Source of the DNA: a virus | Direction: 5' to 3' (one strand) | DNA length: 38,476 nucleotides | Virus record (IMG/VR): IMGVR_UViG_3300027816_000214 | Location: 1 to 38,476 of that record | Shown here: piece after piece, positions 1-38,476 of the stretch | Numbering within the stretch: position 1 is the first letter of the stretch | How the letters are laid out: every line of letters starts with the position of its first letter | Program-made: the position numbers and the translations under genes | Notes under the pieces: model-generated | The model's database searches: none | Seen by the model: only the letters and a program-made list of their open reading frames with translations | What the model was told of the DNA's origin: nothing

Positions 1-5
1 ATGAA

Positions 6-206
6 ATGAGTGAATTGATTACTGTTTGGGTCCTAAGCGTTCAACTTTGGACTGATCAACCAAATAAAATTAATTTTGTATATAATAAAGAATATCCAAC
101 TTATGAAGAATGCATATTAGCAAGAGAAGAATGGACAAAACAAAAAGACCATACAGTATTATGCCTATTAAAAACAACACCAATTAAAAATGAAATATCT
201 AAGTGA
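6..206 (+). CDS. Small hypothetical protein
   Basis: This 66-residue protein is not recognised. It starts with a hydrophobic stretch (ITVWVLSVQLW) and is then polar and charged, with a YPTYEEC segment and a second cysteine near residue 53. The ATG at 6 overlaps a TGA at 7-9 that could end an upstream gene outside the window, an ATGA coupling seen repeatedly in this genome. The end overlaps the next gene by 17 bases, so it probably belongs to one polycistronic unit running to 1618. The N-terminal segment could be a weak membrane anchor, but this is not certain. Confidence 0.55.
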   Translation: MSELITVWVLSVQLWTDQPNKINFVYNKEYPTYEECILAREEWTKQKDHTVLCLLKTTPIKNEISK

Positions 207-471
207 CATTCCAATCTTAAAGGATCATTATGGTCAAGAATTTACTTGGAATCAGCATCCAACTGACCCTATGATTTTCGTGATTTATCATTGGGGTAAA
301 CCAGTAATGAGTTTCTTCTTAGGAGAAGCGATAGAATCCGCAGGATATAAACATGTAATGCAACATATTGATGACTGTAATAGAACCCCTTGGTTACATC
401 GTTGGCATAAAGAAAGAAAAGATTTTGAATACAAGGATGTTGTTGATATACTTACGAAAGACTATGAGTAA
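190..471 (+). CDS. Hypothetical phage protein
   Basis: A 93-residue soluble protein rich in His, Trp and Tyr (IYHWGKP, TPWLHRWHKER), with no family I can name. It begins inside the previous gene (17-base overlap) without a clear Shine-Dalgarno sequence, which suggests translational coupling. It ends in TAATG, sharing one base with the start of the exonuclease gene. This tight packing supports it being a real gene of the same operon as the exonuclease and DnaE-like protein. Function unknown. Confidence 0.6.
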   Translation: MKYLSDIPILKDHYGQEFTWNQHPTDPMIFVIYHWGKPVMSFFLGEAIESAGYKHVMQHIDDCNRTPWLHRWHKERKDFEYKDVVDILTKDYE

Positions 472-1037
472 TGGCTAACCATATTATGATTGATATTGAA
501 AGCCTTGACACAAGTCCTTATTGTGTTATACTTACTATTGGTGCAGTAAGATTTGATCCACGGGGTGATGGTATTGTAGAAAAATTAGAATTACGACCAA
601 CTTTAGAAGATCAAACTGAAATATACAATCGTGTAATTAATGACGATACTATCAGGTGGTGGGGTACACAAAATCCTGCAGCATTAGAAGAAGCAATGGG
701 TGATTATGGAAGAGAATCTCTTAAAGATTGTATGGAAAAACTGTACAAGTTTTGTTGGAATCGGCAAGCAGTTTGGAGTCATGGTGCTCCATTTGATGTT
801 GTAGTAATGGAAACTGCTATGCGACAGACGTTAACAGATAGGCCCAATCCTATTCCATGGCCTTTTTACACAGTCAGAGATACTAGAACATTGTTTGAGG
901 TAGCAGGTGTTAGTTTAAAAGATAAAAAGTATGCAACTAAAACTACACACAAGGCAGTAGAAGATGCTGAGCATCAGGCATTGGTTGTACAAGACGCATA
1001 TAAAAAGTTAATGGGTAAGGGTTTTGCTTTAAAATGA
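471..1037 (+). CDS. DnaQ-fold 3'-5' exonuclease (DexA/Rv2179c-like)
   Basis: The protein has the DEDDh exonuclease motifs: Asp8-Ile-Glu10 at the N terminus (MIDIESLDT), Asp109 in SHGAPFDVVVME, and His160 with Asp165 in THKAVEDAEHQA. These would bind two metal ions and remove nucleotides from 3' ends. Overall spacing and the 188-residue length fit the phage exonuclease group related to T4 DexA and the Rv2179c-like 3'-5' exoribonucleases. The start ATG overlaps the previous stop by one base, and the TGA overlaps the next ATG (ATGA). The next gene resembles DNA polymerase III alpha, so this protein could act as a proofreading (epsilon-like) partner; that pairing is inference. It could equally be a general DNA or RNA degrading enzyme. 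Confidence 0.85.
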   Translation: MANHIMIDIESLDTSPYCVILTIGAVRFDPRGDGIVEKLELRPTLEDQTEIYNRVINDDTIRWWGTQNPAALEEAMGDYGRESLKDCMEKLYKFCWNRQAVWSHGAPFDVVVMETAMRQTLTDRPNPIPWPFYTVRDTRTLFEVAGVSLKDKKYATKTTHKAVEDAEHQALVVQDAYKKLMGKGFALK

Positions 1038-1618
1038 CATTTAAATCAGATATTGACATTGACTTTGGTAATCGTGAGTTGATATTAGAACACATCAAAC
1101 ATATTTCTGCAGCCATGCGCAATGTAACTCCCATGCGTAAACACAATACTGGTGTGTATGTGACAGAAGTGCCATATGATGCATTAAATGATATGGCAAA
1201 CATAGATTATACTGAAGCAGAAGATCGTGGTTATGTAAAATTAGATTTTCTAAACGTACATGTATATCAGGATATTAAATCTGAACAAGAATTAATTGAA
1301 TTGATGAAAGGGCCTAACTGGAATCTATTAAACGAAAAGGAGTTTGTTGAACAATTAGTTCATTTGGGTAATCACTTTAATAACTTACAGAGAATGCCAG
1401 AACCAGTTGACAGTATACCTAGACTTGCTATGTTCCTAGCCTGTATACGCCCTGCTAAAAAACATTTGATAGGTAAACTTTGGAACGAAGTTGCACAGAC
1501 AGTATGGGATAAAACGGATGATGGATATAGTTTTAAGAAAAGTCACAGTGTCGCATATGCACATTTAGTAGTTGTGCATATGAACTATCTTGAAAAATTA
1601 GGGCATACGTTGAACTAA
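1034..1618 (+). CDS. Miniature DnaE-like (DNA polymerase III alpha) protein
   Basis: This 194-residue protein follows the order of conserved blocks of bacterial DnaE. DIDIDF (residues 6-11) matches the first catalytic pair (E. coli Asp401/Asp403 block PDFDVDF). KHNTGVYVT (36-44) matches the KHAGGVVI block. RGYVKLDFLNV (65-75) matches the GLVKFDFLGL block, with Asp71 in the place of the third catalytic Asp. LACIRP (135-140) resembles VALFRPG, and FKKSHSVAYA (168-177) matches FNKSHSAAYA. The PHP domain, most of the fingers, and the C-terminal OB and tau-binding parts are absent. It is coupled by ATGA to the exonuclease gene. It could be an active minimal polymerase, a nucleotide-binding accessory, or a remnant with another role. 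Its 3' end overlaps a convergent gene by 21 bases. Confidence 0.75.
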   Translation: MTFKSDIDIDFGNRELILEHIKHISAAMRNVTPMRKHNTGVYVTEVPYDALNDMANIDYTEAEDRGYVKLDFLNVHVYQDIKSEQELIELMKGPNWNLLNEKEFVEQLVHLGNHFNNLQRMPEPVDSIPRLAMFLACIRPAKKHLIGKLWNEVAQTVWDKTDDGYSFKKSHSVAYAHLVVVHMNYLEKLGHTLN

Positions 1619-1975
1619 CGTAATACTCCTGCGTTTAGTCTTTTTCTTATGTAGATCACTCATACTACATACAGGACCATGTATAATCTCTAAACTTTTA
1701 TTATTAAAAGTCCTTAAATAAATTTTAAATGGAGTCCATTCTTCTCTTAGGAACATATTGATAGGGATAAGTCTGTTGCTTTCCCACCACCATATTTCCC
1801 CAAGTTCAAGAAATCGTTCTCTAAATTCATTTTGTACTATTGATCCATAATCATATATGGTAGTTACAATATCGTCACGATTTTGAATGATTCCTACATA
1901 GTCTTGGCCTGAATAGGAACAGACAGTAATGAATGGATGATTTTCAGATAATTTTTTAAAAAATTCGTTGTGCAT
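1598..1975 (-). CDS. Hypothetical protein, minus-strand orphan
   Basis: A 125-residue protein with no family I recognise. It has a Trp-rich segment (LGEIWWWESNRLIP) and a basic C terminus (HKKKTKRRS). It is believed real because a late octamer GATAAATA (1995-2002, minus strand) and a purine-rich stretch (AGAAGAAA) precede the ATG at 1975, and because it fills the space between two plus-strand units. It converges on the DnaE-like gene with a 21-base overlap. As the first late-promoter gene in the window it is expected to be expressed late. Function unknown. Confidence 0.6.
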   Translation of the reverse strand: MHNEFFKKLSENHPFITVCSYSGQDYVGIIQNRDDIVTTIYDYGSIVQNEFRERFLELGEIWWWESNRLIPINMFLREEWTPFKIYLRTFNNKSLEIIHGPVCSMSDLHKKKTKRRSITLVQRMP

Positions 1976-1994
1976 TTTCTTCTAATTCTTGGAA

Positions 1995-2002
1995 TATTTA
2001 TC
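1995..2002 (-). promoter_or_regulatory. T4-type late promoter octamer GATAAATA
   Basis: Read on the minus strand, the octamer GATAAATA lies 19 bases before the ATG at 1975. T4-like phages use TATAAATA (NATAAATA in marine relatives) with the phage sigma factor gp55. The first two bases also close the 3' arm of the hairpin at 2001-2017. Confidence 0.6.
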
Positions 2003-2017
2003 GGATATTTTATCCGA
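2001..2017 (-). other. Hairpin fused to a late promoter
   Basis: TCGGATA and TATCCGA form a perfect 7-bp stem with a 3-base loop. On the minus strand the 3' arm runs into the late octamer GATAAATA, sharing GA. No U-run follows on either strand, so it is a weak candidate as a terminator. Confidence 0.5.
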
Positions 2018-2050
2018 AATAATTATTAACCGCATAGCATATTTATATTG

Positions 2051-2058
2051 AATAAATA
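2051..2058 (+). promoter_or_regulatory. Late promoter octamer AATAAATA
   Basis: AATAAATA lies 17 bases before the GTG start at 2076. It matches seven of eight positions of TATAAATA and fits late expression of the structural gene that follows. AT-rich background makes single matches weaker evidence than the shared position before structural genes. Confidence 0.5.
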
Positions 2059-2075
2059 AACAAAAGGACTACAAA

Positions 2076-2822
2076 GTGTACTCAACAAGCGTTTATAATT
2101 ATACACCAAAATATCAAGTTGTTCTATTTGACGGGGATTCACCTAGGAGATATCAGATCGTGTACGCAAAAAATTTGACCCTAAACAAAGGGGTAGACAA
2201 TAGAATTCAATTTCAGTTTCTTAATCAGGAGCAAAAACCGATTGATTTAACGGGGAAAGATATAACTTTTCGTTTTATAAATTCAGATGGAACAGGGGTA
2301 GATATTCAAAAGACGGTTAATCCAACACTACCTTTAAAGGGTTTAGCTAATCTAACAATAACTCAAGCAGAATTAATGGAAATTGACGCACAGATCGGTA
2401 GTTTTAGCCTAGATATAGTTGAAGGTAATTTAGTATTACCTATATTCACTAATAGCGAAGCAGACGCTAGGGGAGTGTGTCAAGTAATGGATAGTATACT
2501 TCCCAAACATGTACCTAGTACACAAGTAACTATACCTTCTCATGGTAACGTATCCAATACAGGCAATACGTATTACAGTAGCGTATTGGGGTTAAGTGGG
2601 GCAAGTAAGTTAACGATACAAACGGCATTGAGTAACTATTCAGGTAACATTAACGTTCTTGGATCAACAGACGTAGATGCAAACTGGTACACTATTGAAA
2701 CTTTGGGTACTTTCACAGAAGAATCCGCAACACTCGGTACTACCATAACTGGATTTCATCCTTATATACAATTGCAATTCACCTCAACAGGTGGAAATGT
2801 CTCAAATATTTTGGCTAGATAA
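2076..2822 (+). CDS. Virion structural protein with BppU-like N-terminal domain
   Basis: The start is GTG, with AAGGA at 2064-2068 seven bases upstream. Residues about 30-135 read like the N-terminal domain of baseplate upper proteins (BppU family): NLTLNKGVDNRIQFQFLNQEQ is followed by PIDLTGKDITFRFI and a strand-rich stretch ending in GSFSLDIVEG. The C-terminal part (about 150-248) is Ser, Thr and Gly rich, with WYTIETLGTF and FHPYIQLQF, typical of small beta-sandwich tail domains. It is therefore likely a baseplate, tail-tip or fibre-associated protein in the virion. A late octamer precedes it. The family call is by pattern only; exact location in the particle is not known. Confidence 0.6.
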   Translation: MYSTSVYNYTPKYQVVLFDGDSPRRYQIVYAKNLTLNKGVDNRIQFQFLNQEQKPIDLTGKDITFRFINSDGTGVDIQKTVNPTLPLKGLANLTITQAELMEIDAQIGSFSLDIVEGNLVLPIFTNSEADARGVCQVMDSILPKHVPSTQVTIPSHGNVSNTGNTYYSSVLGLSGASKLTIQTALSNYSGNINVLGSTDVDANWYTIETLGTFTEESATLGTTITGFHPYIQLQFTSTGGNVSNILAR

Positions 2823-2834
2823 TATACCAATCTA

Positions 2835-2864
2835 TTGTATTTTTGATACATAATGTACTATAAT
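2835..2864 (+). promoter_or_regulatory. Possible sigma70-type early promoter for primase
   Basis: TTGTAT (2835-2840) and TATAAT (2859-2864) are separated by 18 bases. The -10 element lies inside the first codons of the longest primase reading frame, and the predicted start site is 2871, the A of an in-frame ATG. The same combination (TTGTAA, TATAAT) occurs at 30882-30910. Confidence 0.4.
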
Positions 2865-3836
2865 GATAGTATGTTTGATATCCTAACAATTCTTCCGAAC
2901 AAAAAGAAATTAACCCAAAGTGGTTGGTACAGTTTCAATGCTATATGTTGCGATAAGCGAGGCCATAAACCAGATAAACGTCATCGAGGCGGAATAAAAT
3001 TTGACGGGACAAACTGGACTTATAATTGTTTCAACTGTTCGTTTAGTTGTCACTATGAATTAGGTCGTAGCATATCAAAACGCACACGTGATTTGTTAAA
3101 ATGGTGTGGAGTTGATGAAACACAAATTCAACGATGGAACATTGAAAGTCTACAAAACAAAGACCTACTAGACTTCACTAAGAAATTCAAAAAAGAAAAA
3201 CCATTAGAGTTCAAGCCTAAAAAATTACCAGATTGTGAATTGCTTGATGAGTCTAATCCTTTACACAAAAAACATATTGATTATCTTATCAGTAGAAAAA
3301 TAAATTACTATGAATATGAATTTTATGTGACTCCACATGACGAAGGTAGAAATTCTAACAGAGTAATTATTCCTTATTATTACAACGGGGAAATAGTAGG
3401 TCATACAAGCAGATTTTTAGATGACAGAATACCTAAATATATCAATGATCAACAACCAGGATATGTATTTGGATACGACTATCAGGGTAAAGATTGGCAA
3501 ATTGCACTATTAATGGAAGGTATTTTTGATGCTCTTAGCATTGATGGATTAGCATTAACACATAATACCATTAATGACGATCAAGTTAAGTTAATTAAAC
3601 AACTTAACAAAGAAATTATTTTCGTTCCAGATAGGGACAAGACTGGCTTAGATTCTTGTGAAAGAGCATTGGAAGTAGGGTTTAAAGTTAGCATTCCAAA
3701 TTGGGACACAGGCATCAAAGATGTTAATGATGCAGTGATAAAATACGGAAAGCTACCTACATTATTAAGTATAATACAAAGTGCAACAACAAGTAAAATA
3801 AAAATAGAAATGATGAGGAAACGAATTGGTAACTGA
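2853..3836 (+). CDS. DnaG-type DNA primase (T4 gp61-like)
   Basis: The protein makes RNA primers for lagging-strand synthesis with the adjacent helicase. An N-terminal zinc-binding region has Cys32-Cys33 and the pair C59-F-N-C62 around a basic GHKPDKRHRGG segment. A TOPRIM core follows: MEGIFDALSI (221-230, Glu222), FVPDRDKTG (257-265, Asp260 and Asp262) and IKDVNDA (288-294). The 327-residue length is close to that of T4 gp61. Its 3' end overlaps the helicase gene by 11 bases, so the two are probably co-translated. No Shine-Dalgarno is seen before ATG 2853. An in-frame ATG at 2871 coincides with the start site predicted from a TATAAT element, so the true protein may begin at MFDILTIL. Confidence 0.88.
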   Translation: MYYNDSMFDILTILPNKKKLTQSGWYSFNAICCDKRGHKPDKRHRGGIKFDGTNWTYNCFNCSFSCHYELGRSISKRTRDLLKWCGVDETQIQRWNIESLQNKDLLDFTKKFKKEKPLEFKPKKLPDCELLDESNPLHKKHIDYLISRKINYYEYEFYVTPHDEGRNSNRVIIPYYYNGEIVGHTSRFLDDRIPKYINDQQPGYVFGYDYQGKDWQIALLMEGIFDALSIDGLALTHNTINDDQVKLIKQLNKEIIFVPDRDKTGLDSCERALEVGFKVSIPNWDTGIKDVNDAVIKYGKLPTLLSIIQSATTSKIKIEMMRKRIGN

Positions 3837-5250
3837 TTATAACATAGATGTGCAGAAACTTTTCTTGCGTATGATGATCACGAATGGTGAATTATACACT
3901 AGAGTTTCAAATATAATGAATGCTGAGAATTTTGATAAATCATTGAGACCAATTGCAAAATTTTTTCAACTACATTCAGAAAAGTATAACATACTGCCTG
4001 AACAGGATCAGGTATCAGCCACATGTGGAATAGAAATTGAACCGATACCAGAATTATCACAAGGTCACTTTGAATGGTTCTTAGACGAGTTTGAAAAATT
4101 CACACGCAGACAAGAACTAGAAAGAGCTATCCTAAAAGCAGCAGACTTATTAGAAAAAGGCAATTACGACCCAGTTGAAAAATTAGTCAAAGACGCAGTT
4201 CAAATCAGTATAACAAAGGATATGGGAACTGATTACTTTGCTGACCCACGTGCTAGATTGATGGCATTAAAAAGTAACAACGGACAAATAAGCACAGGTT
4301 GGCCTACAGTTGACAGTAAACTATATGGTGGCTTCAACAGAGGTGAACTACAAATTTTTGCAGGTGGCTCAGGATCAGGTAAGAGTTTGTTTATGCAGAA
4401 TCTTGCAGTCAACTGGAGTCAAGCAGGATTAACTGGTATCTATGTATCGTTAGAACTTAGCGAAGGACTATGTTCTATGCGTATAGATAGCATGATGACA
4501 GAAACTAGCAGCCGTGATATTTTTAAAAGCATTGATGACATTGAAATGAAGGTCAGAATGTTGGCAAAGAAAGCAGGTAAATTACAAATCAAGTATTTGC
4601 CGGCACAGAGTACAGTAAATGACTTACGGGCATATTGTAAAGAGTATGAGATTAAGACTGGTGCAAAGGTAGATTTTCTTTGTATTGATTATCTTGATCT
4701 CCTTATGCCAGTCAGCGCAAAGGTCAGCCCCTCAGACTTGTTCATTAAGGACAAGTATGTTTCGGAAGAATTGCGTAACTTGTCTAAAGAATTGAACGTG
4801 CTGCTAGTTACAGCTAGTCAATTAAATCGTAGTGCAGTTGAGGAGATTGAGTTTGATCACAGTCATATTTCAGGTGGTATCAGTAAGATTAATACAGCAG
4901 ATAATGTGTTCGGTATCTTCACAAGTCGCAGTATGCGTGAGCGTGGGCAATATCAGATTCAGCTTATGAAAACACGTAGTAGTTCAGGAGTAGGTCAAAA
5001 GATTGAACTGGAGTTTAATGTAGAAACTCTTAGGATTACAGATCCAGGTGAAGATGGGCAATCTGCAAGCACAAAATACAATAATCCACAGCCAAGTCCT
5101 AATGATATAATATCAAGATTAAAGCCCTCAAGTAATGTGTCCCCTACACATAACAGTGAATTACAGGATGTTGTTCAGGATGTTCCTAAAATCAATGCAG
5201 ATGTACAAGGTGCAAGATTAAAAGCTATGCTTAACAGCCTGAAAAAGTGA
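3826..5250 (+). CDS. Replicative DnaB-family helicase (T4 gp41-like)
   Basis: A hexameric 5'-3' helicase that would unwind the fork and activate the primase. An N-terminal helical domain (about 1-130) is followed by a RecA-type motor: Walker A GGSGSGKS (180-187), Walker B FLCIDYLDLL (284-293), the sensor glutamine in TASQLNR (329-335), and a basic MKTRSSSG segment (381-388) at the usual position of the arginine finger. Residues beyond about 405 form a polar, Pro- and Ser-rich tail. The start is taken as TTG 3826, with GAGGA at 3814-3818; the next Met codons fall inside a helix that aligns with the start of gp41. The stop TGA overlaps a late octamer at 5249. Confidence 0.9.
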   Translation: MVTDYNIDVQKLFLRMMITNGELYTRVSNIMNAENFDKSLRPIAKFFQLHSEKYNILPEQDQVSATCGIEIEPIPELSQGHFEWFLDEFEKFTRRQELERAILKAADLLEKGNYDPVEKLVKDAVQISITKDMGTDYFADPRARLMALKSNNGQISTGWPTVDSKLYGGFNRGELQIFAGGSGSGKSLFMQNLAVNWSQAGLTGIYVSLELSEGLCSMRIDSMMTETSSRDIFKSIDDIEMKVRMLAKKAGKLQIKYLPAQSTVNDLRAYCKEYEIKTGAKVDFLCIDYLDLLMPVSAKVSPSDLFIKDKYVSEELRNLSKELNVLLVTASQLNRSAVEEIEFDHSHISGGISKINTADNVFGIFTSRSMRERGQYQIQLMKTRSSSGVGQKIELEFNVETLRITDPGEDGQSASTKYNNPQPSPNDIISRLKPSSNVSPTHNSELQDVVQDVPKINADVQGARLKAMLNSLKK

Positions 5251-5256
5251 TAAATA
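5249..5256 (+). promoter_or_regulatory. Late promoter octamer GATAAATA
   Basis: GATAAATA overlaps the helicase stop codon and lies 19 bases before the ATG at 5276, the same distance as at gp13 (32844). It is part of a 12-base palindrome TAAATATATTTA (5251-5262). It would switch transcription from replication genes to the late unit downstream. Confidence 0.6.
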
Positions 5257-5275
5257 TATTTAGGAACCTATCATT

Positions 5276-5509
5276 ATGGAACGCAAAACCCGTAGTTTAT
5301 TAGAAGAATTAGAAGCACTAGGCAATAATCGTGACACTAAGCACATTATTGAAAGCCGTGCCCATAATATTATCACAAGTGCTATTAATTTAGTAGAATT
5401 GATAAACAAGCACTATGATTCTGACAAAGCAGCCATCTTAGAGAAAAAGCTGTTAAGTGCAATTAAGAGCAAAGATTCTGAACGTTTTACAAAAAGCATA
5501 AGAAAATGA
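5276..5509 (+). CDS. Small conserved phage protein
   Basis: A 77-residue protein predicted to be almost wholly alpha-helical, with charged heptad-like stretches (TRSLLEELEAL, AAILEKKLLSAIKSKD) and a central RAHNIITSAINLVELI helix. It has the character of small helical proteins that recur in marine T4-like genomes, but I cannot give a function. AGGAA precedes the ATG, and the stop overlaps the next start by four bases (ATGA), linking it to the gene at 5506. A late octamer at 5249 suggests late expression. Confidence 0.65.
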   Translation: MERKTRSLLEELEALGNNRDTKHIIESRAHNIITSAINLVELINKHYDSDKAAILEKKLLSAIKSKDSERFTKSIRK

Positions 5510-6264
5510 AACTTCAAGATGTCGATAATACCGTGAATGAAGCAGTACTGGATCTTGTCAAGGGAGAGGTACAGCCTGTAACCTCTAACATGGGTAGTCA
5601 AAGTAATAGAAGATACTCCCAAAACGTACTAGCTAAAACAAACTTTCGAAATATCTTTGTCCGTAAAATGATCGGAGTTTTACAAGGACTTTGGCCAGAA
5701 GTTGTACAGCGACAAAATGAATTACAACGGGATGCAGAATACGTTCAGGCGCAAATGCAAGCTAAAAACAAAAACTTTCAGTTTGGAGCGAACCCGGCTG
5801 CAAGAGAAGCTGATCGTGTTGCGGCCCAAACACCCCAGCCCGGTACTATACAAACTGAATCATTATATTTTGATAAGATGTTAGCAGAGATATTGTCCGA
5901 AGCTCCTGCCCCGCCGCAGCAGCCCCCGCAGGTTAAGAAACTTACGATGTCGGACTACATGGTTAAGGTGATTCAGCAATATATGCAAGGGGTAGATATT
6001 TCAAGTAGTATGAAGCAAATAACTGATCTTGCAAAAAATGTAGAATTAACGTATCAGCAAAATGCCGGTGTTCCAGCACTCAGAAAATTGGGCGATCTTT
6101 TATATGATTTGGCTGCTGCCCAAAAAGCAAAAACCCAACCCCCAGCAAGTGAGCCTGAGCCAATTAGCGATGAAGTGAATAACATAATTGCTAAGTTTCA
6201 GCAATTGGACCAAGAAGAAAAGAAAGAATTACTTGCTTATCTTCAAAAACTTGCACCAAAATAA
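5506..6264 (+). CDS. Hypothetical protein, possibly virion or assembly related
   Basis: A 252-residue protein without a recognised family. An N-terminal part has KTNFRNIFVRKMIGVLQGLWPEV followed by a Gln-rich helix (about 65-90). A Pro-rich linker around 135-145 (PAPPQQPPQ) and another near 210 separate helical blocks, and the C terminus is a charged helix (QLDQEEKKELLAYLQKL). This helical, linker-rich design and late transcription with neighbouring structural genes suggest a scaffold or assembly protein, but that is inference. It is coupled by ATGA to the gene before it. Confidence 0.55.
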   Translation: MKLQDVDNTVNEAVLDLVKGEVQPVTSNMGSQSNRRYSQNVLAKTNFRNIFVRKMIGVLQGLWPEVVQRQNELQRDAEYVQAQMQAKNKNFQFGANPAAREADRVAAQTPQPGTIQTESLYFDKMLAEILSEAPAPPQQPPQVKKLTMSDYMVKVIQQYMQGVDISSSMKQITDLAKNVELTYQQNAGVPALRKLGDLLYDLAAAQKAKTQPPASEPEPISDEVNNIIAKFQQLDQEEKKELLAYLQKLAPK

Positions 6265-6293
6265 CTATAACAAGCCCATTTTTTTACTAAAGG

Positions 6294-6301
6294 ACTAAAT
6301 A
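6294..6301 (+). promoter_or_regulatory. Weak late promoter octamer ACTAAATA
   Basis: ACTAAATA matches the last six bases of the NATAAATA consensus and lies in the 80-base gap before the gene at 6345. The same variant occurs before the gp14-like gene (30839-30846, minus strand), which is some support. A small hairpin GAGC/GCTC (6308-6321) and AAGGA (6331-6335) follow in the leader. Confidence 0.35.
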
Positions 6302-6344
6302 AAAGTAGAGCCTTTGCGCTCACATTTTATAAGGAAAAGATATT

Positions 6345-6749
6345 ATGGCACAATTTACAAAAGTAAGCGGCGACTTTCAGCCAGTAATGAACTATGATGC
6401 ATCTGGTTATACAAAAGGTGCATTAAATGCAGTAACAAGTGGTGCTTCAGTACAACCACAAGGTCCTAAATTAGACTTCTTCACAATTGAAGGTGCTAAC
6501 ATTGATAACGCAAGTACAGAAAGCGGAAACATTGCTTTAATCGTTCAAGCTATTCAACAATTAGCAACTATTCATATGTATCAGTGGACTGATGCAGGAG
6601 CTAACGGTACACTAGCAGTTGCAGTTTATCCAACACAAGCTTTCTCAACAGACGGTTCAGTTGGTGCTAATTTAACAGCAGTGTGTCAAGCAGTTGTAAG
6701 TTCAGTTATCACAAGCAACTCAGCAACATTCACAAGTACACAGGCTTAA
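6345..6749 (+). CDS. Putative small virion protein
   Basis: A 134-residue protein rich in Ala, Thr, Ser and Gly and poor in charge, with alternating strands (NGTLAVAVYPTQAF) and a central helix (IALIVQAIQQLATIHMYQW). This composition is typical of abundant capsid or tail surface proteins. It has its own leader with AAGGA before the ATG, possibly its own late octamer, and a strong terminator directly after the stop. That makes it a self-contained, probably highly expressed unit, as expected for a decoration protein. No family is recognised. Confidence 0.6.
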   Translation: MAQFTKVSGDFQPVMNYDASGYTKGALNAVTSGASVQPQGPKLDFFTIEGANIDNASTESGNIALIVQAIQQLATIHMYQWTDAGANGTLAVAVYPTQAFSTDGSVGANLTAVCQAVVSSVITSNSATFTSTQA

Positions 6750-6769
6750 TAAGTCTTATACTAATAAAG

Positions 6770-6794
6770 ACCCGAGAATTTCTCGGGTTTTTTT
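6770..6794 (+). terminator. Rho-independent terminator
   Basis: ACCCGAGA and TCTCGGGT form a perfect 8-bp stem (6770-6777 with 6781-6788) with a 3-base loop, followed by seven T residues (6788-6794). It ends the unit at 6345-6749, and a late octamer starts six bases later at 6800. Confidence 0.92.
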
Positions 6795-6799
6795 ACCTC

Positions 6800-6807
6800 T
6801 ATAAATA
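6800..6807 (+). promoter_or_regulatory. Consensus late promoter TATAAATA
   Basis: A perfect T4 late octamer ends five bases before ATG 6813. If transcription starts six bases after the last A, as in T4, the mRNA would begin at the A of the start codon. Confidence 0.75.
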
Positions 6808-6812
6808 AGTGT

Positions 6813-7268
6813 ATGACAAAAATCAGATGTTTTACTTTGTTTGATATTACTAAAACAAATGTTACAAATAAAAAAAGCTTATTAAATGCGACTACAGTAG
6901 AGGCACTAGATTGGCAAAGTAAAAGAAACACTCAATGTAATTTAGATACTGTTATACAGGTAGTATCCTTAAGGGCGCAGCCTGAAAACATTACGGATCC
7001 AGTTAAATTAGTACTTGATCCTGAGAAACTTGAGAACTTTGGATTTTTGTATTCAACAGAAGAACCTAATTCTTGTTGGGCTTTTGAGTTTTCCGTAAAC
7101 TATAAAAGCGTATTTTCTGACGGACATGATGATTTGGGATCACTTTACACAGACTGCGATTTAGTTCCAATGATTAAAAATGACAGAAATTACATCCAGA
7201 TGCCCAGTTTTTTAGATACTAGCCCTGAGCTTAGAAACATTTATTTTGAGGTATTGTCCGATGACTGA
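6813..7268 (+). CDS. Hypothetical protein, probably translated from a leaderless late mRNA
   Basis: A 151-residue protein with mixed alpha/beta character and conserved-looking aromatic segments (FGFLYSTEEPNSCWAFEFSVNYKSVF). No family is recognised. There is no Shine-Dalgarno sequence in the 24 bases between the preceding terminator and the ATG. A perfect TATAAATA octamer ends five bases upstream instead, so the predicted transcript starts on the ATG. The stop overlaps the start of the next gene by eight bases, indicating coupling. Confidence 0.65.
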   Translation: MTKIRCFTLFDITKTNVTNKKSLLNATTVEALDWQSKRNTQCNLDTVIQVVSLRAQPENITDPVKLVLDPEKLENFGFLYSTEEPNSCWAFEFSVNYKSVFSDGHDDLGSLYTDCDLVPMIKNDRNYIQMPSFLDTSPELRNIYFEVLSDD

Positions 7269-7737
7269 CATAGAATTACTTAGGGCTATTCAAAAAATCA
7301 TAGACCCGAACACTGTTAATAACATTAAAAAATTCGTGATTATACAGGAAAATAACGGGTATAGGGTCTTTGAAAAGTATCTGATTACCAAAACAAATGC
7401 AGGTTTTAAAGTCACTAAATTGTACAATGATACAGAACACAGATTTTTAACATTGAAAAATGCATTGACTTGGTGTACTTTGGACAACAAAAATTTAGTT
7501 GTAGAGTCACAAAGGGTAAAATTCTTAGATAGTCAAATAACTGGATTATCCATGTCCTCTGCACTAATTGAACGATATCTGAAAAATGTTAAAGATAAAG
7601 ACAAAAAATTTATATACTCAAATAAATTAGTTGAAAATAAACTAAAACAGGATAGACTAACGATAGAAATGACAGATTTCAGTCAAAAAGCAAGAAGATT
7701 TCAAATGAATTGGCTAGGCACTAGTTCCTATAAATAA
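7261..7737 (+). CDS. Hypothetical protein
   Basis: The preferred start is ATG 7261, with GAGG at 7248-7251; a longer reading from TTG 7246 is less likely. The 158-residue product is basic and lysine-rich, with an N-terminal helix (LLRAIQKIID) followed by strands (KFVIIQENNGYRVFEKYLI, FKVTKLY) and a charged helical C terminus. It overlaps the previous gene by eight bases and is probably translated with it. The stop codon lies inside a TATAAATA octamer (7729-7736). Function unknown; transcription with late genes suggests an assembly or structural role. Confidence 0.62.
   Translation: MTDIELLRAIQKIIDPNTVNNIKKFVIIQENNGYRVFEKYLITKTNAGFKVTKLYNDTEHRFLTLKNALTWCTLDNKNLVVESQRVKFLDSQITGLSMSSALIERYLKNVKDKDKKFIYSNKLVENKLKQDRLTIEMTDFSQKARRFQMNWLGTSSYK
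7729..7736 (+). promoter_or_regulatory. Late promoter octamer TATAAATA (first of tandem pair)
   Basis: A perfect octamer spans the last codons and stop of the preceding gene and lies 19 bases upstream of a second octamer at 7748. It could give a second, longer late transcript for the gene at 7778, or may be a coding coincidence (Tyr-Lys-stop). Confidence 0.45.
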
Positions 7738-7747
7738 TTGAAATCTT

Positions 7748-7755
7748 GATAAATA
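7748..7755 (+). promoter_or_regulatory. Late promoter octamer GATAAATA
   Basis: GATAAATA followed by CTATA lies 22 bases before ATG 7778. It has the position expected for the late promoter of the 7778-8506 gene. Confidence 0.65.
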
Positions 7756-7777
7756 CTATACATCTTTGGGAATTACT

Positions 7778-8506
7778 ATGAAACTTACAGAATTTAATCA
7801 AAAACCTTACGCAATGGCCAAAAAGGCTTTAAGAGAAAACTTTAATACCGATCTTCCGATTGAGAAGCTAAGCTTGTCACAGACAAGAAACATGCTCGGT
7901 AAAGTAAAAAACTTAATCAGCGAGGTAAAAGAAACTGATAAATCCTATTCCAGCGAAAATAATCCACAGTATCTAAAACTAGTGTTTATGGAACAAGCAT
8001 TATCAGACTATTATACTGAACTAAAAGAAGCACCAAAATATAACAGCCGTATCGTTGTAGAAAACGAAGAAATTGAACAAGCACAGGTTGTTCTTGCGGC
8101 TAAAGATATGATGGACAGTGTTCAGAAAATGATTGAAGATGTTTCTGACATGCTAGTAAAAGAATTGCCTGCAGTAGTAGAAAGTGTTAGCGGTGAAATG
8201 GGCAGTGACCAAGGAGAGCAATTCAATGCAATGGCGACTGAAGCTTTGTCTGGATTGCAAGCAGCATTGACACAAGCTAAAAGTGGATTACAAAGTGCCT
8301 TAAATGTTGTCACAGGACAAGGTAGTGGTTTTGGTAGCGGTATGCCTGGCATGGGCGGTATGGGTAATATGGGCGCTGCACCATCAATGGGCGAGCCTGA
8401 AGTTGACGCTATGGCTCAAGGTGCAGAAGAATTACCAACGCCACCTGAAGATGAAATGGACAGTGAAGAAATTCCTGCTCCTAAATTAGGCCGTGGCAAA
8501 AGATAA
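7778..8506 (+). CDS. Putative virion or prohead-core protein
   Basis: ATG 7778 is chosen over an upstream TTG because GGGA precedes it and late start sites fall upstream. The 242-residue product is largely helical and acidic. Residues about 80-180 form long amphipathic helices (EIEQAQVVLAAKDMMDSVQK, SGLQAALTQAKSGLQSALNV). A flexible Gly/Met segment follows (GMPGMGGMGNMG), then an acidic, Pro-rich tail ending in basic residues. This resembles conserved structural proteins of marine T4-like phages and the general design of head-core or scaffold proteins, but no direct homologue can be named. Two late octamers precede it. Confidence 0.6.
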   Translation: MKLTEFNQKPYAMAKKALRENFNTDLPIEKLSLSQTRNMLGKVKNLISEVKETDKSYSSENNPQYLKLVFMEQALSDYYTELKEAPKYNSRIVVENEEIEQAQVVLAAKDMMDSVQKMIEDVSDMLVKELPAVVESVSGEMGSDQGEQFNAMATEALSGLQAALTQAKSGLQSALNVVTGQGSGFGSGMPGMGGMGNMGAAPSMGEPEVDAMAQGAEELPTPPEDEMDSEEIPAPKLGRGKR

Positions 8507-8508
8507 TA

Positions 8509-8838
8509 ATGCGTTTATTTGAGTTTGTAGGTACCGATCCACTTAGAGTTAAGTTAGTTGCAATAACTGACCAACTTAAGGATAGATACCTACATGCAAA
8601 CAAACCTATGTCAGTTGATGCATTCTTGCAATTGATGAATAACAATGACATCAGTGTTGATATAAGTGATTTACGTGACATGATATCTAAGGAGCCTTTA
8701 GTAAACATCATTGATGATATTAAAGGTGACGAAGTTATTTTCAAAGGTCAAAAAACTGACGGCAAAACACCAATGAGTGTTGATGATGCTGAAAAAACTG
8801 TTGCAAAAATGGCACAAAGAGCCAGCGATAAAAGATGA
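8509..8838 (+). CDS. Small conserved phage protein
   Basis: A 109-residue charged protein. The first half is helical (LRVKLVAITDQLKDRYL) with a winged-helix-like feel (MSVDAFLQLMNNNDISVDISDLRDMI), and the C terminus is basic. The family is not recognised. It starts two bases after the previous stop and overlaps the next gene through ATGA, so it sits in the middle of one translation unit joining a structural gene and the Fe-S carrier gene. A DNA-binding role is possible from the helical pattern but unsupported otherwise. Confidence 0.6.
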   Translation: MRLFEFVGTDPLRVKLVAITDQLKDRYLHANKPMSVDAFLQLMNNNDISVDISDLRDMISKEPLVNIIDDIKGDEVIFKGQKTDGKTPMSVDDAEKTVAKMAQRASDKR

Positions 8839-9161
8839 TTATACTCACTGAAAAAGCAGCAAACAAAGTCAAGCAACAAATTCAAAAACGTGGTAAAGGA
8901 TTAGGCATAATGATAGGTGTGCAAACTACTGGTTGCAGTGGTTTAGCATACAAATTAGAATATGTTGATAATTTACCTGATTCAGGAAGCTACATGAGCT
9001 ACAACACAAATGATGTTATTGTTGTTGTCAGTCAAAAAGACTTGCCCTATGTAAGCGGTCTTACAATGGAATGGAAACGAGAAGGACTCAATGAAGGGTT
9101 TGACTTTATCAATCCCAATGAAAAGGCACGTTGCGGTTGCGGAGAAAGTTTTACCGTTTAA
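8835..9161 (+). CDS. hesB: A-type iron-sulfur carrier (HesB/IscA/ErpA family)
   Basis: This 108-residue protein shows the family pattern: the first cysteine in TTGCSGLAYKLEY (Cys34) and the C-terminal pair CGCGESF (Cys100 and Cys102). These three cysteines hold an Fe-S cluster for transfer to client proteins in the cytoplasm. The start is the ATGA overlap with the preceding gene. Phage copies of hesB are known from marine T4-like phages, including pelagiphages and cyanophages, where they are regarded as auxiliary metabolic genes. Clients might be host Fe-S enzymes such as ribonucleotide metabolism proteins; that is inference. All key residues are intact. Confidence 0.93.
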   Translation: MIILTEKAANKVKQQIQKRGKGLGIMIGVQTTGCSGLAYKLEYVDNLPDSGSYMSYNTNDVIVVVSQKDLPYVSGLTMEWKREGLNEGFDFINPNEKARCGCGESFTV

Positions 9162-9162
9162 G

Positions 9163-9190
9163 TTGTATTATTAGTAATATTGTAATACAA
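9163..9190 (+). other. AT-rich hairpin between hesB and oxygenase gene
   Basis: TTGTATTA (9163-9170) and TAATACAA (9183-9190) are perfect 8-base inverted repeats. A competing inner stem TATTA/TAATA (9166-9179) is also possible. There is no U-run and no late octamer, so its role as terminator or mRNA stabiliser is uncertain. Confidence 0.35.
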
Positions 9191-9197
9191 TTCATAG

Positions 9198-9785
9198 ATG
9201 TCCGATGACACTTTTAACTACAATTATCTATTCCCTTCTCTAGTAGTTTACAAAGATTTTGGAAAAGTACCTGACGATTTAATAGACCTTTCACGGGATA
9301 TTATATCTGAGCATGGGGGTAAACCTTTTAATAGTCCCTGCCTTAGCACAGTACGAACCTATGCAAATGTGTTAAATCTTAAAGAATTTACTAAAATAAA
9401 AGAACAAATAATACAAACTATAGCCGTATTTTGTGACATACATAAAATAGAAAAAGAAGAATTATATTTTGTAGATTCTTGGTTAAATTCTTATCAAGTA
9501 CATGGATTTCAAGACTTGCATTTACACCCTGATTCACTTTTATCTGGAGTTTTTTATATTAAAAGTTCAGGAGAAAAAGACTTTGTATTTCAATCACCAT
9601 ATCATTTCTATCAACCAATAACTCCAAAATATACAGAGACTAATTTAAATAATTGCCATACTAGTGATTATAACAGTTTGGAAGGTAGATGCATCATTTT
9701 TATGAGCAATTTGATGCATAGAACACTTCCAGCTACTGATGAAAGAATTAGTTTAAGCTTTAATATAAAATATAAAAATGTATAA
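9198..9785 (+). CDS. Putative 2OG-Fe(II) oxygenase
   Basis: The 195-residue protein fits the phage-associated 2-oxoglutarate Fe(II) oxygenase family (PF13759-like). LHLHPDSLLSGVFYI (107-121) contains the H-x-D iron ligands His110 and Asp112, followed by the SGVFYI strand typical of this group. MHRTLP (173-178) supplies the distal His174, and DERISLSFN (181-189) supplies Arg183 for 2-oxoglutarate binding. WLNSYQVHGF (95-104) precedes the motif as usual. Such enzymes hydroxylate proteins or small molecules; the substrate here is unknown. No clear ribosome binding site is seen. The stop overlaps the next ATG by eight bases. Confidence 0.85.
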   Translation: MSDDTFNYNYLFPSLVVYKDFGKVPDDLIDLSRDIISEHGGKPFNSPCLSTVRTYANVLNLKEFTKIKEQIIQTIAVFCDIHKIEKEELYFVDSWLNSYQVHGFQDLHLHPDSLLSGVFYIKSSGEKDFVFQSPYHFYQPITPKYTETNLNNCHTSDYNSLEGRCIIFMSNLMHRTLPATDERISLSFNIKYKNV

Positions 9786-10464
9786 TCCAAACAAATTCAA
9801 TTACGTCAAAATCAACAAAGAGACAATTAACGGTTCAAGAAAGTATGCTACTCCAGACGGTGAAAAACTTCCTAGCGTAACAACTATACTAGACGCAACG
9901 AAGTCCGAAGAATCTAAAAAAGCATTAATGGAATGGCGAAACCGTGTTGGTCATAAACGTGCGCAAGAGATTACTACTGAAGCAGCCGGTCGTGGAACAC
10001 GAATGCACAAATTCATTGAGGATTATATCAAAGAAGGATCACTAAAAGATCCAGGAAGTAATCCTTATAGCGTACAAAGTCATACAATGGCTAAGTCTAT
10101 TATTGAGCAAGGTCTTTGTAAAGTAAATGAAGCATGGGGCGTAGAAGTTCCTCTTTACTTCCCTAAGATTTATGCTGGTACCACAGACTTGTGCGGAATA
10201 CATGATGGTGATGAAGCTATTATGGATCACAAACAGAGCAATAAAGTAAAAAAGCGTGAATGGATTGAAGATTATTTCATACAATCAGCAGCATATGCAA
10301 ATGCACATAACGAAGTTTACGGAACAAAGATTACAAAAGGCGTAATTTTTATGTGTACTGCAGACAATCAATATCTAGAATTCATAGTTGAAGGGGGTGA
10401 ATTTCAGAAATATTCTGATCTTTGGTTCCGTAAATTAGACGAATATTACAGTAAATTTCTATAG
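9778..10464 (+). CDS. PD-(D/E)XK exonuclease, MGME1/RecB-like
   Basis: The 228-residue protein has the RecB-type nuclease core: GRGTRMHKFIEDYI (71-84, His77), Glu123 in WGVEVPL, GTTD (134-137, Asp137), the Asp-x-Lys pair in IMDHKQSN (Asp150, Lys152), and QSAAYANAH (169-177, Gln169 and Tyr173) for motif IV. SVTTILDATK (33-42) near the N terminus is typical of phage relatives of the mitochondrial exonuclease MGME1. The enzyme would degrade or trim DNA, probably ssDNA ends, in recombination or host DNA breakdown. It overlaps the oxygenase gene by eight bases. No iron-sulfur cysteine cluster is present, so it is not of the Cas4/AddB type. Confidence 0.85.
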   Translation: MYNPNKFNYVKINKETINGSRKYATPDGEKLPSVTTILDATKSEESKKALMEWRNRVGHKRAQEITTEAAGRGTRMHKFIEDYIKEGSLKDPGSNPYSVQSHTMAKSIIEQGLCKVNEAWGVEVPLYFPKIYAGTTDLCGIHDGDEAIMDHKQSNKVKKREWIEDYFIQSAAYANAHNEVYGTKITKGVIFMCTADNQYLEFIVEGGEFQKYSDLWFRKLDEYYSKFL

Positions 10465-10468
10465 TTTC

Positions 10469-10485
10469 CAATCTATTTTAGATTG
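10469..10485 (+). other. Hairpin fused to the late promoter of the giant gene
   Basis: CAATCTA and TAGATTG form a perfect 7-bp stem with a TTT loop. The last G of the 3' arm is the first base of the GATAAATA octamer at 10485. It could end read-through from the nuclease gene or protect its 3' end; no U-run follows. Confidence 0.55.
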
Positions 10486-10492
10486 ATAAATA
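10485..10492 (+). promoter_or_regulatory. Late promoter octamer GATAAATA for the giant fibre gene
   Basis: GATAAATA lies 30 bases before ATG 10523 in the 58-base gap, and is the only clear promoter for the 14.8-kb gene. It shares a base with the hairpin just upstream. Confidence 0.65.
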
Positions 10493-10522
10493 GTATAATC
10501 ATCTTTTCATAAGAATTATACT

Positions 10523-13500
10523 ATGGCTATTATACAGATTTCTAAGATTCAACACCGTACAGGGGCTAACGTTGATTTGCCCCAGCTAGCTGAAGGCGAA
10601 TTAGGTTTTGCAACTGATGAGCGTAGATTATACATAGGAAATGATCCCAATTTATTTCCTCCAGCTGGTAACTCATTAACCACTCAGACTGAAATTTTAA
10701 CAGAAGTTTCTGTTTTAAATTGGTCTAAAATAGGCGGAACCGCTAATACCCAAATTGCTTTAACTAGTCCAGTTGGAAATGGTCAAGTTTTAGTAGCAAA
10801 TGCAAATACATGGGTTAACGCAGGTGGAACAAGTAATATTAAGATTGACCTAGGAAACGCAAATAATGTTGTTATGCGCGGAGGTTTGAATGGTTATGTT
10901 CTCACTACTGACGGTACAGGAAATCTTACATGGGAAGGTACAGGAGTTGGTACTTTTAGAATTCAGGATATTTCTAAAACGAATCCAGCGGTTGTAACAA
11001 CAATTAATGACAACACAGTTGTAACTGGTATACCACTTACCATTATTGGTGTAAGTGGTATGACACAAATATCAACAGCGGGTGAAAATAGCACAAACAA
11101 ATTCTATGGCGTTAAGTTAACAAATAAAACTTTTTCACTATATTCAGACCCTGGTTTAGCGAACGCTGTTAACAGTACAGGATTCACTCCAGCAACACCA
11201 AACACTGGTAATATTATATGTTCATTTTATCAAGCTGGTACAGGTGTGCCTGGCGGAGCTAATACACAAATTCAATTCCAAGATACAGCAGGACTATTTG
11301 GTGGAAGTGCGAATTTAACTTTTAATAAAAATACAAGTAATTTAGCTCTTGCTGGTAATGCAAATATTACAAATATAAATGTAACTTCTAATATTGTTGC
11401 AAATAATTTTTCAGGAAACATAGGCCTCGGTAACACGGCACAAGCGGCAAATTTCACAACAGTAAATGCTAATTCAGCAATTAGTGCTGCGGGTAATGTT
11501 ACCGGTGCTAATTTAAGGACAACTGGTATCGTAAGTGCAGGTGGAACATTAACAGCAGGAAATGTTAACACATTAGGTAGTGCAAATGTAGGTAATCTTT
11601 CGGTCACCGGTGTTGTTAGAGGTAATTTAATACCTGCTACTGATATTCAACAGGATTTAGGTAACGCAACGAATCGTTGGAGATCATTATACCTATCAGG
11701 TAATACTATTTACTTAGGTAATACTTCAATTTCATCTGATGCTAATGGCATTAGTAGTAACACACTAACTGCTGAAAACGCAAACATATCTAATACTGTT
11801 TACGCAAATTTTGTTTCAGCAATCATAACTGCAGATTCTTCCTCACAGCCTAATATTAGTAGTGTAGGTACATTAAATGGATTGACCGTTAATGGACTTA
11901 CCCAATTAGGTGATGTTTCTAACGTAAGAATAGGTGGCGGATTTCCTGACTATACACTTGTTACAGATGGTTTAGGTAATCTTAGCTGGAGTCCTGTAGT
12001 ACTACCGGATATAGTTGCAGGTAGCACGAATCAAATTCAATATAATATCAATAGTGGATTAGCAGCAAGTGCTAATTTAACATTTAACCCTACTACTAGT
12101 ACGTTACAAAGTGTGACAATAAGTGCAACAGGAAGTATTACAGGTAGTAATTTAAACATTGGTAGCAACATTATTGCCGGTAATAACATACGTGGAGCAA
12201 TAATTTCTAGTACTGGCAATATAACGGCAAGTAGTAACATTCAAGGATCTAATCTTTTAGCAACCTCTTCAATATCAACTGGAGGTGCATTAACTGCAAG
12301 TAGTATTAGCGTCAGTACTAATATTAGCGTATTAGGTAATGTTCTTGCAAATAATTTAAATGCAGCAAGTGTAGTAAGTGCTAATGGCAATATATCAGGA
12401 TCAAATTTAAATACTGCGGGTAGAGTTAGTGCAAATGGCAACATTACAGGTGCTAACCTGTTTACAGGTGGTAATGTGAGTGCAACCGGCACCGTAATTG
12501 CACAACAGGTAAATTCTGGTAATATTTCTGTTTCAGGTAATATTACATCAAATAACTTAATCATTAATAATGAAATAAGTTCAACAGGAAATATAACTTC
12601 AGCTAATTATATTTTGGGAAATGGTGCGTTCCTAACAGGTATTAATTTAGGTAATCAAAGTTCCTTAAATCAAATAAGTAATGGTACAAGTAACGTAAGT
12701 ATTCCTTCATTAAATGGCGCAGTTACAATTAGTTCTGGCGCAACTGCAAACGTAGTTACTGTTACTAATACAGGATTATCTGTATCAGGAAATGTATCTG
12801 TAAATGGTAATTCTAATTTAGGAAATCTCAGCACATCTACGTTCTCAGCTTCTGGTAACATTACTGGTGCTAATTTACTGACAAGCGGTCGCATCAGCGC
12901 AACCGGAAATGCAAATGTTGCTAATTTGGGAGTAGCAGGTACAATAAGTGCTTCTGGAAATGCTACAGTCAATAATCTAAATACAGGACAAATTAGTGCA
13001 AGTGGTAATTTAACTGCATTAAATGCTAATTTAGGTAATTTAGTAACAGCGAATTTCTTCCAAGGAGACGGAAGTTTACTAACCAACCTAACTGTTGCTG
13101 CAGGAAGCTCAATCATTAATGGTAATAGTAATGTATCTGTAGCAGCAAATGGTAATGTAAGAACAAGCGTTGGCGGTACTGCAAATGTACAAGTAATTAC
13201 AAGTACAGGTATTGCAGTGACAGGCACACATAGTGCAACCGGTAATGTAACTGGTGCAAACTTATTTACCACAGGTGTTGTAAGTGCGTCAGGAAACTTA
13301 TCAGGTAATAATATTGCCGCTGCAGCGGCAATCAGCGCATCCGGCAATATTTCAGGTCTTAATATAGCTGCAGCAGGCGGTATAACTTCTTCGGGCGCAA
13401 TATCAACTGCTACTAACATCACAGCAACAGGAAATGTTACTGCTGGTAATATTGCTTCCGTAACCAATGCTAATTTTACAGGAACAATAAGTGCAGTTGG

Positions 13501-16500
13501 TATAGTGAGCAACGCAAACATCGTTGCTGCAAATTTAAACTCAACAGGAAATGTAAGTGCTGTATCAAACATTAATGCTGCAGGAGTTAGTGTATCTGGT
13601 AATATATCTGCAGTAGGAAATGTTAATGCAAATAACGTTAACTCTACAACTCTTTCAGCGTCAGGAAATATTACAGCATTAAATGCTAATTTAGGTAATG
13701 CAGTTACCGCTAATTTCTTCTTAGGAAATGTAAGAGGTAATTTATTTAATGGTACTACAAGCATCAATGTGCCTGCAGCTAATGGAAACGTTGCAGTTAG
13801 TGTCAATAATGTTTCTAACGTTGTTGTTATAAGTCAAAATACAGTTACGGTAACCGGTGTATTATCAGTTACAGGTAATTCAAATTTATCAACTATAAAT
13901 GGTTCAACTGCTAATGTTACTACTGTAAATGCTACTACCGTAAATTCCGCAGTATTAATAGGATCAACAGTGTCAGCCACTGGCAATGTTGAAGCAGGTA
14001 ATCTAGTAACAAGTGGAAATCTAAGTGTTGCAGGGAACAGTAATTTAGCCAATGCTCAATTTAGTGGAAGTATAACTGCTGCAGGTACTATCACAGGCGC
14101 AAACTTAAGCACTACCGGAACAGTAATTACTAGTGGAAATGTAAATGCAGGAAATATTAATTCTGCAAATATTATAAGTGCTATTGGAAATATTAGTGGC
14201 GGTAATTTAAGTATTACTGGACTAGTTAGAGGTGGTAATATTTCAGCAGTTGCTAATGTTAATGCTGCAAATATCATAAGTGCTAACATAAGTGTTACTA
14301 GTAATTTAACAGTAGCTAATTTAGCAAATGTAGGTAATTTAATAGCTACAGGTAATATTAGTGCATACAGTAATGTTAAGTCAGACAATGTAAATGCTAA
14401 CACTTTACTGATTAACTCAGCAGCCACACTTAATAATTTATCCGTTACGAACTTTGTAAGGTCTAATTTAGTGCCTAATGTAACTGCTACTTATAATTTA
14501 GGAATTCCTGCAAATACTTGGCGTAGTTTAGCAGTAAGTAACGTGGGTGTATCTATTGGTCAAACATCAATTACATCTAATGTTGATAACCTAACAATTA
14601 ATGCAAATAATACAATAATTTCATATGTGACAGCTAATGATATTTCTGTTGCCAATCTTGCTAATTTAGGAAATATAGCCAATGTAAAAATTGCCGGCGG
14701 GTCAATAGATGATGTTATAACTACCGACGGTAATGGAACTTTAAGCTTTGCGAACATTTTAAATATCGTTCCGGCTGCAGGAACAAACACAGAAATTCAA
14801 TTTAACGATAATGGTACTTTTAATGGTTCATCATCATTAAGATTCTTTAAGAGCAATGGTGTAACAAGTGGTACGTTCGCAGGAAATGCTTCAAGATTGT
14901 TTGGTATAGTAGGTGCAAATATAACTGGTCAAGTGCCTAACGCTTTATTAGCTAGTACTGTTACTTTCCCGTCACAAGCAAATATTACATCAGTCGGAAA
15001 CTTAATTTCGTTAAGTGTTGTAGGAAATGTTAGAGCAGGTAATGCAAGTTTAGGTAATTTAGCAAATGCGAACTTTTTCTCTGGAAGATTAGTTACATCT
15101 AACCAACCTAATATCACTGATTTAGGATCTCTGAATAACTTGACAGTTAGTAATATTGACGGTGTAGTAAACTTTGAATATACATCAAATGTAACACTTG
15201 GTCAAATATCTAACTTGCATATTGCAGGTGGATTGAACGGCCAATATTTAGTTACTGATGGAGTTGGTAATCTAAGCTGGTCTACTCCTATTGCAGCTGG
15301 TGTTGCAAATGGTTTAAGTAATATGACCATTGAACAAAGTGGAAATATCGCATTTCAAGTCGCTGGTTTCGCAAATAGATTTAGAATTGAACAATCAACT
15401 TTCTCATCTAATGTTCAAGGTATTTTCAACGAATCAGTTAACTTCTTTGCACCTGTTAGTTTAGGTACAATAGCAAACGTAAGAATTTTAGGTGGACAAA
15501 CTGGACAGGTTCTAACCACTACAGGCGTATCAGGTCAAATTGGCTGGGCATCTGCACCAGCAACACAATCTATTGTAAATGGCAACAGTAATGTTATAGT
15601 CGGACCCAATACAAATATTAGAGTAAGTGTCGCAGGTATATCAAATGTAACGCAATTTACAAGCACTGGAATAATAACAGGTATTGTAAGCGCAACAGGT
15701 TTAGTTAATACAGGTAGTGCTAATTTAGGCAATATAAGCAATGTTAAAATTTTCGGCGGCTCAGCTGGTCAAATTATACAAACAGATGGGACAGGCAATT
15801 TAAGTTATGTTGCTGCTCCAATTTCTGCTATATTAGCAAATGGTTTAAGCAACGTTTCTATTGACTTAAGTGGTAATGTAAGAACAAGTGTTGCAGGTAC
15901 AGCGAATGTATTGGTAGTTGCAAATACAGGAATAACTGTTACAGGAATTTCAAACTTAGGTTCTAACTCTAATGTTAAAATTACAGGTGGTGCAGCTAAT
16001 CAATTACTGTCAACTGATGGTACAGGTAATCTTGCATGGGTAGCCTCACCTCCAACATCACAAATTAGCAACGGTACAAGTAATTTAACTATAAGCCAAA
16101 ACGGAACCATTGTTGCAGTCGCTACTGGAACAACTGCACTTACCATATCTAACTCAGGTATTAATGTATCTGGTGCAATCAATGCGACAGGTAATATTAA
16201 TACAGATATATTAAAACTAAAAATAGCAGGTGGTATAGCAAATGCTATTTTAATTGCAACCGACACTACGGGCAATTTAGCTTGGGGTAGCTTGCCTGCA
16301 TCAAATCAAATAGTAGGTGGCAATAGTAATGTAATTGTAAATCCTAACGCTAACGTTTCGATTGGTGTTACAGGTGTTCCTAATGTTATGGTAGTTACAC
16401 CAACTAGAGTTAACATTACAGGTGATTTACTATTAACAGGAAACGCTAACCTAACTAGTACAGACGCACTAAATATTCCAGGTGGTAATCCCGGAGATGT

Positions 16501-19500
16501 TCTATCAACCGACGGTGCTGGTAACTTAAGCTTTACTACCCCTTCAGTTGGTACTGCAATTGTTAATGGATCAAGTAACGTTCGTATACCTGCAAGTGCA
16601 AGTAACATTAACTTTGCTGTTAGTGGTGCTCCTAACGTTTTTGTATTGTCTCCTACGCTAGCTAGTTTGAATGGTAATTTAAGTGTAACTGGAAGTTCAA
16701 ATATAAACGGTAATATAAACTTAGGATCTACATTAAGTGCCGCTGGTAACGTAATAGGAGCAAACCTTAGCACACCCGGAACTGTCAATGCATCAGGCAA
16801 TATAAACACTTCACTAAACCTTTCAGTCACGGGCGCCGCCACAATAACAGGGCAATTGACAATTGGTTCAGCTAATTTAGGCAACGTTTTAAATGGTTCG
16901 GGTAACATTTCGTTAACAGGAAACATAACTGGTAATAATTTAGTAGGTAATAATCTCAGTACAACTGGAAACATAAATGGTATCAATGTTACAGCTGGCG
17001 CCAATGTCATTTCAGGCAATATTTATGTAAGTAATACGGTGAGTGCTGCAGGTAACATTGCGACATCTACAAACATTACAGCAGCAGGTACAATATCTGC
17101 TATTGGAAACATTACAGCGGATCGTTTTATTGGTAACGGTGCTTTACTAACCAATGTAACAGCAAACGTTTCACGTATTGCAAATGGTGTAAGTAATATT
17201 TCTATACCTGTAGCTAACGGTAATATTGGTTTCACTGTAGGTGGCGCCAACGTTGTTACAGTTTCCCCAGGCAACTTTATTATTGCAACTGATAGTGGCA
17301 TAGGCGGAAACTTAAACGTATTTGAAAACATCACAGCAGGAAATCGTATAACTGCAAATGGTAATATTACTGCAGTAGGCAACATCACAGGTAATTACAT
17401 TTATGGTAATGGTGCTTTCTTAACTGGCGTTAATACCGACATTTATAATGATGCAAACGTAGCTAATTACTTACCAAATTATACTGGTAATATTAATAAT
17501 GTCAATAATATAATTGCTAATAATATTATTAGAACTTCAGGTTTACAGGTTTCATACCTTAGTATTTCATCAGCTACTACTCTTACAACTTCTAGGGCAG
17601 GTGCATTAGTTGATTTAACGAACAGTGGTTATCAAATAATTTTACCAAATCCTATAGGTAATCCAGGTGTAAATTATACATTTAGATTGAGAACCCTTGG
17701 ACAAAACGTTAATTTAGCAACACCAAGTGGAACATTTGAGGGTTCAGGCTATACAGGTCAGGGTATAATTACAATAGCATTTGCAATTGGTCAATACTTC
17801 TATGTCTATAGTGACGGAACAAAGTACATTATTTCTGCTAGAATTGAATCAGAGGCTGGTGCTGGATTAAGAGTAAGAACAGGAACTCAATCAACTTCTA
17901 CTACAACCGGAGCATTAGTTGTAACAGGTGGGTTAGGTGTAAGTCTCAACTTATTTGCCGGTGGAAATGCAAATATATCAGGTGCGTTATCAATTGGTGG
18001 GTCATTCAATTCACCTGCTGCAAATATAGGTGCAGTTACAGGTAATATATTTGGTAGAACTACAAGTAATATAATTATTGCTAATGGTGATGTAGGTGCA
18101 GGTGAACTTATATTCCGTGCAGGCGGCGCCATCATTCAAACAATCAATAATGCTAATGTAACAGTAAATGGAAATATAAGTGCTACTGCAAATATATCTT
18201 CTTTGGGTAATATATATTCACCGCATGCAAATTTAACTGGAAATTTAACTACACCAATTGTAATTACAAACACAATTACTAGCAATGCAACTAATTCTTC
18301 AAATAGTGCATTAAATGTTTTTGCAAACAGTATTACTACAGGTAACGTAACAGGTAACGGTAGTATAGTATTAGGTGGTTTACTTGGACTACATGCTAAT
18401 GGAAACATAACTAATGTACAAAATCTTCAAGTATCAAATGTCAATGCTCAAAACATCACAGCTCCTGTATTCAATGTAGGTAATATTAGTGTCTCAAGTA
18501 ATGTTACAGCTAACGGGGTAATTCATTCAAACAATGTAGGCACAGGTAATAACTTCAGAGTTGGTAACAGTGTTTGGTTAGGTGATCTTAATACTGCCGA
18601 TAGCTTAGCAGTTAGAAGTCAGCAAAATCCAACAATTGGTTATATTACATTTGGTTCTGATTCTACTGCTAAATTAGGACGTAGTGGCACCGCAGCATTA
18701 ACATGGAATAGCAACTTATCAGTTGGTGGCACAATAACTGCAAATAACTTTGTTGGTAACATTAATGTAGCTAATACAGATTTAAGTGCAAACAGCTTTA
18801 CATCAAATAATTTCTTTGGCGGCAATTTCTCTGGAAGATTAATCACAACAGTTATTGGTGCAAATACTGTAGAAATGGTTCGTGCTAACATAGCAGGCCC
18901 AACAAATGCTGACTACTTTAGTATTGATGTTGGTGGCAACTCACAAGATTTTGGATTTGTATCATTTAACACAGGTGATAACGGATCAGAACCAATTTAT
19001 TTTAGACAGTACAATGGTCCAAATATTCAAAATCAAGTTACATTATTAGATCAGAGCGGTAATACATTCTTCCCTGGCAGCATAAGCGCAAATGGTAATA
19101 TTACTGCTGGTAACTTGCGCGGTAATTTAACAGCAGTTGTTAATGCGCCAGGAACTGCTAATATAATTAATGCTGTAATGGCAGGTAGTGACGCCTTTAG
19201 ACTACAGTTGGGTGGTAACCTATCAGATCAAGGATATGTAGCGTTTGATGTAGGTGATGAAAATACTGAAAGTATAATATTTAGACAGTTTAGTGGCCCT
19301 AATTTTGCTACAGAACAACGCAGAGTAACATTGATGGATGCTAATGGTGATGCTGTGTTCCCCGCAGGCGCAAACTTATTTGTGGGTAATAGAATAGGTG
19401 CTACCTCTTTAAGTGTTTCTGGAACAGTTACGGCTGCAAGTCTTGTTGGTACTATTAGCACGACAGGAAACATAAATGCAGGTAATTTTGTTGGTAACTT

Positions 19501-22500
19501 ATCAGCATTTGCTGCAAATGCTACTATATTCAATGGACAAAACGTAAGTTTAACTGGTAATATTTCTGCAACAGGCGGAACAGTTAATGCTAACTTATAC
19601 GTTGGTAATACAATAAGTTTAACTGGTACAATTTCAGGATCAAGTTTAACTGGAAATGTAAGTGCATGTTCAATATTTACCACAAGTCTTACTGGAACGA
19701 ACGCAAGTCTATCAGGTAATATAACAGCTAATAACTTTATATCTAACAGCACTGGTACAGGTAATAATTATGCAGTTGGTAATCGTGCGTTTATCGGTGA
19801 TATTGGTGTAGCAGATACAGTCATTATTAAGGGACAAAATAACCCTGCTAATGGATACATTGTGTTTGGTAATGGCAATAATAGTCAAACATTAGGTAGA
19901 GCAGGCACAGGTCCATTAACTTATAGTGGAAATATTAGTGCTGCAGGTACAATAACAGCAAATAATTTTGTTGGTAATATCACATTAAGCAATGCTGACA
20001 TAAACGCAAATAGTTTTACATCTAATAATTTCTTTGGTGGTAACTTTGTTGGTTCACTAATAACAAACACTATCATTGGATCAAATACTTTCCAATTAAT
20101 TCGTTCTAATGTCGCTGATAATGACTACTTCAGAGTGATTGTTGGTGGTACTGGAACAGATCAAGGTTTCGTATCATTTGAAACAGGTGATCAAGGAAAT
20201 GAACCTATATACTTTAGACAATATAATGGTGCAAGTATTCAAAATGAAGTTACACTATTAGATGCAAATGGCAATTCAATATTTGAAAATGCAATTGCAA
20301 ATAATTTTGTTGGTAATCTTTTTGTTTCAACTCCAACTGTATTCACAAATGCAAACATTGTTAGTGGCACGATGGCAGGAAATGATGGATTTAGAATACA
20401 AATAAGTGGTTCAGGATCAAGTCAAGGAAATGCGTATATTGACACCACTGATGGCGCTGGCACTTCACCTACTCCGATAATAGTAAGACAGTTTAATGGG
20501 GTTGGATATACTTCAGAAATTCGTTCATTGACATTACTTGATAGAAATGGTAATAGTATTTTCCCTGCTAATGTCTCAGTTACTGGAACTTTAAGCGCAT
20601 TAGGAAATCTTTCTGTTTTAGGTACATTAAATGCCGCAGTATTAAGCACAACCGGTACAATTAATGCAGTAAATGTTTCTGCTACTGGAACAATATCATC
20701 TCCTTCACTGACAGGAACAAATATTTCTGTTACAGGTAATGTAAGGGCACAAACTGATATAGTTGCAACTGCAAACTTACAGGGTCAAAATGTTACATCA
20801 TTAGGTCAAATCACAGCATTAGGTAGTATTACAGCTATCGGAAATGTAATCGGTGATAGACATACAGGTAACATAGTATCTGTTACAGGTAATATTACAG
20901 GTAGCAGCTTAATAGGTAATGTAACTGCGACAACGGCCAATGTTACAAGTTTAACTGGTATTGCGGCAAGCTTGTCAGGTAATATAACTGCTAATAACTT
21001 TATAGCGACAAGCAATGGTACTGGAAATAATTATGCTGTAGGAAATGACGCTTTTATTGGCGATGTTAACATTGCAGATACAATAATATTAAAAGGCCAA
21101 GCAAATTCTGCTAATGGATATATTATATTTGGTACTAGTAACAACAGTCAAAGTTTAGGTCGTGCAGGAACTGGACCACTTACTTGGTCAAGCGACATGT
21201 CACTTGTTGGTAATGTTACTGCAAATAATTTTGTAGGTAACTTTAACTTTAGTAGTGGTGATTTAAGTGCAAATAGTTTCACATCAAATACATTTGTTGG
21301 TGGTAATTTCAGAGGTAGGTTAATCACAGCTAATCTAACAGGCACCAATACAGCAGAGTTAATAAGAGCTAATATTGCTGATAATGATGTATTCACTGTG
21401 ACAGCTGGAGGATTCGGGGTCAATCAAGGCTACGTTGAATTTGCTACAAGAGATGAAGGTAATGAACCAATTTTCTTTAGACAGTATACTGGTGGCACTG
21501 CTTCAAGTAATCTAACTCTTTTATCTACAGCTGGTGATACGATACTAAACAAAAACTTGTCTGTACCAGGAAATATTACTACTAGCGGTAGCATAACAGC
21601 AAGTAGTATTATTGGTACTCTTACTGGAATCGCTAACACAACTAGCACTACAGCTCTTGTTAGTGCAATTATGGCAAATGGTGGCGCCGGACAGGACTTC
21701 TTCAGACTGGCAGTTGGTGGCACTGGAACTGATCAAGGTTTCGTAGAAATTGCGACTGGTGATAATGCTGCAGAACAAATATATGTAAGGCAATATCAAA
21801 ATATAAGTGGCAACCCTTTTGGTGGTATTGTAAAAGAAGCTACGTTATTAGATAATACTGGAAATACTATATTCCCAGGAACTGTACAAGCAAATCTTGG
21901 CATAAGATCACTTGGTGCTTTATCTGTGTTTGGTGCAGCCACCGTACAAGGGCAATTATCTGTGACAAGTGGCGGAGATGTTGTTGTCAGTGGCGGCGGA
22001 GATGTTGTTGTAAGTTCAGGTGGTAATGTTACTGCAAATAATATTAACGCAACTAACCAAATACGAGGTAGTTCACTTGTAGCAAATAGTTCAATAACAC
22101 TTGGATCTTCAAATGCAATAATGTATGCTAATGGAGTTATTATTACAAATGGATCTATAACTTCATATGATAGCCTTAATACAACCGGTAACGTAATAGC
22201 AGGTAATTTAAGAGCGAATAGTAACATCACTGCAACTGGTAATATAACTGCAACCGGTAATATAACTGCAGTTGCAAATATACATGCTTCAAGTGTATTT
22301 GGTAATTTATCTGCTACTTCTGCTGTAGTTAGCAGCGTAACAGGTACAACCTCAAGTGTAACCGGCAACGTTACAGGAAATATGTTTATTTCTACAGCAA
22401 CTGGTACTGGAAATAATTATAGAATAGGTTCTGCTGCATGGTTAGGTGATATATCTAGTTCTGACACTGTAAGAATAACTGGATTTACTGATCCTGCTAA

Positions 22501-25288
22501 TGGGTACATAGTATTTGGTAATGGTAATAACGCTGCTAAATTAGGTCGTGCAGGAACTGGTTCGTTGACATATTCAGGTGATATGTCATTAACTGGAAAT
22601 TTAACAGCAAACAATTTAGTAGGTAATCTAAACTTAGCATCAGGAAATGTAACTGCTGCAAACTTCATTGCCACACATAGTTTTTGGGGCGGCAATTTAA
22701 ATGGTACACTTACTAGAAATAATTTAAGTGGAACAAGCAATGCAAACTTAATATTTGCAAATATTGCTGACACAGATTTCTTTAAATTAACTATCGGTGG
22801 TACATCAAGTGATGCCGGATTTGTTGCTATTGATGTAGGTGACAATGGTAATGAACAAGTATTTGTAAGACAGTTTACAGGCACGAATCCAACTCGTACA
22901 TTAACGTTACTAGATACAGACGGCAACACACAGATACCTGGCAATTTAAATGTAACAGGAATTGTTTCAACGACTTCAAATATCGTTGCTAATAATTTTG
23001 TTGGTAATCTTGCTATGTCTGTAGGGGGTGGAGTCACAGCAAATATTATTAATACAACTGTCGCAGGTACTGATTTCTTTAGAATTCAAATAGGCGGAGA
23101 TACTAATAACGGATATGTTTCTTTTGATACAGCCAATGAAGGTAGTGAACCAATATATGTAAGACAATACAATTCTTCGCAAGTTACTCCATTTAACTCA
23201 CTAGAACGTGAATTAATACTTCTTGGACCAACTGGAAATAGTAGATTTCCAGGAAGTGTATCTGTAGTTGGTAGTATTTCGGCAGGTGGTAATATAACTG
23301 CACCTACCCTAAGTCTCACCGGAAATATAGTTACGAGTGGCAGTATTACAGCAACAGGAAATGTAAATGTTTCAACAAATCTAAGTGTTGTTTCAAGTAT
23401 TACAGGTGGTTCAATACTATCACAAGGAACATTAAGTGCAACAGGTGCTATATCTACTCCTTCTACTATTACCGCAACAGGAATAATCAGTGCGACCGCA
23501 AATATTGTAAGTGCATCTAATTTAATTGTTGGAACTAATATACATGCTACATTTGGAAATCTGTTTATTAACAGTGTAATTGGTAATGTAGTATCCACAA
23601 CAGGAAATGTGACTGCAGCTAACCTAGTTGGTAATCTAACTGCAACATCAGCAGTTATTACTAGCGTAACAGGTATAAGTTCAAGTGTAACAGGGAATGT
23701 AACTGGTGGTATCATTGTATCAACTGCTACTAGCACAGGTCAAAACTTTAGAGTAGGCACTACAACTTGGTTAGGTGATATAGGTGTTACTGAAACATTG
23801 ATGATCAGTAGCCAAACTAATGCTGCAAACGGTTATGTTGTATTTGGTAATGGAAATAATTCAGCTAAGTTAGGACGTGCTGGCACTGGCCCATTGACTT
23901 ACACAGGTGATATGTCGTTAACTGGTAATATCACTGCAAATAATTTATTTGGTAATGTAACTATTAGTGGTGATTTAGTTGCGAATAACTTCACAGCTAA
24001 CAATTTTATTGGTGGTAACTTAGTTGGTACTTTAACATGTAACAATTTGACAGGTACAAACAATGCTAACTTAATACTTGCAAATATTGCTTCAAGCGAT
24101 TACTTTAGATTAACAGTTGGTGGTACTGGAGCAGATTCAGGATTCGTATCATTTGATATAGGTGATAATGGTAATGAACCAATCTACTTTAGGCAATATA
24201 GTGGTCTCACTCCAAGAACATTGACATTATTAGATAGTGCAGGCAATACACTATTACCAGGTAACTTATCACTATCCGGTAGTATTACAACTACAGGAAA
24301 TGTGACTGCAAATACGTTTACGGGTAATTTACAAATAAGTTTGTCTGGTACAAATACAGCAAATATTATTAATACAACTATTGCAGATAATGATTACTTT
24401 AGAATTCAAGTAGGTGGCACAGGACCTAGTGGTGGATATGTAGAAATAGCTACAGCAAATGAAGGCACTGAACCAATATATGTAAGACAGTATGCTGAAC
24501 TTAGTGGTAATCCTTATGGTAACATTCAAAGAACTCTTACATTATTAGATGCTAGTGGTAATACACAAATACCTGGTAATTTAAGTGTTACTGGAAATAT
24601 AAGTTCAGCGAATATTATTAGTGCTTCAAGTGTAATTGGTAGTGTAGTTACACCTGGTCTTACTGCAAGCATGACTGCAAATGCTCTATATGGTGTCATT
24701 GCATCAGATGACTACTATAGAATACAAGTTGGCGGTACAGGCGCAAATGCTGGATTCATATCTATTGATACTGCTGACAACGGTGATGAACCAATTTATG
24801 TAAGACAATATACAAACAGCGGTGGAAACCCATTTGGTACTAAGTCACGTGAACTTATTTTGTTAGATAGCGGTGGTAATACAACATTACCGGGCAACTT
24901 ATCAATAACTGGTGGATATAGTAACATAGGAGTACCAGTAATAGGTGGTTCAGCTCAAATTGGTTATAGAATCGCTCCTTTAAACACAAAAAATGCTAGT
25001 TACACATTAACTAGTGTTGACACAGGGACGTTAATTTACTATACAGGGCAACCAGGAGGAACGATTTTAAATGTTCCTAACGATACGACTCAAACAATAC
25101 CTCCTGGAACTCAGCTTCGTATTATAAATGGTGATAGTACTCAGAACTTAACTGTAGCTCCTGGATTAGGTGTTACAATGAGATACCAAGGAAGTACTGG
25201 TACTAGAACATTATCAACACATGCTGATGTAACGATTATAAAAGTAGCAGCGAATACTTGGTACATTGACGGATACGGCATAACCTAA
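10523..25288 (+). CDS. Giant repetitive fibre-like virion protein (4,921 aa)
   Basis: One uninterrupted frame encodes 4,921 residues, very rich in Asn, Gly, Ser, Thr and Ala and nearly free of Cys. Residues 1-60 (RTGANVDLPQLAEGELGFATDERRLYIGND) resemble the N-terminal domain of Mtd-type tail fibres. Residues to about 2330 are mainly 17-residue repeats of the form SATGNITGANLxTxGxV, likely a beta-solenoid or trimeric beta-helix. Recurring inserts include about ten of the type NGxSNVxI..GNVxxSVxGTANV and about nine of the type LxTDGxGNLSW. A distinct domain lies at about 2340-2455. From 2673 to about 4790 there are five modules of 405-460 residues. The end (about 4795-4921) is a non-repetitive beta-rich cap. 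It is probably a tail fibre or whisker reaching the host surface, but attachment and receptor are unknown. Confidence 0.85.
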   Translation: MAIIQISKIQHRTGANVDLPQLAEGELGFATDERRLYIGNDPNLFPPAGNSLTTQTEILTEVSVLNWSKIGGTANTQIALTSPVGNGQVLVANANTWVNAGGTSNIKIDLGNANNVVMRGGLNGYVLTTDGTGNLTWEGTGVGTFRIQDISKTNPAVVTTINDNTVVTGIPLTIIGVSGMTQISTAGENSTNKFYGVKLTNKTFSLYSDPGLANAVNSTGFTPATPNTGNIICSFYQAGTGVPGGANTQIQFQDTAGLFGGSANLTFNKNTSNLALAGNANITNINVTSNIVANNFSGNIGLGNTAQAANFTTVNANSAISAAGNVTGANLRTTGIVSAGGTLTAGNVNTLGSANVGNLSVTGVVRGNLIPATDIQQDLGNATNRWRSLYLSGNTIYLGNTSISSDANGISSNTLTAENANISNTVYANFVSAIITADSSSQPNISSVGTLNGLTVNGLTQLGDVSNVRIGGGFPDYTLVTDGLGNLSWSPVVLPDIVAGSTNQIQYNINSGLAASANLTFNPTTSTLQSVTISATGSITGSNLNIGSNIIAGNNIRGAIISSTGNITASSNIQGSNLLATSSISTGGALTASSISVSTNISVLGNVLANNLNAASVVSANGNISGSNLNTAGRVSANGNITGANLFTGGNVSATGTVIAQQVNSGNISVSGNITSNNLIINNEISSTGNITSANYILGNGAFLTGINLGNQSSLNQISNGTSNVSIPSLNGAVTISSGATANVVTVTNTGLSVSGNVSVNGNSNLGNLSTSTFSASGNITGANLLTSGRISATGNANVANLGVAGTISASGNATVNNLNTGQISASGNLTALNANLGNLVTANFFQGDGSLLTNLTVAAGSSIINGNSNVSVAANGNVRTSVGGTANVQVITSTGIAVTGTHSATGNVTGANLFTTGVVSASGNLSGNNIAAAAAISASGNISGLNIAAAGGITSSGAISTATNITATGNVTAGNIASVTNANFTGTISAVGIVSNANIVAANLNSTGNVSAVSNINAAGVSVSGNISAVGNVNANNVNSTTLSASGNITALNANLGNAVTANFFLGNVRGNLFNGTTSINVPAANGNVAVSVNNVSNVVVISQNTVTVTGVLSVTGNSNLSTINGSTANVTTVNATTVNSAVLIGSTVSATGNVEAGNLVTSGNLSVAGNSNLANAQFSGSITAAGTITGANLSTTGTVITSGNVNAGNINSANIISAIGNISGGNLSITGLVRGGNISAVANVNAANIISANISVTSNLTVANLANVGNLIATGNISAYSNVKSDNVNANTLLINSAATLNNLSVTNFVRSNLVPNVTATYNLGIPANTWRSLAVSNVGVSIGQTSITSNVDNLTINANNTIISYVTANDISVANLANLGNIANVKIAGGSIDDVITTDGNGTLSFANILNIVPAAGTNTEIQFNDNGTFNGSSSLRFFKSNGVTSGTFAGNASRLFGIVGANITGQVPNALLASTVTFPSQANITSVGNLISLSVVGNVRAGNASLGNLANANFFSGRLVTSNQPNITDLGSLNNLTVSNIDGVVNFEYTSNVTLGQISNLHIAGGLNGQYLVTDGVGNLSWSTPIAAGVANGLSNMTIEQSGNIAFQVAGFANRFRIEQSTFSSNVQGIFNESVNFFAPVSLGTIANVRILGGQTGQVLTTTGVSGQIGWASAPATQSIVNGNSNVIVGPNTNIRVSVAGISNVTQFTSTGIITGIVSATGLVNTGSANLGNISNVKIFGGSAGQIIQTDGTGNLSYVAAPISAILANGLSNVSIDLSGNVRTSVAGTANVLVVANTGITVTGISNLGSNSNVKITGGAANQLLSTDGTGNLAWVASPPTSQISNGTSNLTISQNGTIVAVATGTTALTISNSGINVSGAINATGNINTDILKLKIAGGIANAILIATDTTGNLAWGSLPASNQIVGGNSNVIVNPNANVSIGVTGVPNVMVVTPTRVNITGDLLLTGNANLTSTDALNIPGGNPGDVLSTDGAGNLSFTTPSVGTAIVNGSSNVRIPASASNINFAVSGAPNVFVLSPTLASLNGNLSVTGSSNINGNINLGSTLSAAGNVIGANLSTPGTVNASGNINTSLNLSVTGAATITGQLTIGSANLGNVLNGSGNISLTGNITGNNLVGNNLSTTGNINGINVTAGANVISGNIYVSNTVSAAGNIATSTNITAAGTISAIGNITADRFIGNGALLTNVTANVSRIANGVSNISIPVANGNIGFTVGGANVVTVSPGNFIIATDSGIGGNLNVFENITAGNRITANGNITAVGNITGNYIYGNGAFLTGVNTDIYNDANVANYLPNYTGNINNVNNIIANNIIRTSGLQVSYLSISSATTLTTSRAGALVDLTNSGYQIILPNPIGNPGVNYTFRLRTLGQNVNLATPSGTFEGSGYTGQGIITIAFAIGQYFYVYSDGTKYIISARIESEAGAGLRVRTGTQSTSTTTGALVVTGGLGVSLNLFAGGNANISGALSIGGSFNSPAANIGAVTGNIFGRTTSNIIIANGDVGAGELIFRAGGAIIQTINNANVTVNGNISATANISSLGNIYSPHANLTGNLTTPIVITNTITSNATNSSNSALNVFANSITTGNVTGNGSIVLGGLLGLHANGNITNVQNLQVSNVNAQNITAPVFNVGNISVSSNVTANGVIHSNNVGTGNNFRVGNSVWLGDLNTADSLAVRSQQNPTIGYITFGSDSTAKLGRSGTAALTWNSNLSVGGTITANNFVGNINVANTDLSANSFTSNNFFGGNFSGRLITTVIGANTVEMVRANIAGPTNADYFSIDVGGNSQDFGFVSFNTGDNGSEPIYFRQYNGPNIQNQVTLLDQSGNTFFPGSISANGNITAGNLRGNLTAVVNAPGTANIINAVMAGSDAFRLQLGGNLSDQGYVAFDVGDENTESIIFRQFSGPNFATEQRRVTLMDANGDAVFPAGANLFVGNRIGATSLSVSGTVTAASLVGTISTTGNINAGNFVGNLSAFAANATIFNGQNVSLTGNISATGGTVNANLYVGNTISLTGTISGSSLTGNVSACSIFTTSLTGTNASLSGNITANNFISNSTGTGNNYAVGNRAFIGDIGVADTVIIKGQNNPANGYIVFGNGNNSQTLGRAGTGPLTYSGNISAAGTITANNFVGNITLSNADINANSFTSNNFFGGNFVGSLITNTIIGSNTFQLIRSNVADNDYFRVIVGGTGTDQGFVSFETGDQGNEPIYFRQYNGASIQNEVTLLDANGNSIFENAIANNFVGNLFVSTPTVFTNANIVSGTMAGNDGFRIQISGSGSSQGNAYIDTTDGAGTSPTPIIVRQFNGVGYTSEIRSLTLLDRNGNSIFPANVSVTGTLSALGNLSVLGTLNAAVLSTTGTINAVNVSATGTISSPSLTGTNISVTGNVRAQTDIVATANLQGQNVTSLGQITALGSITAIGNVIGDRHTGNIVSVTGNITGSSLIGNVTATTANVTSLTGIAASLSGNITANNFIATSNGTGNNYAVGNDAFIGDVNIADTIILKGQANSANGYIIFGTSNNSQSLGRAGTGPLTWSSDMSLVGNVTANNFVGNFNFSSGDLSANSFTSNTFVGGNFRGRLITANLTGTNTAELIRANIADNDVFTVTAGGFGVNQGYVEFATRDEGNEPIFFRQYTGGTASSNLTLLSTAGDTILNKNLSVPGNITTSGSITASSIIGTLTGIANTTSTTALVSAIMANGGAGQDFFRLAVGGTGTDQGFVEIATGDNAAEQIYVRQYQNISGNPFGGIVKEATLLDNTGNTIFPGTVQANLGIRSLGALSVFGAATVQGQLSVTSGGDVVVSGGGDVVVSSGGNVTANNINATNQIRGSSLVANSSITLGSSNAIMYANGVIITNGSITSYDSLNTTGNVIAGNLRANSNITATGNITATGNITAVANIHASSVFGNLSATSAVVSSVTGTTSSVTGNVTGNMFISTATGTGNNYRIGSAAWLGDISSSDTVRITGFTDPANGYIVFGNGNNAAKLGRAGTGSLTYSGDMSLTGNLTANNLVGNLNLASGNVTAANFIATHSFWGGNLNGTLTRNNLSGTSNANLIFANIADTDFFKLTIGGTSSDAGFVAIDVGDNGNEQVFVRQFTGTNPTRTLTLLDTDGNTQIPGNLNVTGIVSTTSNIVANNFVGNLAMSVGGGVTANIINTTVAGTDFFRIQIGGDTNNGYVSFDTANEGSEPIYVRQYNSSQVTPFNSLERELILLGPTGNSRFPGSVSVVGSISAGGNITAPTLSLTGNIVTSGSITATGNVNVSTNLSVVSSITGGSILSQGTLSATGAISTPSTITATGIISATANIVSASNLIVGTNIHATFGNLFINSVIGNVVSTTGNVTAANLVGNLTATSAVITSVTGISSSVTGNVTGGIIVSTATSTGQNFRVGTTTWLGDIGVTETLMISSQTNAANGYVVFGNGNNSAKLGRAGTGPLTYTGDMSLTGNITANNLFGNVTISGDLVANNFTANNFIGGNLVGTLTCNNLTGTNNANLILANIASSDYFRLTVGGTGADSGFVSFDIGDNGNEPIYFRQYSGLTPRTLTLLDSAGNTLLPGNLSLSGSITTTGNVTANTFTGNLQISLSGTNTANIINTTIADNDYFRIQVGGTGPSGGYVEIATANEGTEPIYVRQYAELSGNPYGNIQRTLTLLDASGNTQIPGNLSVTGNISSANIISASSVIGSVVTPGLTASMTANALYGVIASDDYYRIQVGGTGANAGFISIDTADNGDEPIYVRQYTNSGGNPFGTKSRELILLDSGGNTTLPGNLSITGGYSNIGVPVIGGSAQIGYRIAPLNTKNASYTLTSVDTGTLIYYTGQPGGTILNVPNDTTQTIPPGTQLRIINGDSTQNLTVAPGLGVTMRYQGSTGTRTLSTHADVTIIKVAANTWYIDGYGIT
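18539..24893 (+). repeat. Five diverged long tandem modules inside the giant gene
   Basis: Modules begin at 18539, 19754, 21017, 22403 and 23732 (residues 2673, 3078, 3499, 3961 and 4404), giving periods of 405, 421, 462 and 443 residues. Each opens with GTGNNYxVG, then a WLGDI/FIGDI segment, ANGYIVFGNGNN, LGRAGTGPLTYSG and TANNFVGN, and then carries copies of a domain with the pattern DYFRIxVGGTG, GFVSFDxGDNGNEPIYFRQY and LTLLDxxGNT. I count eleven such domains in all: two per module in the first four and three in the last. Divergence between copies points to old duplications. Confidence 0.8.
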
Positions 25289-25294
25289 AAACAC

Positions 25295-25357
25295 CAGTTG
25301 GGGATAAATACATATGTTCTCTCTCTATATGGGAGACTTATGCAGTTCCCCAACTGC
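25295..25357 (+). promoter_or_regulatory. Structured leader with competing hairpins and a late octamer
   Basis: CAGTTGGGGA (25295-25304) is perfectly complementary to TCCCCAACTG (25347-25356). The 3' arm can instead fold alone as GCAGTT-CCCC-AACTGC (25342-25357). A third stem CTCTC/GGGAG (25321-25335) lies between. GATAAATA (25303-25310) overlaps the 5' arm, so transcripts started there lack that arm and can form only the short hairpin, whereas read-through RNA can form the long one. Confidence 0.55.
25303..25310 (+). promoter_or_regulatory. Late promoter octamer GATAAATA
   Basis: GATAAATA follows GGG in the gap after the giant gene and is 87 bases from ATG 25398. The predicted start site is near 25316, giving an unusually long leader of about 80 bases with two hairpins. 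Confidence 0.6.
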
Positions 25358-25397
25358 GTAGGACCTAGAACGTTCACACTTAAGGAGATGAAACAAA

Positions 25398-26507
25398 ATG
25401 GGACGCCCTTTAAAAATAGCAAAAACAAACGCAGCAGTTAGCCCAGACGGAATTACCGATGAAGGTTATCCAAACGATGGCACTACAGACAATGGTTTTA
25501 CAACTAGCGCACCTGGCGTAGTTGGTGGTATAGAAGCTGTTACTGTATATGGTTATGCAGCAGTAGAACAACAGCAACAAGGTACAATTGTTGCTTCAAC
25601 AGCAACAACTACTGTAAGTGGATTCAGCACACAATTTAGTGATGTATTAAGTGTAGGTTCATTACTTTATGCAAACGATGTAGAATTAGGTGCAGTAAGT
25701 GTAATCAACGCATCAGCAAGTGATACAGTAACAGCAACTACAGCAAGTAACGACCGTTTAACAGTTACAGATTCAAGTCAATTTGTAGTTGGTGGTGCAG
25801 TCACAGTAGCTGGTAATATGGGTAATTTAATAGCAGGTACTGTATATTATGTATATGATTTACCAACAGCAACAACATTGCGTGTTAGCGAAACACCTGA
25901 TCTTGCAGCAGTATTCCAATTAGCCGACGATGCTGTTGGACCAGTCGGAATAACACAAGGCGATACAGTTACTTTAGGAGCAGTTTCAAACGGAAATGCC
26001 TCAAATGTATCTTACACAAGTGCAACTTCAGACCGTTGCTGGATCTTACGTCAAAAAGGTAAGAGAAAGCATTTAGTAGTCAGAAATCAGAATATTGAAG
26101 ATGAATTTATGGCTAATGGACAAGCATACTATATTGTTAGTGTTAGTAACACTAATTGGGAAGCATTAGGAGCAGGCCCAGATGCAGGAGTAGGTAAACT
26201 ATTTACTTGTACAGGTGCAAATGCTAGCTTAACAACTAATGGTTATGGATATGCAGCTGGTGTTTGTACATTAGTAAATAAAGCTTCAAATGCTTTAGTG
26301 AGAAATGAAATGACAGTTACATTAGACAAAGCTTCAGGTGGTGATCCATATTGCCAAAGCTTAACTGATCATTTTGCAATTGACTTTACTAATAATGGCA
26401 CAGATGAAAATTCAGGAGTTAAGTATATTGCTTCATTTGATGATAAGACAGATACACCTGATCCAGCAACTGGTCTTATTACGATTGATATTGATTACGC
26501 TTGCTAA
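25398..26507 (+). CDS. Virion structural protein
   Basis: The 369-residue protein starts with a basic segment (MGRPLKIAKTN) common at the start of marine phage structural proteins, then a Gly/Thr-rich region and long runs of short strands (TVSGFSTQFSDVLSVGSLLY; TVTATTASNDRLTVTDSSQF). Residues about 215-240 are basic (LRQKGKRKHLVVRNQ). Low charge elsewhere and beta-rich content fit a capsid or tail component. AAGGAG (25382-25387) precedes the ATG. It has its own late promoter and a strong terminator, so it is a monocistronic, probably abundant product. The exact role is not recognised; position after the fibre gene is compatible with a fibre-associated or head protein. Confidence 0.6.
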   Translation: MGRPLKIAKTNAAVSPDGITDEGYPNDGTTDNGFTTSAPGVVGGIEAVTVYGYAAVEQQQQGTIVASTATTTVSGFSTQFSDVLSVGSLLYANDVELGAVSVINASASDTVTATTASNDRLTVTDSSQFVVGGAVTVAGNMGNLIAGTVYYVYDLPTATTLRVSETPDLAAVFQLADDAVGPVGITQGDTVTLGAVSNGNASNVSYTSATSDRCWILRQKGKRKHLVVRNQNIEDEFMANGQAYYIVSVSNTNWEALGAGPDAGVGKLFTCTGANASLTTNGYGYAAGVCTLVNKASNALVRNEMTVTLDKASGGDPYCQSLTDHFAIDFTNNGTDENSGVKYIASFDDKTDTPDPATGLITIDIDYAC

Positions 26508-26527
26508 GCTTAATTTACTATCAATAA

Positions 26528-26549
26528 AAAAGCGGCGCAAGCCGCTTTT
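26528..26549 (+). terminator. Rho-independent terminator with GCAA tetraloop
   Basis: AAAAGCGGC and GCCGCTTTT form a perfect 9-bp stem around a GCAA tetraloop. With A-tract and T-tract on both sides it may work in both directions. A late octamer variant (26552-26559) follows two bases later. Confidence 0.9.
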
Positions 26550-26551
26550 CC

Positions 26552-26559
26552 ATTAAATA
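26552..26559 (+). promoter_or_regulatory. Late promoter variant ATTAAATA
   Basis: ATTAAATA differs from NATAAATA at two positions but ends exactly five bases before ATG 26565, like the perfect octamers at 6800 and 34647. It directly follows the terminator. Confidence 0.5.
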
Positions 26560-26564
26560 AACTT

Positions 26565-27248
26565 ATGATTACACATAGACTACCTGAAACAAGAGGGCAT
26601 TTCAACTTTGGTTGGATAGATAGTTATCGTTCATTCAGCAACAATACATACAACGACCCTAATTATATCCACTATAGCGACTTAGAGGTTATTAATGATG
26701 ATAAAGTTAAACCACATAACTTTACTCCTATTCATCAACATATGGATATGGAAATCATAGGTTATGTAATTAAAGGTCCTTGCTTTCATAATGATAATTT
26801 GACCAATGTACTAGAAGTGCCTAGTGGTGCTGTACAAAGAATGAGTACGGGTACAGGCATTTGGCATTGTGAAGGTAATAATTCAGATGAAGAAATTCAT
26901 TATTTGCAAATATGGATGCGTCCAAATAGACATAACTTTCAACCTCAATATGATGTTTGGATGTTTGACAGAGAAGAAAAGTTAGATAATTTCTGTCCTA
27001 TTGCAAGTGATAAAGGTCCATTAATAATTCAAAGTGATGTTAAGTTAAGTGCAGGTATTTTTACTAAGGATCATATAGAACAGTTAAATTCTAATCGTAA
27101 GTATTATCTTTATATAATAAACGGTTCTGCTTATATTAATGGTATTGAAGCATATACAGGTTCTGGATTTAGTTTTGAAAATGAAACTGAATTAGTCATC
27201 ACTAATCCAGAAGAAGAACCTGAGATATTACTCTTTAACTTGCGTTAA
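26565..27248 (+). CDS. Pirin-like bicupin protein
   Basis: The 227-residue protein has the pirin N-terminal cupin signature: HQHMDMEIIGYVIKG (57-71) and QRMSTGTGIWHCEGN (91-105). His57, His59, His101 and Glu103 fall in the places of the iron ligands of pirins (human pirin His56, His58, His101 and Glu103). The C-terminal half (about 140-227) forms the second, metal-free cupin, as usual. Family members bind Fe and act as quercetin dioxygenases or as redox and metabolic regulators; the phage substrate or partner is unknown. No Shine-Dalgarno is visible, and the ATG follows a late octamer by five bases. The 3' end overlaps the convergent Nudix gene by 21 bases. Confidence 0.85.
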   Translation: MITHRLPETRGHFNFGWIDSYRSFSNNTYNDPNYIHYSDLEVINDDKVKPHNFTPIHQHMDMEIIGYVIKGPCFHNDNLTNVLEVPSGAVQRMSTGTGIWHCEGNNSDEEIHYLQIWMRPNRHNFQPQYDVWMFDREEKLDNFCPIASDKGPLIIQSDVKLSAGIFTKDHIEQLNSNRKYYLYIINGSAYINGIEAYTGSGFSFENETELVITNPEEEPEILLFNLR

Positions 27249-27650
27249 TTGTTCTAATTTATCTTTCACAACATCAAAGTTCACGGTATTAAACAATCCA
27301 GGATGCAATGGCTTAGGATAGTTGTTAACATCTACCCAACAGTATCCTATGTGTTCTTCATTTAATATTGGGATAAACTCATTCTCTATTGGACAAAAGA
27401 ATGTATGATATGTGAATGTATTGTTGACAAATTTTTGAATTGGAATCAGTTTAGGAGTAGTAGGAAAAAACTGTATTTCTTCATGACATTCACGTTCTAG
27501 TCCTTGAATAATAGTTTCGTTCTTCTCAAGTTTCCCACCTGGAATTCCCCAATAGGTTGTTTCTTTATTGTCGTTGCGTAACAAAAATAAAAATCTATTG
27601 GTAGATGTAGAATAAAAGAAGATTCCTGCACTGATATTTGCTTTACTCAT
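27228..27650 (-). CDS. Nudix hydrolase
   Basis: The 140-residue enzyme carries a Nudix box: Gly39, Glu45, Arg53, Glu54, Glu57 and Glu58 in GKLEKNETIIQGLERECHEE, matching GX5EX7REUXEE; the usual Gly after the box is replaced. It would hydrolyse a nucleoside diphosphate linked to another group, such as oxidised dNTPs, NAD-like cofactors or mRNA caps; the substrate cannot be told. The start is taken as ATG 27650, because GATAAATT ends five bases before it; a longer reading from ATG 27665 adds five residues. It lies just downstream of the gp15-like gene on the same strand and converges on the pirin gene. Confidence 0.87.
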   Translation of the reverse strand: MSKANISAGIFFYSTSTNRFLFLLRNDNKETTYWGIPGGKLEKNETIIQGLERECHEEIQFFPTTPKLIPIQKFVNNTFTYHTFFCPIENEFIPILNEEHIGYCWVDVNNYPKPLHPGLFNTVNFDVVKDKLEQLTQVKE

Positions 27651-27655
27651 ATAAT

Positions 27656-27663
27656 AATTTATC
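27656..27663 (-). promoter_or_regulatory. Late promoter variant GATAAATT
   Basis: On the minus strand GATAAATT ends five bases before ATG 27650. It matches seven of eight bases of GATAAATA, and the spacing equals that at 6813, 26565 and 34641. Confidence 0.4.
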
Positions 27664-27667
27664 AAAT

Positions 27668-29044
27668 TTAAATTACTATACTAAAATCTCCAGCACTATA
27701 CCATCCTTCCCATGACTTCATCCATGCATTATTCACAAATCTATATTGGAGACCTGATGTAAGATTAGTCACGTACTGAACATTAGTCAATAATGTACTA
27801 TCAAAACTCACAAACCATTCACCAATAACACCGTCATATTCAATAATGTCATTTTCGTGAGCAACAAGTGCGCCCCAACCTTCTGTAGAACTTAATGGTA
27901 TATCACTCCCAATATCTTCAACAATTAAATAACGCTGCCCTGCTGTGGCATTCGGTAATCCATTACCAGGTGACTTAACTGATGGATTAATAACACTATC
28001 TACTGCTCCTAATGTATTTTGTGGTAGTGTATCAGGATCAACATTGTATATTAATAGTCTATCATCGGTTGGATTAAACGCTATTGTACCAACTATTTCA
28101 GTATCCATGTATGGATTTTCTAGCCATATCTGACTAATACCAGGACGTACTGTACCGTATACATTTAAGAACGCTTGCCAATATACATTAGTATTTGGAT
28201 TCGTAGGTAAGTCCATACTTTCGTTATTAGGATAGAATGGCTGACCATCTGGAAGTATTTGTAATGAATTGCCTAGCAATAGTAATTTATAACCATATGG
28301 GGTAATTTTCTGTCTTGTACCCAATAATAAATCATCATCTTGCATATCAGTAAGTGCGTTACCTTGGAATATACTTGCAATAATTTTATATATAACTCCA
28401 AGCTTCTTAATTTTAGCACTAGAACTAATCCATATAGGCATGTAAAAAGTCCATGTCATTATGTCAATTGGATTGCCTGATCCTATTGGTATGACTCTAC
28501 TACTAAACGTTAATCTATCTTGATAAACTACACTTAAGCTTGTCCAATCAATAAAATTATCAGTACTCTGAATTTCCATTGATGGATTAAACAAGACACC
28601 TAACTGCTCTAACAATTCTAATTTTTGATTATAGTTACTAGTCCAAAAATCTACGGTAATACGTAATGTATATGGCACGGGCATTAAACGTTCAACAGTA
28701 AATGCATCACCTTGTGTTTGTTCAAATTGTTGTGTATCTTCATTAAATGTTCGTCTACGTACACTTGTTTTGTCAGTAAAATAAGGACTTTGAGTTCTTG
28801 TCTGATCATATTCAAGTGCAGAAATATAATAGGTAATCATAGGCGTACTAGGTAAACTGCTTGGACTATTATTAGCAATTACAGTAGATACTTGTCTACT
28901 CTGATCTCCGTATTGTATTGGAACTCTAACAAGAATATCATTACCTGCAGGATCTTTACCCTTAGTAACATACCAGTTACTAAAAATTCTTGCAAACTGC
29001 ACTAAAAATCGTCTTATCTGATTGTCATAAAAATATTGTGCCAT
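27668..29044 (-). CDS. 15: Tail sheath stabiliser / tail terminator, T4 gp15-like
   Basis: The N-terminal region aligns by eye with T4 gp15: YFYDNQIRRFLVQFARIFSNW corresponds to YFYNSSFRRY..LFSN, then LVRVPIQYGDQSRQ to FIRVPITYASKEH. PYTLRITVDFWTSNYNQKLELLEQLGVLFNPSMEI corresponds to the gp15 helix-strand block before FQPHFN. gp15 caps the contracted tail tube and sheath and joins it to the neck. At 458 residues it is much longer than T4 gp15 (about 270), with a beta-rich C-terminal extension from about 260, including WYSAGDFSIVI at the end. AAGGAA overlaps the stop of the gp14-like gene and lies five bases before the ATG, so the two are co-transcribed. Confidence 0.8.
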   Translation of the reverse strand: MAQYFYDNQIRRFLVQFARIFSNWYVTKGKDPAGNDILVRVPIQYGDQSRQVSTVIANNSPSSLPSTPMITYYISALEYDQTRTQSPYFTDKTSVRRRTFNEDTQQFEQTQGDAFTVERLMPVPYTLRITVDFWTSNYNQKLELLEQLGVLFNPSMEIQSTDNFIDWTSLSVVYQDRLTFSSRVIPIGSGNPIDIMTWTFYMPIWISSSAKIKKLGVIYKIIASIFQGNALTDMQDDDLLLGTRQKITPYGYKLLLLGNSLQILPDGQPFYPNNESMDLPTNPNTNVYWQAFLNVYGTVRPGISQIWLENPYMDTEIVGTIAFNPTDDRLLIYNVDPDTLPQNTLGAVDSVINPSVKSPGNGLPNATAGQRYLIVEDIGSDIPLSSTEGWGALVAHENDIIEYDGVIGEWFVSFDSTLLTNVQYVTNLTSGLQYRFVNNAWMKSWEGWYSAGDFSIVI

Positions 29045-29052
29045 TTAATTCC

Positions 29053-30816
29053 TTAATCTGGTGTAATTGTAAGTATTGATGAAAGCGGTTGTTGTTGTGG
29101 TATCGTACCACTTGTTGTAGCAGTAACATTGCTATTATTAATAAATGATGATAATAGTGATTCATCATCTGCTTCAAATGCTACACCTGTTCTGACGTTC
29201 TCACTTATTCTAACCCAAATAGCACCATCAAAACGGAACAGTTGTTGCGGTAGATAGTCTATTCGTAATACATATTGACCTGTAGTTGGATTAGGTGGAA
29301 ACTCAATAGCTGATGTTACAGGTTCTCCGTTCGGAGCTTCGCCTGTACCAACTAAGTAACCTTCTAAGTAACCAAATCCTGTTGGACTACTTCTAACAAT
29401 AAATCTAAATCGTGGATCACAGTCAGCACGGAAATCCATATCAGGTGTTAATTGTGTTGTATCAAAATTAGGCTGCTCAGGATCAGCATCAGCAAAAGCA
29501 TATGTATTATCTGATGTACCAAACGGTACTGAAACAGGACCAAAAGCTTTAACTGCTAAAACAATATCAGGCTCAACTGCTCCTGATCCAGTGTCTGTTA
29601 ATTCAGGTGCTATCTCTGCTAATTCTAAACTCATTTGTATAAATGCTCTAATTGCGTCATTGTCACCCACTTGTTCTTGTAAATTAGCTAGTGCTGCTGC
29701 ACTTATTCGTATGATAGGACTAGGACTAAAGCCAGCTGGCTGAACAATTTCTAAAGAACCTAATGCTAATTCAGGATCACCATTGCGAATAATTAAACTA
29801 ACAGGTGGTGCAGGTTGATCGGCTTCAGTAGGTAAAATGTATAATTGTGATCTGTCATAACCTGTTTTAGGTACAACACGTTTTGCTTCAGCAATTGCCG
29901 CATCATTGATTTGTATGTTTTTATTGTACCTACTAATTATGTCTTTCAAGTTATCAGCAGTATCACGTTCCCAATATAATTCATAATAATTTGTATTTGT
30001 CACAGGTGTTCCTGCAGGAGTTAATTGTGTAGTTACATATGTTTTTCCGTCTTTTGTTACTGTAGTGCCAATAGGGTATTCTTTAGTTTGTGACCAAGCT
30101 ACACCCTGACAAGGAATACCAGCAGGTACTTCTTTTACTGGAGTCCAGTTTGTGTCACCATAAGTCACAACATAACCAGGTACATACGTTTTAGTCTTAT
30201 CCCAATCACCTAAGTAATTTTCTTTATTAATTGGTTGCTCAAGTATGTCACTGAATTCTTGACTATCAACTAATGGCTCGCACTTAATGCGCCATAAGTG
30301 TGGATACCATGTTTGACTAAAGCCCTCACTTGCATAGTTCGCATCCGTAATTTGGTAGTATCTGCGTAACCCCACAGGTATGGTGTCATTCAGTGGGTGA
30401 TAATCTGTCAAATGAGGTAGTTCTAGTACATCACCAACCATCAACTTACGACCCATTAGATCAATCATTGTGTTGTAATGAACTGTTATAAAAATTATAT
30501 CATTATTTAAAAACAATCCAAATTGACTTAAATCAAAGTCTAGATTCTGTACATTATAATGCCCACGAATTCTGTAAATGTCAGGGGCGTATTTTCTGTC
30601 ACGGTTTTCTAGGAATAATAAATCCTGTATATTCAGAGGATCTAGATTATTGTATTGAGGTTGAGTAAAATCTTTACTTGGACCTTGATCCGCAGGCCCT
30701 AAATACTTGTGTATGTATAGGTCTGTTCCACCCACAGTGAACATTTCATTGATGGTTCTGTCCAAAAACTTATAGTCTTGGGTCTTTTCTGGACGGTAAA
30801 GGCTGAGGCGCGGCAT
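29053..30816 (-). CDS. 14: Neck protein, T4 gp14-like, with extended C terminus
   Basis: Residues about 1-195 read like marine T4-type gp14: YIHKYLGP, then LLFLENRDRKY, FGLFLNNDIIFITVHYN, GDVLELPHL, RRYYQITDA and the WYPHLWRIKCEPL block. gp14 and gp13 form the head-tail neck. At 587 residues it is over twice the T4 length. Two adjacent repeats at 205-235 and 241-271 (WDKTKTYVPGYVVTYGDTNW and WSQTKEYPIGTTVTKDGKTY) resemble carbohydrate-binding CBM5/12 modules. The C-terminal third has a beta-rich domain with TTGQYVLRIDYLPQQLFRF. AGGA precedes ATG 30816, and an ACTAAATA late element lies 22 bases upstream. Confidence 0.72.
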   Translation of the reverse strand: MPRLSLYRPEKTQDYKFLDRTINEMFTVGGTDLYIHKYLGPADQGPSKDFTQPQYNNLDPLNIQDLLFLENRDRKYAPDIYRIRGHYNVQNLDFDLSQFGLFLNNDIIFITVHYNTMIDLMGRKLMVGDVLELPHLTDYHPLNDTIPVGLRRYYQITDANYASEGFSQTWYPHLWRIKCEPLVDSQEFSDILEQPINKENYLGDWDKTKTYVPGYVVTYGDTNWTPVKEVPAGIPCQGVAWSQTKEYPIGTTVTKDGKTYVTTQLTPAGTPVTNTNYYELYWERDTADNLKDIISRYNKNIQINDAAIAEAKRVVPKTGYDRSQLYILPTEADQPAPPVSLIIRNGDPELALGSLEIVQPAGFSPSPIIRISAAALANLQEQVGDNDAIRAFIQMSLELAEIAPELTDTGSGAVEPDIVLAVKAFGPVSVPFGTSDNTYAFADADPEQPNFDTTQLTPDMDFRADCDPRFRFIVRSSPTGFGYLEGYLVGTGEAPNGEPVTSAIEFPPNPTTGQYVLRIDYLPQQLFRFDGAIWVRISENVRTGVAFEADDESLLSSFINNSNVTATTSGTIPQQQPLSSILTITPD

Positions 30817-30838
30817 GTTATTTTTCCTGTTCTAATAC

Positions 30839-30846
30839 TATTTAGT
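30839..30846 (-). promoter_or_regulatory. Late promoter variant ACTAAATA
   Basis: On the minus strand ACTAAATA is 22 bases before ATG 30816 and would drive the gp14-like, gp15-like and Nudix genes. It lies back to back with the early promoter at 30882-30910. Confidence 0.45.
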
Positions 30847-30881
30847 CATAAATCCGTTGTCTAAATGACAATTCCAAAAGG

Positions 30882-30910
30882 TTGTAATTAAATACAGGGT
30901 ATGCTATAAT
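30882..30910 (+). promoter_or_regulatory. Sigma70-type early promoter with extended -10
   Basis: TTGTAA (30882-30887) and a perfect TATAAT (30905-30910) are separated by 17 bases, with TG one base before the -10. This is the strongest host-type promoter in the window and heads the gene block at 30939-32802. It implies transcription by unmodified host RNA polymerase early in infection. Confidence 0.78.
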
Positions 30911-30938
30911 AGCAGTTCGTTAATAATAGGAGCAAAGC

Positions 30939-32138
30939 ATGTCCCGTAAGTCTAAGAATTCAGATCATGCAATGATCAAAGCACTTAATCCCAAAGACCC
31001 TGATACAAAATACACAGGGGAAGAGCCATTTTTTGCGGTACAACCCGATAGTGAATTTCGTACTAGTGCAATGGCTAGGGCGTTCAGTTGGTACACAAGA
31101 TTCTATGGTCGTAAAGAAGCCAAAGACTTACTAATTCAATATCTAGAACTTAATGACCGTAAGGCAGATGCTAAGGTGATGGCAAAAGCACCTGAAAGTG
31201 AGATTTTAGGTACATATGGTTGGCTAGCACGTATGACATTGCGTGGACTACAACTAACTGAGCATGAAGAAATGTCATTGCAAAATGAAATTACTAGGTT
31301 AATGACCTGTGTACATAAGCCTGAAACAGTTTTTAAATCTAATCTTACTCCTCAAGAAGTAGAAGTAGAAGTAGAAAAAGAAACTACTAATCGTCCTAAT
31401 GTGCAAGAAATTATGCGTGAAAAAGCACGTGAGGCAACAGGGGAAATCATTGGACTGTTTGATGATTTTATTCAGGCTGGATTGAAGGGTAGTCTGCCAG
31501 GCAAACCCATTGATATTCTGTCAAAGCATAACATTCTTCCACAACATATCCCTATTATTCTTGACGTTTGGAAGAAAGAACTTAATGAATGGTATGAAGT
31601 GCAAGAAGGTAAAGACCCACAACTTGTAGAGGGCTACAGTCAGTTCGGCAAGGTACAAGTGAAAAATATGATTAAGGCTATTGAGCAAGTTATTAGTGAC
31701 CTCAATAGTTATATCAGCATCAAAAAAGCAAGCAAGACACCTCGTAAGCGCAAGCCGGTGCCAGTAGAGAAGATTGTTAGCAAACTCAAGTATCTCAAAG
31801 AGTTTAAAGACGCTGCGGCTAAACTTGATTTGGTTAGCGTACATCCAACAAAGCTACATGGTGCAAGTGAAGCATGGGTGTATGATACTGCAAAGCGCAA
31901 ACTGCATCACTACATTGCCGATCAATACAGTCAGACATTTACTGTAAAAGGTAATACTATCATTGGCTTTGATACAGGCAAGAGTGAGATTAAAACATTA
32001 CGTAAGCCAGGTGAGCAACTTAAAGAAATTATGGGAAGTAAGCCCGCAGCACGTAAATTCTTTGAGGGTATTAAAGCAACTGCGACTGTACCAAACGGTA
32101 GGTTTAACGAAAATATGCTAATACTGAAGGCATTCTAA
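30939..32138 (+). CDS. Conserved early phage protein of unknown function
   Basis: The 399-residue protein is mostly helical and basic. Landmarks are SWYTRFYGRKEAKDLLIQYL (50-69), a glutamate-rich coiled-coil-like stretch (VEVEVEKE) near 142-150, a lysine/arginine cluster (KKASKTPRKRKPVPVEK), and a C-terminal beta region beginning VSVHPTKLHGASEAWVYDT. The C-terminal part is of a type I associate with T4-like marine phage early genes, but its function is not known to me. The basic cluster suggests nucleic acid binding (inference). AGGAG lies eight bases before the ATG, and a strong early promoter precedes it. It shares one base with the next gene (TAATG). Confidence 0.68.
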   Translation: MSRKSKNSDHAMIKALNPKDPDTKYTGEEPFFAVQPDSEFRTSAMARAFSWYTRFYGRKEAKDLLIQYLELNDRKADAKVMAKAPESEILGTYGWLARMTLRGLQLTEHEEMSLQNEITRLMTCVHKPETVFKSNLTPQEVEVEVEKETTNRPNVQEIMREKAREATGEIIGLFDDFIQAGLKGSLPGKPIDILSKHNILPQHIPIILDVWKKELNEWYEVQEGKDPQLVEGYSQFGKVQVKNMIKAIEQVISDLNSYISIKKASKTPRKRKPVPVEKIVSKLKYLKEFKDAAAKLDLVSVHPTKLHGASEAWVYDTAKRKLHHYIADQYSQTFTVKGNTIIGFDTGKSEIKTLRKPGEQLKEIMGSKPAARKFFEGIKATATVPNGRFNENMLILKAF

Positions 32139-32359
32139 TGAACGAACGAATTAGAGAATTATACTATGAGTGTCAGGATGAAAGTCAAAGCACCGAGCAA
32201 TGCTATCAAAAGTTCGCCGAGTTGATTGTGAAAGATTGTCTATCCATTGCGAGACTACAGCGAAATAATATGCAATTCCTTGCATCAAACCCACCACAAT
32301 CTGCTGCGGCATATGATATAGAACGAAATATTATGAATCATTTTGGAGTTGAGGAATGA
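32138..32359 (+). CDS. Small conserved phage protein
   Basis: A 73-residue protein of a type common in phage early regions: MNERIRELYYE at the start, CYQKFAELIVKDCLSIAR in the middle and a short NHFGVEE end. The central segment matches a frequent phage sequence pattern (KFAELIxxEC). No function is known. It starts in the stop codon of the preceding gene and overlaps MazG by four bases (ATGA), so the three are translationally coupled. Confidence 0.68.
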   Translation: MNERIRELYYECQDESQSTEQCYQKFAELIVKDCLSIARLQRNNMQFLASNPPQSAAAYDIERNIMNHFGVEE

Positions 32360-32802
32360 ATATTGATTTAAACAAATACCAACACTTTGTAGAAAAAGTT
32401 ACTAGTCAACCAAGTAATGATTTGACTACTTTTATGTCAACACTTGATAGACTAGATGCAAACTATGAATTAGATTTAAATGATGGACAAATGAAACATG
32501 GTCCTGACGTTAATCTCCCACTACTTATTACAGCATGTATGGGTCTAGCAGCAGAATCAGGTGAGTTCATTGAAATCCCTAAGAAAATTATCTTTCAAGG
32601 TAAGGCACTTACTGATGAAAACGTCCATCACATGAAACGTGAACTAGGTGATATCATGTGGTACTGGGTAAATGCCTGTAGGGCACTTCAGTTAGACCCA
32701 AATGAAGTCATTGCTGAGAATGTCAGAAAGCTAGAATCAAGATATCCAGGTGGTAGCTTTGATGCATACTACAGTGAGAACAGAAAAGATAATGATCTTT
32801 AA
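32356..32802 (+). CDS. mazG: MazG-like nucleotide pyrophosphohydrolase
   Basis: The 148-residue protein has the all-alpha NTP pyrophosphohydrolase core. MGLAAESGEFIEIPKKIIFQG (62-82) carries the first metal-binding pair (Glu67, Glu70), and HMKRELGDIMWYWVNACRAL (92-111) the second (Glu96, Asp99). PNEVIAENVRKLESRYPGGSF after it is typical of phage MazG. The enzyme would convert NTPs or dNTPs to monophosphates; in marine phages it is widespread and has been proposed to adjust nucleotide or alarmone pools. It belongs to the early block. The gp13 terminator-promoter element follows the stop by eight bases. Confidence 0.92.
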   Translation: MNIDLNKYQHFVEKVTSQPSNDLTTFMSTLDRLDANYELDLNDGQMKHGPDVNLPLLITACMGLAAESGEFIEIPKKIIFQGKALTDENVHHMKRELGDIMWYWVNACRALQLDPNEVIAENVRKLESRYPGGSFDAYYSENRKDNDL

Positions 32803-32809
32803 TTAACCC

Positions 32810-32843
32810 TTCCCCAGATAAATATAGTATCTGGGGAATTTTT
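32810..32843 (+). terminator. Terminator hairpin that also covers the gp13 ribosome binding site
   Basis: TTCCCCAGATA (32810-32820) and TATCTGGGGAA (32828-32838) form a perfect 11-bp stem with a 7-base loop, followed by five T (32839-32843) and immediately by ATG 32844. The 3' arm contains GGGGAA, the only Shine-Dalgarno candidate for gp13. Early read-through RNA would be terminated or silenced here. Confidence 0.85.
32817..32824 (+). promoter_or_regulatory. Late promoter GATAAATA inside the hairpin
   Basis: GATAAATA spans the end of the 5' arm and the loop of the terminator hairpin. The predicted start site (about 32830) lies past the 5' arm, so late transcripts cannot form the stem and leave GGGGAA free, five bases before ATG 32844. 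Confidence 0.72.
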
Positions 32844-33608
32844 ATGCCAATATCACAAAGTTTACAGCAATTAAAAGACGAATTATTTAAAAACTTACGT
32901 TATCGTTTGGGTGACGGAATAGTAGATGTAGAACTGGATCCTGAACACTACGAAGCAGCCTATCAATATGCAATTAAAGTTTATCGTCAACGTGCGCAGA
33001 ACGCTACGATAGAGTCCTATACTCTATTTGAAATACATAAAAATACAAACGTTTATACTTTACCGGATGAGTTTATCAATGTTAGACAGTTGTTTCGTAG
33101 AACTGTTGGACTTGAGACAGGTCCATCTTCTAGTAGCTTTGATCCTTTTAGTAGTGCTATATTAAACACATACCTACTTAACTACAATTATGCAGGTGGT
33201 TTAGCAACATACGATTTTTATGCAGGATATATAGAATTAGCAGCACGTATGTTCGGTGGATATGTAATTTACACATTTAACCCTGTAACTAAAGAATTAC
33301 GTATCGTGCGTGATCCAAAAGGTTCAGGTGAAAAAGTTTTAATTTGGGCTGACATTCAAAGACCTGAGATAGAACTATTGCAAGATCCGGGAGCAGGAGT
33401 TTGGATTGGTGATTGGACACTTGCGCAGTTAAAGAGTATCTTAGGTGAAGCACGTGAAAAGTTTGCAAGCATTGCAGGACCAGCTGGTGGCACAACATTA
33501 AATGGTACTGCTCTCAAAGCAGAAGCAAAAGCGTCACAAGATCAACTTATTGAGGATTTGCGTAGATACGTAGATTATAGCCAACCGTTAACTTGGATAC
33601 AAGGTTAA
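32844..33608 (+). CDS. 13: Neck protein, T4 gp13-like
   Basis: The 254-residue protein follows the pattern of marine gp13 neck proteins. An N-terminal helical region (LKDELFKNLRYRLGDGIVDVELDPEHYEAAYQYAIKVY) is followed by TNVYTLPDEFINVRQLFRR (50s-80s). YIELAARMFG leads to a strand motif with TKELRIVRDP, then an alpha-helical GDWTLAQLKSILGEAREKF block and a C-terminal helix. In T4, gp13 and gp14 form the collar that closes the filled head. It is on the opposite strand from the gp14-like gene, 2 kb away. Expression appears restricted to late transcripts by the overlapping hairpin and octamer. Confidence 0.8.
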   Translation: MPISQSLQQLKDELFKNLRYRLGDGIVDVELDPEHYEAAYQYAIKVYRQRAQNATIESYTLFEIHKNTNVYTLPDEFINVRQLFRRTVGLETGPSSSSFDPFSSAILNTYLLNYNYAGGLATYDFYAGYIELAARMFGGYVIYTFNPVTKELRIVRDPKGSGEKVLIWADIQRPEIELLQDPGAGVWIGDWTLAQLKSILGEAREKFASIAGPAGGTTLNGTALKAEAKASQDQLIEDLRRYVDYSQPLTWIQG

Positions 33609-33612
33609 CCTT
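33601..33612 (+). other. 12-base palindrome at the gp13 stop codon
   Basis: AAGGTTAACCTT is a perfect palindrome that includes the TAA stop. It may serve as a weak 3'-end structure or be chance. Confidence 0.25.
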
Positions 33613-33640
33613 TAACTTATGAAATATTTCTTTATTGTAA

Positions 33641-33646
33641 TATAAT
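33641..33646 (+). promoter_or_regulatory. Possible -10 element for the kinase gene
   Basis: TATAAT lies 18 bases before ATG 33665. The best -35 (TTATGA, 33617-33622) is poor, so this is a weak early promoter candidate. A kinase making dNTP precursors would fit early or middle expression. Confidence 0.3.
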
Positions 33647-33664
33647 ATGTTACAAGGAGATAAA

Positions 33665-34300
33665 ATGCTAGTAAGCGTTACTGGATTCATCGGATCAGGC
33701 AAAGATACTATTGCCGACTACCTCATCACAGAACACGGATTCAAAAAAGAAAGTTGGGCTGGCAGTCTTAAAGACGCAGTATCACACATCTTTGGTTGGG
33801 AACGTGAATTACTTGAAGGCACTACAAAATATAGCCGTGAATGGCGTGAACAAGTTGATCTTTGGTGGAGTGAGCGATTAGGAATTGAGAAACTTAGTCC
33901 ACGCTGGGTCTTACAACAGTGGGGAACTGAAGTAGGCCGTCAAAGCTTTCATAACGATATTTGGATAGCAAGTTTAGAAAATAAATTGCGTCAAAGTAGG
34001 GATGATATTGTTATTACTGACACACGTTTTGCTAATGAAATGGAAGCTATTAAAAGACTTGGTGGCATAACAATTAGAGTACATCGTGGACCTAAACCTG
34101 ACTGGTATGATGATGCTATATCAGTTAATAAAGGACCTAGGCATATTGGTTGGTCACTAAGCAAAGATAGACTTGGGAAATTAGGAATACACCCTAGCGA
34201 ATATAGCAGTGTAGGACTAGATTTTGATCATGAAATACATAATGACAGCACAATTGACGATTTATTTGACTGTGTTAAACACATGCTCAATTTGCCTTAA
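33665..34300 (+). CDS. 1: Deoxynucleoside monophosphate kinase, T4 gp1-like
   Basis: ATG 33665 is chosen because AAGGAG (33653-33658) lies six bases upstream; the ATG at 33647 has no such site. The 211-residue product starts with a P-loop, GFIGSGKDT (7-15), and continues with TITDTRFANEMEAI-type sequence around 117-130 that fits the phage dNMP kinase family. Trp-rich segments (VDLWWSERLG, SPRWVLQQWGTEVGRQ) are typical of its lid and substrate region. The enzyme phosphorylates dNMPs released from host DNA. Its stop codon overlaps that of the convergent HNH gene in TTAA. Confidence 0.87.
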   Translation: MLVSVTGFIGSGKDTIADYLITEHGFKKESWAGSLKDAVSHIFGWERELLEGTTKYSREWREQVDLWWSERLGIEKLSPRWVLQQWGTEVGRQSFHNDIWIASLENKLRQSRDDIVITDTRFANEMEAIKRLGGITIRVHRGPKPDWYDDAISVNKGPRHIGWSLSKDRLGKLGIHPSEYSSVGLDFDHEIHNDSTIDDLFDCVKHMLNLP

Positions 34301-34641
34301 TCGACTTCTAAATCCCCACGTTTCCAAATAGTTTCTCTACGTTTGACTATTTCCACACAATTTAAACATACTGTACGTAGATTAAATAGGTCTACGTTGT
34401 TTAAATTTCCGTCAATGTGAAATACTAATAACTGACTATCGTAGAGTTTTTTAAACCCGCATATATCACATGTGGGTTTTTTCTTGTACCCTACTAGCTT
34501 CCATTTGGGCTGCTGCGGAGTTAGCTTTTTATTCTTTCTCCTGCATTCCTCACACTTGCTTCTGTAATGTCTGACACCATCCCTGTAATAATTTGCAGCA
34601 CATGGGTTTTTATTACAAACTTTACAAATAGGTCTTTTCAT
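34297..34641 (-). CDS. HNH-type zinc endonuclease
   Basis: The 114-residue protein has four CxxC pairs (Cys6/9, Cys30/33, Cys58/61, Cys92/95) and an HNH-like core between the last two: FHIDGNLNNVDLFNLRTVC with His75, Asp77 and Asn87. Such proteins cut DNA and include homing endonucleases and resolvases of the endonuclease VII fold. ATG 34641 is preferred over 34659, because a perfect late octamer lies inside the longer reading and ends five bases before 34641. It sits between the kinase and sheath genes on the opposite strand, a typical place for a free-standing homing endonuclease; target unknown. Confidence 0.75.
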   Translation of the reverse strand: MKRPICKVCNKNPCAANYYRDGVRHYRSKCEECRRKNKKLTPQQPKWKLVGYKKKPTCDICGFKKLYDSQLLVFHIDGNLNNVDLFNLRTVCLNCVEIVKRRETIWKRGDLEVD

Positions 34642-34646
34642 ATTCT

Positions 34647-34654
34647 TATTTATA
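34647..34654 (-). promoter_or_regulatory. Consensus late promoter TATAAATA
   Basis: On the minus strand a perfect octamer ends five bases before ATG 34641, so the predicted mRNA starts on the start codon. A hairpin lies three bases upstream. Confidence 0.68.
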
Positions 34655-34657
34655 GCC

Positions 34658-34675
34658 AACTCTTCCCAAAGAGTT
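34658..34675. other. Hairpin between HNH and sheath genes
   Basis: AACTCTT and AAGAGTT form a perfect 7-bp stem with a 4-base loop (CCCA on the plus strand). It stands three bases before the minus-strand TATAAATA and has no U-run on either side. Confidence 0.45.
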
Positions 34676-34685
34676 CACAGAACCG

Positions 34686-34703
34686 TAAATTCTAGAAAAT
34701 TTA
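34686..34703 (+). other. Short hairpin abutting the sheath late promoter
   Basis: TAAATT and AATTTA (34686-34691 and 34698-34703) form a 6-bp AT-only stem whose last base is the first base of AATAAATA. It is weak by itself; noted because the junction matches those at 10485 and 38357. Confidence 0.3.
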
Positions 34704-34710
34704 ATAAATA
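34703..34710 (+). promoter_or_regulatory. Late promoter octamer AATAAATA for the sheath gene
   Basis: AATAAATA followed by TAATTATACT lies 53 bases before ATG 34764. AAGGA (34751-34755) provides the ribosome binding site in the leader. Confidence 0.55.
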
Positions 34711-34763
34711 TAATTATACTAGGGAGTTAACCCTCAAAATCATAACATTAAAGGAAATATAAA

Positions 34764-37700
34764 ATGGCTCTAACATCACCAGGCGTAGAAGTAACAATTA
34801 TCGATGAAAGTAACTACGCACCAGCCCAAACGAATTCAGTACCCTTTGTTCTTCTTGCTACAGCACAAAATAAATCAAATGCTGCAGGAACAGGAGTAGC
34901 TCCTGGTACAATCGCAGCTAATGCTAATAAAGTATACAAAGTAACAAGTCAGCGTGACTTAGTTTCTCTATACGGTAATCCGTTCTTCTATAAGACTACA
35001 AATGGTACTCCTATTCAAGGATATGAATTAAACGAATATGGACTACTTGCAGCTTACTCTACTCTTGGTGTTACAAACGGTATTTGGGTTCTACGTGCTG
35101 ACATTGATTTAGCAAGTTTAGTAGGAACATTAACACGTCCTAGAGGCAATCCAGCAGATGGTACATATTGGTTAGACACAACTACATCAAGTTGGGGTAT
35201 ATATGAATTCAACAAATCAACTGGAAAATTTACACAACAAACTCCTATAGTACTTGTAAACCCAAGTGATTTATCCGGTGGTTATCCATTACAAAGTATT
35301 GGAAATATAGGCAGTTACGCAGTTTATCCGGTACAGCCTGCAACTGTCAATCCATATATCCAAAGCATGATGTTTTATAAGAATTCAAGTAACACTTGGG
35401 TACAGTTAGGAACTATTGAATGGGCAAAGAGTGTACCTGCAGTGATTGGTACTGTATCAAATCCAACGTTGGCCGCAGGTTCTACTTTTACAACTGCAGT
35501 AATAGGACCAAAAGTAAACTATAGTTTCGTAGTACAAGTTCCAGCCGCCCCAAATAACAATGTAGAAGGTGTTGCTGCAGCAATTAACGGACTAAACCTA
35601 GGCGATATTTCAGCGAGTGTTATTAGTGGTAGATTAAATGTTTACTATAGTCCTCAAGTAGAATATCCACCAGAGAATACATCTTATCTTCAATTTAGTT
35701 CAAGTGATACTGTTTTAGCTGATATGGGTATTTCAAGTACAAGTAAATTTTATCCACCTGAAATCATTGCAGGTGGTTCATCTCAAATGCCTCTGTGGAC
35801 CTCAGGTCAGAGCAGACCTCATCCAACTGGAAGTGTTTGGATAAAAACTTCAGTAGCAGGCAACGGAATGAATATTGTAATGCAAGAGTTTGTAACTACG
35901 GCTTCTGCGTTTGTACAAAGACCGGTTGGAATTTATCCTAACGTATCTCAAGCTACATTTGAAATAACTGGGACAGCAGGTGGTCAAAACATTCCGGCTG
36001 GTACTTTAATTGGAATATTTGCTTCATTAGGAAACGTATCAACAAATATATGTAACAACTTATACTTTTTTAAGAGACTCGTAACAGGACCTACAGTAAT
36101 AACAGGTACAGTAAAAAATCCAGTATTACCTAATAGTGCTTCTTTTTCTGTAGTTTTACCTGTAAATTTAAATCAAGTATACAACATAACATTACCTGCA
36201 GCAGGAACTGTCGGTGCTGCTGAATTTGTAATAGCATGGCAAAATGCAAATATACCTAATACAAGTGCATCAGTAACAACAGATGGATCAATTCAACTAA
36301 CTCAAACGATAGGCGGAGAAGTATACTTAATTCCGAATTTCAATTATCCTGACTTGTTGGATTTAGCAGGACTATCATATTCTGTAAATTCAGCAGTTCA
36401 ACCATTTGTATTTCCTAGTTTACCTATTTTAAATGCACCTCAGTATAGTACAACTGGAACAGGAACTGGATGCAGTATAAATTTAACTTATAGTGGAGAT
36501 GGATATATACCATATGGTGTTGCAACAGGTGGCTCATCGTACAATGTAGGGGATGCTATAACGATACAGGGTTCGGATTTAGGTGGAATAACTCCTAATA
36601 ATAATTTAGTAGTAAGAGTTATGTCAGTTAATTCAGGTGCTGTAACTTCCATTGCGTATGTTTCAGGATCTGCAGCATCCGAATATTTCAGTGTATTGTC
36701 TAATTGGAGAAAGATTGATTATGTTGCAAATGAAGGAGCACCGTTTACTAATCCAATAAACAACACTAATTGGTTCTATAGTACAATTGATCAAGTTGAC
36801 ATTATGATTCAGCAAGCAGGCGCTTGGACAGGTTATAGAAATGTAAATTATGATTCTTCAGGTAATCCTGTAGCGACAGGGACAAATACAACAGACCCTA
36901 ATGGAGTTATAGTAAGCGCAACTGCTCCAACTGTTCAAAGTGATGGTACTAATTTAGCATACGGAGACTTATGGTTAGATAGTAGTGATCTAGAAAATTA
37001 CCCAGTGCTGAGTCGTTGGCAGAATTCAGATGGTATCGATCAATGGATATTGATTGATAATACAGATCAAACCTCAGGTGACGGTATACTTTTTGCCGAT
37101 GCACGTTGGGCAGGAAACGGAACCACTGATCCTATTAGTGATCCTATTCCTAGTGTAGTAAGCTTATTAACCAGTAACTATCTTGATTTAGATGCACCTA
37201 GTCCAGCTCAATACCCAACTGGTATGTTATTATTCAACACACGTAGATCAGGCTACAACGTAAAACAGTTCAGATCAAATTATTTCAATGGTCAAACTTT
37301 TGGGGAAGTAACACTTCCGGTTGTCAAGAATGCTTGGGTAAGTTCAAGTGGATTACAAACTGACGGAAGTCCTTACATGGGTAGAAAAGCACAACGTTCT
37401 ATGGTTGTAAAAGCACTTATTGCATCTATATCTACCAATCAAACAATACGTGAAGAAGATAACTTCTTTAACTTAATGGCATCTCCAAACTATCCTGAGT
37501 TACAACCTCAAATGGTAGCTCTAAATAATGAACGTGGTAATACTGCGTATATATTAGGAGATACACCAATGAGACTAAGCGATCAAGCTACTGACATTGA
37601 AGCTTGGGCTAAAAATACAGCAGGTGCAGCAAGCACAGGTGAAGATGGATGTGTTACCCGTGATGAATATATGGGATTGTTCTATCCAAGTGGTTTAAGT

Positions 37701-38339
37701 ACAGACTTAACCGGTACTCCAGTAGCAGTTCCACCAAGTCACATGATGCTACGCACATTCCTACGTAATGATACAATCGCTTATCCTTGGTTAGCACCAG
37801 CAGGTACTCGCCGTGGTACGATTGACAATGCATCAAGCATTGGATACGTAGACGCAGCTACCGGTGAATTCCAAGTTATTAAGAATCGTGTAGGAATACG
37901 TGATGTTTTATATAGTAACTTTATTAATCCTCTTGCATTCTTTACTAGTGTAGGATTATTGAATTATGGCAACAAGAATAGTAAAGACACTCAATCAGCA
38001 CTTGATCGTATTAATGTCGCTAGACTTGTTAATTACATCCGTGAAAAACTAACTATATTAGCACGTCCGTTCGTATTTGAACCTAACGATGCATTAACAA
38101 GAAGTCAAATTACAAGTGTAGTACAGACCTTGTTTGTAGACCTTGTCGCTAAGCGTGGTATATATGACTATTTGGTTGTTTGTGATGGTACAAATAATAC
38201 TCCTGCTCGTATAGATGCAAATCAACTATGGATTGACATTGCGATTGAACCTGTTAAGGCAGCTGAGTTTATTTACATACCTGTAAGAATTATGAATACA
38301 GGTGAAATAGCTGAAAGAGGTTCAACTATTTTCGGTTAA
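34764..38339 (+). CDS. 18: Contractile tail sheath protein, T4 gp18-like, enlarged
   Basis: The start MALTSPGVEVTIIDESNYA and the following SVPFVLLATAQNKSN match the sheath family N-terminal motif (PGVxVxExD..). The C-terminal part, from about residue 860, is the conserved core: RKAQRSMVVKALIASISTNQ, then TSVGLLNYGNKNSKDTQSALDR, RLVNYIREKLTILARPFVFE, and the final strand ERGSTIFG. The sheath contracts to drive the tube into the host. At 1,191 residues it is nearly twice T4 gp18 (659). The middle holds extra beta-rich domains, including four segments of the form PxGxLWLDT...V..W (near 130, 350, 735 and 820). It is followed by the tail tube gene, as in T4. Confidence 0.92.
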   Translation: MALTSPGVEVTIIDESNYAPAQTNSVPFVLLATAQNKSNAAGTGVAPGTIAANANKVYKVTSQRDLVSLYGNPFFYKTTNGTPIQGYELNEYGLLAAYSTLGVTNGIWVLRADIDLASLVGTLTRPRGNPADGTYWLDTTTSSWGIYEFNKSTGKFTQQTPIVLVNPSDLSGGYPLQSIGNIGSYAVYPVQPATVNPYIQSMMFYKNSSNTWVQLGTIEWAKSVPAVIGTVSNPTLAAGSTFTTAVIGPKVNYSFVVQVPAAPNNNVEGVAAAINGLNLGDISASVISGRLNVYYSPQVEYPPENTSYLQFSSSDTVLADMGISSTSKFYPPEIIAGGSSQMPLWTSGQSRPHPTGSVWIKTSVAGNGMNIVMQEFVTTASAFVQRPVGIYPNVSQATFEITGTAGGQNIPAGTLIGIFASLGNVSTNICNNLYFFKRLVTGPTVITGTVKNPVLPNSASFSVVLPVNLNQVYNITLPAAGTVGAAEFVIAWQNANIPNTSASVTTDGSIQLTQTIGGEVYLIPNFNYPDLLDLAGLSYSVNSAVQPFVFPSLPILNAPQYSTTGTGTGCSINLTYSGDGYIPYGVATGGSSYNVGDAITIQGSDLGGITPNNNLVVRVMSVNSGAVTSIAYVSGSAASEYFSVLSNWRKIDYVANEGAPFTNPINNTNWFYSTIDQVDIMIQQAGAWTGYRNVNYDSSGNPVATGTNTTDPNGVIVSATAPTVQSDGTNLAYGDLWLDSSDLENYPVLSRWQNSDGIDQWILIDNTDQTSGDGILFADARWAGNGTTDPISDPIPSVVSLLTSNYLDLDAPSPAQYPTGMLLFNTRRSGYNVKQFRSNYFNGQTFGEVTLPVVKNAWVSSSGLQTDGSPYMGRKAQRSMVVKALIASISTNQTIREEDNFFNLMASPNYPELQPQMVALNNERGNTAYILGDTPMRLSDQATDIEAWAKNTAGAASTGEDGCVTRDEYMGLFYPSGLSTDLTGTPVAVPPSHMMLRTFLRNDTIAYPWLAPAGTRRGTIDNASSIGYVDAATGEFQVIKNRVGIRDVLYSNFINPLAFFTSVGLLNYGNKNSKDTQSALDRINVARLVNYIREKLTILARPFVFEPNDALTRSQITSVVQTLFVDLVAKRGIYDYLVVCDGTNNTPARIDANQLWIDIAIEPVKAAEFIYIPVRIMNTGEIAERGSTIFG

Positions 38340-38340
38340 A

Positions 38341-38357
38341 CTTGAGAATTTTTTAAG
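38341..38357 (+). other. Hairpin fused to the tail tube late promoter
   Basis: CTTGAGA can pair with TTTTAAG through a 7-bp RNA stem that includes G-U pairs, with a 3-base loop. Its last G is the first base of GATAAATA. The geometry equals the hairpin at 10469-10485. Confidence 0.35.
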
Positions 38358-38364
38358 ATAAATA
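38357..38364 (+). promoter_or_regulatory. Late promoter octamer GATAAATA
   Basis: GATAAATA lies 18 bases before ATG 38383, with AAGGAG at 38369-38374 between them. It gives the tube gene its own late transcript apart from the sheath. Confidence 0.65.
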
Positions 38365-38382
38365 CATTAAGGAGATACACAA

Positions 38383-38476
38383 ATGGCAACAGCATCACAA
38401 TCATTGTTCAATATGTCTGTAGGGCAAGACAACACGCCCAGCACAGCAGCACTGTTGATGCCAAAATTACAATACA
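38383..38476 (+). CDS. 19: Tail tube protein, T4 gp19-like, partial (3' end outside window)
   Basis: Only the first 31 codons are present: MATASQSLFNMSV, GQDNTPSTAALLMPKLQY. The LLMPKLQY segment resembles the start of the core of tail tube proteins in marine T4-like phages, and the position directly after the sheath gene is the conserved gp18-gp19 order. AAGGAG lies eight bases before the ATG, and a late octamer precedes it. The rest of the gene continues beyond the window, so the assignment relies mainly on gene order. Confidence 0.65.
   Translation, partial: MATASQSLFNMSVGQDNTPSTAALLMPKLQY

Follow-up and report, generated by a model that had tools for sequence, protein, structure and literature searches.

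A short phage protein related to DNA polymerase III alpha probably forms the catalytic half of a split polymerase

A 194-residue protein encoded on a 38,476-nt viral fragment (record IMGVR_UViG_3300027816_000214; the whole stretch is called the window hereafter) is, as judged from sequence profiles and a predicted structure, homologous to the DNA polymerase III alpha subunit (DnaE), covering its palm and a reduced version of its fingers. It probably serves as the catalytic half of an auxiliary polymerase made in two pieces: in related phages, the beginning of the palm and its GRGS loop belong to a separate protein of family phrog_11127, encoded elsewhere in the genome. We propose that these two proteins, the C half and the N half, constitute a thumb-less and PHP-less C-family polymerase acting at the phage replication fork beside a family B replicase. 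We give this reading a probability of roughly 0.78.

The split architecture itself is already known, since Iyer et al. 2021 (PMC7824862) reported, for the jumbo phages of their group 2.2, a minimal Pol III alpha that is split in two and accompanied by a family B polymerase. As in the named relatives examined here, their text speaks of an N-terminal, NTP-binding protein and a C-terminal, metal-binding one, encoded far apart; their group and the split-carrying phages found here overlap, Atu_ph07 being present in both. From this description and from the phages concerned, the halves being given without accessions in that text, we infer that phrog_11778, the family of the C half, is their C-terminal protein. 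New here are the position of the chain break, models of both halves, counts of their co-occurrence and synteny, the DexA identity and lineage restriction of a neighbouring exonuclease, and the presence of the split pair in a 141 kb phage (OQ508956).

Results

Identity and fold of the C half

A first-pass annotation, made from the sequence of the window alone, had pointed to two genes overlapping by ATGA on the same strand, an exonuclease and a short DnaE-like protein (Table 1). Both open reading frames stand as described, encoding 188 and 194 residues. The motifs DIDIDF, KHNTGV, GYVKLDFL and FKKSHSVAYA do follow one another in DnaE order when aligned, and the length is indeed about one sixth of that of DnaE (194 residues against 1160 in E. 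coli).

Table 1 Features of the window and of related records. Positions are those of the window unless a locus is named.
Feature	Position	Strand	Evidence
3'-5' exonuclease, PF16473 (Rv2179c-like / T4 DexA) family, 188 aa	471..1037	+	PF16473 7.3e-34
Predicted C half of split minimal DNA polymerase III alpha, 194 aa	1034..1618	+	phrog_11778, model, VIA-align
Asp6 codon (E. coli D401), predicted metal ligand	1049..1051	+	83/83 Asp
Asp8 codon (E. coli D403), predicted metal ligand	1055..1057	+	83/83 Asp
Asp71 codon (E. coli D555), predicted metal ligand	1244..1246	+	83/83 Asp; hhalign
His171 codon (E. coli H760), presumed steric gate	1544..1546	+	83/83 His; 34/34 in A1
Convergent small gene, overlaps 3' end of polymerase half	1598..1975	-	phrog_11637 1.6e-31
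DnaG-type primase (T4 gp61-like), conserved downstream neighbour	2853..3836	+	phrog_47 1.1e-35
DnaB-like helicase (T4 gp41-like)	3826..5250	+	phrog_19 1.4e-69
Unsplit PHP-less DnaE (records G031, G042, G044, G056; 26-91 kb)	L345:91-1782; L346:1429-3156	-; +	

The protein matches the phrog_11778 'DNA polymerase' profile with an E-value of 1.2e-54, residues 4-187 of 194 falling on profile positions 6-192 of 197. No Pfam model matched it at an E-value of 1 or better, and the Pfam Pol III finger model was touched by five of 34 relatives, at best with an E-value of 0.0063. Sequence searches of the PDB returned no Pol III, neither with the single protein nor with its profile, and gave one unrelated weak match each. 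Direct comparison by hhalign of the 34 relatives with six full DnaE proteins yielded an E-value of 1.7e-8, which refers to one pairwise comparison; an alignment of 83 relatives over the whole C half matched DnaE with a probability of 86% (E-value 4.9e-6). The whole C half was placed by hhalign on residues 508-641 of E. coli alpha. Its segments 1-33, 32-82, 80-150, 120-194 and 150-194 mapped to residues 399-419, 508-560, 609-641, 739-776 and 739-775, respectively, with modest individual probabilities (9 to 81%). Because the whole protein and all five segments land on the expected stretches of DnaE, and none of 100 column shuffles reached the observed score for any segment, the likeness goes beyond chance.

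The AlphaFold2 model of the C half (pLDDT 92.1, pTM 0.83) comprises the catalytic palm strands and reduced fingers, and no thumb. Foldseek retrieved Pol III alpha in all of the top 12 PDB rows (best E-value 1.5e-3, TM-score by query about 0.5). In the VIA-align list, rows 1-16 are all Pol III alpha or PolC, with Z-scores of 6.2-9.5 over 183-189 aligned residues; the first unrelated row follows at 3.6. By this alignment, model residues 1-192 correspond to E. coli alpha 397-781. The palm assignment made earlier from the letters alone is thus upheld both by structure prediction and by profile comparison.

Compared with complete DnaE or PolC, the C half has no PHP, thumb, beta-binding or C-terminal domains. 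The segments matching E. coli 399-419 and 508 onward are only about 11 residues apart (23-33), and hence the thumb, which we take to span approximately residues 433-510 of E. coli alpha, is gone. The N-terminal palm and the GRGS loop are also missing from this chain, the alignment beginning at residue 397. Kept in common with DnaE of E. coli K-12 are the palm strands with D401, D403, D405 and D555 and the finger helix with H760; nothing past approximately residue 781 has a counterpart. Against close relatives, dN/dS amounts to 0.041-0.060 in three of four pairs, whose synonymous sites are near-saturated, and the fourth pair is saturated; these values indicate that the C half is under purifying selection.

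Catalytic residues

The sequence SDIDIDF aligns with PDFDVDF of E. coli alpha (400-406) and KLDFL with KFDFL; the metal ligands are therefore predicted to be Asp6, Asp8 and Asp71, the equivalents of D401, D403 and D555, which are reported as the metal ligands of E. coli alpha (PMC3919608, PMC8485763). The first-pass annotation had named Asp8, Asp10 and Asp71. It was right about the second and third ligand but not about Asp10, which corresponds to D405, described as an additional conserved aspartate of the DnaE groups (PMC3919608); the first ligand is Asp6 instead. His171 takes the position of H760, presumed to act as a steric gate that keeps out ribonucleotides (PMC8485763).

All five residues (Asp6, Asp8, Asp10, Asp71 and His171) are invariant in the 83 aligned relatives, 49 of which were found through two sequence patterns, one including His171 and neither including the aspartates. 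The histidine is also invariant in the 34 sequences of alignment A1, seven of them from named phages.

A second protein carries the rest of the palm

The phrog_11127 family aligns to residues 318-393 of E. coli alpha (hhalign E-value of 3.9e-10 for one pairwise comparison). We modelled one member, L313, taken from a record that also carries a C half (pLDDT 90.8, pTM 0.73): its residues 70-169 match E. coli alpha 279-393, with 15 Pol III rows at Z-scores of 7.5-12.0 and the next row at 3.3. With the C half on 397-781 and the N half on 279-393, the two proteins thus tile the palm, the break lying between residues 393 and 397. Within the N half, the first 85 residues show no similarity to DnaE (39 of 100 shuffles score as well).

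GRGS is invariant in all 66 N halves; it was part of the search pattern for 50 of them, and the other 16, found without it, have kept it nonetheless. Seven named phages retain it as well. On the side of the break, many distant C halves begin with MPDIDIDF or MPDVDIDF (starts called by script), and in most N halves the chain stops at EFL, EFF or DYL plus K or R, or slightly further on, by a few residues. No fusion of the halves was found: the C-half profile matched none of 113 N-half loci, and the N-half profile gave two weak matches (L239, L243) on 159 C-half loci. In the L239 record the sole match of N-half type sits inside an unsplit PHP-less DnaE. The idea of a minimal polymerase contained in the 194-residue protein, put forward in the first-pass annotation, is not supported, as the N-terminal palm with its GRGS loop sits on a second, separately encoded protein.

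One 117 kb record (G024, locus L154) contains two copies of the N half with identical scores, at 22502-23005 (+) and 94662-95165 (-), owing either to an inverted duplication or to an assembly artefact.

Co-occurrence of the halves and of a family B polymerase

The phage records listed number 60 for the C half (63 in all) and 60 for the N half (68 in all); 58 of the former recur among the latter. As for the remaining two, OQ508956 does possess an N half by profile (2.1e-16) and PP728206 is a record of 109 kb. Both halves were present in 10/10 named phage records checked by profile. Among IMG/VR records found through the C half, the N half occurs in 9/9 of at least 99 kb (six plus three); it occurs in one of the 29 C-half records shorter than 92 kb. 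Of 38 records selected for the presence of one or both halves, 35 have the N half and 30 the C half: 27 have both, eight only the N half and three only the C half. Records with a single half are probably fragments. The window fragment has neither an N half nor a family B polymerase within its 38,476 nt.

A family B polymerase is encoded in 23 of the 38 related records, including all ten named ones, in line with what the first-pass annotation states for T4-like phages. The pair of halves extends to a phage below jumbo size, Alishewanella phage Slicko01 (OQ508956, 141 kb). All 63 phage records matching the C half of the window do so at less than 60% identity. The family is abundant, with at least 596 confirmed relatives among 600 stretches of one viral scan. 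The name Pol III alpha is attached to two of the 60 listed C-half matches, the rest being called hypothetical protein, membrane protein, DNA polymerase, or nothing.

In 4 of 32 distant C-half records (G031, G042, G044 and G056), an unsplit DnaE-like protein of 563-575 residues without PHP is encoded 4.6-5.6 kb downstream of the C half. It matches the Pfam families PF07733 and PF17657; its best match in the phage collection, 38% identical, is in a 484 kb uncultured phage record. At L345 and L346 its gene is separated by a single gene from a preceding ORF that looks helicase-like by eye. These four records showed no split N half: either the lineage also has one beyond the ends of the fragments, or its C half works with a different partner.

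Replication-gene neighbourhoods

The surroundings of both halves are replication-gene neighbourhoods. A primase gene lies downstream of the C half in 39/39 loci of close relatives, 49/49 of distant relatives and 7/7 of named phages, that is in 95/95 loci whose flank reaches 4.5 kb or more. The helicase gene follows in 39/39, 45/49 and 7/7 loci (91/95). Queries for both were taken from the window, L074 and L080, so that two named loci match themselves. Near the N half, a GroES-like gene, which we take to be T4 gp31-like, was found within 2.5 kb downstream in 59/60, 24/24 and 6/6 loci (L093-L172, L313-L339, L082-L087), a very stable linkage; a clamp loader gene lies within the same distance in 35/60, 24/24 and 4/6 loci. 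The counts 6/6 and 4/6 include the query records.

The small convergent gene of family phrog_11637 occurs at most 150 b from the C half in 63/65 close, 26/73 distant and 6/7 named loci; its antiparallel overlap with the C-half gene may be regulatory. Elsewhere in the window, a single ORF of 4921 residues (10523-25288, +) fills more than one third of the fragment, and two different tail-sheath families are encoded on opposite strands, phrog_11196 at 27668-29044 (-) and phrog_10581 at 34764-38339 (+).

The constancy of the primase next to the C half, together with the loss of the thumb, the reduction of the fingers and the fact that the named relatives already own a family B polymerase, would also suit an active two-piece nucleotidyltransferase derived from a Pol III palm and devoted to a task other than DNA synthesis, such as terminal transfer, primer modification or service as a regulatory subunit of the primase-helicase. 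We hold this to be improbable: the invariance of the steric-gate histidine and of the finger helix, both features of DNA polymerases, suggests selection of a dNTP against a template.

The neighbouring exonuclease

The gene overlapping that of the C half encodes an exonuclease, as the first-pass annotation had it, by family a 3'-5' one and not of the DnaQ type. On PF16473 it scores 117 bits against a cut-off of 27, and the DnaQ-like RNase_T model gives 16.2 bits, under its cut-off of 24. T4 DexA matches the same PF16473 model at 2.4e-22, and the two proteins are 20% identical by BLASTP (5e-9). By family assignment the exonuclease is therefore best described as a relative of T4 DexA and not as an epsilon subunit of DnaQ type. 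It differs from T4 DexA in its low identity and in its site next to a polymerase half, which is peculiar to the window lineage.

The two genes adjoin in 42 of 62 close loci; in 16 others the exonuclease gene is further upstream, and four have none. It is next to the C half in none of the 79 distant and none of the seven named loci. Homologues are present in 7 of 25 records, which are precisely the seven of the window lineage; none was detected in the other 18, where a very divergent one could be missed. The DexA-like exonuclease is thus an accessory of the window lineage and not a conserved epsilon subunit.

These data bear directly on the polymerase-exonuclease unit suggested by the first-pass annotation, in which a self-contained minimal polymerase and its neighbour would form a phage version of the alpha-epsilon core. 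Such a core would account for the ATGA overlap and for the frequent adjacency among close loci, and all three catalytic aspartates as well as the steric-gate histidine are indeed on one protein. It is nevertheless highly improbable, given the location of the GRGS-bearing N-terminal palm on a separate protein, the DexA rather than DnaQ family of the exonuclease, and the failure of both adjacency and homologue to extend beyond the lineage in the loci and records compared.

An in-frame U UUA AAA heptamer at 1028-1034 immediately precedes the exonuclease stop, and a -1 slip on it would carry translation into the C-half gene at its own ATG. We considered a programmed frameshift fusing the exonuclease to the polymerase half and rejected it as a conserved mechanism, because the heptamer is missing from the other close loci: it was read by eye in only 12 of 73, several of which are nearly identical.

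Discussion

Last among the functions raised for the protein is that of a decoy or inhibitor, a truncated palm that would draw partners or DNA away from the Pol III alpha of the host and so stop host replication. In its favour, the protein is part of a replicase of host type, and the window encodes no polymerase for it to pair with. We nevertheless rate this reading as very improbable: the active sites kept intact in 83 of 83 relatives are needless for a decoy, the dN/dS is low, and the regions of alpha C-terminal to approximately residue 781 (E. coli numbering), where we presume clamp and tau binding to reside, are absent. Moreover, among loci whose flank is long enough, a phage primase lies downstream in 95/95 and a helicase in 91/95, and the genomes concerned also conserve the complementary half. 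The intact active sites, the low dN/dS and the constant primase linkage speak rather for catalysis at the phage fork.

We now return to the two-protein polymerase as the best explanation. In this reading the catalytic aspartates, all three of them, and a shortened finger bearing the steric-gate histidine would come from the C half, and the beginning of the palm with its GRGS loop from the N half. Meeting at the chain break, between residues 393 and 397 of E. coli alpha, they would together rebuild the active site. The halves would thus be expected to bind each other and, as a complex, to polymerise DNA, probably with low processivity. Such a pair could serve as a second polymerase at the fork, in RNA primer extension, gap filling or repair. 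Given the constant primase neighbourhood, primer extension followed by hand-over would be an attractive but unproven role.

By analogy only, the closest functional counterpart that we can propose is DnaE of Bacillus subtilis, reported to extend RNA primers briefly before PolC takes over (PMC5627055). There, too, a DnaE-type second polymerase works beside another main replicase; the bacterial enzyme differs in being a full-length single protein. One may go further and picture the halves assembling, perhaps on the primase-helicase and the clamp loader, into a polymerase that starts Okazaki fragments and hands over to the family B replicase. We regard this extended version as tentative and rather unlikely.

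Some of the literature and database names can be reconciled with the split. CBB_328 of phage vB_PcaM_CBB (172 residues), called a truncated Pol III alpha subunit in its published description (PMC5259590), is the N half of the same split enzyme (PF07733, 2.1e-8) and not the C half. In that phage the C half is CBB_287, which NC_041878 lists as a DNA polymerase and KU574722 as a putative membrane protein. A search of the open-access literature found no experimental test of the split enzyme.

The architecture is unusual: a replicative-type palm without a thumb, divided over two unlinked genes. If the halves do act as an Okazaki-fragment-starting polymerase, they would amount to the viral equivalent of B. 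subtilis DnaE or of eukaryotic Pol alpha, with the C-family palm cut in two. Building the enzyme from separate genes would, if true, let the phage control its polymerase activity. The split enzyme would reveal how small a part of a C-family polymerase suffices, and it raises the question of why phages equipped with a family B replicase retain a second polymerase of bacterial type.
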